A stretch of 64,000 nucleotides of DNA, from assembly GCA_016946835.1 (NCBI GenBank), contig JACVTC010000065.1:376501-440500 (forward strand), given 5' to 3'. Every line of letters starts with the position of its first letter. The first letter of the stretch is position 1. The notes below the pieces were generated by a model. It did not search any database, had not been told where the DNA came from, and worked only from the letters and a program-made list of their open reading frames with translations. The position numbers were made by a program, and so were the translations under genes. Origin of the DNA: Neocallimastix lanati (nom. inval.) (lineage: Eukaryota; Neocallimastigomycota; Neocallimastigomycetes; Neocallimastigales; Neocallimastigaceae). Shown piece after piece: positions 1 through 64,000 of the stretch.

Positions 1-272
1 TGTTATTCAGAGAGAGAATTATACAGAATTGATATTTTCTGTATTTTAGATCATTTTTATTATTGGAATTCTTCTGTATTTTAGTTCATTTTTATTTTAA
101 TAAAGATTTAATTTATTTTTAATTTTTGTTTTATTTTTAGTTTATTTCAAAGGTTTTAGAAAATATTATACAGAAACTTATAATTCTGTATTTTACATCA
201 AATATTTATTGAAATAGGTTTTTATTATTCTTAATATAAAAATAAGAATTAGTAATGATTTAAATATTATAT
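1..272. other. AT-rich leader of the minisatellite, nothing recognised
   Basis: Low-complexity A/T sequence. I see no reading frame, RNA gene or element end in it. Confidence 0.5.
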
Positions 273-1618
273 AATTTTTAATAAGAATATTTAATAATAA
301 TTTTTATTATATTTAATATTAATAAAAGATTTTAATAAGAATATTTAATAATAATTTTTATTATATTTGATATTAATAAAAGATTTTAATAAGAATATTT
401 AATAATAATTTTTATTATATTTAATATTAATAAAAGAATTTTATAAGAATGTTTAATAATAATTTTTATTATATTTGATATTAATAAAAGATTTTAATAA
501 GAATATTTAATAATAATTTTTATTATATTTAATATTAATAAAAGAATTTTATAAGAATATTTAATAATAATTTTCATTATAAAAGATTTTAATAAGAATA
601 TTTAATAATAATTTTTATTATATTTGATATTAATAAAAGAATTTTATAAGAATATTTAATAATAATTTTCATTATAAAAGATTTTAATAAGAATATTTAA
701 TAATAATTTTTATTATATTTAATATTAATAAAAGATTTTTATTAGAATATTTAATAATTTTTATTATGTTTAATATTAATAAAAGATTTTAATAAGAATA
801 TTTAATAATAATTTTTATTATATTTGATATTAATAAAAGAATTTTATAAGAATATTTAATAATAATTTTTATTATATTTAATATTAATAAAAGATTTTAA
901 TAAGAATATTTAATAATAATTTTTATTATATTTGATATTAATAAAAGATTTTAATAAGAATATTTAATAATAATTTTTATTATATTTAATATTAATAAAA
1001 GAATTTTATAAGAATGTTTAATAATAATTTTTATTATATTTGATATTAATAAAAGATTTTAATAAGAATATTTAATAATAATTTTTATTATATTTAATAT
1101 TAATAAAAGAATTTTATAAGAATATTTAATAATAATTTTTATTATATTTAATATTAATAAAAGATTTTAATAAGAATATTTAATAATAATTTTTATTATA
1201 TTTGATATTAATAAAAGATTTTAATAAGAATATTTAATAATAATTTTTATTATATTTAATATTAATAAAAGAATTTTATAAGAATGTTTAATAATAATTT
1301 TTATTATATTTGATATTAATAAAAGATTTTAATAAGAATATTTAATAATAATTTTTATTATATTTAATATTAATAAAAGAATTTTATAAGAATATTTAAT
1401 AATAATTTTCATTATAAAAGATTTTAATAAGAATATTTAATAATAATTTTTATTATATTTAATATTAATAAAAGATTTTTATTAGAATATTTAATAATTT
1501 TTATTATGTTTAATATTAATAAAAGATTTTAATAAGAATATTTAATAATAATTTTTATTATATTTGATATTAATAAAAGATTTTAATAAGAATTTTTAAT
1601 AATAATTTTATTTTATTA
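273..1618. repeat. 54-bp AT-only minisatellite array
   Basis: About 25 tandem copies of a 54-bp unit built from the blocks TTTTAATAAGAATATTTAAT, AATAATTTTTATTATATTT and RATATTAATAAAAG. Units come as two main variants (TTTAATAAGAATA and TTTTATAAGAATG). A few short units have the TTATATTTRATATTAAT block replaced by TTTCATTAT. A distinctive variant (AAAGATTTTTATTAGAAT) occurs at 731 and again at 1471 with matching neighbours, so a block of about 740 bp was itself duplicated inside the array. No coding potential. Confidence 0.9.
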
Positions 1619-1679
1619 TTATTAAGAGTATTTAATAGGAAATACAAGGTATTTAGTGACACCCCGTATCAAGTTACAC

Positions 1680-2236
1680 TGTAACAGATACATGGTAACT
1701 TCAAGCCTATCCAATGATAGTTCTTTGGTTACGTAACGTATCTCTAAACAGCTAGCAATTTCGGCTAATCAAATAAAATCTTTTATTACTTTCGTACATT
1801 AAATTTTATTATTTTATAAATAATTATATAGTTAAATATTTATTTAAATATATTTTATTTAGTGATTAGTAAACTAAGTTAAATTAAATTATTTACCAAT
1901 CATAATATTATTGACATGTATAAATAATAATTGAACTTGTAACTGTAACGCACTAGCGTTACTATTAACGTAAATTGTTATTATAAATATTAATATTGAT
2001 AAATAAAAATATAATTATTAAATAAAAAATATTACTCAGTGTAAGCCCAGTAACTGATAACGAATAGAGTTATAAAGTACTGCGCTATACTCTAGTGTAA
2101 TAAGAAATAATAATTATAGAATTAATTAATTTAGTGTTTATTATTAACAACTCGAATAGAGAGGTGTTAAGTTATCTTAGCCTTTAGATTTAATTATTAT
2201 TCGTTATTTTAGTTAATAATAAACTTACCTTTTACA
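1680..2236 (+). repeat. E1 5' LTR
   Basis: Starts TGTAACAG and ends CTTTTACA. It contains a perfect 7-bp hairpin (GTAACGC / GCGTTAC) and a TATA-like site near 1918. It matches 8706-9262 over its full 557 bp with about two differences. Confidence 0.95.
1895..1926 (+). promoter_or_regulatory. Possible LTR promoter (CCAAT-like and TATA-like boxes)
   Basis: ACCAAT at 1895-1900 is followed by GTATAAATA at about 1918-1926. The same pair recurs in the 3' LTR. In so AT-rich a genome a TATA match alone is weak, so this is only a candidate for the RNA polymerase II start of E1. Confidence 0.35.
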
Positions 2237-2846
2237 ATAGTAACGCTTTATAACTAATTAGCCGATAATAATTAAATAAAAATTTAAACGCTAAGTAATA
2301 ATTTAATAAGATAGAATAGTTAGTTTTTTAAAATAAAAATTAATATTTAAACAATAAATCATAGTTTACCTATTTTCTTTGTTTACTTTTTAATTGTTTA
2401 ACTTAGAAAATTTTTGATACAAAATTTACGCCACAATACGTAGCGGAAGAAGCCACGAAAATTTTAATCAAAAAAAAAAAAAAAAAAAAAAAATTTTTCG
2501 GCTTCAAAATAAAATTTTGATCAAAAATCTAAAAATTTAAATTTTTTAAAATTTCGTATATCCGAAATTTAATTTATTAATAATTTAATTATAAATCATT
2601 ATTTAATTTAAAAATTTTAAATTTTTGGTAGTACCGATATTTAATTAATAAAAATTTTGTACTTTACCAAATAAAATTCGCTTTTGCTTAATAGGTAGTC
2701 ATTTTTTATACAAATTTATATTTGTAGTGACTCGGGAAGCGAAAGAAAAATTTTTAAAATGATTATTTAAATTATTAATTTTTATACATTTAATTTTTTT
2801 TAAAAAAAAATTTATTTTTTTATTTTTTATTTTATTTATTTTATAT

Positions 2847-2883
<37 letters not shown>

Positions 2884-3002
2884 AAGTGGACGATAATATC
2901 AACTAAATAAATTTAAGTAAGTGAATAAATTATAATCTTTTAAATAAACTAAAAGTGAGTGGATATATTTATAATTACTAGATAAATTATTAAGAAAAGT
3001 AA
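2237..3002 (+). other. E1 leader with two long poly(A) runs
   Basis: Non-coding interval between the 5' LTR and the first frame of E1. It holds A runs at 2470-2493 (24 A) and 2853-2881 (29 A), the second about 120 nt before the first ATG. Directly after the LTR the sequence (ATAGTAACGCTTTATAAC) is not a usual TGG-type primer site. Self-priming or an internal tRNA fragment would be alternatives. Confidence 0.6.
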
Positions 3003-3230
3003 ATGGATAAAAAGAATAAGAGTAATAAGGCGCTTGAAAACACAAGAAAAACCACAAGGAGTGGTTCTCTGAAGAGTTCGGTGGGCAGCGTGACTGCAGA
3101 GAGTAGTCCTACGCCTGTAGAAGCACCTCCATCTCGACGCCAAAATACAGGAGACAAGAAAATGACTAGTACTCCTGAGAAACCAGCTGCTTCTAAACCT
3201 AAACCAGCTGCGGCGCCCGAGAAGAGTTAA
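3003..3230 (+). CDS. E1 small upstream frame (75 aa), basic and Pro/Ser/Lys-rich
   Basis: A short basic, low-complexity protein rich in Lys, Ser, Pro and Ala with no recognised domain. It starts at the first ATG after the poly(A) run and lies in the same reading frame as the next two E1 frames. It may be the N-terminal part of a Gag-like precursor expressed together with the downstream frames by read-through, as several retroelement families do, or a separate leader peptide. Base composition matches the rest of E1. Confidence 0.55.
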   Translation: MDKKNKSNKALENTRKTTRSGSLKSSVGSVTAESSPTPVEAPPSRRQNTGDKKMTSTPEKPAASKPKPAAAPEKS

Positions 3231-3311
3231 CCCGAGGCTAGTAAACCTGAAGCCAGTAGGCCAGGAACTAACCTAGGAGAAAGTTCAAGCAAAAATGTTA
3301 ATGCTGGAGCG

Positions 3312-3923
3312 ATGGACTTTGCTGCTTTGCTGAGTAAGCAGATGGAGGACTTTAAGAACATGATAGTAAGCACTCAGCAACAGACGGCTGCGATGATAGA
3401 ACAGATGCAAAACCAAAGTGAAATGAGATTCGCTAAAATTGAAGCCGAACTAAGCAACTTTATCCCCGCTGTGGACCAACGATTTGGAGAGGTTGAGAGG
3501 CGTGTGGAAGAAGAGGAGTCTAGTAGCCAAGCTAGTGTGCTAGAGCTTCAAAAGGTACAAGCGTATCTAAGTCAGCAACTTGCTGAAAGTAAAGATAAAG
3601 AGGCCGCTGTTAAAGCTGAAATCAAAAAGATTGAAACCTATCTGGATGCGGACCAGATAAAAGGAAAACAAATACAACAAGACCTAGAGGATAAAGGTCA
3701 AAAATTGTTCAAGATTGAGGAATTCTTGGATGCGAACCAAGAAAGGGATAAGGTACACTTGAATGAGCTCGAAGAAAAAATCGAGAAGCTAATGGCCATT
3801 AACCAGGTACAGCAACAGGAGATCGAACGACTGGGTAAGCTGGCTTTGGATGCTCAGAATAAGGAGCAGGCATCGACGAGCAAACCTTTCCCACTACACA
3901 TAGATACTAAAGAAGCAAGATAA
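3312..3923 (+). CDS. E1 coiled-coil protein (203 aa)
   Basis: Predicted long amphipathic helix: from about residue 40 onward the sequence is dominated by Glu, Lys, Gln and regularly spaced Leu/Ile. An internal duplicated motif (YLDADQ and FLDANQ) is about 30 residues apart. It opens with a Gln/Met-rich segment. Such a coiled coil upstream of the capsid could drive Gag multimerisation; this is inference, as I know no named family. It shares its frame with the flanking E1 frames and sits only about 30 nt before the Gag-Pol ATG. Confidence 0.7.
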   Translation: MDFAALLSKQMEDFKNMIVSTQQQTAAMIEQMQNQSEMRFAKIEAELSNFIPAVDQRFGEVERRVEEEESSSQASVLELQKVQAYLSQQLAESKDKEAAVKAEIKKIETYLDADQIKGKQIQQDLEDKGQKLFKIEEFLDANQERDKVHLNELEEKIEKLMAINQVQQQEIERLGKLALDAQNKEQASTSKPFPLHIDTKEAR

Positions 3924-3953
3924 GGTAGTTATCACCACTTCACGCCGCCTATA

Positions 3954-6900
3954 ATGACCAGAAGTGCGATGGAAGATGTGGTTATGACCGACGCGTACCC
4001 TGTGGAGTACGAACGAGACATCCCAATGTTCAATGGTGAAACTGAAGATGTAGAATCATTTATTGACAGGTTAAAAAGGTACTTTGGCAGACACCAGAAG
4101 TATTACCAAAGCGAGCCCACGGCTATGTTGTACTTTATTGAGGACCACTTACAAGGAACTGCTAAAAAGTGGTACCAAATGGACGAAGTATTCAAACAAC
4201 GAGATGACCCACAACCTCAAAGGTTGATGGATAGATTGCTGAAGGAATTTAAAAGCGAAAGAACGTTGGAAGAAGTTAAAACAGCAATGCTTAAACTTAG
4301 GCACGATTGGAGTAAAGCCTATGAATACCTATCAGAATTCAATAGGTTAAGTAGAATACTTCAGCTAACAGATGAAACCAAAAGACTACTGCTCGTACAA
4401 CAAGTTAGACCATCGGTTCGTGAAGCCTTTTATGATCTACCTGCAGAAAAGCAAACCTTAGAAGATTACGTGACTTGTCTAAGGAGATGCGACACATTCC
4501 CCACGGATTACAAAGACGATTACCTAGAAAGATACGAATACAACCGCGAGAGGAAGATAGCCATCATGGCCCTACTTGGAATGATGGACCCGCGAAGACC
4601 CTCCAAGGATATTGAAGCCAAAAGAAGGAGGAACAGCGATAATCGCCGAGGCGATAAAAGAGATTTCAGTAGGAAAGAGCCTACTAAACAAAACAATTAC
4701 GATAAAAACAAGAAGGATGGATATAACCATAATAGTGGTAAAGATTTCAGTACGAGACCAAGCGAAAAACAAAATTACTATAAAGACTCACGTACCAGCA
4801 GTAATAATCCAATTCCCAAGACAGCACTTCTAATGCAAGCTGGGTCTGAGTACGAAGAATTTGTGCCTGAGGCCAAGATAAGTAATCTTCGTACCAAAGA
4901 GGGGCTCCAAGATTTAAATGTGCTGTATGATACTGGATCACAGATCAACATGATCCATCCGCAGTTAGCCAAGGAGATGGGACTCAAGACAGAAGACCGT
5001 CCCTTAACGTTCACTACTGCCGCTGGTAAAGTGCTGATACCACAGGTTACGGAAAAGTTCAAGATTAAGATTAAGCTGGTCGAAGAGCGTACTGGTAAAG
5101 TCAAATGGTATGACTTTAATACAAGATGCAGGCTAGCCGAGGCTATGCCGAGAACGATTATTCTGGGATCAAGATTCATGGATAGACATTTAATCTATAG
5201 AAAGATTGACGTCCATGATCAACAGCCTAAGGTATATAAAATAGATGGCGAAAGACCAGGGCTACCAGATGTAGACTCACCAGAAGAGTGCGCAGGTGAA
5301 AGTATCTACATGGTTCAACTCCCAGAAGAAAGAGAAGAAGCTGTGCAAAAGGGGATTCAACCTACAGCGAGAATTACCAAAATTATAAATCAGGTTATTG
5401 ATAACCAGAAGTTGAAGGACACGGTGTATGAATTAACGAGCCAATATTACCGTGATAGAGGAATTGAGTATACGATGGATTACTACGATTATTTAGTGGA
5501 TTACGCTAAATGGGCAGATTGGTTCAAGGTACAGAAGACTAAAAATCTAAAGGAGAGCGAAATTAATAAAAACCCTACGGAAAGTAGTGCACAAAAAGAT
5601 AGCCAGACAAAAGATCATCTAGCCATGATCACGCAAGAGGATTCGGTGGCCGATACAATCAGAAAAGTGGGACTTGAGAAACTATTGTCAATAGGCGAAA
5701 TTATAGATAAGTATTATGGAGACTTAACGGAAGCATTCAATGAAGAAATCGCTGAGACATTACCAGAGCACAGGCCGTATGATTGCAAAATAGAACTAGA
5801 GCCTGATGTACCACTTTATAAAGGAGCTATCTACCCAACGAGTCCTAAAGAAGAGAAAGCACTTAAAGAATATATTGATGAAAATTTAGCTAAGGGGTTT
5901 ATAAGAAGGTCAGAATCTCCGGCGGGTTACCCTGTATTGTTCGTGCCGAAGAAATCAGGTGAGCTACGACTTTGCATGGATTATCGCAAATTGAACCAAC
6001 GGACTAAACGCAACGCCTATCCGATCCCAAGAATTAGTGCAGTGTTCGAAGCTATGAAAGGAGCAGTTGTGTTCTCCAAGTTCGACCTAAAATCTGCCTA
6101 TAACTTGGTACGAATTCGAGAAGGTGATGAGTACAAGACGGCCTTCAACACCAAGTTTGGACACTTTGAACATTTGGTAATGCCTTTTGGGCTAACCAAT
6201 GCACCAGCAGTGTTCCAAAGCTTCGTGAATGATGTCTTCAGCGAGGATATCGGGAAGTACTGTCAAGTCTACCTAGATGACATCGTCGTATATTCCAAAA
6301 CTTTGGAGGAACATGTAGAGCATGTTCGAACGATTTTAAAGAAGCTGATACAACATAAACTCGTAGCTAAGATGTCCAAATGTGAGCTACATAAGTTAAA
6401 GATCTCATTTTTAGGCCATGTGGTCAGCAAGGATGGTGTAGAGACTGACCCAGAAAAGATTAAGGCCGTGGCAGAATGGCCACAACCAGAAAATATCAAG
6501 CAGATGCAAAGCTTCTTAGGCTTTTGCAATTATTACAGGAATTTTATTAAGAATTTCTCTGAAATAGCCAAACCGTTATTCAAAATGACCTCAAAGAAAG
6601 AAAAATTTGAATGGAGCGAAGAAGGATTGGCCGCGTTTCACAAATTAAAGGAAATGCTTACCTCTCCGCCAGTACTAGCTTACCCTGACCACGAGAAACA
6701 GTTCTTCGTTGAATGTGATGCTAGTAATTACGCGATAGGAGGTGTGCTGTCACAGAAAGGAGACGATGGTACCCTTCATCCTATATATTATTATTCTAAG
6801 ACACTTAGTAAGGCTGAAGTAAATTATTCAATTACAGAGAAAGAACTATTAGCCATTAAGACTGCTTTTACAGAATGGCGACACTTGCTTCAAAGTGCGA

Positions 6901-8681
6901 AGCATAAGATTATTGTTTATAGTGACCACAGAAATCTGTTGTTCGCTACCAAACCACAATTACTAACTCCTAGGCAAATTAGATGGCAAGAACTATTCGC
7001 CACATACTGGTTTGAAATAGTTTACAGACCTGGGAAGAAAAATGGTAAAGCTGACGCCCTCTCAAGAGTTGAAACAGAGAAAACTGAGGGTAAAGAATTT
7101 GATAAAGATAGTCTATTAAAACCCGATCAATTGGTAGGATTTGATGACGTAGATGGAGAAGCTAGTTATCTAGCCTTAGCTACCAATTTCGTGGATGATA
7201 TCAAGCAGGCCTACCGACAGGACAAAATGGCCCAAGAGATTATGAAAGACCTAGCAGAAGATGCCAGAAATAATTATAACAAGAAACATTGGCTAGAAGT
7301 AGATGGCCTTCTGGTTAGAAAGGAAAACCCTGAACAAATTTACGTGCCCACAACGTTCAGGAAAACAATTATTCAATTAAACCATGACTCGGAGTACGCA
7401 GGACACTTAGGAATTGATAAGACTTCGGACCTAGTATCTAGGAATTTCTACTGGCCGAAGATGAGGAAGGATATATCAGGCAACGTGAAAGCTTGTAGAA
7501 CCTGCGCTACTAAGAAGGATGATCGCCATAAAGAATATGGTACTGCGGTAAGAGTTCCGGTCGCAGAATTACCCTGGCAAGAGGTACAGTTGGATTTTAT
7601 AACTGATCTGCCAGTGAAGAGTAGAGTAAGGACCAATAGTGGTTATGTTTGGGAAACGAAAAGAGCAGGTTGTATCTTAGTATGCTGCGATAAATTAACC
7701 AAGATGATACACCTGATAGGATTTAAACATGTGCCCAACGCTAACGAGACTGCTGACGCATTCCTAAAGGAGATTTACAGGCTGCATGGATTCCCTAAGG
7801 TAGTTACAACTGATAGAGGAGTTCAGTTCACCAGTCAGGTATGGAAGGAGCTACTAGAGTTCTTCGGGACCGAAGTAAACCATGCTACCACTAGTCACCA
7901 CGAGACAGTAGGCCAAGTGGAAAGGAACAATGCCTACGTAGAGACTTATTTACGGTGCTTTGTGGGAACTTACGATGATGAAAGTTGGATGGACTACTTG
8001 TTCTTAGCAGAGTTCTGCTATAACAACGCAATCCACGCTTCTACCCAACAATCTCCTTTCCTCACCTTATATAACTACCAGGTACACAACTCCCCTAAGA
8101 CAGCCGATTTAGTACATTCGTTAGGCGAAGCCAAAATGATCGATAGCTTTGCTCACAACTTGGGAAACCTAAAGCACATCCTAGAAATCGCCCAAACAAG
8201 ATACCTGGATAATATGGATAGGACCCGTACAGATAATTACCCTAGGTATAGGTTGTTAGATAAAGTATGGCTAAAGAAACCTGAAAATTATGACGCGTTG
8301 CCATTCTACAAACTTACAACAAGAAAATTCGGACCATTCAAGGTAGTTGGTGTCGACGAAGAAAAGAAGAATTATAGATTAGATATAAGTCGTTCACCTT
8401 TCCCAAATATATACCCAGTGTTCCATGTGAGTGAATTGGAACCATTCTACAACTTACCTAAAACATTAGTGCCGGCTCCTGCAGGAAACCAAAAGATAAT
8501 TCATATCCTTGGATCAAGGAAACACCAAGGACTTTATCAATACCTGGTTGCGTACCAGAATGATAAACAAGAGTGGGTCAACGCCGACGTGATCGACGAC
8601 AATCCTCACTACGCAGAATTGCTGGAGGATTACCAAGATTTTAGCTATAGCCAGTTCATCGCTAGCGTCGTCAACCATTAG
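3954..8681 (+). CDS. E1 Gag-Pol polyprotein, Ty3/gypsy chromovirus type (1575 aa)
   Basis: Encodes the particle and replication enzymes of E1. Order: capsid-like region at about residues 20-205 (FNGETEDVESFIDRL), a basic Asn-rich linker, retropepsin with DTGS at D326, reverse transcriptase with YLDD at 773-776, and RNase H with an Asp at 922 in ECDAS. Integrase follows with a His/Cys zinc-binding region at about 1144-1183 and catalytic D1214, D1287 and E1323 (a D-35-E spacing). A GPF motif lies near 1458 and a chromodomain-like tail at about 1510-1565. No CCHC zinc knuckle is seen; the basic linker may bind RNA instead. The frame is open throughout. Domain order RT-RNaseH-IN marks Ty3/gypsy, and the tail marks chromoviruses, which read histone marks to choose targets. 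Confidence 0.95.
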   Translation: MTRSAMEDVVMTDAYPVEYERDIPMFNGETEDVESFIDRLKRYFGRHQKYYQSEPTAMLYFIEDHLQGTAKKWYQMDEVFKQRDDPQPQRLMDRLLKEFKSERTLEEVKTAMLKLRHDWSKAYEYLSEFNRLSRILQLTDETKRLLLVQQVRPSVREAFYDLPAEKQTLEDYVTCLRRCDTFPTDYKDDYLERYEYNRERKIAIMALLGMMDPRRPSKDIEAKRRRNSDNRRGDKRDFSRKEPTKQNNYDKNKKDGYNHNSGKDFSTRPSEKQNYYKDSRTSSNNPIPKTALLMQAGSEYEEFVPEAKISNLRTKEGLQDLNVLYDTGSQINMIHPQLAKEMGLKTEDRPLTFTTAAGKVLIPQVTEKFKIKIKLVEERTGKVKWYDFNTRCRLAEAMPRTIILGSRFMDRHLIYRKIDVHDQQPKVYKIDGERPGLPDVDSPEECAGESIYMVQLPEEREEAVQKGIQPTARITKIINQVIDNQKLKDTVYELTSQYYRDRGIEYTMDYYDYLVDYAKWADWFKVQKTKNLKESEINKNPTESSAQKDSQTKDHLAMITQEDSVADTIRKVGLEKLLSIGEIIDKYYGDLTEAFNEEIAETLPEHRPYDCKIELEPDVPLYKGAIYPTSPKEEKALKEYIDENLAKGFIRRSESPAGYPVLFVPKKSGELRLCMDYRKLNQRTKRNAYPIPRISAVFEAMKGAVVFSKFDLKSAYNLVRIREGDEYKTAFNTKFGHFEHLVMPFGLTNAPAVFQSFVNDVFSEDIGKYCQVYLDDIVVYSKTLEEHVEHVRTILKKLIQHKLVAKMSKCELHKLKISFLGHVVSKDGVETDPEKIKAVAEWPQPENIKQMQSFLGFCNYYRNFIKNFSEIAKPLFKMTSKKEKFEWSEEGLAAFHKLKEMLTSPPVLAYPDHEKQFFVECDASNYAIGGVLSQKGDDGTLHPIYYYSKTLSKAEVNYSITEKELLAIKTAFTEWRHLLQSAKHKIIVYSDHRNLLFATKPQLLTPRQIRWQELFATYWFEIVYRPGKKNGKADALSRVETEKTEGKEFDKDSLLKPDQLVGFDDVDGEASYLALATNFVDDIKQAYRQDKMAQEIMKDLAEDARNNYNKKHWLEVDGLLVRKENPEQIYVPTTFRKTIIQLNHDSEYAGHLGIDKTSDLVSRNFYWPKMRKDISGNVKACRTCATKKDDRHKEYGTAVRVPVAELPWQEVQLDFITDLPVKSRVRTNSGYVWETKRAGCILVCCDKLTKMIHLIGFKHVPNANETADAFLKEIYRLHGFPKVVTTDRGVQFTSQVWKELLEFFGTEVNHATTSHHETVGQVERNNAYVETYLRCFVGTYDDESWMDYLFLAEFCYNNAIHASTQQSPFLTLYNYQVHNSPKTADLVHSLGEAKMIDSFAHNLGNLKHILEIAQTRYLDNMDRTRTDNYPRYRLLDKVWLKKPENYDALPFYKLTTRKFGPFKVVGVDEEKKNYRLDISRSPFPNIYPVFHVSELEPFYNLPKTLVPAPAGNQKIIHILGSRKHQGLYQYLVAYQNDKQEWVNADVIDDNPHYAELLEDYQDFSYSQFIASVVNH

Positions 8682-8705
8682 TAGCTTGCTCCTTGGGAGA
8701 GGCCT

Positions 8706-9262
8706 TGTAACAGATACATGGTAACTTCAAGCCTATCCAATGATAGTTCTTTGGTTACGTAACGTATCTCTAAACAGCTAGCAATTTCGACTAATCAAAT
8801 AAAATCTTTTATTACTTTCGTACATTAAATTTTATTATTTTATAAATAATTATATAGTTAAATATTTATTTAAATATATTTTATTTAGTGATTAGTAAAC
8901 TAAGTTAAATTAAATTATTTACCAATCATAATATTATTGACATGTATAAATAATAATTGAACTTGTAACTGTAACGCACTAGCGTTACTATTAACGTAAA
9001 TTGTTATTATAAATATTAATATTGATAAATAAAAATATAATTATTAAATAAAAAATATTACTCAGTGTAAGCCCAGTAACTGATAACGAATAGAGTTATA
9101 AAGTACTGCGCTATACTCTAGTGTAATGAGAAATAATAATTATAGAATTAATTAATTTAGTGTTTATTATTAACAACTCGAATAGAGAGGTGTTAAGTTA
9201 TCTTAGCCTTTAGATTTAATTATTATTCGTTATTTTAGTTAATAATAAACTTACCTTTTACA
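8706..9262 (+). repeat. E1 3' LTR
   Basis: Direct copy of 1680-2236, preceded by the purine tract GGGAGAGGCC at about 8695-8704. It ends TTTTACA and abuts the TGTAAAG start of LTR-A with no extra base. Confidence 0.95.
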
Positions 9263-9399
9263 TGTAAAGAATTAATTAAAAATATTTAATTATATTAATA
9301 ATTAATTCTTTCTACAATTAATAATAAAAAATATTATTAATTGAGATAAAATTAAAAAATATAATATAAAAATTGAAAACGAAAATTTAAAAACTTAGA

Positions 9400-9720
9400 G
9401 TTTATTATAAGATTATAATAAACAACACTAAAAGTAGGTTAAGAGAATTTTAGAAATTATTTTATTATAAAAATTTTTTATTTAAAAGTAATTTTAAAAT
9501 ATTTGTGTTAATTATTATAATTTCTTATAATAATAACTCTTGATTATTTTTAGAAGAATCAAGAGTCCTATTTATATTAATTTGATTTCTAATCTTGGAA
9601 AATTATCTCTATCTAGAAAAAGATTAGAAGAAAAAACTAGATAGATCTCGATTGGTGTTTAATTACATCAATCTTTAGTTAATAAGAAAACCCGAATAAG
9701 GGAGAAAACTTATTAACTAA
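9400..9720 (+). ncRNA. Structured RNA, copy A (hairpin, pseudoknot, hairpins)
   Basis: Helices seen directly: P0 9400-9410/9413-9423; P1 9536-9545/9557-9566 (ACTCTTGATT / AATCAAGAGT); P2 9587-9596/9620-9629; P3 9608-9616/9637-9645, which crosses P2 as an H-type pseudoknot. P4 is 9650-9658/9665-9673, with one G-U pair that favours the plus strand as sense. P5 is 9675-9686/9709-9720, an A-rich internal loop encloses P6 (CCC/GGG, 9691-9693/9700-9702). The loop between P2' and P3' is GAAAAAA. No known RNA family is recognised. Copies B and C keep the order with different stem sequences. Confidence 0.7.
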
Positions 9721-9989
9721 TTATATATTAATTTTATTAATATTTAATCACAAGTATAATTAAATAATTAATTCTTTTAATTATCTTAATTAAAAGTCCA
9801 AGAAATAATATAATTTAATTATTTCTTGATTAAATAAAATTATCATTTTAATACAATTTAATTTTTCTTAATTAAATAGAATTTAACATTATTTTAATAC
9901 AATAATACATTATTATAATTTAATATATTAATTATTGATAATTTAATTTAATTTTAAAACAATAACATTAATTAATAATTACTATGTGA

Positions 9990-10540
9990 TGATATACAAC
10001 TCAAAAGTTCGATGTACTTTTGTTGGGATTTATTTATTAAATTTATTAATTTATTATTTATTTATTTATTTAATTTTATATAGAAACTACATATATTTAA
10101 AAAGACTATTTAACAACTTTCTTATTCTTTTAATTACAAACTAACTTAACATAATATAACTTTTACACAACAACAACTACTATTGCTCAGCTATTCTCTT
10201 AATTCAGAGAAATGCTTTATTTTTATGTTATTTAGTTATAATTAACTATTTAATTAATTGTTCCTGTGATTAGAATAAACTATTAATAATTATTATTTAA
10301 GGAAATATTTAATAACTATATAAATATAATTATAAAATGATAAGAATATAATTAAAACATTGATTTATGCTATAAAATTTATTATTAATTAAATATATAA
10401 TTAATATATAGAAATCAAGCCACATATTGAAATTGTTGTAAAATCATTAGATTTAAATTTGATTTATGACATTAATTTATGTTTGAATAATAAAAACTAA
10501 TTTTATATTAATTAAGGTTTGAATATTTCATTTTATATCA
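9990..10540 (-). repeat. E2 3' LTR
   Basis: 551 bp, plus-strand start TGATATACAACTC and end TTTTATATCA; matches 13975-14525. Confidence 0.95.
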
Positions 10541-10562
10541 TTCGTCCCACCTTAAGATACAA

Positions 10563-12950
10563 CTATACATTAGTTGTATTAAATTTTATAATATTTTTAA
10601 GGTGTACTGGTCGTTCTAAGCATGTATGTGTATTAGGATCCATTAATTGAACTGTATTAAATTTCTTTTTAACTACTTGATAAGGTCCAACAAAATAAGG
10701 GTCTAATTTATATCTCGAAAATTTTTTTACTTTGACTAACTCGCCAATTTTTATTTCATTTTGTTTCTTTGTTGCATATTTTTCTGTAGTATTTGAAAAT
10801 TCATTTTTCATGATAATTTTTCTAGAGTTATCTCGGTCTTTAATGTATTCTTCTGCATTTAAATTTATAAAATGGTCCTCTAAAACTTCTTTCTTAAATT
10901 CACTAATTTCTTTGTTACCTTTAGTATTAATTTCATTTTGTTCTTGTTCTATTTCATTTGCACTTTCATTACTACTAGAATCTTTATGATTTATAGCATT
11001 AACTTGGTAATTATTATTGTTAATATATGTATCTATTTTATTTTCTAATATTTTATTCATATATAATATTATATTATTGAAAACTTCGTATAATTGATTT
11101 TGCAATTGACATAGATCTTTAATTTTATGTTTTTCATCCATAAAAGCATCTCTTTCATTATATTGTAATATATAGGTATTTATATTGTGCAATATATTAT
11201 TATTATACTCAATGATATTGGATTTTAATTGAATCAATTGATTTATAAATTTTTTTAATTTATTTTGATTTATTTCTTGTATATGTCTATTACAATTTAT
11301 ATTATTCTTCATATTATTAATATATTCTAATATATTATCATTTAAATTAGTTAATTTATTTCTATATATATTTTGATTATAATAAATTTTATTATCTTTG
11401 GTGTCTCCAGAATTTATTGAATTTTTGGAATATTCCATGATTTTTGGATTTTCTATATACCTTGCTTTTTCCCTCAAAATTTTTAAATTTGAAATAATTT
11501 TGAAATTTTTAATTTTATTGTTTAAATTAATTTTTGGAATTTTTGCATTAGAAATTTTTAACTTTTCTGATTTATTAAAATTTTTACTTTTCATAATGTC
11601 CTTCTTTCTTAAGTCCTTATTCTTTCCCTCCTGAGATGATACTTCCTTTTTCTTAGATATTTCTTTTATACTATTTTCTTCATTATTCTTATTAGGTCTA
11701 ATAAAATTGATACCACACGAATTCTTTTCAATAGCTTGGTTCTCAACGATAGGAGCAATGATATCAAAGTTTTCAACTGAAGTAAAACGACACAACGATC
11801 TTAACATAGGATGAATAAAAAGGTAATTATCAGCAATTGATTTAAGTCCTAATAAGAAATCAAAGTAAATATCTTTATGATCAATAACACAGAAATCTGC
11901 TGTGAAAGTATAATTATTAATTGAAACTTTTAGACGAACCACGATAGCATTCGCAATAGTACTATCCCCAAGAGCTTCATAAATTCTGCCTCTACATATA
12001 TTAACTTGTTCATAGGTACCAGGTAGACTATTAATATAAGTAGTACTCACTAAATTCAAGTTACTTCCAGAATCTATGAGTAATCTTCCTTCGGTATTGT
12101 CTACCGATGCATTTACGATTCCCAAATCGTCACTATGAAATTTTGTATTTTCTATTTTATTCTGATTATTTTCTTCTTCATTAATAATAAAAGGTTTCAT
12201 GGCGTCCAAAGAGCTAACAAATTTAATTTTTTCTAATTTTAAATTTTTTGTTAATTCGGACCTTAATTTGGGACATATATCTAGAATTTGACCAAAAGTA
12301 ATATTGCATTTGGTATTGGCTAAATCTTTAATAATTTCATACGGTTCCATATTGGTTAATTTAGCTAGATTTATGTGACGTTCTGGTTTTGTGTTACCTT
12401 CCTGTTCATTAATTTTTAATTTTGTTTCTTCAAAGTCCACTTTCTTATTAATTACAGTTCCTTGTAAATTATTAATATTTGAATTTTTGAAATTATTTCT
12501 ATTTTTGTTATTCAACTGGTCTTCACGTGATGATTTGTTAACATAATTATTACTTTCTTTATTAATTTTATTTTTATTTTTAATTTCTTCATCTTTGTTA
12601 AATTTATTATCATTAATAACATGATTATTATTATTGTTTAAATCTGGAGAAGATTTATTTATTTTAATGCTCTCATTAAAGGTAATCGTCTTTAAATTCT
12701 TTCTAACTTTAGGTTTTAGTATTTTCCTTTTAGATAAATCAACTTCTTCTTCTACTTCATCTTTTTCTTCTTCATCTTTATGGAAAATATCGCTTTTACT
12801 TGCTGTATTTGCTTTAGCTTTCCTAATTTCCGTTCCAGCATCTAAAGAAAATTCCTTTCTTTTGGCAGCATCAACAAAATATTTCTTCTTCTCAGGAACG
12901 TTATTGGAATTTAAGGGAGAACGTTCACTCCCTCTTAGTAGTTTAAACGT
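10563..12950 (-). CDS. E2 protease frame with GPY/F-like C-terminus, read by -1 frameshift
   Basis: The frame is open from 12950 to the stop at 10563 and needs no ATG of its own because it overlaps the end of gag around a slippery site. After a Lys/Glu-rich and Asn-rich linker there is a conserved segment (EPYEIIKDLANTKCNITF), then a retropepsin-like domain with DSGS at about 12066-12074. A long Asn/Lys-rich region follows, then a C-terminal GPY motif (about 10680-10688), which in full gypsy elements ends the integrase. No RT, RNase H or integrase catalytic core is present between. The protease closely resembles that of the broken gypsy body at 49.9-50.4 kb, its probable autonomous relative. 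Confidence 0.85.
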   Translation of the reverse strand, partial: TFKLLRGSERSPLNSNNVPEKKKYFVDAAKRKEFSLDAGTEIRKAKANTASKSDIFHKDEEEKDEVEEEVDLSKRKILKPKVRKNLKTITFNESIKINKSSPDLNNNNNHVINDNKFNKDEEIKNKNKINKESNNYVNKSSREDQLNNKNRNNFKNSNINNLQGTVINKKVDFEETKLKINEQEGNTKPERHINLAKLTNMEPYEIIKDLANTKCNITFGQILDICPKLRSELTKNLKLEKIKFVSSLDAMKPFIINEEENNQNKIENTKFHSDDLGIVNASVDNTEGRLLIDSGSNLNLVSTTYINSLPGTYEQVNICRGRIYEALGDSTIANAIVVRLKVSINNYTFTADFCVIDHKDIYFDFLLGLKSIADNYLFIHPMLRSLCRFTSVENFDIIAPIVENQAIEKNSCGINFIRPNKNNEENSIKEISKKKEVSSQEGKNKDLRKKDIMKSKNFNKSEKLKISNAKIPKINLNNKIKNFKIISNLKILREKARYIENPKIMEYSKNSINSGDTKDNKIYYNQNIYRNKLTNLNDNILEYINNMKNNINCNRHIQEINQNKLKKFINQLIQLKSNIIEYNNNILHNINTYILQYNERDAFMDEKHKIKDLCQLQNQLYEVFNNIILYMNKILENKIDTYINNNNYQVNAINHKDSSSNESANEIEQEQNEINTKGNKEISEFKKEVLEDHFINLNAEEYIKDRDNSRKIIMKNEFSNTTEKYATKKQNEIKIGELVKVKKFSRYKLDPYFVGPYQVVKKKFNTVQLMDPNTHTCLERPVHLKNIIKFNTTNV
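12913..12947 (-). promoter_or_regulatory. -1 ribosomal frameshift signal (TTTAAAC plus hairpin)
   Basis: On the minus strand the gag frame reads T TTA AAC at 12947-12941, a canonical X XXY YYZ slippery heptamer. It sits six bases before a stem of GAGGGAG (12934-12928) pairing with CTCCCTT (12919-12913) across an 8-base loop. The stem is strikingly GC-rich for this genome. The downstream frame is exactly -1 and the open overlap is only about 16 nt, all consistent with programmed frameshifting between Gag and the protease frame. Confidence 0.85.
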
Positions 12951-13801
12951 TCATTTGAGACATTAGCTGAACCACTTGATTCTTCATTTAGCATTCTTTG
13001 GTATTTCAAATATTCAAAATGATTAAATTTTGGACAATTGTATTTCTTATGACCTTCTTCATTACAAAAATAGCACATCTGGACTCTATATTTACCTTTA
13101 TTTCCATCATTATTCAAATTATTATTTTTGAAATTATTATCACGTGATTCATGAGTGACTGGTTTATTATTAAAAATTTTGTTATTATGTGAATTAAATT
13201 TTTGGTTGTAAGAAGAATTTCCATTAGAGATACTAGTTCTTTTTCCACATTCATTTTCAACTTCATCAATTAATTCAGCTGTAGAAAAAGCTTTTGCTAG
13301 ACTAATTCTTTTTCCCGCAAGTTTAACACCCTTCCATGCCTCTTTCTTGTTAAAAATTGACTTCAAATAATCAGAAACAGAAATGCATCTACGATCATCT
13401 TCATCGAGTTTATTATATAATTCTTTATATTCTTTATTAAATTCCTTTATATTTCCTCTGGTAGATATTGCCATATTTTTAAGTTTATCAATGATGTCTT
13501 CTGGATCCATATATAAGTCATGAAATTCAAGAAGAGCATCACGTATTTCTTCTAAAGATGGATAAACAATATTATTATCCACATCTTTAGTTACTAATGC
13601 ATTAAGACAATGGATACTTTTACCAATCACTTTAAATTTACAATTATTAAAAATTTCTTCTTCATCAGTAATTTGGTAAAGAGTGATCCAAGCCTTCATC
13701 TGGTTATACCAAGCATCAACATCCTTATTCGAATCTGAAAGGACTTGAATGCATTGGAATTGCATTAGTTTATTTTGATTTTTAATTAATTCTTCAGTCA
13801 T
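12935..13801 (-). CDS. E2 Gag with CCHC zinc knuckle (288 aa)
   Basis: Capsid and nucleocapsid precursor that packages element RNA. I chose the ATG at 13801; the frame extends to 13858 but only with a TTG. The first ~170 residues are a helical retrotransposon-gag type region (DVDAWYNQMKAWITLYQ; LEEIRDALLEFHDLY), then a basic Asn-rich stretch. One zinc knuckle CYFCNEEGHKKYNC lies at about residues 243-256. It is preceded by a 26-nt poly(A) run (minus strand, 13884-13859) in the leader. The C-terminus carries the frameshift signal. Confidence 0.9.
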   Translation of the reverse strand: MTEELIKNQNKLMQFQCIQVLSDSNKDVDAWYNQMKAWITLYQITDEEEIFNNCKFKVIGKSIHCLNALVTKDVDNNIVYPSLEEIRDALLEFHDLYMDPEDIIDKLKNMAISTRGNIKEFNKEYKELYNKLDEDDRRCISVSDYLKSIFNKKEAWKGVKLAGKRISLAKAFSTAELIDEVENECGKRTSISNGNSSYNQKFNSHNNKIFNNKPVTHESRDNNFKNNNLNNDGNKGKYRVQMCYFCNEEGHKKYNCPKFNHFEYLKYQRMLNEESSGSANVSNERLNY

Positions 13802-13957
13802 ATTTTTAACTTTAATTCTATTTTCTAATTGACTGAAAAATTCTTTAATCGAAAACAATTTTTTTTTTTTTTTTTTTTTTTTTTATTATATTTTATTTTA
13901 TTTTATTAAAAAAAATAATATTAAAATTTAATAAATATATTTTTCCTCCCACAAGAG

Positions 13958-13972
13958 CCGATATCTCCACCA
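13958..13972 (-). other. E2 primer binding site for tRNA-Ala
   Basis: Minus strand TGGTGGAGATATCGG, two bases after the 5' LTR. It is complementary to the 3' end of tRNA-Ala(UGC) including CCA. Compared with the gene at 20446 it matches 14 of 15 positions, differing at tRNA position 62. Confidence 0.9.
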
Positions 13973-13974
13973 AA

Positions 13975-14525
13975 TGATATACAACTCAAAAGTTCGATGT
14001 ACTTTTGTTGGGATTTATTTATTAAATTTATTAATTTATTATTTATTTATTTATTTAATTTTATATAAAAATTACATATAATTAAAAAGACTATTTAACA
14101 ACTTTCTTATTCTTTTAATTACAAACTAACTTAACATAATATAACTTTTACACAACAACAACTACTATTGCTCAGCTATTCTCTTAATTCAGAGAAATGC
14201 TTTATTTTTATGTTATTTAGTTATAATTAACTATTTAATTAATTGTTCCTGTGATTAGAATAAACTATTAATAATTATTATTTAAGGAAATATTTAATAA
14301 CTATATAAATATAAATATAAAATGATAAGAATATAATTAAAACATTGATTTATGCTATAAAATTTATTATTAATTAAATATATAATTAATATATAGAAAT
14401 CAAGCCACATATTGAAATTGTTGTAAAATCATTAGATTTAAATTTGATTTATGACATTAATTTATGTTTGAATAATAAAAACTAATTTTATATTAATTAA
14501 GGTTTGAATATTTCATTTTATATCA
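13975..14525 (-). repeat. E2 5' LTR
   Basis: 551-bp direct copy of 9990-10540; followed on the plus strand by the GTGA target duplication. Confidence 0.95.
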
Positions 14526-14637
14526 GTGACATAATTAATAAAATTATTCATAAAATTTTATAAAATAATAAACTTTAAATATTAATTTTTTAATAAAGAA
14601 TAATAATTATTTTGAAAAATAATTATAATTCTTTACA

Positions 14638-15666
14638 TTTCAATTGGTAGACTCGGGGTTGACACTTAGATATTTAAAATCAAGCAGGGGGGGACGGGTA
14701 TTACCCTGCTTTGATTTTAAATAAAAAAAAAATAATTCTTTTATTAAAAGTTATTTATTTTTTTTTTTTTATTAATATAAAATTTTATTATTTAAAGTAC
14801 ACATATTTAATTTTTAAGAAATTGTTACAATATTTATATTTTTTTATAAATTTAAAGTATAATTAATTGTTTATAATTTAAGTAATTTTATAGAATTATT
14901 GAATTAATTTTATATCAATAATTCATTTTTGTTTTAATTTTTATAAATATAATAATATAATATTCAAATATAATTTAATTAAAAATAATTATAAAATAAA
15001 TATATAGAAAATAGTTTTTACTATTTTCCGTGATATTTTTAAGTTAAATAAATTGTTTTTAAAGATTAATATAATAAATTTAATAATCTTTAATTATTTT
15101 AAATAATACTTGTAATTATTTTCAAAATAAAATAAAATTTTTATAATATTTAATTAATAAATTTGATAATATTTAAATAATAATTTTTATAATAAGTAAA
15201 AATTTTTAATAATAATTTTTAATAATAAATTTAATTAATAATCTTAATAATTTTATAATAATATTTAATAGTTATAATATATAAATTTTTATAATATTTA
15301 ATAATTTTAATAATTTTATAATATTAATAATTTATAATAATTTTTAGAATAATATTTAATTAATAATTTTAATAATTTTATAATAATTTTTATAATAATA
15401 TTTAATTAATAGTTTTAATAGTTTAGTATCTTAAAAGTATAATTTTAATATTTACAATTGTATTTTAATATACATATATTTAATAATATAACAATAAAAT
15501 AATTAATTAAAATTTATTTACATTATTTACAAGTTAAAATTAATTTATATCAAAATAAATTAAATTTTATTATTAAGTTTAGGTTATCAAGAATATAGGA
15601 AAGTACAATTTAGTAAAGAATTATTAATAATAAAATAAAGGTTATTAATTCATTCTTTACCACAAT
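14638..15666. other. Interior downstream of LTR-A, non-coding
   Basis: After the possible primer site at 14645-14658 comes a strong hairpin at 14672-14721, then about 900 bp of A/T sequence. That part has degenerate tandem TAATAATTTTATAATAA tracts (about 15150-15420), an 8-bp hairpin GAAAATAG/CTATTTTC near 15006-15027, and an imperfect palindrome at about 15616-15663. There are no reading frames. If LTR-A belongs to an element, this is its interior and it codes nothing. Confidence 0.5.
14672..14721. repeat. GC-capped long inverted repeat (hairpin)
   Basis: TTTAAAATCAAGCAGGG (from 14672) pairs with CCCTGCTTTGATTTTAAA (to 14721) with one bulged base. The loop is short and G-rich (GGGGACGGGTATTA). 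It is one of the few GC-rich spots outside coding DNA, just after the possible primer site of LTR-A. It could be an RNA packaging/dimer signal or a Rho-independent-like fold; function unknown. Confidence 0.7.
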
Positions 15667-16172
15667 TGATACGATATTTTTATTAAACATCAATATCAAT
15701 ATTTATTTTATTTTATTTGGACGATAACAGTAGGGAATAATTGACAAAATAATATATTCTAATATTATATAGAATAATACACACAATAATAATATTCACA
15801 CTTTAATATTTAGTTTATTTATTTTATTTATTTATTATCATTCATCAATAAAAATACATCATCAATATAAATAGTTGTTAATTAGTTAAAATATAATTAA
15901 ATCATTCAATAAAATATAATTAATTACTAAAATCTCTCATATTATTAATGTAAACTAAATATAAAACTACACTAAACTATACTAATAAACATGTTTATAG
16001 GTTAAATTATTAATAAACTAAATTAATATTAATTAAAGAACCATTTCTTAAACTATTATTATTTACTAACTATATATAATATTACTAAATTATTATTAAC
16101 CAATAAGATTTTATCAAATAATTCCTAACCTAAGTTTCACTAAATTATGGTATTTATGGTGGTACCGTATCA
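15667..16172 (-). repeat. E3 3' LTR
   Basis: 506 bp; matches 18212-18717 with one difference seen. Confidence 0.95.
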
Positions 16173-16221
16173 AAATGCCCCCACTGAAATTAGACTTCGT
16201 CCCTTGAAGTCACCAAAATTT

Positions 16222-16277
16222 AGTTACTTTCATAAATTTTTTTTTTTTTTTTTTTTTAATAAATTTTTTTTTATAAT

Positions 16278-16311
<34 letters not shown>
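16222..16311 (-). repeat. Poly(A) tracts (minus strand) in E3 3' region
   Basis: Three near-pure T runs on the plus strand between the purine tract and the gag end. They lie in the 3' untranslated part of E3. Confidence 0.7.
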
Positions 16312-16320
<9 letters not shown>

Positions 16321-16434
16321 TTTATATAAATATTTTTAAACTATATATAATAAAAATAAATATATTTCAAAATTTTAAATTTTAATTTTGAAATTTGAGA
16401 TTTTGAAATTTCAAATTATTTAATTAATTATTAT

Positions 16435-17853
16435 TTATTTTTTTTTTTTTTTTTTTGTATTATTTTCCATTCCAAAATCCTTTTTCTTTAAATCTTCCAC
16501 GTTACATATAAAATTATTATTATTGTTATTAGCATTATTATTATTATTGTTATTAAATACTAAATTATTATATCCCTTCTCAAAATTTATATTTCTATCA
16601 TCATTTTTATTTTCATTAGAAGCGTAAGTCACATTTTTCTCAACTCCAGGTTTATTAATATTATAACTGAAATTACTAATTCGGTTTTCTGAATTCTTTT
16701 CACAATTAATTATATTATTTTTGTTACAATTATTATTATTATTATTGTTATTATTGTAATTATTAGTTCCATAATAAACAAAGTTATTGTTTCTATTATT
16801 ACTTCTATAAGAATTATAACTGTTATTTCTCTCATTATGATTATTATTATAATTATTTTCATCTCTACAATTATTATTATTACTATCACTGTTATTATTA
16901 GTATTTATTCCATAATTATAATTATTATTATTACCAAGATTATTATACCAATTTCTATTTTTGATATTATTATTTTTAGTCCAATAAAAGTTTTTATTGG
17001 TGTCATAATTATTAAATTCATACCTTTGAATGTTTAACTTATTATTTTGATAATTATTATTATTATTACTCATATAATTATTTAAATTATTCTGTTTATT
17101 TATATTAATATCGTTTTGTTTATTATTCCAATTACCAACATTACCCGAATAGTTTCCATTATTATTATAATAATAATAATTATTACTATTTTTACCAAAT
17201 AATTTATTATAATTATTTTTATTATATAAAAATATTTTTTTCTTATTAAAATTTTCCCTATAATTACTTTTTTTATTCTTTTCTATTATTCCTTTTTCTT
17301 CCATTATTGATAATTCTTTAAATGAATATTTACAATTGAATGCCTTGTGGCCTATTTCATAACATCTAAAGCACATTAATTTATTATTTTTCTTATTAAT
17401 ATTATTATTATGATAATTTATATAATTATTTTTATAATTTTGTTTATAATTATTAAAATCTATTTTGAAATTTAATTTCTCTTCAATTCTACTGGCCTTT
17501 TCCGCGATTTTAATTGCTTCTTCAATATTTTCACATTCTTGCTCTAATACTTTTAAACATGGATATATTCTTGGTTTAATTGAGTTTATATAATCTTCTA
17601 CTGTAATTAATTTTCTCATTTCTTTATCAATATTTTTATACTTTCTAATATAATTAATATTAAATATTGGTATTGGTTCATTTGTTTTTATTTTTGATTC
17701 CTTTAATTCCCAAATTTTATCGTTCTGAGTGATTCCTAAATATTTCTCAAATTCTTCTTTAATAATTTGAGTTGATGGATAAGTTTTATTTTCTCCATTT
17801 TCTTCTATACTTTTTAAAACTTCTTTAAGAGCATAATCCACACATTCTTGCAT
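16435..17853 (-). CDS. E3 Gag, zinc knuckle and Asn-rich tail (472 aa)
   Basis: Nucleic-acid-binding structural protein of E3. Residues about 1-130 are a helical gag-type region (TVEDYINSIKPRIYPCLKVL; EEAIKIAEKASRIEEKL). A CCHC knuckle CFRCYEIGHKAFNC lies at 161-174. From about 180 on the protein is almost entirely Asn, Tyr and Lys, ending in a Lys run. The Asn-rich part is long, low-complexity and prion-like, which may be host base bias or may help particle condensation. Gag-like coding extends upstream toward 17.99 kb. No enzyme domain follows. Confidence 0.85.
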   Translation of the reverse strand: MQECVDYALKEVLKSIEENGENKTYPSTQIIKEEFEKYLGITQNDKIWELKESKIKTNEPIPIFNINYIRKYKNIDKEMRKLITVEDYINSIKPRIYPCLKVLEQECENIEEAIKIAEKASRIEEKLNFKIDFNNYKQNYKNNYINYHNNNINKKNNKLMCFRCYEIGHKAFNCKYSFKELSIMEEKGIIEKNKKSNYRENFNKKKIFLYNKNNYNKLFGKNSNNYYYYNNNGNYSGNVGNWNNKQNDININKQNNLNNYMSNNNNNYQNNKLNIQRYEFNNYDTNKNFYWTKNNNIKNRNWYNNLGNNNNYNYGINTNNNSDSNNNNCRDENNYNNNHNERNNSYNSYRSNNRNNNFVYYGTNNYNNNNNNNNNCNKNNIINCEKNSENRISNFSYNINKPGVEKNVTYASNENKNDDRNINFEKGYNNLVFNNNNNNNANNNNNNFICNVEDLKKKDFGMENNTKKKKKK

Positions 17854-18188
17854 AAATATAAGTCTTCATTTAGGATTCTGGATATCCCATAGATCCATAA
17901 CTTCTTCGAAATCATGTATCCATAAGTCAACATCTTTACCATAATTTTTCAATAAAGGTAAATTTCTTAACAACTTATAGATATCCATTTTTATTTTTTA
18001 TTTATATTATATACTTTTTTTTTTTTTTTTTTTTTTTTTTTGTTTACTATTATTAATTATACAATATTTTTATTTTTATTATTATTATTACTTTTTTTTA
18101 TATATATATTAAACTTATTTTATTATTTATTATTATGTATTATTATTATTCTATAAATATTATTTTCATATTATCTTGTTACTGTCAC

Positions 18189-18205
18189 GCCCGGATTCTC
18201 CACCA
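18189..18205 (-). other. E3 primer binding site (tRNA-Ala-like, second isoacceptor)
   Basis: Minus strand TGGTGGAGAATCCGGGC, six bases after the 5' LTR. The implied tRNA ends GCCCGGATTCTCCA-CCA. With a GGGGAAT acceptor it would have the G3-U70 pair of tRNA-Ala, so a second tRNA-Ala is the best guess. That gene is not in this window. Confidence 0.7.
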
Positions 18206-18211
18206 AAATTA

Positions 18212-18717
18212 TGATACGATATTTTTATTAAACATCAATATCAATATTTATTTTATTTTATTTGGACGATAACAGTAGGGAATAATTGACAAAATAATAT
18301 ATTCTAATATTATATAGAATAATACACACAATAATAATATTCACACTTTAATATTTAATTTATTTATTTTATTTATTTATTATCATTCATCAATAAAAAT
18401 ACATCATCAATATAAATAGTTGTTAATTAGTTAAAATATAATTAAATCATTCAATAAAATATAATTAATTACTAAAATCTCTCATATTATTAATGTAAAC
18501 TAAATATAAAACTACACTAAACTATACTAATAAACATGTTTATAGGTTAAATTATTAATAAACTAAATTAATATTAATTAAAGAACCATTTCTTAAACTA
18601 TTATTATTTACTAACTATATATAATATTACTAAATTATTATTAACCAATAAGATTTTATCAAATAATTCCTAACCTAAGTTTCACTAAATTATGGTATTT
18701 ATGGTGGTACCGTATCA
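18212..18717 (-). repeat. E3 5' LTR
   Basis: 506-bp direct copy of 15667-16172; followed by the CAAT target duplication. Confidence 0.95.
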
Positions 18718-18721
18718 CAAT

Positions 18722-19686
18722 TGTAAGAATCTATAATTATTTTTAAATAAAATAATTATATTTTCTTAGTTAAGTTATAATTATAACTTTATTTAATTAT
18801 ATAATATTTATTCATTTAAATATTATTAATAATTTATTAAACTCAATATTAAATAATCATTAATTTAATACAACAAATTTATTTAATTAATTATTATTTA
18901 TACATTTATAAATAATTATAGTTTATTTAATTATATATTTAATTATTAAATTTATTAGTCTTAGTTTATTTATTTAATTAAATTGTAAACAAATATATTA
19001 TGTATTCTAATATGTACTTAATAATGTATTCTGTATTTTGTTTATTAATATCATTATTATGTTATTTTCCTTATTTGTAAATTTATGATTTTATGGTCGA
19101 AATATCTTTTATTATTTTATTCTTTTATTTTCGATCAATTAAATTAGATTAGCTAATCGGTCAATTAGGGTTTTTCCCAATCACTTTTTAAAAGTAATTG
19201 GTTTTACCTAATTGATACGATGATCGATATGGATAGAATATCGATCAAAAATCTTATCTAGGTTTTTCTCTCTAATCTTTTCCTAGATAAGAGATTTGTT
19301 AAGATTAGAAAACATTTTTTAATTTAACCTTATTTTTCAAAAAAGTATAAATAAAGCTCTTGAATTCTCTTTGAGAAATAAGAGTTATTATTATAACAAT
19401 TATAATATAGTAATAACATTAATAAATTTTTTATATTTCTATTTTAATAAAGTAAGTTTTAATAAAAAACAAATTTAAAAAAAAAAAAAAAATAAAATAA
19501 TCTTTTCTCTTTGACTATTTTGTGTTATTAGTTTATTATAATTAGTTATAATAAACTCTCTCTTATAGAAGATAAGTATATTTATCTTTTTTTTGTTTTC
19601 TCAATTTAATAATAATTATTATTTAGTTATTATTAAGTTGTAGTTAATAATTTAATTCTAATTAATTTTATAATTAAATTATTACA
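18722..19686 (-). mobile_element. LTR-C: reversed LTR of the LTR-A family
   Basis: On the minus strand it runs from TGTAATAATTTAATT to GATTCTTACA. It shares with LTR-A the early CTACAAYTTAATAATAA segment, the GTTTATTATAA hairpin and the pseudoknot block. Its outer flanks (ACAAT left, ATAAT right once LTR-B is set aside) could be a target duplication with one change. Before LTR-B arrived its right end lay about 14 bp from the tRNA-Ala gene. Confidence 0.65.
19161..19556 (-). ncRNA. Structured RNA, copy C (minus strand)
   Basis: Same helix order as copy A read on the minus strand. P0 19531-19541/19546-19556 (identical stem, different loop); P1 19357-19369/19373-19384 with a small internal loop; P2 19271-19279/19301-19309; P3 19252-19262/19282-19292, crossing P2. 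P4 is 19222-19230/19238-19246 (GATCGATAT / ATATCGATC) and P5 is 19161-19169/19207-19215. P6 inside it is 19177-19187/19191-19201, where one pair is G-U on the minus strand but a C-A mismatch on the plus, fixing the sense strand. The loop after P2' is GAGAAAAA. Confidence 0.7.
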
Positions 19687-19688
19687 AT

Positions 19689-20428
19689 TGTAATAACACA
19701 AAATTAATACTTAACTTTTATTAAAATAACAATAATTGATAAAAAATATTTCGAGTTTATTAAGAAATTTTATTATATATTATTTTCTAAATAATAACTC
19801 TTGATTTTTATTTTATAGAAAAAATCAAGGTTATTTATAATTTTTTTTTGTTCATAATCTTAAAAGTTATTCTTTCAGGAAAAAGATTATGAGAAAAAAC
19901 CTGAAAGATAAAATAAATTAATTATTTATTATTTAATATAATTTAATATTATTTAATATTATTTAATATTATTTAATATTATTTAATATTATTTAATATT
20001 GGCAATTAACCAATATTTTATGAAATTATTTATTATGATGTTTTAAGTTTATAATTATTAACTAATTTTATATTAATTTAATATTAATTATATTAATATT
20101 AAATGTTTTAATATAATTAATCACGTATTATTGTTAATGATAAATCAAATGATTAATTATTTATATTAAATAGAAATTGGTTATTAATTAAAGATATTGT
20201 TTATATTTCATAATAATTAATTATTAATTAGTTAAAAAATTAATTTTATCAATTAATAATTATTTTTATTTTATTATTTAATAACAATTATTAAAATTAT
20301 AGTATATTAAATAATATTAAGTGTTATTTTATTGAAAAATTATTTAAATCTTAATTAATAATAAAAATAAATATAATATTTATATTATATTTGGTTAAGT
20401 GTGACTAATTAATTAGTCAACACTTACA
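19689..20428 (+). mobile_element. LTR-B: solo LTR of the LTR-A family next to tRNA-Ala
   Basis: 740 bp from TGTAATAACAC to CAACACTTACA, flanked by a perfect 5-bp target duplication ACAAT (19684-19688 and 20429-20433). The right duplication ends 12 bp before the tRNA gene, so integration fell 12-17 bp upstream of it. That is the position used by Ty3-like integrases guided by polymerase III factors. It contains the same pseudoknot block as LTR-A and -C, and near its end an inverted repeat AGTGTGACTAAT/ATTAGTCAACACT. Confidence 0.8.
19800..20017 (+). ncRNA. Structured RNA, copy B
   Basis: P1 19800-19809/19820-19829 (CTTGATTTTT / AAAAATCAAG). P2 19853-19861/19883-19891 and P3 19871-19879/19900-19908 form the crossing pseudoknot; loops AAA and AGAAAAAA match copy A. 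P4 is short, 19912-19918/19924-19930. A later hairpin AATATTGG/CCAATATT (19995-20002/20010-20017) may stand for P5/P6. A 10-bp tandem ATTTAATATT array (about 19932-20000) has expanded between them. Confidence 0.65.
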
Positions 20429-20445
20429 ACAATAATCTATGTACT

Positions 20446-20517
20446 GGGGATATAACTCAGTGGTAGAGTGCTTGCTTTGCATGCAAGAAGCCTCGGGTTC
20501 GATCCACGATATCTCCA
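20446..20517 (+). tRNA. tRNA-Ala (anticodon UGC)
   Basis: 72 nt, no intron, no encoded CCA. Acceptor GGGGATA pairs with TATCTCC, including the G3-U70 wobble that alanyl-tRNA synthetase reads; the discriminator is A. Anticodon stem CTTGC/GCAAG holds TTTGCAT with TGC at 20478-20480. D arm and T loop (TTCGATC) are normal. The T stem TCGGG/CACGA has one mismatch, G52-A62 (20506). Primer sites of E2, E4 and E5 predict C at position 62, so this copy appears mutated relative to the expressed tRNA. A T6 terminator follows. LTR-B lies just upstream. Confidence 0.93.
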
Positions 20518-20521
20518 GAAA

Positions 20522-20527
20522 TTTTTT
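20522..20527 (+). terminator. RNA polymerase III terminator of tRNA-Ala
   Basis: Six T residues beginning five bases after the tRNA. Confidence 0.75.
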
Positions 20528-20756
20528 AAGAAGATATAATTTTAAAAATATTTTAAAATAATTTTATTTTTTTTAATAAAATATAATATTAATATATATA
20601 TTATCTTTTATTAAATTTAATGAAAAAGACAACAATTATATAATATAAAATAAAATAAAATAAAAAAATTGTAAATTTTCAATAACAAAAGATTCTATAT
20701 AATTTTATTATATATATAAGTAAAAATTATATATAATAAATTGATAAAGTATGCCT

Positions 20757-21446
20757 TGGTTCAAATTCTCTTGTAGGGAGAAGTTATATTTAAGTTGTTA
20801 TTTAATTATAAATTTTTATTTATTTATTATTTAAAAGTAAGTTCAAGTTTATTTAATACATGTAGTTAACTATTAATTTTGTAAATATGAAAGAATTTAT
20901 AAACTAGATTGGCATAAAACATTGCAAAGAATAATTATAAAGAATTATTCTTGCTTTTATATTTGTAATTCATAATAAACTATTTAATTAATTTTTAGAA
21001 TAACTATTAAGTATTTAAAGTGTTTAATATAAAAGTATAAAATAAAAATATAAAATATTAAAATAAAATATTCATAAAATAATAATAATATTAAATTTAC
21101 TATAATTAATAAAATATAAAATATTAAATTAAAATATTCATAAAATAATAATATTATTAAATTTACTACAATAAAAAAAAAATATTATTATAAAATAATA
21201 TAAAAATAATAAAAAATTATTTCAATTTTAACATAACATAAAATTTATGTTATAATTTTATGTTTACATTATTTTTTATGCTCTTGCATAAGTTTATGTC
21301 TTTACATAATTTTAATTTTATCACGTTATTTTCTATCACGTTTAATATATATCACGTGTTTGAAAATGATTTATTAATTTATTTTTATGTAATTATTAAT
21401 AAAATAATTTATTGATAATTAAAGTTTTTATTTCCATTTTATATCA
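20757..21446 (-). repeat. R1 LTR, copy 1
   Basis: About 690 bp. On the minus strand it runs from TGATATAAAATGG to TTGAACCA. It is homologous to 59288-59844 (shared CTCTTGCATAA..TTTATGTCTTTACATAA and GAATTATTCTTGCTTT). It holds three ATCACGT motifs at about 21320-21356, the last as CACGTG. No element body is attached on the left, so it is probably a solo LTR. Confidence 0.7.
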
Positions 21447-22243
21447 AAATAATTAAATAGTATTTTGTTATAATATTATTACATATAGTAGTGGCAAAAC
21501 TATAATTATTATATTTATTATCAATAATTATTAATATAAACATAATATAATGTAATTAATTAAAAACATTCTAAAACAAGCCACATTTTCAGTATAAGTA
21601 ATTACCTATTTATATTTACTTATAAATAAACTTTTTAATAAAATTTATTATTTTTTTTTTTTTTGTTTGATATAATATGCAAAATATCGTATTGGCGAAA
21701 TTTTTTCTTTTTTATCTTCTTTAAATATTTATTATTATTATTATTATTATTTTTTTTTACTATATTGTTTTGTAATAAATAAGCCTCTAATTCAATCTTC
21801 ATTACTTTTATTTCGTTTTATTATTATACTTATTTTAATTATTTATTTTTAATTATTTTAAGGGTTTTTATATAATATATTTAGTTAATAAAATATTTTT
21901 TTTCTACGATATAATGATAATAGTCAATAAAATTAGAATATATTTATTAATTTGTTTTATTAAATTATTATCGAATAGTAATAAAAATAAAAAGAAAAAA
22001 TAACAATAATTTTAAAAAAAATAAAAATACAGAAAATACTAGAAATACTATTATTAAATATAAATAAAATATTGATATTATTTTAATGGGAGAATTTTTT
22101 TTTTTAATATTATTATCCAATTAAAAAATTAAAAAATAAAATTAACCAATAGAAGAACAGTATTATTTTTTATATATAGAAAAAAAAATTTTTTTTTTTG
22201 CTGTGAGTATATAAAAGAAATGATTTTTCCTTTTTTTTAATCT
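21447..22243. other. AT-rich stretch, nothing recognised
   Basis: Low-complexity A/T with T/TTA runs; no frame, RNA or element end that I can support. Confidence 0.5.
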
Positions 22244-22480
22244 TCATCGACCGTACTTTACAGGATCATGTATATAGTACGTTTCCCGTCTTTGTTTTCC
22301 AAACAAGACACATTTACTAAGTTGGAAGATGATAAGTAGCACCGGTTCATAGCGGGAAGTGGTGATTAATGTTGTTTTTTTAATGATATTTTTCACTTTG
22401 AAGATCGTGCCTATCAAATTTTCCATTGATACGGCAAGGACTTGGTTGCTTTCTGACAACTTAATTAACCTAAGTAATAT
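22244..22480 (-). CDS. Possible host exon, unknown protein
   Basis: A minus-strand frame of about 75 codons that stands out from its surroundings by higher G+C and varied codons. Its C-terminal part reads CVLFGKQRRETYYIHDPVKYGR and then a stop. There is no ATG near the upstream end (nearest start TTG). An AG just upstream (ACTTAG on the minus strand, about 22480) could be a splice acceptor, so it may be a last exon. I do not recognise the protein. It could also be an old transposon piece. Confidence 0.3.
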   Translation of the reverse strand: MLLRLIKLSESNQVLAVSMENLIGTIFKVKNIIKKTTLITTSRYEPVLLIIFQLSKCVLFGKQRRETYYIHDPVKYGR

Positions 22481-24180
22481 ATTTTTACTGAATTTAAAAA
22501 TATAAAAGAAATATGTATAAATATAAACATAAATATATTTATATTAATATTTAATACATTAAATATTTGTTATTTAATAATACAATTATTATTAAATATT
22601 TTATTATATGAAAAATATTTAATAATAATAATTGTATTATTAAATGATATAATAGTATTATTATTTATTAAAATGTTTTCCATTTTATTATTAATAATTA
22701 ATATAATATTAATTGTATTAATGATATATATATAAAAATTTAAATATAATAAATTTATTTAAAACGTATATATTTAATATAAATTTTTTTTTTTTTATAG
22801 TTAAATTATTGTTCCTAAAATTTAGTATAATTTAAAATATTTATTATGCATATTATATTTGAAAATTATAACTATATATAAAGTAGTAAATTTTTTTTTT
22901 TTTTTAAATTGTTTTTATTAAATTATATTACATATTCCAATCATTTGAATTTTAAGGTAGTATATTTTAATTCAAAAAAGTACTTTTATAAAATCAATCT
23001 TTAAATTCTTAAATATATTTCTGTCATTTATATTTTAAAATAATATATTCATGTTATTACAGTTTATTATGATAATATCATTAAAAGGTAATATAAATAA
23101 AATATCTGAAATATTTTGTTTTCCAACAAATATTATAATTTTATTTTATATTTATGAAATCTTTCTATCCATATACGTAATTGAATGAATTTTAAATCCT
23201 AACAAAATATAAGAATAAAACTTTGAAAGTTTAAAATTATTAATTGAATGTGATGACAAATTATAGTAATATGATTCTTTAAATTAATAAAAATTGATGA
23301 TTATTCATTTTTTATGATTATCAAAGAATATTTAACGACATAATATTATAATATTATAAATAAATATTATTTAATATATATATTATCAATAAAATAATTC
23401 TAATAATATTATTTATTTATATATTATATTTAATAAATTTTCAAATATTAAAATCTGATATTATTTGGTACTATAAATTAATAAATTATATATTATTATT
23501 TTTATAACAGGTAATAATTCTTTATTTTATATATAAAATTTATAAATAAAATTAGAATACTTTTTTTTTTTTTTCGTATAAAAAGTATAGTATTAATATT
23601 TAGTTAATATATATAATAAAAACAACGAACATCAATTTTTTGAAAAGTTTAATAAATTATTATATTAATTATATTGAAAATATTAATACTATGATTCATT
23701 TTAGAGTGCATATATTATATATTTATTTATTTTAGTTTATTAATATATAAAGTATAGTTTATATTTTATATAATTAAAATATTTTTATTGAAGGAATATA
23801 TATTTACATAATTTTAATAATGTATTTTATTATAAATTATATATATATTACTATTCATTTTTTTAAATCTTTTCTTTTTAATTTATTTATTTATTTATTT
23901 ATTTATTTATTCATTTATTTATTTAAGAATAATCATAAAAAAATATCAAAATATTACCATAAAGAAATTTTTATCTTCTTTAAGATTTACATTTTTCAGG
24001 ATTGATTATAGATGAAGGTTAAGAAGAATATTCTTCATTCATCACCTCTTTAATTTCATTAAGATTTCTATTATTTTATGTATTAATACCATGTTTTTAA
24101 TAATTACTTAAATTATTATAATTATTATTATCCTTATTTATTATTATCAAACGATGTCGATTTAAAGAAATCAAGTTTAC
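22481..24180. other. AT-rich stretch with a TTTA microsatellite
   Basis: No supported gene. A (TTTA)n tract of about 12 units lies at 23878-23927. The short plus-strand frame across it is Ile/Tyr/Leu low complexity and is not a gene. Confidence 0.5.
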
Positions 24181-24196
24181 TGACAATAGAAAGAGA

Positions 24197-24480
24197 ATCA
24201 TCTATTAAATAGATCATATGACCGTATATTTTCTAAAATATTTCAAATACTATCACCGTATAAAATGTTATCAGAGGAATTAGTCTGGAAGGATATTTTA
24301 AATAAAAATTCCTTTAATTATACTTTACTATTTATTTTATTATCATTAAGTACGTTTCAATAACCCTTTCTTTTTATTTTTTTTTAAATTCCTTCCAGTT
24401 TCAATATTATTAATATTTTTGGAATTTTTTCCCATTTATTATCTGAATTTTTATAGGTTTTTTTTAATTTTTTGCATAAT
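24197..24480 (+). CDS. Possible host exon pair with a 49-nt intron, unknown protein
   Basis: A plus-strand frame of about 50 codons (…SPYKMLSEELVWKDILNKNS…) with more varied composition than its neighbours. It runs to a GTACGT...CCAG interval at 24350-24398 that looks like a short intron, and coding resembling its continuation follows. The LSEELVWKDIL stretch faintly recalls an F-box start, but I would not name it. Low confidence; AT-rich DNA gives such patterns by chance. Confidence 0.22.
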
Positions 24481-25940
24481 ATCTTAGATATTTAGAATTA
24501 TTCTTATGTCTTCGGAAACTATCATTCAATTCATTATAATATATACCTCCGAGACAATTTCAAATGTTATTGGATCTTATTAATAAATAATTATTTATAT
24601 ATTATTATTAGAAAATGTTTATAATAATATTAATAAATAAATTTTGATTATAAATATAGATATTGTATTATATATTAAATAAAAAACATTATATATTAAA
24701 TAAAAAACATTATACCTAGTTTTGAATGATTTCTTATCTAAACTTTTATTAATAATTAATATATATATTATTAGTTACTTTCAATAATCACAAATATAAA
24801 TAGCAAACTATTAAATATAAATAATATAATATTATTTTACTTATTACATACTTATTTCTATGTTTTTATTATTTTTATTTATAATTAAAAGATATTTAAT
24901 ATTGGATTTATTGCAACATAGATATTTTAATTTTTATTTCTTAATTATAATTTAATTTTTTATATGATATAATAATTTTTAGTTAAATAATATTAAAAAA
25001 TTTTTAATTTTTAGTATTAAAAACCAACAAAAAATGTTAAATTTTTTATTAATATTATATAAAAATAAAAATATCATTATCTAAATTAAATGTTTAGAAT
25101 TGAATTAAAAGGTATTATATGTAAAAATATTTAAAAATAATAATAATGATAATAATTTACTAATTTATATTTAATAAAAATTATATAAATAGGTAAAATC
25201 ATTATTATTATTTTTTATACAAAAATGTTTCTTTTCAATATGAAGAATATTCTAATTTTTATTTTTTTATTATTTTATTTTATATAGTGTATAGTATTTT
25301 TTTTTTTGTTAAATTATTAAAAAAAATTAACTTTTAGTATAAAAACCAACAAAAATGATATTTTTTTATTAATATTATTTAAAAATTATATATATATTAA
25401 TAAAAAAATAGTATAAAATATGAATAAACCACTATGTGAATTAAAATATTATTTAAATATTATTTCAATATTATTAATAAACTTTTATATATTTTTATAT
25501 ATATTAAAAAAATATATATATTTATACCAAGAAGAAAAAATATATATATATAATATACAAAAATGAATTATATATATATATATACATATAAAGTACATAT
25601 AAATGCATATATTATTTAAATACTAATAATAATATGAATATTAAAAATATCAAATTTTTTTTTATTACAATTACATAATGCTTTAAAATGTAATAACCAA
25701 ATGAATAATAACATTGTTTTATTTAAAAACAACCAAAATAAATTAGAAAAGAAAAAAAGAACAAAATCCCCCCTAAAGAAAAAGATTTCTACACTAAAAC
25801 CGTAGATGTAAATATTATGGTAAATGGGGTAATTATTTTTATGAGTATAGAAAATGAGAACACAATAAAATAATAAATAAATATAAAAAATCAAATTAAT
25901 ATTCAAAAAAAAAGTAGCAAAAAAAAATATCACAAAGAAC
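24481..25940. other. AT-rich stretch, nothing recognised
   Basis: Low-complexity A/T with TA microsatellites (about 25480-25590). A long minus-strand frame over 25.6-25.94 kb is Phe/Ile/Tyr low complexity and is not convincing. Confidence 0.5.
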
Positions 25941-26730
25941 AAATTGAAATCAATACTGATAGATGCTAGATTAAATGAAGGCTTATATATAAAACACCCA
26001 AAGGGACATTCAGACTATAATTAATGATACTGGAATATAACTATGGGTATATATGGGTTGAAACATAGTAGTTTACATTGGAGTAAGAATTGAATATTTT
26101 ATTAAAATTAAATACAAAAGATTGAAAAATGAACCTTTCATATATATAAAATGTAATAAAGACGGAATATTTAATATTAACAGGAATAGATAAGGCCATA
26201 AAAGAAACCAAACAGCTAATAAAAGAATGATTCAAAATCATAGACATGGGTAATATAGATTTTATAATGGGTATAAAATTAATAAATCATAAATTCTTTT
26301 ATTTCTTAAATCTAAGTATATAAATGAAATATTAGAAATATTTAATACCGTAAATAAGAAACATGAATCCAATAGAAATAAAGCATTGAGAAAGATAAAA
26401 TTTAGTAAAATAAAAAATATATAAGGGCTCTTGGTAACCTATAATATTTTAGTACAAGGCCCAATATTATTTATTCCATTTCAAAAGAAGCCATATTCAA
26501 ATTTAGAAGATTGGAATAATGTAAAAAAAAAAATTTTAAATATTTAAATATTTACAAAAGATGAAAGGAATTAACTTTTCCTTCAATTCAGAAATCAAGA
26601 CATATAGTGTGATTACGCATGATATTTAGATCCACAATTGGATTTATCTTAACCTTAATACTTCCATCAATTACTCCTAAAAAATACAAAAGTGTTACAG
26701 GAATATTATTAGAATTATGCACTGTCTCTT
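25940..26730 (+). pseudogene. Ty1/copia pol fossil (RT to RNase H), heavily decayed
   Basis: Scattered but ordered copia Pol matches on the plus strand: RLKNEPFIYIK, then KAIKETKQLIKE, MGNIDFIMGIKL, and further on RNase H-region text. Many breaks; old. It abuts a gag fossil on the opposite strand. Confidence 0.65.
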
Positions 26731-26735
26731 TTGGT

Positions 26736-27060
26736 TCAATAATTAAACATTTTACTTAATTGTCCTTTTTGATTTTCTCTCCGATATTTTCTTTTTATGA
26801 GATTAACACATTTCTTTAATATAAAAGCTCTATTTACCTCTATTTCTTTTTTCAAAAGTATCCTTATAATGTCATCTTCAGTGGTGTCAATTACGCAACT
26901 AAAGTTTTTTATTGGTAGTAATACCTTCCCTCCTAAATCAATCATAAATTCTAATTTTCCAAATTTCTGCATCTCTACGAAATCCACCAATTCTCAAAAG
27001 AGTCTTAGTGTCAACGCCTATCCGAATTCAAGTAAAAACCACTACTGTAATTACAACTGA
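26736..27060 (-). pseudogene. Gag fossil related to E5 Gag
   Basis: Minus-strand protein text aligns with the N-terminal part of the E5 Gag at 63538: TKTLLRIGGF..DAEIWK corresponds to TRTLPRIGGLHRDAEIWK, and DTTEDDIIRIL to AAEDDIIPSL, then a Lys/Arg-rich helix. Broken, with at least one break. It shows the E5 gag lineage has been in this genome for some time. Confidence 0.7.
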
Positions 27061-27199
27061 TCATTGTTTGTAATTAATTATTATTTATAATAATGCGTCT
27101 TTATTTAATTTATATATTTTAAATATTTTCATATATAATTATTATTTTTATTATATTATCATTTAATATAATTATAAAATTTTCCTATATTTATTTATT

Positions 27200-28600
27200 T
27201 TAAAACAACATATTTAGACTATACTAAAATGAATGAAATAACAAATATTGCATAGCTCTTTTCACCTACTATAAAATAATTATTAATAGCCATTAAAAAA
27301 AATAAAAATAATATATCCTAAACAGCATATATAAATTAATCCTAACTGAAGGAAAAAAACCTATTAAAACTAAATGAGTTTGTAAAATCAAGCGTTATAG
27401 TAGTAACAACATTGATAAATTTAATACTCGACTTGTTACCAAAGGTTATAGCTAAACTTATATCAATTATGAATTAACTTTTTCTCCTACTTCAAGTATT
27501 GTGAGCTTAAGACTTATTTATTGCTTTAGATGCTAAATTCCATCTGAAAATACTTCCATTAGACATTAAAGTCGCTTACCTTAATGTGAAACTCGATAAA
27601 AATATTTATGTAACAATCCCACAAGAGGATATAAACCATGGAAAAGATTATTGGAAATAAAACAAAGCTCTATACTGACCAAAACAGAATGGACGAAAGT
27701 GGAACGAAACTATAACTTTATTTAGAAATACTGGTTTTTAAACATTTAATCAATGAACCATATATTTCCAAAAAACTTCGTCATGGAAAAATCAGCTGTA
27801 TAGTAGGCATCTATGTGGACGATATGATTATTACAGATGATTATAAAGAAATATATAAAACCATTAAAACTATCAAAGACAAATTTAAAATTTCAAAATA
27901 TGAATATGCTAATTACTTACTTGGAATTAAAGTCAATAAAGATTCTACTAAAGATTACAAAATTACATATACAGGAACAAGAGAATTTATTACTTTTACC
28001 TATTCTGACTTAAGGAGGAGATTCAAAAGATAAAAAATCTATCTCTGGATATATAATTCTTATGGGAACAAATCAAATTTGTTGGATATCAAGAAAACAA
28101 GCAACAGTTGCTACTTCTACAATAGTGCAGAGTATATAATAAAAATAGAATGAACAAAAAGTATTATTGAAAAGAAACATCTTATTTAAGTTATTTAATT
28201 TCAATAATCTTATTACAATTTTCATTGATAATCAATACAGCAAATCAGCTATCAAAAATGGAAATCTGACTTAAAATTAAACAGTTAATATAAAATTTTA
28301 TTTTAATAAAGATTATTCCAAAAATAAAAGAATTACTTTAAAGTATATTAGTATAGAAAATATGTTAGCTGATGTATTAACCTAAAATGTTAAAGGACTT
28401 CAAATATCAAAATTCTCAAACATAATTTTTGATAAATCAGAAAATTAGGTTTGACAGGAGAATATTAAAATACGACGAAATGTATTTTTAAATATATTAA
28501 TATATTAAATTTAATTTTTTAATTGAAAGCTTATTATAATATAATTCTCTTTGTTTGTAATAAATCATTAGAAGGATTAAAAAGAAGAGATTCTTTTATT
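27200..28600 (+). pseudogene. Ty1/copia pol fossil with 3' LTR start
   Basis: Order on the plus strand: RT start and middle, the YVDD-type core near 27.81 kb (GIYVDDMIITD), RNase H (GYIILMGTNQICWISRKQATVATST), then a purine tract and LTR start at about 28.45 kb. That junction matches the copia PPT-LTR junction at 32.5 kb in content (GGTTTGA..GGAG). Broken, several breaks. Confidence 0.75.
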
Positions 28601-28629
28601 TCTTTTTGATACTTAATTGAAGCTGCTTT

Positions 28630-29620
28630 ATTGAGTATGGGAGAACTTCTTATCCTACGATTCAATTTAAATATTCATTATATCTTATTTCATTTTTGTT
28701 TTTTATCAATAATTGCCCTCAGTTTTGGTCATTGATTTTAGTCATTGATTTTGGTAATGACTAGATTTTTTACAAAAATAACAAGCCTTTATTGTTAAAT
28801 TTTCATTTTTCTAGTTAATTCTTTCATATCATTATCTTTATTAAGTTTTATTACGGTTTTTATTTAAAATTACTTTTCATGGAATATCTAAAATTATTTT
28901 TATCATTTGTATTAAGAGAAGAAGCACTCACAGGAAGTAAATGAATAGACGAATGTCTTCATTGATTATTACCTATATAATTTATCCTATCTGCTCTTTC
29001 GGTAATTTTAAATGCTTTCTATAGAGGAATATCATCAAATATGGCTATATGTTTCCAGGATTGAACACTGTTTCAAGCTATTAACTCATTCATTTATCTT
29101 TTATTTAAAAAAAAATCACATAATAAAAAATATTTTATTTAATATAGCAATTAAATAATCACTTTAAATGAAAAAAAAAAAAACTTATTTTATTAGTTAT
29201 TGATTATTTATTTTTTTAAATATACAATTACAATTATTTTTAAGTTTTTATATATACAACTCTAAAAAAACAAATAAATTTAATGAAAACAAGGAAAGTT
29301 AACAAAACCTAATACAACTATTAAAACAACTATATATTATAACTGCCAACTACGTAGAGGAACCTCAGTGTTTCGGTATACTAAGTTAAGTCTGAGTCAA
29401 TATATGAACGCCTAAACAACGTTGAGGGTATAATAGGTGACTTATAAGTTAATTTCTGCTTCCATACAGTATTTAACTTATATTTGGTTGGCGACTAATA
29501 TGTTAAAATATTAAGCCCTTTCACAAAGATCTGATTAAACCACTCGTGAATATAGAAGTTATATATTTGCTATTTTACTCAGTACATTGAGTATAAAGCT
29601 TTACTTGGAATACGAGAAGA
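28630..29620 (-). pseudogene. Gag fossil with zinc-knuckle region (minus strand)
   Basis: Minus-strand text such as AIFDDIPL.KAFKITERADRINYIGNN and KNNFRYSMKSNFK resembles the C-terminal gag region before a nucleocapsid. A second, somewhat GC-richer patch at 29340-29620 probably holds the N-terminal half. It lies downstream, in minus orientation, of the primer site at 30038-30055 and so belongs with the R3 LTR. Broken, several breaks. Confidence 0.55.
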
Positions 29621-30037
29621 CTAAATAAGATTATTGTTAATTTATTTTCCAACTTACCATAACAACCATAACAACACAAATACACAAACTGATAACTTAA
29701 AAAAAAAATTAATGATAATAATAAATAAAAAATTAATGTTTTTTATTTTTTTCTTATATTTTTATTTAAATTTAATATTTAATTTAATTTAATTTTAAAT
29801 TAAATTTCTAGTAATTTTAAATAGAATCCAACAGATAGAATTCAAATAAGAAGAATAAAAATAGGAAGAATTCCTATAGGTAGAATTCAAATTGGAAGTG
29901 TCCAATAAAAAGTTTACAACAGGAAGTTTTATTTACTTAAAGTATTATTGAAAATTTATGATTAATTTTAAAATTTCTTTGTATTTCTTAGTTTTGCTTT
30001 TATATTATTTTTTTATCTATTCATCATTATTTTCACA

Positions 30038-30055
30038 CTCCCCGGTATCTCCACA
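30038..30055 (-). other. Degenerate tRNA-Ala primer site of the R3 element
   Basis: Minus strand TGTGGAGATACCGGGGAG resembles the TGGTGGAGATATCGGGG sites of E4 and E5. It sits next to the R3 LTR on its right and a 5' leader on its left. Confidence 0.65.
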
Positions 30056-30065
30056 AAATTTTATT

Positions 30066-31329
30066 TTGAAGTTCATGAAAATAAGGAGTGGAAAACATTA
30101 ATAAATAAATATATAAATTAATATCATAATAATTTATTACTACACATTATTATTTTATTTAAAAAATTATTATTATTATTAAAAATATATGTTATTTATA
30201 ATTTATAGAATTATTTTATTTCTTAAAGTAACTTTATTAATATTAATATTTGATAACAATATTTGAATCTTTCTATTATTTATTTTTCCTACTTCATTTT
30301 CAATACCATTTCTACTATTTCTTTTCTCACGAAAAGCTCTCCATATAAAATATGGATTATACATTTATTTTATATTATTTAATTACATAACAAAAACCAA
30401 TAATATTAATTAGATGAATATTGTAAAGATATCTTTATATCTTTAATAAATTTATGTAATTCATTATTACATTAATTTATGTATGAAATTTTTTCCACGA
30501 TATCTTGAATAAAATTATGTAATTTACATTAATTTATGAATTAAAGCATATTTCAATAAATTTATGTAAACGAAAAATCATACATCAAATTTACGTACAT
30601 GAATTAAATACTTTAAATAATTATTTCTCCTTAAATTAATAATTGAAATTTAAAATTATAAATTAGAACTTAAATTATTTAAATTTAAATTTATATTTAT
30701 TAAATATGAAATTAAATAATTTAGTCACAAAAAATTCGCTAAATCTGTTATTGTTAAATTTTTATTTATTTAAATAGTATAGTTTAATATTATTAATAGT
30801 TTTTAGTTTAATTTTAAATTAGTTAAAATATTTAAATAGTTATAATAAAAAATGGTTAATTAAAAAATTATACTATAATTAGTTTTAGTTTAAATATTTT
30901 ATTATTTTATAAAATTAATTATTATTAATATTTAAATTGAATATATGTAAATTAAATTAATTTAATATATTAGAATATAATTAAGAAAAAATATAAATAT
31001 TGTAAATTTTCTTTAATTGAAAAAATGTAATTGTTATTTTTTATTATTTGATAGTTCATAACATAATAAGAACTATTTAATAAAAGATTTTTAATAAACC
31101 AAATATTTTTAATAAAAAGAATTTATTTAATATAGTGTTTTTGTATTATTATAATCTGTTTTATCATAAAACACTTTATAAATATTTAATATTATACAAT
31201 ATAATTAATATATAAATTATTATATAGAATATAAGAAAATTAATAGCAAAGAATGTAATGATATATTTTTATAAACTATTCAAAGTTTATGATAAAAATA
31301 TCACCATTATTTCATTCATTATCACAATT
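30066..31329 (-). repeat. R3 LTR, copy 1, interrupted by repeat R2
   Basis: Plus-strand TGAAGTTCATGAAAATAAGG to CATTATCACA, homologous to 43524-44050. Shared segments include ATGGATTATACAT and TTACTACACATTA on the left, and TAATATATAAATTATTATATA on the right. The R2 repeat sits between the two halves. Reading frames inside are not genes. Confidence 0.65.
30495..31172 (+). repeat. R2 dispersed repeat, copy 1
   Basis: About 680 bp from TATCTTGAATAAAATTATG to ACACTTTATA, very similar to 58270-58949. Both are in the same orientation and both interrupt an older element (here the R3 LTR). No coding, and ends not resolved; it may be an LTR or a small non-autonomous element. Confidence 0.7.
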
Positions 31330-32309
31330 GGTAGATCAGGTGTACTAGTAAAAGTAAAAAATTATTATATAAATAATTTTGGAAATAAATTTAATCTAAA
31401 TAATTTATTTAAGTTAGTTAATTTAGTTTATTTAATTTAGTTATTTTATTTAACTTAGTTAATTTAATTTAGCTAGATTAAAATACTTTAAAATTAATTT
31501 CGGTATAGTTTTAAATAGTTAAAATTAGTTTAAATAGTTTATAAAAATAGTTTTGAATTGTAAATATATAAACATTAGTATTAATAATATTTAAATAATA
31601 AATAATAAATGAGCTCTTATTGAATTTAGTTATTATTGTCAATAAATTGAAAGTTTATTGAATTAATTATCGTTTAGTTTTAGATAGTTGTTATTTAATG
31701 AAATCATTAATAAATACTTTTTTTTGGAAATAAATAGTAATATATGTAAATTAGATATGAATAATATATTATAATGTAATCATAAAAAAAATATAAATAA
31801 GTGTAAATTTTATTACTTAAATCGATGTATTAGTTATTGACTATTATATAGTTAATAACATAAAAGATCTAAATATTAATAATTAATAAAGAATAAATTT
31901 AAAAGGAAAGAAACTTTTTTTTTTTGGTGTTTTATTTAAAAAAAATTTTTGTATATATTTAGTTATTTGTAATCTGTTTTATTATAAACCTCTACGTTTA
32001 AATTGTTTGTTTATTTACATTTTAAATTTTAAAATTTTAAATTTAAAATAACATTTTTAAAATTTTGAAAATGTAAATTTAAACTGTTTATGGAAGTTTA
32101 AAATTAATTATATTTCGATTTCATATACGATTATGCTCCTCCTAATTTAGATTATTTCAATTTTGGAATTTCGAAATTTCATAATTTCAATTTTGAGATT
32201 TTAAGATCTGGAAAGAAATTTTCTTGATATGGCTTATATCCGGCTGGGTAGCTTTATTGGAGATCATAAAATAATGAAATCATTATTTTGCTTTAATCAC
32301 TAGAGCCTT
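31330..32309. other. AT-rich stretch, nothing firm
   Basis: Mostly A/T low complexity. A somewhat richer patch at about 32.1-32.3 kb lies downstream (minus) of the copia primer site at 32310 and may be the 5' leader or start of a lost copia body. Confidence 0.4.
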
Positions 32310-32323
32310 TGAGACTCTTAATC
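32310..32323 (-). other. Copia primer site (tRNA-Lys anticodon-arm type)
   Basis: Minus strand GATTAAGAGTCTCA, adjoining the LTR at 32324-32515. Complementary to TGAGACTCTTAATC of tRNA-Lys(CUU). Confidence 0.65.
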
Positions 32324-32515
32324 TATTAACAATCAGTTAATTTGGTTTTATACTTATGTCAATTTTATTTATATTTTTTATGATAGAGTTACAAATATTT
32401 AAATTTAATAAATTCACATGCTTTTATATTAATACCTTGTGGCTTATACATTATTTATATTACAATACATTTCAATGCATTTAATGTATATTTCACATAT
32501 TCTAACACTCCCCAT
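32324..32515 (-). repeat. Copia LTR, shared by two tandem bodies
   Basis: On the minus strand it starts TGTTAGAATATG right after a purine tract (GATGGGGAG, 32516-32524) and ends next to the primer site at 32310-32323. It is therefore a 3' LTR to the right body and a 5' LTR to the left. About 192 bp. Confidence 0.65.
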
Positions 32516-33415
32516 CAAACCTAATTTATTCTTTAAGAATGATTTGGTTTGCTTGGTCAATATGTGTATGTGTATTTAGTTATCTCTAGACTTTTAACTA
32601 TTCTAAAAATTAGTTTTAGCTATTATTTTTTTTTATATTATTAATTAATTGAATTCTATTTTCTAAATATATTATTATTTCACTTTATTTTTGATACATT
32701 ATTACCCTTTATTATATGTCATTTTTTCTTGGTTAAACGTCTTAAAACTTTTTATTTTGAGGGTAGCTCATTTTATACATACAAGTTTCGTTAATATTGG
32801 ATTGGATACTCATTAGGTTTTACACCATCCATCTTATATTTTAGGCAACGTCATTGAGATTTACATCTTTATTATATAATATCACATGGTTTTCCTCTTT
32901 TAGTTTTACGTTCTCTTGACAATTCATGGATTATCAGTTAATTATTTATGACTACTCTTTGGTTTTACGTCATTTAGTTATTAATATTATTAATTATAAA
33001 CTTGCTTTATATAATAAAAATGTTTTAATAATATTCACAGGATATTCGGAATTACCAATTAATGTAGTTGTCTAGATATTTATTAAGAGTCTCATAATTT
33101 CTTGTTAATCACGTTAGTTTATGCCTTTATATGTGTATTACTTTCATATTTTTTATCTAGTTTAGCATTTTACTTTATTCATGGGGTTTTCTCTTATATA
33201 TTATTCAATTTTCAACGCGTTTATTAAATTTTGAACTTTTAGATCATTTAATTTCCAAATTGATCAAGCTTCTCTTTGGTAGTTCATTTCTTCTCTCTAA
33301 AGTTGACATAATGGCAACTTTCACTTTAATTTATTTTCTAATTACATAATTATCGCCCAGCTTAAGATTTTAGTTTATCAAATCCTTTTAAAAAGAATAG
33401 ATGAGACTCTTGATC
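32516..33415 (-). mobile_element. Decayed copia interior (gag end) with primer site
   Basis: About 900 bp between a purine tract on the left and a primer site ATGAGACTCTTGATC (33401-33415, plus strand) on the right, all in minus orientation. The interior is not long enough for a full element and only weak gag-like text is visible. A short or strongly deleted copia copy; broken. Confidence 0.5.
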
Positions 33416-34213
33416 TATTAGGTTTTATTATTTTGGGTTTAGATATACCAACTTTATTAATTATTATTTTAAGATAGATAATGAGCACTTAAGGCACAAA
33501 GTGCTTCAAGAACTAATGTACAATAAATCTTTTTTACACGATATTTATAGACATATAAATGTGGCTTAAACCACATGACACACTAGTGTAACATGACATG
33601 TAATATTTAATTATATATACTAATAATTCACGTAAGTTAACAGTTATTATTTTATTATCTTTATTAGTTTATTAATTTATTATTATATTTATGTAAACAA
33701 TATTATATATGTTACTTTATATTTTCTATATATTATCTTTATATTTATTTTATTTTAAATATCATTTTAATATTATTTTAATATTATTTTTTTTTAAACT
33801 AACTATTTTATTTAATTATTTTGATATTTACTATTATACTATATATATATATATATTTTATATATTAGTATTTTCAATTTTTGAATAGAGTATTTTTAAT
33901 TTGTTTATATTATATATTATAAAATTAATTTTTTTTCTTTTTTTTTTTTTTATTATTATATTTTATATTATACTATTATATATTATCAATATAATTATTT
34001 TCTATTAATTAATATATGTAATAATTTACTAAATATATTTCAATAATGTATTTCAATATATTTATATTGTTAAATTTAATTTTTAATTTATAGTTATTTT
34101 AGTTAGATATTAACTATAACAGTAAATTTTATATTAACTTATTTCTCATAATTAAAATTTCAAATATATTACCACTATTTGAAAATAATATATAACCATC
34201 ACCAGCTTTTTTT
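33416..34213. other. Probable decayed copia LTR, then gypsy-type leader
   Basis: 33416-33640 resembles the copia LTR at 32.3-32.5 kb in places (ATGTGGCTTA). 33641-34213 is A/T low complexity that lies downstream (minus) of the primer site at 34214. Confidence 0.4.
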
Positions 34214-34227
34214 AGGAATCTCCACCA
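34214..34227 (-). other. Gypsy-type primer site (tRNA-Ala-like)
   Basis: Minus strand TGGTGGAGATTCC. The implied tRNA end GGAATCTCCA-CCA again fits a G3-U70 acceptor. An LTR should lie to the right; I cannot place its far end. Confidence 0.5.
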
Positions 34228-34230
34228 AAA

Positions 34231-35880
34231 TTTTATAAGGTATTATTAATAACTTACTTGAGTTTATTAATAACACTTTATCAAAGAGATAAATTTTAAA
34301 ATAATTAAAATATGTTTTACTATAACACTTTTTAAAATTGTTATATTAGAAACATTAATATTATTTTAAAACATAAAATTTATTTAATTTTTGATATTAA
34401 ATTTTATTAAGTTCTAAATTTATAATATTAAATAAATACTTTTAAATTTAAATAAAAATAAAAAATAAAATAAATATTTATTGAACAAGTTTTGTAAACA
34501 TAAATGCTAACAAAAATGTTAGTCTTTTAAATAAAAATTATTACATGCTTTTATAATTTTTGTTAAGATTAAACTATATAATTAACTATCTAATTTAATT
34601 ACTATTTATATCTTTTAGAAATATTAAAAATAAAGGTATTATTATTTTAATTTTATTTAAAATCGCACTTTCTATTTTTAAAATAAGAATTGATTTTTAA
34701 GTCTTTAAGACAAAATAACTATTTACTAATTGTATCAAATAAAACAAATTTTTATATATTAAAATATATTTTACATAATAAAACAATATAAATTTAATTT
34801 CTATATTAATTATTTAAGTTTACATTGTTCTTTTATTAATCTTAAAATTTTATTTAAAAATACTAACTTTTTATGATAATTATTTATGATTTAATAATTT
34901 ATTAAATTATTATTATAAATTGTTAATTTTATCTTATTAATTATTTTTAAATAATAAATTTTGTCTTTTATCATAATTAGTAAAATAGTAATCATGGTCT
35001 AGTAGCTAAATACTATGACAATCAAGTTGAAATGTCTGAGTTTAACTCATATTTATTTCTAATTTTAAAAAAATTTTATTTTAAAAATTAAAAATTATTT
35101 ATTACATTTTTCTAAATATTTCTTAATAAAGAAATCACTGAAATATAATCGATAAAAACTTAATCTATTAGAACAATCTAGTGTTTTTTATTATTTTATT
35201 TCTTTTTTCTGTGAGATTCATTTTTAATTAAAAATTTAGTTTCTAGAACCTTTAATAATCTTTTACAAAAGAAACTGTTTTTCCTTGAAAAGAATAAATA
35301 GATTAAAATTTTCTTTAACAAAAATATTTTAATTCGCACTTATATTTATTAATTAATTAGTTAATTAATAAGTAATTCTAAATATTACAATAACTGATTG
35401 ATAATTAATATTTTTATTATTAAATAAAATTAATTAAACATTTTTCTAATAAAACAAATTTCAAATTACTTATTATGTTTTCGAACCTATTGTAAAGAAA
35501 ATAAATAAAACAATTTAATTCATTCAAAAATGGTATTTATATAAATTTTTATTCAACATTTATTATTTAATCTAAATAAATTTTCATTTTAAAATTAATA
35601 AAATATGTAAATTAATTATTCTTGAAATAAAAAATATAATAGTTTATTAATTTAAAAATAATAATAACGTTAAAAATAATTTTACAAAATAGAAGTAATA
35701 AATTATTTAATTTTTAATAATATTTTTGAATTAATTTAAATATTTTGTATAATAATAATAAATTTTTATAATAATTTTTGTTATTATTTGATTAAAGTTT
35801 AATAATAATTTTTTAATAGTATTAATTGTTGAAAATAAAGTTTAATATTATTTATTTTATTATGCTTATTATATTTGATA
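34231..35880. other. AT-rich, probably old LTR sequence
   Basis: Low-complexity A/T to the right of the primer site at 34214, with no frames. It contains the tRNA-like relic at 34985-35050. Confidence 0.35.
34985..35050 (+). other. tRNA-like relic (A box and B box)
   Basis: TGGTCTAGTAGCTA is followed 43 nt after its first base by GAGTTTAACTC, the spacing of tRNA A and B boxes. The cloverleaf does not close well. A decayed tRNA gene or the head of a tRNA-derived SINE. The sequence near 44072 has the same layout. Confidence 0.3.
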
Positions 35881-36480
35881 TTATAGCATTAATAAAGAAT
35901 TTTATAAATTTATGTAATAGAAATGTTGTTCCACTACATTCATATAATTTATGTAAAATGTGTATTGATAATCGTATGATATAACATGATGTAAAAGAAA
36001 GTACTTTACACTATTTTATAATAAACAAGGTTTTACTAAATAAAATTTCATTACATCTAAATCTCAATAAATTACAAAAGATTAAGAGTCTCATTAAGAC
36101 TCATATTATTATTCAACAAAATACTATTTATAAATAAATATTATATAATAAAAATGATTAAAATTTTCATTTTTTTTCAAAATTTCAAATTCATAGCAAA
36201 ATTTAAAAATGACTGAACAAAATCCCAAATCAGCAACTACAATTTTAGAAGATCCAGACTCCAAATTTAAAATTTGAAATGATGAACTCGATCTTCTACT
36301 TTCAGGAAATAATTTATATCAATATATAGAAGAAGGAATTTTAGCATATGAAATTTATAATATTTTAAAGAAAACATACACAAATGAGAATAATGAAAGA
36401 ATTAGAATTTTTGAAAAAGAATTAGGTGATCTAAAACTCGATGTAAATAAAACTGTTATTATGCATTTTTATTAAAAGAA
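35880..36480 (+). mobile_element. 5' end of a copia element: LTR end, primer site and gag start
   Basis: The LTR end (..AAATTACA) is followed by primer site GATTAAGAGTCTCAT at 36080-36094. About 110 bases on comes a gag-type start at 36209 (MTEQNPKSATT.. and LLSGNNLYQYIEEGI..). Cut off near 36.48 kb. Broken, at least one break. The gag reads like a copia capsid N-terminus. Confidence 0.6.
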
Positions 36481-39400
36481 ATTATGTTTATTATTTATAA
36501 TGTCTTTTATTATTTATAATGTCTTTTATTATTTATATATTTTATTTTAAGTTTAGAAGTTATTGTTTTACAATTTAGATAATTACGTTCTCTTTTATAT
36601 TATATAAAATATTATTTAACATAGATAGGTTAATTATTTATTAGCATAAATTAAATATAAATATATTACTGTTTTTATCTTTTAACACTCATCCTCAAAT
36701 ATATATTCGTTTAAAAATATATTTGAATTTTTTTTCTTTACAAATTTTACTTTTTATTATCGAATAATACAGAATTTCTAAATTTATCTAGTTCTATATT
36801 ATTTAGATATTTTGTAAATCCATAGACAATATTATATTCTGATTTTATGTACTTAAGTTGTATTTTATTTTCTTTAATAAATTCTCTTATATAATGTTCT
36901 ATTATGTCAATATGTTTAGTTATTGGATTAATTTTTTGAATTTTATTATTATAAATTGTAGCCTTATTATCTATGTTAATTTAGATATATTATATATTAA
37001 AATTCAATTTATTAAGTAAGTTAAGATGCCAAATTATTTTTCACATTCACTTAAACTATATTATTTGGATTCTGCACTTGATGTGGATATTGAATGTTGA
37101 AGCTTGGTGCACCAACTTATTGGTGTATTTCCCATCGTTATTATAAAACCGTACATATGGCCAGATATAATAAATTCCCTGTAACAGAACAATTAAGTTG
37201 GATCAAATTTTATTATTCGTAGTTTTTTATTTTCTATTGGCTTTATGCTTCTCACTGGTTAATATGATTCTATGTCAAATTTTTTTAGAATATCTATTAA
37301 ATATTTTTTTGATTTAAAAAATAACCTTTATCGTGTTTAACAAATATGATACCAATAACGAAATCAACATTACCAATATTTTTTATTTTAAATTTATTGT
37401 TGATTAAATGCTTTGTATTTTTGATTTCATAATTTGTACCTTTGATTAAAATGTCATCAATATATACACCTAATATACATCTTATTCTTCTTGCATCATT
37501 TGTTTTCATATAGAGACATGGTTCACTGATTATTCTTTTAAACCCAATTTGAATTAAATATTTATTTATTTCATTATTCCAACTATATTCACTTTGTTTT
37601 AATCCATAGATGGCTTTGTTTAATTCCCAAAAGAATTTTTTATAATTTGCATGATCTTTTGGAATAATCATGTAGATTTCTTCCTTTAAAGTGGCATTTA
37701 AATAAACAGCATTAATGTCTATTTGTTTTATATTATAATTATGTATGTTGTACTGCTAATGCTGTTAATATTTTAATAGAATCTTGCTTTAAGGTTGGTG
37801 AAAATGCTTCATAAAAATCGATTCAATATTGTTGGGTGAATCCTTTCGCTTCTAACCTTGCTTTTCTTTTGATTATTTTTCCATTCACATCTATTTTATT
37901 TTTGAAAATCATCAACAAGATACTAAATTTATACTTTTTGGTATCTGTTTTGTTATATGATACACTTTCAATGTTTTCATATTATTTAACTCATTTTGTA
38001 TAGTTTTTAGCCATTCGTTTTATGCGAATGATTAAAAATATCTTTATAATATGATGGTTCAGTTTGAATGTTGCTTAATTTTAATTTTTTACTAATTACT
38101 TTGTAATTACCATTATGTTTTCTCTTATTGAAATGATGATTATTATTTACTTATATTATTATAATTGAAATTATACATATTTTTATTATGATTTAGTATT
38201 AAATCTGTATTAATTTGATTACTGTTAATTTTATTTTCATCATTATTGTTTGTACTAATATTTGAATTATTGTTACTATTATTAGTATTGTGAATATTAT
38301 TATTAATATACGATATTAAATAAGTGTTGATTTCATGATTATTAGTCTTATTTGTGTAAATGTAATTCGCATTAGCATTTGAATTATTTTTTATTATTAG
38401 TGATAGAACTGTTATTTTCATTCATATTATTATTATTGGTGTTCTTAGTATCATTATTGATGTGAGTATTATTGAGACTAAAATTTATTATTATTATTAT
38501 TATTATTATTAGAATTAATATTACTATTATTGTTATTATAATTAATAATAATATTATTATTATTGTTATTGTCATGTCATTAATGTTGATATTATTGTTA
38601 TAATTATTATTTATTTATATGATTTTTATTTTTTCATTCTGATGTATTTTTATTTGTTTCAAATATTTTACTATTATAAATGTTATTGAATTGAGAATTA
38701 AAAACCAAATCTTAATTACTATATTGTGAATTTAACTATTAGATATGAAATATGAGCTCTTTAAACAAGTAGTTTAATTTTTCCTGGTTGCTAAGTCTAT
38801 TGTTTAATTTTCCTAGCTTTTGCGTGATCTTTAAGAATTCTTCGATGTATTCCAAAGTTTCTTTATCACTTTTGGCCATTCTATCTTCTTATTTTTTGTA
38901 GAGTTTTGATACTTCATTGAATTCTTTTTCATGATATTTTTCTTAAGTACCTTCAATATTAAGTATGCTGAATTTTTTCTTCTGTTTACTTCTAATAAAG
39001 GATTTTATTTTTATCAACCGGTGTTTTTAAAAAACTCGAAACTTTAAAGTTGTTCATTTTATGTTCCTTAATTTTACTTTCACTTTCTTCAGATAAAATA
39101 ATCATTTCCCTTTTTATCTTTGGTTGAATATTTCTCCTATACTTCTTTTATGATATCATCTATGCTTTTCTAAGTATTCACTTAATCAAGTTCCTTAAAG
39201 TTCAAGGATAAAGTCTTCATACCATCCATCGTAGTTGTCTTCAGTTAGGACATATTCCATCCTATTAAGAAATGTTTCAGTTGTTCTAGTCATCTTATAA
39301 ATGTATTTATTTATATATTGCTAATGCTATTTATGAATTTGTGTATTAATTATAAATTACTTTTATTATTTTTAATTACTAATTACTAAATTATTTAAGA

Positions 39401-40252
39401 AACATCTAAATACTAATTCCCTAATTATAATACGTTTCTTATTTATGTATATGTGTATTCAAGTGCTGTTAATCTTGAATATCCTAATTATATTATATTA
39501 CTAAATTGCTAAATTGCTAAATTTCCTAATTAACTAAATATTCTAAATTTCTACACAAACTTATAGAGTCAAATGAGACTCTTAATCTGATAAAAATCTC
39601 AATAATTGTTTATTTAATAACTTTATTTATTTTGAAGCAAAAGACTTATTTTTTACGAATACATAGTTTAATGCTATTTATATATATAAAATACATTTGG
39701 TGGATCATACATATTTCATACATTAAAACATGTTTTCATATTAACTATAGAAAATAGGCTTATAAAAATAAAAAATTTTTAAACTATATTCATAAATTAT
39801 ATAAACTATATATTAATATAATATATCCTATTTATATATAATAAACTATTTAATATTTAAAAATTATAATAAAAGTTGTAATAAAATAGAAATATTAATT
39901 AAAATGTTAATTAAATTTATAAACTAAAAATACTAAATTTCTAACAACAATAAAAATTGAAATTTAATTGAAATTGCCAATAACGAAATTTAATTTCATT
40001 TCATCTATTAATGAATTTCATTCTCAAATCTTTTTTAAAACAAAGATAACATTACGAGAATAAATATTTTGTTAAAATATTTTTAATCAAAATATATTAT
40101 TTTTATATTATGAATTGATTAAATAGAATAATATTTTATTTCTAAGTTCTTTAATATTTATATATTTAATTTATTTTATATTATATTCTTGATTTATAAT
40201 TGGGTTAAGTAAAAGATTAATAATTTTGATTGAGTAATTTTTGTTTCTAACA
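36481..40252 (-). mobile_element. Ty1/copia fossil with both LTRs (minus strand)
   Basis: Right LTR 39588-40252 (TGTTAGAAAC.. on the minus strand) and primer site at 39573-39587. Gag start is near 39.29 kb (MTRTTETFLNRMEYVLTEDNYDGWY), with gag and an Asn-rich region to about 38.0 kb. RT follows at about 37.3-38.0 kb (GVYIDDILIKGT core), RNase H at 36.75-37.2 kb, a purine tract, and a left LTR start (TGTTAAAAG) at 36686. Protease and integrase are not evident. Broken, many breaks. The right LTR also serves as the left LTR of the next copia body. Confidence 0.75.
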
Positions 40253-41450
40253 TTCTTCGCTAATTGTAACTTCTGATTTAATTATTTTGAAGTTATAATT
40301 GACTAAAATATTAGCTTTATATTATTGTTGGAGTTCTCTCTCTGGCTTTCATTAATAGCGAATTTCTGAACCTATCAATGGTTTTATTGCTAAGGTATTT
40401 ATTAAACCCGTCCACAAGATTAAGTTGTGATGTTATATACTTTAGTCTTATTTTTTTACTTCCTATTAATTCTTGTTTTTCTAAGCTCTTCATTATCTAT
40501 TGATGTTATGTTTTATGAAGGAGTTGCTTTAGTCATTTCGAACTACCATATGATATCACGAAAATATCTTGTTTGATTAATAAAAAATCCATCAGGATAC
40601 TTCGTAAATTTTATCCCTACAATGAAATTAACATTTTCTACATCCTTTAATCTAAATTTTCTCTTGTTTAATTTATTGACATTTTCAATTATATTATTTT
40701 TACCTACAAGAAAGATATCGTCAACATAGACGGACAGTATGCATAATATGTTATTTTTGCTTGTTTTCAGTTATTAACAAGGTTCATTTTTTAGTATAGA
40801 AAAACCAATATCTAAGAGGTATTGATTTAAATCTTCTCGCCAATCCTTGACTATTTGTTTAAGACCATAAATGGCCTTATTTAGTAATTAGAATTCCATT
40901 TAATTTCATAATTAGGAATAAAATTTGAGATTTTGTCGAATCTTTTGGGTAATAAGATTTTTCAGGACTTGATTCAAAGAATTCAACGTTTCTAGAAAGA
41001 ATAATTTTATTTTTTAAAATGTCTAAAATTTTATACCTGGTAAGAATGTCTGAATATCCAAGAAAAATACCAAAGAAAGAGTTAGTATCAAACCATGACC
41101 TAAAAGCTTTAAATATTAAAACCTTACGACATAAAACTCTAATATTCGAGTAGTTTACTTTTTTTTTTTTTAATACTTCGTAATTTGTTTTTGTTACCCT
41201 AACATGGTAAACCGTTGTGCATATAAATGAAAGTGTTTACAGCATATTCCCAAAAGGTCTACTCAGCAATGAATCGTATAGCGTTACCTTACTAGAGTAA
41301 ATAAGAGTTTGATTAAAACATTCTATTTGACCATTCTGTTGAGGGTTATATGGAATAGTAAGTTGGTGATTTATCCCATAGCTTTATTATTTTTACTATA
41401 TTTTATTTTATTCAATTATTTTCAACTGGTTTTTTCAGTTGACCATTATT
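40253..41450 (-). pseudogene. Ty1/copia pol fossil (integrase end and RT)
   Basis: On the minus strand: integrase end with NPQQNGQIECFNQTL near 41.3 kb, the copia linker (ILDILKNKIILSRNVEFFE) near 41.0 kb, then RT with a YVDDIF-type core near 40.72 kb. A purine tract and LTR start lie at 40253. Upstream it stops abruptly against a gypsy integrase, a fossil-to-fossil junction. Broken, many breaks. Confidence 0.7.
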
Positions 41451-43523
41451 TTTTAATAAATCCATTGAAATATAATACAAAGGATTTTCACTAATTTCAA
41501 GAGGGTTGAGAAAACCATAAGGTTTATGACGTGAAATTTTAGAGCGACAACAGATATCGCAGGATTGAACATACTTCTTGATATCAGAGGATAAAGAAGG
41601 CCACTAAAAATCACGAATAGTAAGAGAAATAATTTTTTTAATGCTATAATGACCTGCAGTAGGAGAAATATGACATATTTTCATAATTTGTGAACGGCAG
41701 CTTGGTGGAACATAAATACTGCTATTGGAAAGGGGAAAGCCATTGTTAAGGGAAATTTTATCAATTTGGCTATTAGGGATAGGATGTTTTTTATTATCAA
41801 GATAAGTACATAAATAATGATAAAAGGAGTCATATTTATAACAAGAAAGAATTTCATTGTTAAGGGAAGAGGTTGAAGAAACAAGAGTATAAAAATTTTC
41901 AGGACGTAGAACGGTAAAGGGAACATCGGAATCGTTAGCAGAGTTAACATAGTTAGAACGGCGGGAAAGAGCATCAGGTTTACCATTAGAGGAACCGAAA
42001 CGATACAGGATTTTAAAATTGAATTCTGAAAGAAATTATGACCAACGAACAAATCTTTGAGTCATTTTTTCTGATTTCTTTTGAAATAAAAGATTACGAT
42101 GATTGGAGAAAATAATGAAAGGAACATCAGAACCTTTAAGAAGGTGACACCATTTTTCCAGAGCAGAGACAATAGCCAAAAGTTCTTTGTCGTAAATTGA
42201 GTAGTTGAGTTCAGCACCTGTAAGTGATCTAGAAAAGAAAGCTACTGGGTGTAAATGATTGTCGTTATAAGATTTCTGTGATAGGACAGCACCAACAGCA
42301 AAGTTACTAGAATCCGTTTAAACTATGAAAGTTAGTTCTCTGTTGGGATAAATAAGAACCTGTGATGAGGTAAATTTTTATTTAAGAGAGTCAAAAGCAG
42401 CTTGGTATCAGGAGACCATGAAAATTTAACATTCTTTCTTAAAAGAAGATGAAGAGGATAGGCGAGATTAGCAAAACCGGGAATATAGCGTCTGTAAAAA
42501 TTTGCTAGACCGAGAAAAGATTGAATGTCTTTAACGCAAGTGGGAACGGGCCAGTTTAAAATAGAATCACCTTTTTGGGGTCCATATAAATGCCTTCAGA
42601 GGAGATACAGTGCCCATGGAAATCGATGTAAGGAACAAAAAATTCTCATTTTTCGAGTTTAGCGTATAGTTTAGCTTTCCTGAGGCGAGTTAAAATTTCC
42701 TTGACATACTTAACATGAGAATTGTAATCTTTAGAGAAGATCATGATGTCATCGATGTAGGCATATTCAAATTTTCCAATAACATCTTCAAGAACATCAT
42801 TAATGAAATGTTGGAAAACGGCAGGAGCGTTCTTTAGCCCAAATGGCATTACGGTGTATTTAAAGTATCCAAAAATACAAGTAAAAGCGGTCTTGTATTC
42901 ATCGCCTTCCTTAATTCGGATGAGATTATATGCCGAGCGAAGATCTAATTTAGAAAAGATTTTTGCTTTACCTAAATGCTCAAGCATATCTTGGATTAAT
43001 TGAAGCGGGTAGGAATCTTGAATGTTGATTTTATTGAGTGGGCGGTAGTTAACTACTAATCTGAGTTCATCATTCTTTTTAAAGACAAGAATATTGAAGC
43101 ACCGGTAGATGATTTGGATTTACGAATGAATCCTTTCTTAAGGTTTTCCTTGTTATATTTCTCTAAAGTTTTATTTCCTTATCTGTTAAAGGGTAGATAG
43201 GTCCGTAATGAAGCTTTCCGTTAGCTATAATATTATAAATTTGAAAGTTATATTGACGGTGAGGTGGAAGTTCATTGGCAGAAGATTCACTAAAAACCTC
43301 TAAAAATTCGATTAGTACTTTAAGAAGTTTAGACTTAATTCAGAATATGAAATAGGATTAAGAGAAGAATTAAGATTTGAAATGGAATTTTTGGAAGTAT
43401 CATAAGAAATAGAAAGTGAATTAGAAATTAAAGAATTGGTGGTGCTTATAGCAGAATCAATAATTACAATTATTTTATTATTTTTAATATTTAGTATTAT
43501 TTTTCAATAATCTTTTAAAACAA

Positions 43524-44050
43524 ATAATTAATGTTGAGGATCATATTGTAAAAGGAGTATGAACATTAATAAATAGATAAATTAAATAACTAAATTACAC
43601 TAAATAAATTATTACTACACATTATAAATTTTATTTAAAGAACTATTATTAAAAATATTTATTATTTATCAACTATATAATTATTTTATTGTTAAAAATA
43701 ACTTTATTATTATTAATATTTATTTTAATAACAATATGGAAAACCTTTCAATTATTATTCCTATTTTATTATCAATACTATATCTCCTAATTCTTTCCTC
43801 AGAAAGGCCCCCATAAAAAATATGGATTATACATATTTTTATATTATTTAATTACATTATTAAATCCAATCATATAAATTAATTAATTACATAAATTAAT
43901 ATTTAAAGGTGTAAAATATAATTAATATAAAAATTATTATATAAAAAATAAGAAAATTATTAATAGTAAAGAATATAATAATATATTTTTATATAATAAA
44001 TTATTAAGAATTTATGTTAAAAATATCATTATTATTCTATTCTTTATCAT
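43524..44050 (-). repeat. R3 LTR, copy 2 (solo, inside a gypsy fossil)
   Basis: TGAGGATCATATTG.. to ..CTTTATCATTA, homologous to the two halves of 30066-31329 without R2. It lies between the protease and RT regions of the surrounding fossil. Confidence 0.65.
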
Positions 44051-44071
44051 TAAATTTAAGAAATATTATTA

Positions 44072-44145
44072 CTGGTATAGTAGTTAGTAACTAATACCAT
44101 GAATCAAATTACTTAGGGTTGGATTAATACTTAATATTATTTTAT
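44072..44145 (+). other. tRNA-like relic (A box and B box)
   Basis: TGGTATAGTAGTTA is followed 43 nt after its first base by GGGTTGGATTA. Same arrangement as at 34985. The cloverleaf is poor, so a functional tRNA is unlikely. Confidence 0.3.
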
Positions 44146-46279
44146 AATTTTATTCTAAAAGATCTAGAAGTTTCTTTATAGTTCAAGAAATTACTAGAAT
44201 TTCTTGATAATTCTTGTGTTTAATTAATTAAAATTTACTCTATTATATTCTTAATTCTATTGTTATCTATTTTTTCTAAATTTTTCGATTTTTAAGAGCT
44301 TTTTAGAAACTTTTATTTTTATTTTTTAATAACTTTAACTTTTGAAAAAAATATAAATATGAGTAAAATTCTTATTAAAAAATATTCTTTTCTTTGTGTT
44401 TTTTATTTTAATTTTTAGTTAATAAAACTTAATTTTTTAATAAAACTTTTTTTAATATTAATACTATATCAACTATTGCGGTTTATAGTATTATAATAAA
44501 TATAAATATTAAAATATTTAAAATAAAAAAAAAAATAATTTTTGTTTTTTGAGTGATATTATATTTATTATAATATTTTGTTATAGTGCTAGGGATACTT
44601 TTGATTTACAATTGGATTCATCCGTTATAACAATAAAAGAAGTACAAGGAGAAGTGTTTCTTAAATTTAAATTGTTATGAGAGGAAATGGAATTGTAACT
44701 TTTATTGTTAGTAGTATTATGGCGAGAATTATTTTCGATAACGGGAAAAGCGGAAAGGAAAGTTCTTCTGGAAATTCTGGAATATTATTGGATAAAGAGA
44801 CACATTAAATAAGACAGTGATTAGAAACAAAAGAAAAAGTATTCGTAGCAAAATCAATATGAGAGTTGTGTTTTCTAAGTCAATCGAGACATAAAATACA
44901 AGGATAAGCAGGTAAATCTGTAACATAAAATTGGGTTCTACAAAGATGATCCTTATAACAAAGATTAAGAAGTGGAGTTATACCGAAGATAGATTGACTC
45001 CCACCAATACCAATGATTTTTGGTAATTGACCATCGTCATGATAAGGTAAATTATGGTTATTACATTAATTAAAATCAATGAGATTGAGCTTAGAACTTG
45101 AATCAATAAGAATCTTTGGTGATAGTTCCAAAGATAATTTAAATTCTGTAGCAAACAGTTTTTGAGAGGAATTGTTTGAACTTGATGCCTTGGAAGAAAT
45201 AGATATCATGGAAATATTTTCTTTATTTTTTATTCTTCTTTGTACAATCTTTTAAACTGTGGTCTGGAGAGCCACAATAGACACAGAGATTTTCCCTTTT
45301 TCTTCTTTCCTTTACTTGTTTAAAAAGAGACTTATGAATGCTAAATTTTGACTCATTTCTTTTTTTGAGAATGAGCTTTATTAAATCTTTGATTCTAGTT
45401 ATTGAAACATCTTTGGTTTAAAATTTATCTTTGAACATATAAACGAGAATCAATTCTGGATACAATTATTTGCATGGCGAATAAAGTTCTTGGGCCAGGA
45501 AACATTTCGAGAATACGAGAGGCAATATTGTTATTTAAACCGGCCATAAAAGCGTCCATTTTTGCTTCTTCGTTCCATGTGGATACATCGGCATACTTGT
45601 TAAATTCTAATATGTATCCACTGACTCCTCCTATGCTTTTTTGTTTAATTCTTCTTAGCATTTGGTTAGCTACATAGGATTCGTCATTACTTCCATAAAA
45701 AGCCTTCAATCTTCCTACAAATGCTTCTTAGTTATGTAAACATAGGTCATTTTTCTCGATCAAGGTAGCTGCCCAATTCATTACTTTTCCATACAAGCAG
45801 GAGATTATATAAATTACTTTCTTTTCGTCTTCAAGGTATTGGTCTGGATAAAGAGCAAATATGAGATCAATTTTCGCTAGGAAACCTTTTAAGAATCTTC
45901 TGTCACCAGCAAAGCCATCTTTTAAGGTGGCATTTTCGAATATATTGTGTTCTTCCATAATAATTTGTAAATTGTACAGAAAATATATAAAAATAATATA
46001 AATGTAATGAAAAGTAATGAAAAGAAATTTGATTAACAAAATTATTATTTTTTGAAAAGTATTTAATTAAAATTGTTAAATAACAGAATTAATTTAGGTT
46101 GTTTGGGTTATTGAAACGAAAAAAAAAAAGAAATAATAAAAATTAAAAGGAAATTAAAAGAAAAAAAATGTTTTATTATATATATAATTCAAAAAATAAA
46201 AATAATGTATCAAAAATGGACTACAATAAAAATTTTAAAAATTTTAAAATAATTAATAATGATTCGCTAAATTTTAACA

Positions 46280-48319
46280 AAAATAAGAGTATACGAAACA
46301 ATAATGCATAAAGGAAAAAGAAAAGTTAAAAGTTTAAATAAAAATGCTAATGTAAATACATATGTAGAGGAAAATGTGGAAGGAATTAACGTAAATGACT
46401 GTAGAGCAGAAATACAAGAGAACAGTAATAAAAGAAAAAGGGAATGTTTAACAACAATTAACCAAATCAGAGAACCAAATTCATATATAAAAATTTTTAA
46501 AAGGAAAGACAAAGATAAATAGATAAATGTTATAGAAAACGAATTAAATAATATGAAAGAAAGGAAAGTATTCAAAAAGATTGAAAAGGTTCCTGAAGGA
46601 GCTAATATAATTGATTCCAGGTGGGTTTTCAAAATTAAAAGAGATAGTGAAGGAAAAATTGATAAATATATAAAGCAAGACAAATAGCAAGAGGCTATAC
46701 CCAGGAATATGGAGAAGATTATAAAGAAACTTTTTCACCAACACTAAAACAGGATTCATTAAGAATAATAATATCTATTGCTGCAGAAAATGATTTTAAC
46801 ATTCTCCAAATGGAATTAAAAGGAAGCTTATCTATATGCCGATTTGAAGGAAGTCATTTTTGTGAAGATACCTGAAGGAGATCCAAATTTTGGAAAAGGT
46901 TATTTTAAGTTACAAAAGGCGCTATATGGGATTAAAACAGGCTGCAAGAGAATGGAACAATAATATTAATACTACTTTAAAACATTTGGGATTCTATAAA
47001 TTAGTCAGTGAACCGTGTATTTATATAAAGAAAAAAGATAATAAACTTTTATTTGTTATAGGAGTATACGTAGATGATTTATTAATTACAGGTAAAGATG
47101 ATGAAATTAAAATTAATAAAATAGTAAGACTAATTAAAGAAAAATACTCTGTAACTGATATTGGTGAAGCAAATTTTATTAAAGGTATAAAAATAGAAAG
47201 GATTCCAAATGGTTACCTTTTACATCAAGAAAGATATTTGGAAGACATACTTGAAAAATTTGGACTAAAAGATTGTAAAGAAATAGGAACTACCGAACCA
47301 AGTTTATCTGATAAAGAAGATTATGAAAAATTATTTGATCCAACAACTTATAGGTCCGCAGTAGGAAGTTTAATATATCTGGCTATTTGTACAAGACCGG
47401 ATATTATGTTTTCTGTGAACAAAGTAGCTCAACATTGCAAAGAACGGTAAAGGATTGGAAAAACGTAATACAAATATTCAGATACTTAAAAGAAGCAAAA
47501 TATTACGGTATTTTATTTAATGGAGAAAAATGTCTAAAAATTTATGTCGATTCAGATTATGCTAATGATAAAGAAACGAGAAGGTCTACGACAGGCTTTA
47601 TCTATTTTGTGGGTTCAGGTCCAACTAGTTGGTATTTAAAGCTCCAAAAGTGTGTAGCTACCTCCATCGCAGAAGCCAAATATTATGGATTATGTGAATA
47701 TGCGAAACAAGCTTTATGGTATAGAAACATTTTAGGAGAAATAAAGGATCAAAGAGAATGTATAAAAATTTACATTGACAATCAAGCAGCAATATATAAC
47801 GCTGAAAATAATACAATAAACTCAATATCAAAACACATTGACATTAAATATCATAAAATCAGAGAATTAATAAGGGAAAGAAAAGTGGAACTTGAATACA
47901 TAGAATCAAAGAATAATAAAACAGATGGTCTGACAAAATTTTTAAATAAATATAAAATGCAAAATTTTCGAAATAGTTTATTATACAAAAATAAATAAAA
48001 ATTAATAATTAGGGGGAATGTGAAATAATAAATACATTTAATATTAAAAAATAAATAAATAATATGTAGTACAAATATCAATGTAAAATGTATTTATTTA
48101 GTAATTATTAATATTTTATTTTAAACCAAAAAAAAAAAAAAGATTCTTTTTTTTATTTTTTCGATTTTTAAGTTATATAAAAAATTTACATTGTTTAATG
48201 TAGATATATTATTTTAATATTTATTAATAAAAATATTATTTCATAAACCCAATTAATTGAGTTTTGTACGTTCGAGTGTTTGTTTTATTTTTCATTTATT
48301 AATAAATTAAATTTTAACA
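46280..48319 (+). mobile_element. Ty1/copia fossil: RT, RNase H and 3' LTR
   Basis: Plus strand: RT start near 46.53 kb (NELNNMKERKVFKKIEKVPEG), RT core with GVYVDDLLITG near 47.07 kb, and a well-kept RNase H at about 47.39-47.99 kb (YVDSDYANDKETRRSTTGFIY). A purine tract AGGGGGAA comes next, then a 301-bp LTR at 48019-48319 (TGTGAAAT...TTTTAACA). The 5' half is missing. One of the better-preserved copia pieces; a few breaks. Confidence 0.85.
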
Positions 48320-51130
48320 TTTAGTATCTAGTTTGTTATCATTAATTTTAATTTTTGATAATGCGTCCGCTATGTAATTTCTTTTTCCAGGTTCATATAG
48401 TATTTTTATTATTATACACCATCGAATGTGGCGTATACTATCAGATTCTTTAGTCTTAAATAATCCAATTAGTGGCTTATGATCTGTATATAGTAGTCTT
48501 TCAAATTTATTTCCTGATATATAATACTTGAATTCCTTAGCACAGTAGTAAACTGCGGTTCCTTCCAGGTCAGTTATGCTATAATTCATTTCTGCTTTAT
48601 TTAAAGTTCTACTAATAAAATAAATAGAGTATTCCTTTCAGTCTTTTTCGTCTTTTTGAAGTAGAATACCTCCTATTCCTAATTTTCTCTCGTTCGTTCT
48701 AAAGATAAATTGTTTGTTAAAATCAGGATAAGGTAGAGTCGGAGCAGAAATTAGTGCTTCTTTTAATTTTTTGAAACTATCTTGGTATGTATTTTCCCAT
48801 ATGTAAGGTACATTCTTTTGTAACAGTTTGTAGAGTGGCCGCAGCAATCATAGCAAAATTATTAATAAATTTTTTATAATAACCTACAGAACCCAAGAAA
48901 GATCTAAGTTCTGAGATATTTTCAGGTTTCAACCATTTAGCTACAGTATTTATTCTTGAATTTTATGGTTTTGAGGCCATTATTAGATACGACATGGCCG
49001 AGTAGTTCTACCTCCTCCTTGAAGAAGCAACATTTTTCAATGTTGATTTTAACTTCATATTTACGAAATATTTCAAAAACTTGTTTAAGGTGTACGAGAT
49101 GTTCTTCAAAAGAATTGGAAAATATGAGAATATCATCGAGAAAAACAAAAACACATTTACCTAATAAATCAAAAAGAATACGATTCATTTCTCTCTGAAA
49201 TGTGGCTGGAGCACCAGTTAGACCAAATGGCATAACTTTGTATAAGAAATTTCCATATTTGGTAGTAAAACTTGCAAGATCAATACTATCTTCCGCCATA
49301 CGTATTTGATGATACCCCGAAAATAAATCCAGAGTGGAGAATATTATAGCACCACCTAATGAACTAAAAATTTCATCAATATTTGGAAGAGAATAAGAGT
49401 CATGAACAGTCATTGAGTTTAATTTTCTGTAATCATTGCAAAGTTTCCATTTTCAACTCTTTTTCATAACAAGAACAATTGGTGAAGACCAAGAAGAATA
49501 AGAAGAAACAATGAAGTCTTTATTAATAAGCTTAACAAGTTCAGCTTTTAATGCATCCGATTTAAGTCTATTAAGTTTATAGAATCTTTTCTTAAAAGGA
49601 ACAGCATTTTTAAATAACTGGATATGATGTGGTTTTAGTTTATAAAAGTTGCTCAGACGAAGTGGCAACGATATCAATGAAATCCATTAAAAGTTTAGAG
49701 ACATTTAGTTTAAAAGGACCTTCGATTTTTGATTGAAAATCTTGAGACTGAATGTATTCAATAGATGAAAGATTTTCTTCTTGTGGCACATTTTAATAAT
49801 TTGTGGCTCATGTTCAATAATTTGCTTATTTCCCGTTTCCGTAGTAAAATTATTAGAATTAATATTAACATTATTATTATAATTTAAAGTATTAATTAAT
49901 TTACTAGGATTAATATATTTAACAAAACAAACTAATTAATTCTGCTTCCTGATTTTCTAATAAAGGTGTAATAATATCAAAAGAATCATACGAAGTAAAA
50001 CGGCATAATGTTTTTGCCATAGGATGAATAAATTAATTATCAACAATAGTTTTAAGACCAATTTACAAATCGAAATTATTAGTATTATGATTAATAACAC
50101 AAAAGTTAGCATAAAAAGAATAAGTATTAATAAGAACATTAAGACGAATAACTATGGCGTCAGTGACCGTATCATCACCTAAAGCTTCTCAAATACGACC
50201 ATGACAAATGCCTACAGTTTCGTATTGGCCAGGTAAAGAATTAAAATAATTAACTGAAATAAGATTTAAATTGCTACAGGAATCTATGAGCAATTTATTT
50301 TCAACATTATCGACAGAGGCTAGAACAATACCTAAGTCGTCTTCTTTAAAATTATTATTATTTTTAATTTTATCATGTTCATAATTATAAACGAAATTAT
50401 CATTTATATTCTTAGTACTAGAAATTTTTAATTTTTCTAATTTTAAATTTTTAATTAATTCAGATCGTGCTTTGGGATAAATATCTAATAGCTAAGCATA
50501 TGTAATATCACATTTAGTATTTGCTGAATCTTTAGACAAATTATAAGGTTCAATGGAAAATTTATTAGCTAATATTATATGTTTTTCTATCTTTTCAATT
50601 TTATTATTCTTATTAATAAAGTCATCACGGTCACGTGTATCAGGAGGATCTTTAATATTAAATTGGACTTTCTTTTTATTGGTCCCAACTTTTAATTCTT
50701 TTGGATTAATTAAATTTTTATTAAAATTATTAAGATCATTAGGGTTAGAATCTTAAATAGAATTTAAGTTATTTAACTTTTGATTAGAATTAGAATAATT
50801 ATTTAAAGTATCATTAAAATTTGTGAGATTATTAAATTTATTATTAAAATTTTATTATTAAAATCATTAGAATGATTAAAAGAATTTTTATTATTATTAG
50901 AATTAATAAACTTTCTTCATTAGTATTAATTTTTATAGAATTATTATTGGAAAATTTATTAGAATCATTAATTAAATTAGTATTAAAATTATAATTTAAT
51001 TTATTAGAATTATTATTATTTAAAATATTAGAATTTTTATTAGTATTAATAGAATTAAATTCAGAATTATTAAAATTTAATTATTAAAATAGGTATAGCC
51101 ATTAAATTTATTAAAACTAATACAGTAAAA
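48320..51130 (-). mobile_element. Ty3/gypsy fossil, the enzyme-bearing relative of E2
   Basis: Minus-strand order: Asn-rich region at about 50.4-51.1 kb, a conserved segment and protease at about 49.93-50.55 kb, RT at about 48.94-49.68 kb (FSTLDLFSGYHQIRM; FLDDILIFS), RNase H at 48.32-48.85 kb. The protease and its preceding segment (SANTKCDIT; LLIDSCSNLNLIS; RFTSYDSFDIITPLLENQ) match E2 almost domain for domain. E2 therefore appears to be a reduced derivative of this type. Integrase and LTRs are not seen. Broken, several breaks. Confidence 0.8.
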
Positions 51131-51149
51131 ATAATTCTCAAATCATCAG

Positions 51150-54090
51150 TTAAAGAAGATTTATAAAATTATGAATCCTTCCAATTTGATGATGCATATG
51201 TATACGATAAGAATGTAAACCAAGAAATGATTGAGAAGGATAATGATACAAAATAATAATTAATAATAGTATATCAGATGAAATTAAGAAAAATTTAGAT
51301 TTCATCTATAATAATTCATATAGTATATTTAAAACTATTGAACAAACTAATTCATTTTCTTCAAAACAAAGAATCCAGTATTTACAAAATGAATTAAATA
51401 AATTACTTTTTGATGAAAATAAATCATCTATTTCTATGCATATATCTTATATGAATAAAATATTTAATGAATTATCTATCTTAAATAAGGAAGTTCCGTC
51501 TAGAGATAAAATTAACTACCTATACAACCCTTTACCCCAGGAAATCGCAATTAGAACTAGGATATTAAGTTACGAAAGGAATTGGGACGAATGTAGTGAT
51601 GACAATAAAGACGATAAACCGATTAAAGGAATTAAAAGAATCAAAACCTTACAAAAACAATCAAGAATTTCAACCAGTCAATTTATATTCCAATCCCAAT
51701 GGACTTAATAACAAAAATAATAATAGAAATTACAAAAACAAGAAAAGCCTTCCAAGATGTTATATCTGCCACAAGTTATGGTATAAAGCTAATACAAGTA
51801 AATATAAGAATAAAAATAAAAACAAAAACAGAAATAAGAATATACATGAAAATAAAAAAATTATTCAAATAATGCTCAAGCAAATAATGTAAGAATAAAT
51901 GATTATGACTACCAAGATGCATTTATAAATAATGCATTAGATCAAGATTTTAATTATCAAGAAGATAACAACGTTGCTAATACTGCATCAATTAATAATA
52001 AGCCGAGGCGATATAAAAGAAAAAATATCTCCAAATATTAATTTGGAGTATTATATCTCCGATAGCAACGAACAAGAAAACAGACTAAACATAAATAATG
52101 ATAACATAATCATTCAATGGACCTTGGATTCTGGGGCTTCTTATAACATGACTCATAACAAAAACTGCCTTAGCAATATAAAAGAACATAAGGAAAAAGT
52201 ATATTTTGCAGATTGTAGTTTTGTTGAATCAAAATATATAGGTACATTTATAGGTTATATAAATAAAAACAAAGTTAAATTTTAAGATGTACTATATATT
52301 CCAGAATTCAAAAGTTTATTATCCATTGAAAATTTATGTAATTCAAATTATAAAATAATATTTTATAGGAAACAAAATAAAATCTTGTTACAATATATAA
52401 TAATAATGGAAATAGATTATGCACCGTATCTTCTAATAAATCAAAAACATATAAGATATAGTCTTTTAAAAATAAACTTAACTTTGAATCAAATAATATA
52501 TTATGTGATAGCTTAGACAATAAAAATAATACTATTAATGAAAATTATGACCTTTGGCATCGCCGTTTAGGTCACTTTAATAATATTAAAAACAAACTTA
52601 AAGACATTAAAATTAATGAAAAATGTAAAGTTTGTTCATGTTCTAAGCTTAAGAATTTCCCTTACCATCCTTCAAATAATAAAACTTCTGAAATATTTGA
52701 ACTTATACACAGGATACGGTATATAGCGCTGATACCTCTATTCATAGAAATAAATATTTCTTTACAATTCTTGATGATTATTCAAGATATGGATGGGTTT
52801 TCTTTATTAAAAATAAATCTGAAGTATTTAGTACCTTCATCAAATGGTAAAAAAGAATTAAGAATATTTTTAATAAAAATATTAAATATATTAAAACAGA
52901 CAACGGTACTGAGTATAAAAATATCAACTTCAATATTTTATGTGAGGATAATGGAATTATACATTTATATAGTATTTCTTATAATCCTCAACAAAACGGA
53001 AAAGCTGAAAGGTTTCAACAAACCTTAATATTCTCCGCTCGTGCTATGTTACAAGATGCATAACTTCACCATAAGTTTTGGGAGGATGCTGTTGATACAG
53101 CTAATTATTCATAATAGACTCCCTCATAAAGGTAATAATAAAAAAGTGCCCTTTGAGGTTTTATATAAGAAAAAGGTAGATTACTCCAAACTAAGAGTCT
53201 TTGGTTGTCAAGCCTTTTACTTTATTCCTAAACAATTTAGAGATAAGTTTGCAAACTCTACTTTTTCAGAAATTTTTCTATATATAAAATAAATAAAAAT
53301 AAAAATAATAAAATATATAATAATAAAAATAATGATAACACAAATAATAAAATTAATAATGAATTTTATAAAAATAATGAAATTAATAATTCAAATAATT
53401 TTAAAATTAAAAATAAAAGAAAAAAAAAAAAGAAATTAATTTAAATTTCAATTCAAATAATAAAAAATTAAGATTATTTAACATTAAAGATATTATTAAG
53501 AGTTTGTCAGTTGTAGAAGGCAAGCCAATCGAACCTACTAATATTAAAGATATTTATAATAAAAAAGATAAAAAGGAATGGTTGGATGCTGTCAATAGTG
53601 AGTTAAACAGCATGAAAGATCTTAAAGTTTTCACAGTTGTAAAAAATGTACCTGAAGGAAATAATATAGTAACACCTAAATAGATATTTAAATATAAATA
53701 TGGCGATGAAGGAAATATCACAAAAAGAAAGGCAAGACTAGTTGCTAGAGGGTTTACTCAACAAGAAGATGTTGAATATAAAGAAACATTCGCACCTACC
53801 CTCAGGCAAAATTCACTAAGGATTCTAACAGCTATTTATCAAATAGATATAAAAGCGGCATATCTAAACGCTAAATTAGAAGAAAACATATATATGTATG
53901 CACCAGAAGGCCATGAAATGTACAAGAAAAAAGTTCTTAAATTGAAAAAAGCATTATATGGCCTATGGCAATCAAGTCGTATGTGGAATTAAATTTTATT
54001 AGTTTTAATCACTGGAACTAATGTGGAAATATCAAAAATAAATAAATCACTTCAAAATAGATATAAATTGAATGATTTAAGACAAGCAGA
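51150..54090 (+). mobile_element. Ty1/copia fossil: gag, protease, integrase, RT
   Basis: Plus strand: gag at about 51.2-51.9 kb with a partial knuckle (CYICHKLWYKANTSK), protease near 52.1-52.3 kb (TLDSGASYNMTHN), and integrase from about 52.55 kb (LWHRRLGHFNNIKN..CKVC) to 53.29 kb. An Asn-rich linker follows, then RT from about 53.5 kb (NSELNSMKDLKVFTVVKNVPEG; RKARLVARGFTQQ) ending near 54.0 kb. The gene order protease-integrase-RT marks Ty1/copia. Broken, many breaks; RNase H and LTRs absent. Confidence 0.8.
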
Positions 54091-57000
54091 TTTCATCATT
54101 TATATTATTATATATTTTATATTATTTATTTTGTTTATATTATTTATATTTCTTTTATACATTTCTTAAATATTAAATTATACTTCTTATTTTAAATTAT
54201 TAAAGTTTATATAATTAATATAATAGTTTATATTATTTATATATTATTCATATTAAAATATTATTTATATATATATTATATTTATATATATATATTTATT
54301 TATAATAATTATATATTATTAATACTTTACAGTATAATTAATATTAATTCTTATTCTTGTTTTTTTGTTTTTCTTTAGTAGAAATAATATTGTAATTATA
54401 AAATAATAAAATATTAATAAAAATTATTAATAACTCAAATACACTTATTAAACCAGCTACAACATAAAGAATTTCACATTAAAAATTGGTGTGAAGTGTG
54501 AGGTTGTAGTTAAAATAGGTTTAAAATAGTGCATAGTTATTAAATAAGATTAATATTTTAATATTTTAGAATTTAGCATAGTATTGTTTTAGTTAGTTTC
54601 GGAGAAATTACGTATAATTATGTAAATATATTATTAGTTAATAATAGTAAATTTTTATATTTAAAATAAACATTTTTATTTCATAGAGATATAGCTAATA
54701 GGTAACAGTAATTAATACAATTAGTATAATGTTTTGGTAGTAATTAATAAGAAATAATAGTAGTTATAATAATTAATATTAGAAGTAAAAGAAAATCATT
54801 ATAATAACTAGAAATACTTATAATTACCAGTTATTGGTGGTGGAAATCGCAATGTTAAATCTTGGTATATTCTAATGAAAAACTGGCTAAATATGGAAAA
54901 AGTTGAAAATAATGAAGAAAGATTTGGGTTTATTTTAGCCGGAACTTTGGAAGAAGCCATTCAAGTAATTAGTAATAAAGCATTTCAAGAGGATAAATAT
55001 CTAACATTAGAAGAGTGTAGGGATATTTTGATAAATAAATATAGATAAAACGAAGATGAAAAGTTTAGAGCCCTGAAAACTGCTACCATGTACACAAATG
55101 AAAGTATAAGATTTCAAAGATAGATTTTAAATCCATATAGCCAACTATCAACTTAGAATAAAGACAAGTTATCTGTATATGATTACGAAAACTCTATTTG
55201 AAGTAGACGAGAGATATATGAGAAAGTCGGCTATGAAGAACCAACTACTATTGAAGATGTATGTGAAATTGCCGAAAAGGTGGAACGTATAAAAGCTGAA
55301 AGACGCTCTCTTCAAAAAAATAAAAGGAATAATAACTCACTTATGAATAGTACTAATTATGGGTATAGAATCAATTCTAATTTTAATCGATTGAAAAATA
55401 ACTATAATCCCTTCTTAACTAATAATTTACCAAATGGAAATAACAATTTACATAATGACATGAGAGGAAACGCTAATAATAATAAATTCAACAATAACAA
55501 TAGTAGCAATAATTTTTATAATTACAATAATTACAATAATATAATAACGCTACCTTAAATAAATTAAATACACAAAGTAATAGGAATAATATTAGATATC
55601 TTAATAATACTCAAAATAATAATAATAGTAATATTGATGATATAACAAAAAAAATGGAGAATTTGAATATTAAAATCTGTTATTGGTGCAACGAACCTGG
55701 TCATATTGTGAGATATTGCCCACTTCGCATATACCAACAAAATAACCAATATTATACAAAAAACTAGATTATGGAAGAAGGTTACTTCTAGTAATCAAAA
55801 TGCCAACTATAATTATCATATTAAACAAGACATTTCTAATGTCTGTGTAAACGATACTGATATTAACGATAATCATTATACTAATAGCATTACTAATGAT
55901 TATAAAGATAATTATAATAATACTCACAATAATGGAAATAATTATAATAATCATTGATTTAATAATAATAATAATTGTAATACAAATTATAATAATTATG
56001 AAAATAATAACTATTATGATAATAAAGGAGAAGATGAAAATAGTAACAAAAATCTTATAGCAACTGCATATATTAATCATTCTAACAACATTGACGATAT
56101 TATAGCCGATGCAAAAAGAGAAAGAAATGAAAAATATAATAATATATTGGCAAACGCTAATAAAAAGTTACGCAATATAACGATTAATTATAATAAAACT
56201 TTAGATAATAATTCACAAACTATTCCTCAAAATAAAATATTTAGTGATATAAATGTTATTAATAATCTTATTCAAAACAATAATTTAATTGATAATATTA
56301 CAAATAACAGACAAATCATTAATCTTACTGGAAGAATAAGTAAAAATGTCATTAACAATAATATTAAAAATGATAATAATAATGAAAATAAAAACGAAAA
56401 AGCTGAAAATAATAAAGCTCAACAAAGAAAAAGCGTTAAATATAAAATTAATAACAATGATTCAAGTAATAAAAATAATAAAACTAAAACAGTTAATAAT
56501 ATTAAAATTAATAATATGAATACTATGAAGAATGAAAATTTAATGGCAAAAAAAAAAAACAAAAAAATACCATAGAGATGATGAAAAACTACGAGAAATA
56601 TAATATTTGCAAAGATTTATTAAATACTCCAGCAAATATTACCATTGGACAACTACTTAACATTTCAAAAATTTCTAAAGACGAATTAATAAAAGGCATT
56701 AAGAACTCCAAACAATATAATGAAAATATTATTAATGTTATTAATTCTTCTATTGATAATAATTATGATAATAACGATAATAGTAGAACCAATATTAGTA
56801 ACAACGAAAATTATAGTGATACAAATTATAATGGTAAAATAGCTAATAATTTAAATAATAATAATTGTATTGTACAAGAACATGATGTTGCAGTTGTACG
56901 TGGATATATTAATAATTACCCTGCTTCCATTTTTATAGATGCCTGTAGCAATGCAAATTTAATATGGCGTAAATTTTTAAATAAATTTATTAAAAATTAT

Positions 57001-58270
57001 CAAATTATTGGCCACGATAAAAGTACAATTAAGCAAGCGATGATTAATGATATAAGTCGTGTTTATGATATTGTTCGCTTAGCCGTTAAACTGTGTTCTG
57101 TTGAATTTATTACTGATTTTAAAATTTCGGTTAAAGACGATCTTTTTTATGATGCGATTATTTCTCTTAAAACACAATCTGATAACAGGATTCTTATTGA
57201 CACAATTCATAAAGTTCTTGCATATATGAATATGGACAACAAATTAGTACCTATTAGTAATATAGAAAATATAAATACTTTCCGTTCTCAGTCATTATTA
57301 TGTGTTTCTCCTGAACCAAAAATTGATATTGTTGAGGCTACTTTATTTGTTAATACTAATGAATCTAATTCTAATATTAGTACTAAGGAAAAAGATAATG
57401 AAATTAATTCCATTATTGATCAAATAAAATTTAAAATAAAAAAGATTATAAAAAATTTTGTAAATTATTAAAAAAATTTGATGATATTATTGCCATATCT
57501 TCTAATGATTTGGAACCTTCTAATTTACTCCCTCATCATATTTTATTAGAAGAAAACACTACCCCAATTAAATAAAAGGCGTATAAAATTTCTCAGGTTC
57601 AATCTAAAGCTTTAAAGGACGAACTTCGTAAATTATTGGAGAAAAAGTTAATTGAACCTTCTCATTCTCCATGGGCTTCTCCTGTTGTTTTAGTTTTAAA
57701 GAAAAATGGTAAATGGCGTCTTTGTGTTGATTTTAGGAAGTTGAATGATATTACTATTAAAGATGCTTATGCACTTCCAAAAATTCGTGAAATTTTTGAT
57801 GCTTTGAAGGATGCAAAAATATTTTCTTCTTTAGATCTATTTAGTGGTTACCATCAAATTCCTATGTGGGCTGATGATATGGAAAAGACCTCTTTTACAA
57901 CGAAATTTGGTAACTATTATTTTAAAGTTATGCCTTTTGGTTTAACGCGCCTGCTACCTTCCAGCGTGAAATGAATAGAATCTTCTTTGATTTAATTAAT
58001 GATTGCGTTCAAATATACTTAGATGATATTATTATTTATTCTGATTGTTTTGAAAATCATTTAATTCATCTTTCCAAGTTTTTTAATATTTTGAGAAAAT
58101 ATAATTTAAAATTAAACATAGAAAAATGTCATTTCTGTCTAACGGAAATTGAAGCTTTATATCATAAAGTTACTACTGATGGTTTACTTCCTTTAGATAA
58201 GAAAACTCTTTCTATTATGAATATGGCCCCTCCTACTAATGTGTCTGAACTTCGTTATTTTCTAGGCATG
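54091..58270 (+). mobile_element. Ty3/gypsy fossil: LTR end, Gag, protease, RT
   Basis: The LTR ends ..ATTTCACA at 54478 (its start is not resolved in A/T sequence). Primer site TGGTGTGAAGTGTGAGG is at 54487-54503. Gag spans about 54.84-55.56 kb, zinc knuckle CYWCNEPGHIVRYC lies near 55.68 kb, and a long Asn-rich stretch follows. Next are the ICKDLLNTPANITIGQLL segment and protease at about 56.58-57.25 kb, then RT from 57.6 kb (FSSLDLFSGYHQIPM; YLDDIIIYS). It is cut by R2 at 58270. Same lineage as 48.3-51.1 kb and E2. Broken, several breaks. Confidence 0.8.
54487..54503 (+). other. Primer site of the 54.1-58.3 kb gypsy fossil
   Basis: TGGTGTGAAGTGTGAGG, eight bases after the LTR end. The implied tRNA 3' end is CCTCACACTTCA-CCA-like with an ACTTCAC acceptor strand. 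This differs from the tRNA-Ala sites elsewhere, and I cannot name the tRNA. Confidence 0.5.
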
Positions 58271-58949
58271 ACTATCTTGAATAAAATTATGTAATTTACA
58301 TTAATTTATGAATTAAAGCATATTTCAATAAATTTATATGTAAACGAAAAATCATACATCAAATTTACGTACATGAATTAAATACTTTAAATAATTACTT
58401 CACCTTAAATTAATAATTGAAATTTAAAATTATAAATTAGAACTTAAATTATTTAAATTTATATTTATTAAATATGAAATTAAATAATTTAGTCACAAAA
58501 AATTCGCCAAATCTGTTATTGTTAAATTTTTTATTTATTTAAATAGTATAGTTTAATATTATTAATAGTTTTTTGGTTTAATTTTAAATTAGTTAAAATA
58601 TTAAAATAGTATAATAAAATATAGTTAATTAAAAAATTATACTATAATTAGTTTTAGTTTAAATATTTTATTATTTTATAAAATTAATTATTATTAATAT
58701 TTAAATTGAATATATGTAAATTAAATTAATTTAATATATTAGAATATAATTAAGAAAAAAATATAAAGACTGTAAATTTTCTTTAATTGAAAGAATGTAA
58801 TTGTTATTTTTTATAATTTGATAGTTCATAACATAATAAAAACTATTTAATAAAAGATTTTTTCATAAACCAATTATTTTTAATAAAAAGAATTTATTTA
58901 ATATAGTGTTTTTGTATTATTATAATCTGTTTTAACATAAAACACTTTA
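58270..58949 (+). repeat. R2 dispersed repeat, copy 2
   Basis: Close copy of 30495-31172 in the same orientation. It begins abruptly within the RT region of the gypsy fossil on its left. Confidence 0.7.
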
Positions 58950-59272
58950 TATTATATATATAATAAGATATAATCAACACTTTTAATAAATTTATATAAA
59001 TATATATTGCAATATATTTATATATATAATACGATTTAATCAATTTTGTTATAAAATTATATAAATATATATTAGGATATATTTATATTTAAATTTATAA
59101 TTTAAAAAAAATTTTTATAAAATTAATTTTTAAAATTAATATTTAAATTTTTGAAATATGTGTTTTTAAGAAAATTAGAAATTATATTTTTATTATAAAA
59201 TTCTTATTATAAAATTTTTTATTTTAAAATAATTATTGAAAATAATTATATTCTTCTCCTCCTCTAAGAGAA
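58950..59272 (-). other. AT-rich leader of the R1 element
   Basis: A/T low-complexity sequence between R2 and the primer site at 59273. In minus orientation it would be the 5' leader of the element whose LTR is R1 copy 2. No coding body survives. Confidence 0.4.
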
Positions 59273-59287
59273 CCGATATCTCCACCT
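59273..59287 (-). other. tRNA-Ala-like primer site of the R1 element
   Basis: Minus strand AGGTGGAGATATCGG beside the R1 LTR; nearly the same as the E2, E4 and E5 sites. Confidence 0.65.
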
Positions 59288-59844
59288 AGGTTCAAGTTCA
59301 CTTGTTGGGAGAAGTTTTTATTTTTGTAGTGTTTAATTATTAATTTTCATTTATTTATAATTTAAAAATAATTGTAAAATTAATACATGTATTTAATTAT
59401 TATCTCGTAAATATAAAAGTAATTTTATAATAAATTTGGCATAATACTGTGCAAAGAATAATTATTAAGAATTATTCTTGCTTTAATATTTGTAATTCAT
59501 AATAAACTATTTAATTAATTTTTTTAGAATAATTATTAAGTATTTAAAGTATTTAATATAAAGTATAAAATAAAAATATAAAATATTAAAATAAAATATT
59601 CATAAAATAATAATAATATTAGAAATATATTATAATTTATAAAATATAAAATATTAATATAAAATAATAATTATTAAAATAATTAAAAATATAATAAAAT
59701 AAATATCAATATAAAATAATATAAAATTAATAAAAAGAAATTTATAAATTTTTTCAATTTTAACATAACATAAAATTTATGTAATAAATTTTATGTTTAC
59801 ATTAATTTTTATGCTCTTGCATAATTTTATGTCTTTACATAATT
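59288..59844 (-). repeat. R1 LTR, copy 2, interrupted by E4/E5
   Basis: Homologous to 20757 onward, ending at the TTAA where E4 inserted. The remainder of the LTR, about 120 bp by comparison with copy 1, should resume beyond E5, outside the window. Confidence 0.7.
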
Positions 59845-59848
59845 TTAA

Positions 59849-60237
59849 TGATATAAAACAAATATGTGTAGTAACATATTTGTATATTTAATAATAATTA
59901 TTAAATATTAAATTTATATCTTTTGATAATAATTATTTTATTTTATTGTATTTCAATATGTATTATTATAATTATAATAATTATAATACTTTAATTCATA
60001 TAAAATTTATATACTTCTATATATTAGAATATATAATTAATATAATACCTATTTCTTATAAATAGATTAAATTATTTATATTAGAAATAGAGAACTCTCT
60101 TGTAAATTTTTAGGAATTAGAATTATAATTTTAATTGTACAAATATTATTAGTAATTTTATTAATAAAATTTACTAAACTACCATTATTTAAAACTCACT
60201 GCTTATAAATTATTGCACATAAAAGTCCCGCATATCA
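59849..60237 (+). repeat. E4 5' LTR
   Basis: TGATATAAAAC...CATATCA. Starts with a hairpin ACAAATATG/CATATTTGT. Confidence 0.92.
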
Positions 60238-60242
60238 AAATT

Positions 60243-60261
60243 TGGTGGAGATATCGGGGAT
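60243..60261 (+). other. E4 primer binding site for tRNA-Ala
   Basis: TGGTGGAGATATCGGGGAT, 19 nt complementary to the 3' end of a tRNA-Ala(UGC) with a fully paired T stem. It differs from the gene at 20446 only at tRNA position 62. Confidence 0.9.
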
Positions 60262-60865
60262 GTGCTGTGTAAAAAAATAATTTATAAGTAGTGGTGTTTA
60301 GTAATTTTGTTGATTAATTATAAATCCATATATATTTACATAAATTTTCTTCAGTTAGGATTAATTAAAATACACTGTTTAGGATATAAATTTTTAATTT
60401 TTTTTATTGGCTATTTATAATTATTTTATCTTTGGTGAAGAGAAAGTTATACACTATTTGTTATTTCATTCATTTTAGTATAGTTTAAATAAATTGTTTT
60501 AAAATAAATAAATATTGGAAAATCTAATAAATATATGTAAATAATTTATTAATATAGTGTTAGTGTTAAAAGTAAGGTAGTTTAAGTAGGATAATAATAA
60601 TAATTAGAGATAGTGAAATAGTAAAAATATTGTTATCTTAATTAGCATTTAAGTGAATAATTTAAATAAAATCTATAATAGGAATATTATTTTAATTAAA
60701 ATAAGAGTAGGAAAATATAAATAGTGTAGTTTAAAAGTGTTAAAATTTAGGAATAAAATTACAATAGATATAAGTATAATAAGATAAAAATATTGTTTAT
60801 TTTAATAGTAGTATATTTAATAATATTAATTAGTAGTACATTTTAAAAATAGATATAGAAATAAA

Positions 60866-62242
60866 ATGGATATAAATCAAGATAACCTAACAGAAAAATT
60901 ACAATTGTTAAAATTGTTAATTCAAAAAGGTAGATTTGAAACTGGAGTTAGCAATGACGTGGATGAACTAGATGAGTTTGTAGATGGTGAAACAATGGGA
61001 ATATTAGCTCTTGTTGATAATAAGGAAGCTAGGTGTATTTTAAAAGGATACGGTGAAAATAATTTGGTAAATCGTAGTTTTCTGGAAAAATATATTCTTA
61101 ATCATTGTATTGATGACTCAAGTATTACTGGAATAACTAAACTTACAATTTTAAATTTAACTATTGGTGGTGTTCAAAAAAATGTAATATTCAGAGTAGT
61201 TGAGAAAGAAAATCCATTTTATGATGTTAGTTTGAATTTTATAACACAAAGAGAATTAGGATTTATTATTGACCCAAGCGACAATTTAATTCTTTTGAAA
61301 CAAGGAACTTCTGAATTTAGAGTGGTAGCTAAACTTGGAAAATTATTTGTTTTAAATAAAAGAATCAATAAAAATGAAGAAAATAATAAAAATAATAACA
61401 ATAATAGTAATAAATTTAATAATACTAAAAATGACTCGGTTGATGACATAATAAACGCAAGACTAAATAAATTAAATGCGTTAAAATTGGATAATTTCAG
61501 AGAAAATAATAAAATAGCAAATAGTAATAATAGTAAATGCGAAATAAAAAATAATATTATAATTACTAAAGAAGAAAGCAAAAATAATTTCAAGGGTAGT
61601 GCAAATATTAAGAAAAATCAAAATAATAATATTGAAATTAATAGTATTGTAAAAATAAATATTAATGCTACTAGTTATAGGGAAAATATTAATTTCAATA
61701 ATAATGATATTATTGAGAATTCTGAAAATATAATTAACAAGAGAAATAGTAATAAAAATATAAAAGAAGTAATAAATATTAATGAACCTTTAAAAGTTGA
61801 ACTCATTAACAATAGAACTAATAAATCTATAACTCCTTGCTTGGTAATGAAATCAAATGTTATTATTAATAAAAATTCAAAAATAAACAATATTCAAATT
61901 ATTCCAAATGATAATAAAAATAAGCAATTTATAAATAAAGTGTTTTCACTTAATAATAATACTAATATAAAAGAAAGAAAAATTATTAATAAAAATTCTT
62001 CAATTGATGAATCTAGTAGTATTGTAAATGTTGGTTGTGATAAGAAAATAAAAATTAATAAAATTAAAAAAATAATTAAAATTCCATATATTTATATTCA
62101 AAATGATGATAAAAATAAAATAAATATTAATAAATTAATGATGCCCAAACCTGAAATCGCGTTAAAGCAGATTATTAATTATAGCAGCAATCACGTAGAT
62201 ACCAAACGGACAAATAGGAATTATAAATACAAAAGAAAATAA
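60866..62242 (+). CDS. E4 protein: retropepsin-like N-terminus, Asn/Lys-rich tail (458 aa)
   Basis: Uninterrupted frame from ATG 60866. Residues about 44-150 align by pattern with the E2 protease domain: MGILALVDNKEARCILKGYG lines up with LGIVNASVDNTEGRLLIDSG, and ENPFYDVSLNFITQRELGFIID with the domain end. It is a divergent retropepsin-like fold and may serve a structural rather than catalytic role. From about residue 170 it is Asn/Lys/Ile-rich low complexity. No zinc knuckle, RT or integrase. It starts about 600 nt after the primer site and ends about 90 nt before the 3' LTR, so it is the only product of E4. Confidence 0.8.
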   Translation: MDINQDNLTEKLQLLKLLIQKGRFETGVSNDVDELDEFVDGETMGILALVDNKEARCILKGYGENNLVNRSFLEKYILNHCIDDSSITGITKLTILNLTIGGVQKNVIFRVVEKENPFYDVSLNFITQRELGFIIDPSDNLILLKQGTSEFRVVAKLGKLFVLNKRINKNEENNKNNNNNSNKFNNTKNDSVDDIINARLNKLNALKLDNFRENNKIANSNNSKCEIKNNIIITKEESKNNFKGSANIKKNQNNNIEINSIVKININATSYRENINFNNNDIIENSENIINKRNSNKNIKEVININEPLKVELINNRTNKSITPCLVMKSNVIINKNSKINNIQIIPNDNKNKQFINKVFSLNNNTNIKERKIINKNSSIDESSSIVNVGCDKKIKINKIKKIIKIPYIYIQNDDKNKININKLMMPKPEIALKQIINYSSNHVDTKRTNRNYKYKRK

Positions 62243-62331
62243 AATTTTAAAACTATTATTTGTATTAATTAAAACCTTATATTTTTTTTTATAAAAAAAA
62301 TATATAGTTTAATTTTTAGCAAGGGCATTAC

Positions 62332-62719
62332 TGATATAAAACAAATATGTATAGTAACATATTTGTATATTTAATAATAATTATTAAATATTAAATTTAT
62401 ATCTTTTTGATAATAATTATTTTATTTTATTTTATTTCAATATGTATTATTATAATTATAATAATTATAATACTTTAATTCATATAAAATTTATATATTT
62501 CTATATATTAGAATATATAGTTAATATAATACCTATTTCTTATAAATAGATTAAATTATTTATATTAGAAATAGAGAACTCTCTTGTAAATTTTTAGGAA
62601 TTAGAATTATAATTTTAATTGTACGAATATTATAATATTATTAATAATATTTACTAAACAACCATTATTTTAAAAACCCACTGCTTATAAATTATTGCAC
62701 ATAAAAGTCCCGCATATCA
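62332..62719 (+). repeat. E4 3' LTR
   Basis: 388-bp copy of 59849-60237; followed by TTAA and then directly by the E5 LTR. Confidence 0.92.
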
Positions 62720-62723
62720 TTAA

Positions 62724-63109
62724 TGATATAAAACAAATATGTGTAATAACATATTTGTATATTTAATAACAATTATTAAATATTAAATTTATATCTTTTT
62801 GATAATAATTATTTTATTTTATTTTATTTCAATATATATTATTATAATTATAATAATTATAATACTTTAATTCATATAAAATTTATATAGTTCTATATAT
62901 TAGAATATGTAATTAATATAATACCTATTTTTTATAAATTAAATTATTTATATTAGAAATAGAGAACTCTCTTGTAAATTTTTAGGAATTAGAATTATTA
63001 TTTTAATTGTACAAATATTATTAGTAATTTTATTAATAAAATTTACTAAACTACCATTATTTAAAACTCACTGCTTATAAATTATTGCACATAAAAGTCC
63101 CGCATATCA
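62724..63109 (+). repeat. E5 5' LTR
   Basis: TGATATAAAAC...GCATATCA, same family as the two E4 LTRs. Confidence 0.92.
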
Positions 63110-63114
63110 AAATT

Positions 63115-63133
63115 TGGTGGAGATATCGGGGAT
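63115..63133 (+). other. E5 primer binding site for tRNA-Ala
   Basis: TGGTGGAGATATCGGGGAT, identical to the E4 site. Confidence 0.9.
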
Positions 63134-63537
63134 GTGCTGTGTAAAAAAATAATTTATAAGTAGTGGTGTTTAGTAATTTTGTTGATTAATTATAAATCCA
63201 TATATATTTATATAAATTTTCTTCAGTTAGGATTAATTAAAATACACTGTTTAGGATATAAATTTTTAATTTTTTTTATTGGCTATTTATAATTATTTTA
63301 TCTTTGGTGAAGAGAAAGTTATACACTATTTGTTATTTCATTCATTTTAGTATAGTTTAAATAAATTGTTTTAAAATAAAAAAAAATATTAATAAGTATT
63401 AGGAAAAATTTATAATTATATTAAATAATAAAAAATAATAATAATAATAATAATAATACATATATATATAAATACATATTTAATATTAAATATTAATAAC
63501 GAATAACTGGATACATAATTAATTAATTGGAAATAAA

Positions 63538-64000
63538 ATGTCAGGTACCGGTTCCCTCAGAAGTACAAGTTCGGGTAAGGTTAACGTTGATACTAGAACC
63601 CTCCCTAGAATTGGTGGTTTGCATAGAGATGCTGAAATCTGGAAATTTAGAATGAATGATTGGTTTCGTAGAGAAGGAGTTGTTACAATAGAAAATAAGT
63701 TTAGTTATATTATTACCGCTGCTGAAGATGATATCATCCCGTCACTAAGAGAAGAACAGGTTAGATTTAATAGAGTTCCTACCTTAGATGAATGTGTTGC
63801 CCTTATAAAAAAGAAGTATTGGAGAGAAAATAAAAAAATAGATAAGTTAAGACAGTTAAAAAGAATAATCATTGAACCTAACGAAACAATATTTGATTTT
63901 AATACAAGATATTTGAAACTTTACGACCAGTTGGAAACTCAAGATAAAGTATCATTTTCCGTCATTGACTATGAAAATTCTTTAAGACCAAGGTTCCAGA
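63538..64000 (+). CDS. E5 Gag, N-terminal part (154 codons seen, no stop reached)
   Basis: ATG at 63538 after an (AAT)n-rich leader. Short Ser/Thr-rich start, then a helical capsid-type region: RIGGLHRDAEIWKFRMNDWF, AEDDIIPSLREEQ, TLDECVALIKKKYWRENKK, TIFDFNTRYLKLYDQL. The same pattern occurs in the gag fossils at 26.7-27.06 kb (minus) and 54.84-55.5 kb (plus). It is the structural protein of the E5 particle. A nucleocapsid knuckle would be expected beyond the window. Confidence 0.88.
   Translation, partial: MSGTGSLRSTSSGKVNVDTRTLPRIGGLHRDAEIWKFRMNDWFRREGVVTIENKFSYIITAAEDDIIPSLREEQVRFNRVPTLDECVALIKKKYWRENKKIDKLRQLKRIIIEPNETIFDFNTRYLKLYDQLETQDKVSFSVIDYENSLRPRFQ

Follow-up and report, generated by a model that had tools for sequence, protein, structure and literature searches.

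The question raised by positions 9400 to 9720 of the stretch of Neocallimastix lanati DNA analysed here (64,000 nucleotides, hereafter the window) is what a set of hairpins and crossing inverted repeats, recurring in the same order in several long terminal repeats (LTRs), may be for. A first-pass annotation had read them as a large pseudoknotted RNA of one element family, carried by three LTRs designated A, B and C and composed of a hairpin P1, crossing helices P2 and P3, a hairpin P4 and, in A and C, a capped stem P5/P6. In plus-strand coordinates P1 and P2/P3 are found where it had placed them in A, B and C, as are P4 and P5/P6 in A and C. The shared order of helices holds for P1 and P2/P3, but what had been called P4 in B is an ordinary hairpin, some 90 nt past the pseudoknot.

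Three solo LTRs and the sense of their elements

The window is part of a 199-Mb genome and is AT-rich, with a GC content of 10–41% per 2 kb. Each of A, B and C is a solo LTR, and the three elements from which they derive are related. The larger part of the Ty3/gypsy LTR A lies at 9263–9988 with its element sense on the minus strand, where gag-pol is also read; the remainder, the start of U3, is found at 14526–14638 (minus), severed by a nested element (9989–14525) which splits the LTR in two. This remainder is matched at 99% by positions 1957–2069 of locus L007, the unit measures about 835 bp in intact copies, and the 30 genome loci retrieved for it match LTR A in whole or in part. LTR B (about 741 bp, 19689–20428, minus) ends 16 bp short of a tRNA-Ala gene at 20445–20518. 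LTR C (about 972 bp, 18722–19686) has its element sense on the plus strand, as taken from the gag-pol strand. Only two bases separate C from B in this stack on the upstream side of the tRNA-Ala gene (18722–20518 altogether), a tRNA-side landing site used at least two times. Copies in the genome were 100% identical throughout for A (best 40 of 630 candidates), 98–100% for B (best 40 of 247) and 99–100% for C (best 40 of 1,650), figures which refer to the best 40 each and say nothing on older copies.

Region A does not belong to the Ty3/gypsy element on its left (1680–9262), the LTRs of which are at 1680–2236 and 8706–9262. They are 99.6% identical, the element has an open pol frame of 1,585 amino acids, and a protein search with part of this pol yielded many retroelements (best 120 of 5,201 matches). 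Its 5' LTR is followed by CTTTATAACT, a 10-nt complement of which seems, by eye, to lie in its own LTR near 9094–9104, and this element may prime itself too. The window further contains tandem repeats with a period of 54 bp from about 114 to before 1680, a short LTR element at 15652–18721 (LTRs 15667–16172 and 18212–18717, with an Asn-rich frame on the minus strand), and a U3 snoRNA gene at 22247–22461 (Rfam RF00012, 83.5 bits).

The distance between paired LTRs is about 5.0 kb for A, 4.9 kb for B and 5.8 kb for C, with gag at one internal end and integrase at the other. The integrase fragment of A matches Integrase_H2C2, rve and a Tf2-1-like SH3 domain, those of B and C are 69% and 77% identical to it, and the elements are Ty3/gypsy. 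The 3' LTR is preceded by a purine-rich tract, and after the 5' LTR stands the primer binding site (PBS) ATAATAACTCTT, the 12-nt complement of which, AAGAGTTATTAT, is found within each of the LTRs A, B and C at P1. With this stretch taken as the 5' segment of the RNA, the PBS is complementary to that segment in all three elements, which points to Tf1-like self-priming from a putative primer with a predicted RNA start. In A a TATA-like box TATAAATA (9569–9576, minus) is located 35 nt upstream of the putative self-primer and RNA 5' end (9530–9541, minus), which is overlapped by the sense 3' arm of hairpin P1 (9537–9565, minus). The box of B is at 19832–19839 and its P1 (19800–19829) and self-primer (19791–19802) together occupy 19791–19829, all on minus; the box and self-primer of C are at 19346–19353 and 19380–19391 and its P1 at 19357–19384, all on plus. 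Of 20 distinct strings, 16 have the box 34–37 nt ahead of the primer; the remaining four have spacings of 25, 33, 39, and 45 nt, those of 25 and 33 lying outside this LTR context. Gag-pol, read for these three elements, as well as PBS, TATA-like box and primer thus all run opposite to the strand chosen in the first-pass annotation. As the structured region lies upstream of TATA-like box and self-primer in the gag-pol sense, it is located in U3, a part of the LTR which the genomic RNA contains solely at its 3' end.

In Tf1 and Tj1 the PBS likewise has its complement within the 5' LTR (PMC4600332), and the Tf2-1-like SH3 domain in the integrase of A is a further likeness. A survey of tRNA genes covered 90 loci, 12 without a recognised LTR end and 78 with a U3-side end; 20 of these ends face the interior of an element and one (L010) runs into an inverted copy, which leaves 57 usable loci. 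Eleven of the 57 have a tRNA gene within 400 bp of the LTR end, in all 11 cases at 15–18 bp and pointing away, and since two pairs among them share a flank the independent insertions number at most nine. The other 46 have no tRNA gene within 400 bp, and many LTR ends adjoin further LTRs. Insertion at a fixed distance upstream of tRNA genes is what characterises tRNA-targeted Ty3-like elements, a pattern which these 11 loci follow; Tj1 integrates just upstream of tRNA genes at 5–11 bp (PMC4600332), a smaller gap than the 15–18 bp observed here.

A pseudoknot with changing stems and a constant U-rich loop

In the element sense the crossing helices form an H-type pseudoknot with a U-rich loop L1. 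It is found in A at 9587–9645 (minus; S1 = 9637–9645/9608–9616, S2 = 9620–9629/9587–9596), in B at 19852–19908 (minus; P2 19852–19861/19883–19892, P3 19871–19879/19900–19908) and in C at 19252–19309 (plus; P2 19301–19309/19271–19279, P3 19282–19292/19252–19262), P3 being the sense stem S1 and P2 the sense stem S2 when followed in the coordinates of A. The sense order is S1, L1 (UUUUUC and 2–3 nt), S2, L2 (UU or UUU), S1', L3 and S2', with a variable L3 of 7–11 nt and with S2 formed by UUCUAAUCUU/AAGAUUAGAA, which shows few changes among the forms. Altogether 27 distinct anchored forms were found among the loci. For D to N the term family denotes such a distinct form of the pseudoknot region, the comparison of whole LTRs having covered A, B and C. 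Fourteen rows were picked by hand from the 27 forms, close variants being omitted, and contain 13 distinct S1 arms, so that the assignment of A, B and C to a single element family was rejected.

Over the 13 distinct forms S1 pairs in 119 of 143 cells, where re-pairing of the arms gives a mean of 92.9 (sd 5.4) and reaches the observed value in 0 of 20,000 trials, and L1 keeps its C and four T columns unchanged in all 14 rows, in agreement with the earlier remark that stems change and still pair while loops barely change. A 12-row alignment has 90.0% of its cells paired, compared to 82.0% when shuffled and 33–54% when the arms are slid by 1–3 columns, with two-sided change in 11 of 20 pairs (4.8 shuffled) and a score of 0.261 (0.112 shuffled); the measure "further pair types" gave no excess over shuffles in this alignment (303/500). 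Forms J and K are absent from the 12-row count because MAFFT shifted their S1 arm, and are present in the anchored S1 count. L092, a decayed copy, was kept in the counts, its S1 being off by one in those of S1 and wobble pairs. The expected covariation across LTR copies is thus present in S1, and in the lower stem of P5/P6 described below; it is nearly missing from S2 (P2), with two-sided change in two of nine pairs because S2 barely varies, P3, P4, and P5/P6 being the most variable.

Comparison to shuffled sequence of the same kind, which the first-pass annotation had proposed, came out in favour of the pairing. Fifteen of 18 LTR segments, close variants of one another included, can form a pseudoknot of at least 18 perfect pairs; the value is 15 for L092 and 0 for J and K, in the latter presumably because the count took in Watson-Crick pairs alone and their S2 contains a G-U. 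None of 1,080 dinucleotide shuffles reached 18 pairs and two reached 16. Genome-wide, an IUPAC pattern of the pseudoknot gave 1,239 matches versus 22 for the reversed pattern, and a second one 73 versus 0 for its control, the J/K form making up 32 of 37 strings among the matches listed. A and C were also folded with an energy model without pseudoknots, with z-scores of −4.6 on plus and −4.0 on minus for A and of −5.5 on minus and −6.7 on plus for C. Compensated change in the stems beside constant A/T-rich loops, which extends to LTR forms beyond the original three, is best explained by selection on a folded strand, as had been proposed.

The pseudoknot of telomerase RNA is also of the H-type with a U-rich L1, and the crossing stems with a U-rich L1 found here have the same build. 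In contrast to it, L2 measures 2–3 nt, the element is not a telomerase, and the triples are predicted ones. A triplex in the pseudoknot is plausible, but by reading of the sequence UUUUU of L1 against AAGA of S2 would allow only about three canonical U.A-U triples. The earlier proposal of a triplex pseudoknot can be retained in this form, in which the A-rich third loop of the opposite strand is replaced by the U-rich L1. The MALAT1 triple helix likewise brings a U-rich loop against an A-rich stretch within one RNA (PMC11411715), although the A-rich strand is here one arm of a long Watson-Crick stem.

An ENE-like stem upstream of the pseudoknot

In A, P5/P6 (9677–9718, minus) consists of a lower stem, a U-rich internal loop, and an apical stem of 3 bp (CCC/GGG), followed by hairpin P4 (9650–9673, minus) with one A-C in sense. 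In C the corresponding stem is found at 19160–19216 and P4 at 19222–19246, both on plus. The order of the module in sense is ENE-like stem, P4 and pseudoknot, and the stem lies within U3, ahead of both the TATA-like box and R. Its layout of lower stem, U tract, apical stem closed by C-G, second U tract, and lower-stem partner matches the published ENE architecture, so that P5/P6, for which no known family had been recognised, does have a counterpart. The stem is common to A and C as had been noted, and no equivalent was found in B by either a strict ENE scan or a looser regular expression.

The strict scan matched nine of the 18 segments when read in sense and not one of them when read on the opposite strand; it also matched 10 of 3,600 shuffles, six of these at a score of at least 11. 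Among the nine segments which fail it is A, because its apical stem is too short, and the stem of C is the sole strict match in the 64-kb window on either strand. The looser expression matched 14 of 18 segments, not matching J (the segment of which begins at the locus edge), B, L092, and L104, and the fit is poor in L102. Counted over 11 distinct forms, 91 of the 99 lower-stem cells are paired against a re-pairing mean of 66.7, with 0 of 20,000 re-pairings as high; the anchor used was the best-pairing alternative of the expression, which gives this count a mild bias in favour of structure. At the sequence level G-C pairs stand beside the U tracts of the internal loop: the apical stem is closed by C-G in the 14 matches with the exception of the irregular L102, and the lower stem by G-C in most forms, by A-U in E, with an irregular inner pair in G. 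The pattern GTTTTTCC...GGTTTTA was matched 577 times in the genome and its control not once; the matches listed include several kinds of apical stem. This core, present in several forms, resembles KSHV PAN. The form of L106 and L107 has several extra U tracts upstream of the pseudoknot. In L106 the ENE-like stem, with tracts of 7 and 5 U, could belong to a double ENE.

About 200 ENE motifs are reported from transposons, most of them in plants and fungi and with a strong tie to LTR retrotransposons (as cited in PMC12501189). In the Arabidopsis LTR retrotransposon Evade the ENE binds poly(A) in a triple helix, which favours the stability of the RNA and the mobility of the element (PMC12501189). 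The stems described here share with it the U-rich internal loop, the adjacent G-C pairs and their occurrence in LTR retrotransposon RNA. They differ in lying inside U3 of the LTR, where that of Evade is in a spacer before the LTR (PMC12501189), and in being followed by a U-rich pseudoknot.

Possible roles of the module

The module is probably an RNA-protecting domain at the 3' end of the genomic RNA, a reading in which triplexes and function are deduced from form and context. A role in protecting the tail, as for the Evade ENE, is suggested by position and form. Transcription would run through the U3 stretch upstream of the tail, with a putative 5' end of the RNA at the primer. By holding the poly(A) tail in a triple helix of U.A-U type the ENE would block deadenylation, and the pseudoknot would add a second, internal triplex between the U tract of L1 and the A-rich 3' strand of S2 to cap the domain, L1 lying in the major groove of S2 and forming U.A-U triples with its AAGA strand. 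Together they would keep the RNA alive until packaging and reverse transcription. P1 joins the start of R to a stretch of U3 which the RNA carries at its 3' end alone; P1 could therefore mask the primer copy located there and leave the 5' copy to anneal to the PBS. The fuller proposal of a composite triple-helix domain in U3 of self-priming, tRNA-associated retrotransposons, made of a poly(A)-binding ENE and a pseudoknot of the telomerase/MALAT1 type which locks the tail complex, with P1 setting the 3' primer copy apart from the 5' copy, is put forward tentatively and may well not hold in all its parts.

An alternative is that the functional RNA runs against the sense of the element: an antisense transcript of the LTR whose A-rich third loop would make a minor-groove triplex, and which would perhaps regulate the element. 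Single G-U pairs had been cited for that strand, and some do fit it alone, with A-C in sense (P4 of A and L104, the apical stems of C and D, S1 of L094), but others fit sense alone (S2 of J/K, S1 of K, the apical stems of E and L106, the lower stems of G and L101/L103, P4 of L109), and L092, L102 and L105 have mixed cells; the strand is not decided by wobble pairs. By the z-scores given above the fold of A is slightly better on plus and that of C better in sense, and the one-sided result of the strict ENE scan together with the sense orientation of TATA-like box and self-primer renders the antisense reading distinctly unlikely. About as weak a candidate, if anything a little weaker, is a role of the inverted repeats as DNA immediately before the TATA-like box, where they might serve as promoter sites or form cruciforms. 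The pseudoknot is 10, 12 and 36 bases upstream of this box in A, B and C, and S2 is nearly constant as a binding site would be, but S1 and the ENE stems swap letters while keeping pairing and loops, where a protein site would keep the stem letters, and crossing helices cannot make one cruciform.

Less improbable than either, though still unlikely, is that the sense RNA serves packaging, strand transfer or self-priming, for instance by holding the 3' R copy for minus-strand transfer. The module lies close beside self-primer and P1, and as family B keeps the pseudoknot where no ENE was found, the pseudoknot may have a job of its own; the ENE architecture with its G-C-flanked U tracts is left unexplained by such a role. 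The self-cleavage considered earlier would call for a new ribozyme, which is hardly credible. A two-stem pseudoknot with fixed loops would suit one, but no Rfam ribozyme matched at gathering score, lax thresholds gave nothing in A and just CoTC in B and C (22 bits, gathering 58), and in our judgement the conserved letters, U tracts and S2, do not look like a catalytic core. Other known ribozymes were rejected by the same threshold, and an HDV-like fold by inspection, there being no P3/P4 hairpins inside the loops. Viral contigs yielded no relative: a pattern search gave no matches, and of 32 pattern matches from an integrase alignment none was confirmed.

ENEs in transposons are already reported; for their pairing with a U-rich pseudoknot inside U3 no report was found among the best-matching open-licence papers. 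The account of Tf1/Tj1 mentions neither ENE nor pseudoknot in the part of PMC4600332 consulted. If the reading is true, tail-protecting triple helices would be extended to another retrotransposon lineage, paired with a pseudoknot of many natural variants, and RNA stability would be linked with self-primed reverse transcription. More than 1,000 pattern matches in one genome and 13 forms of S1 offer natural compensatory mutants for tests of RNA protection by triplexes.
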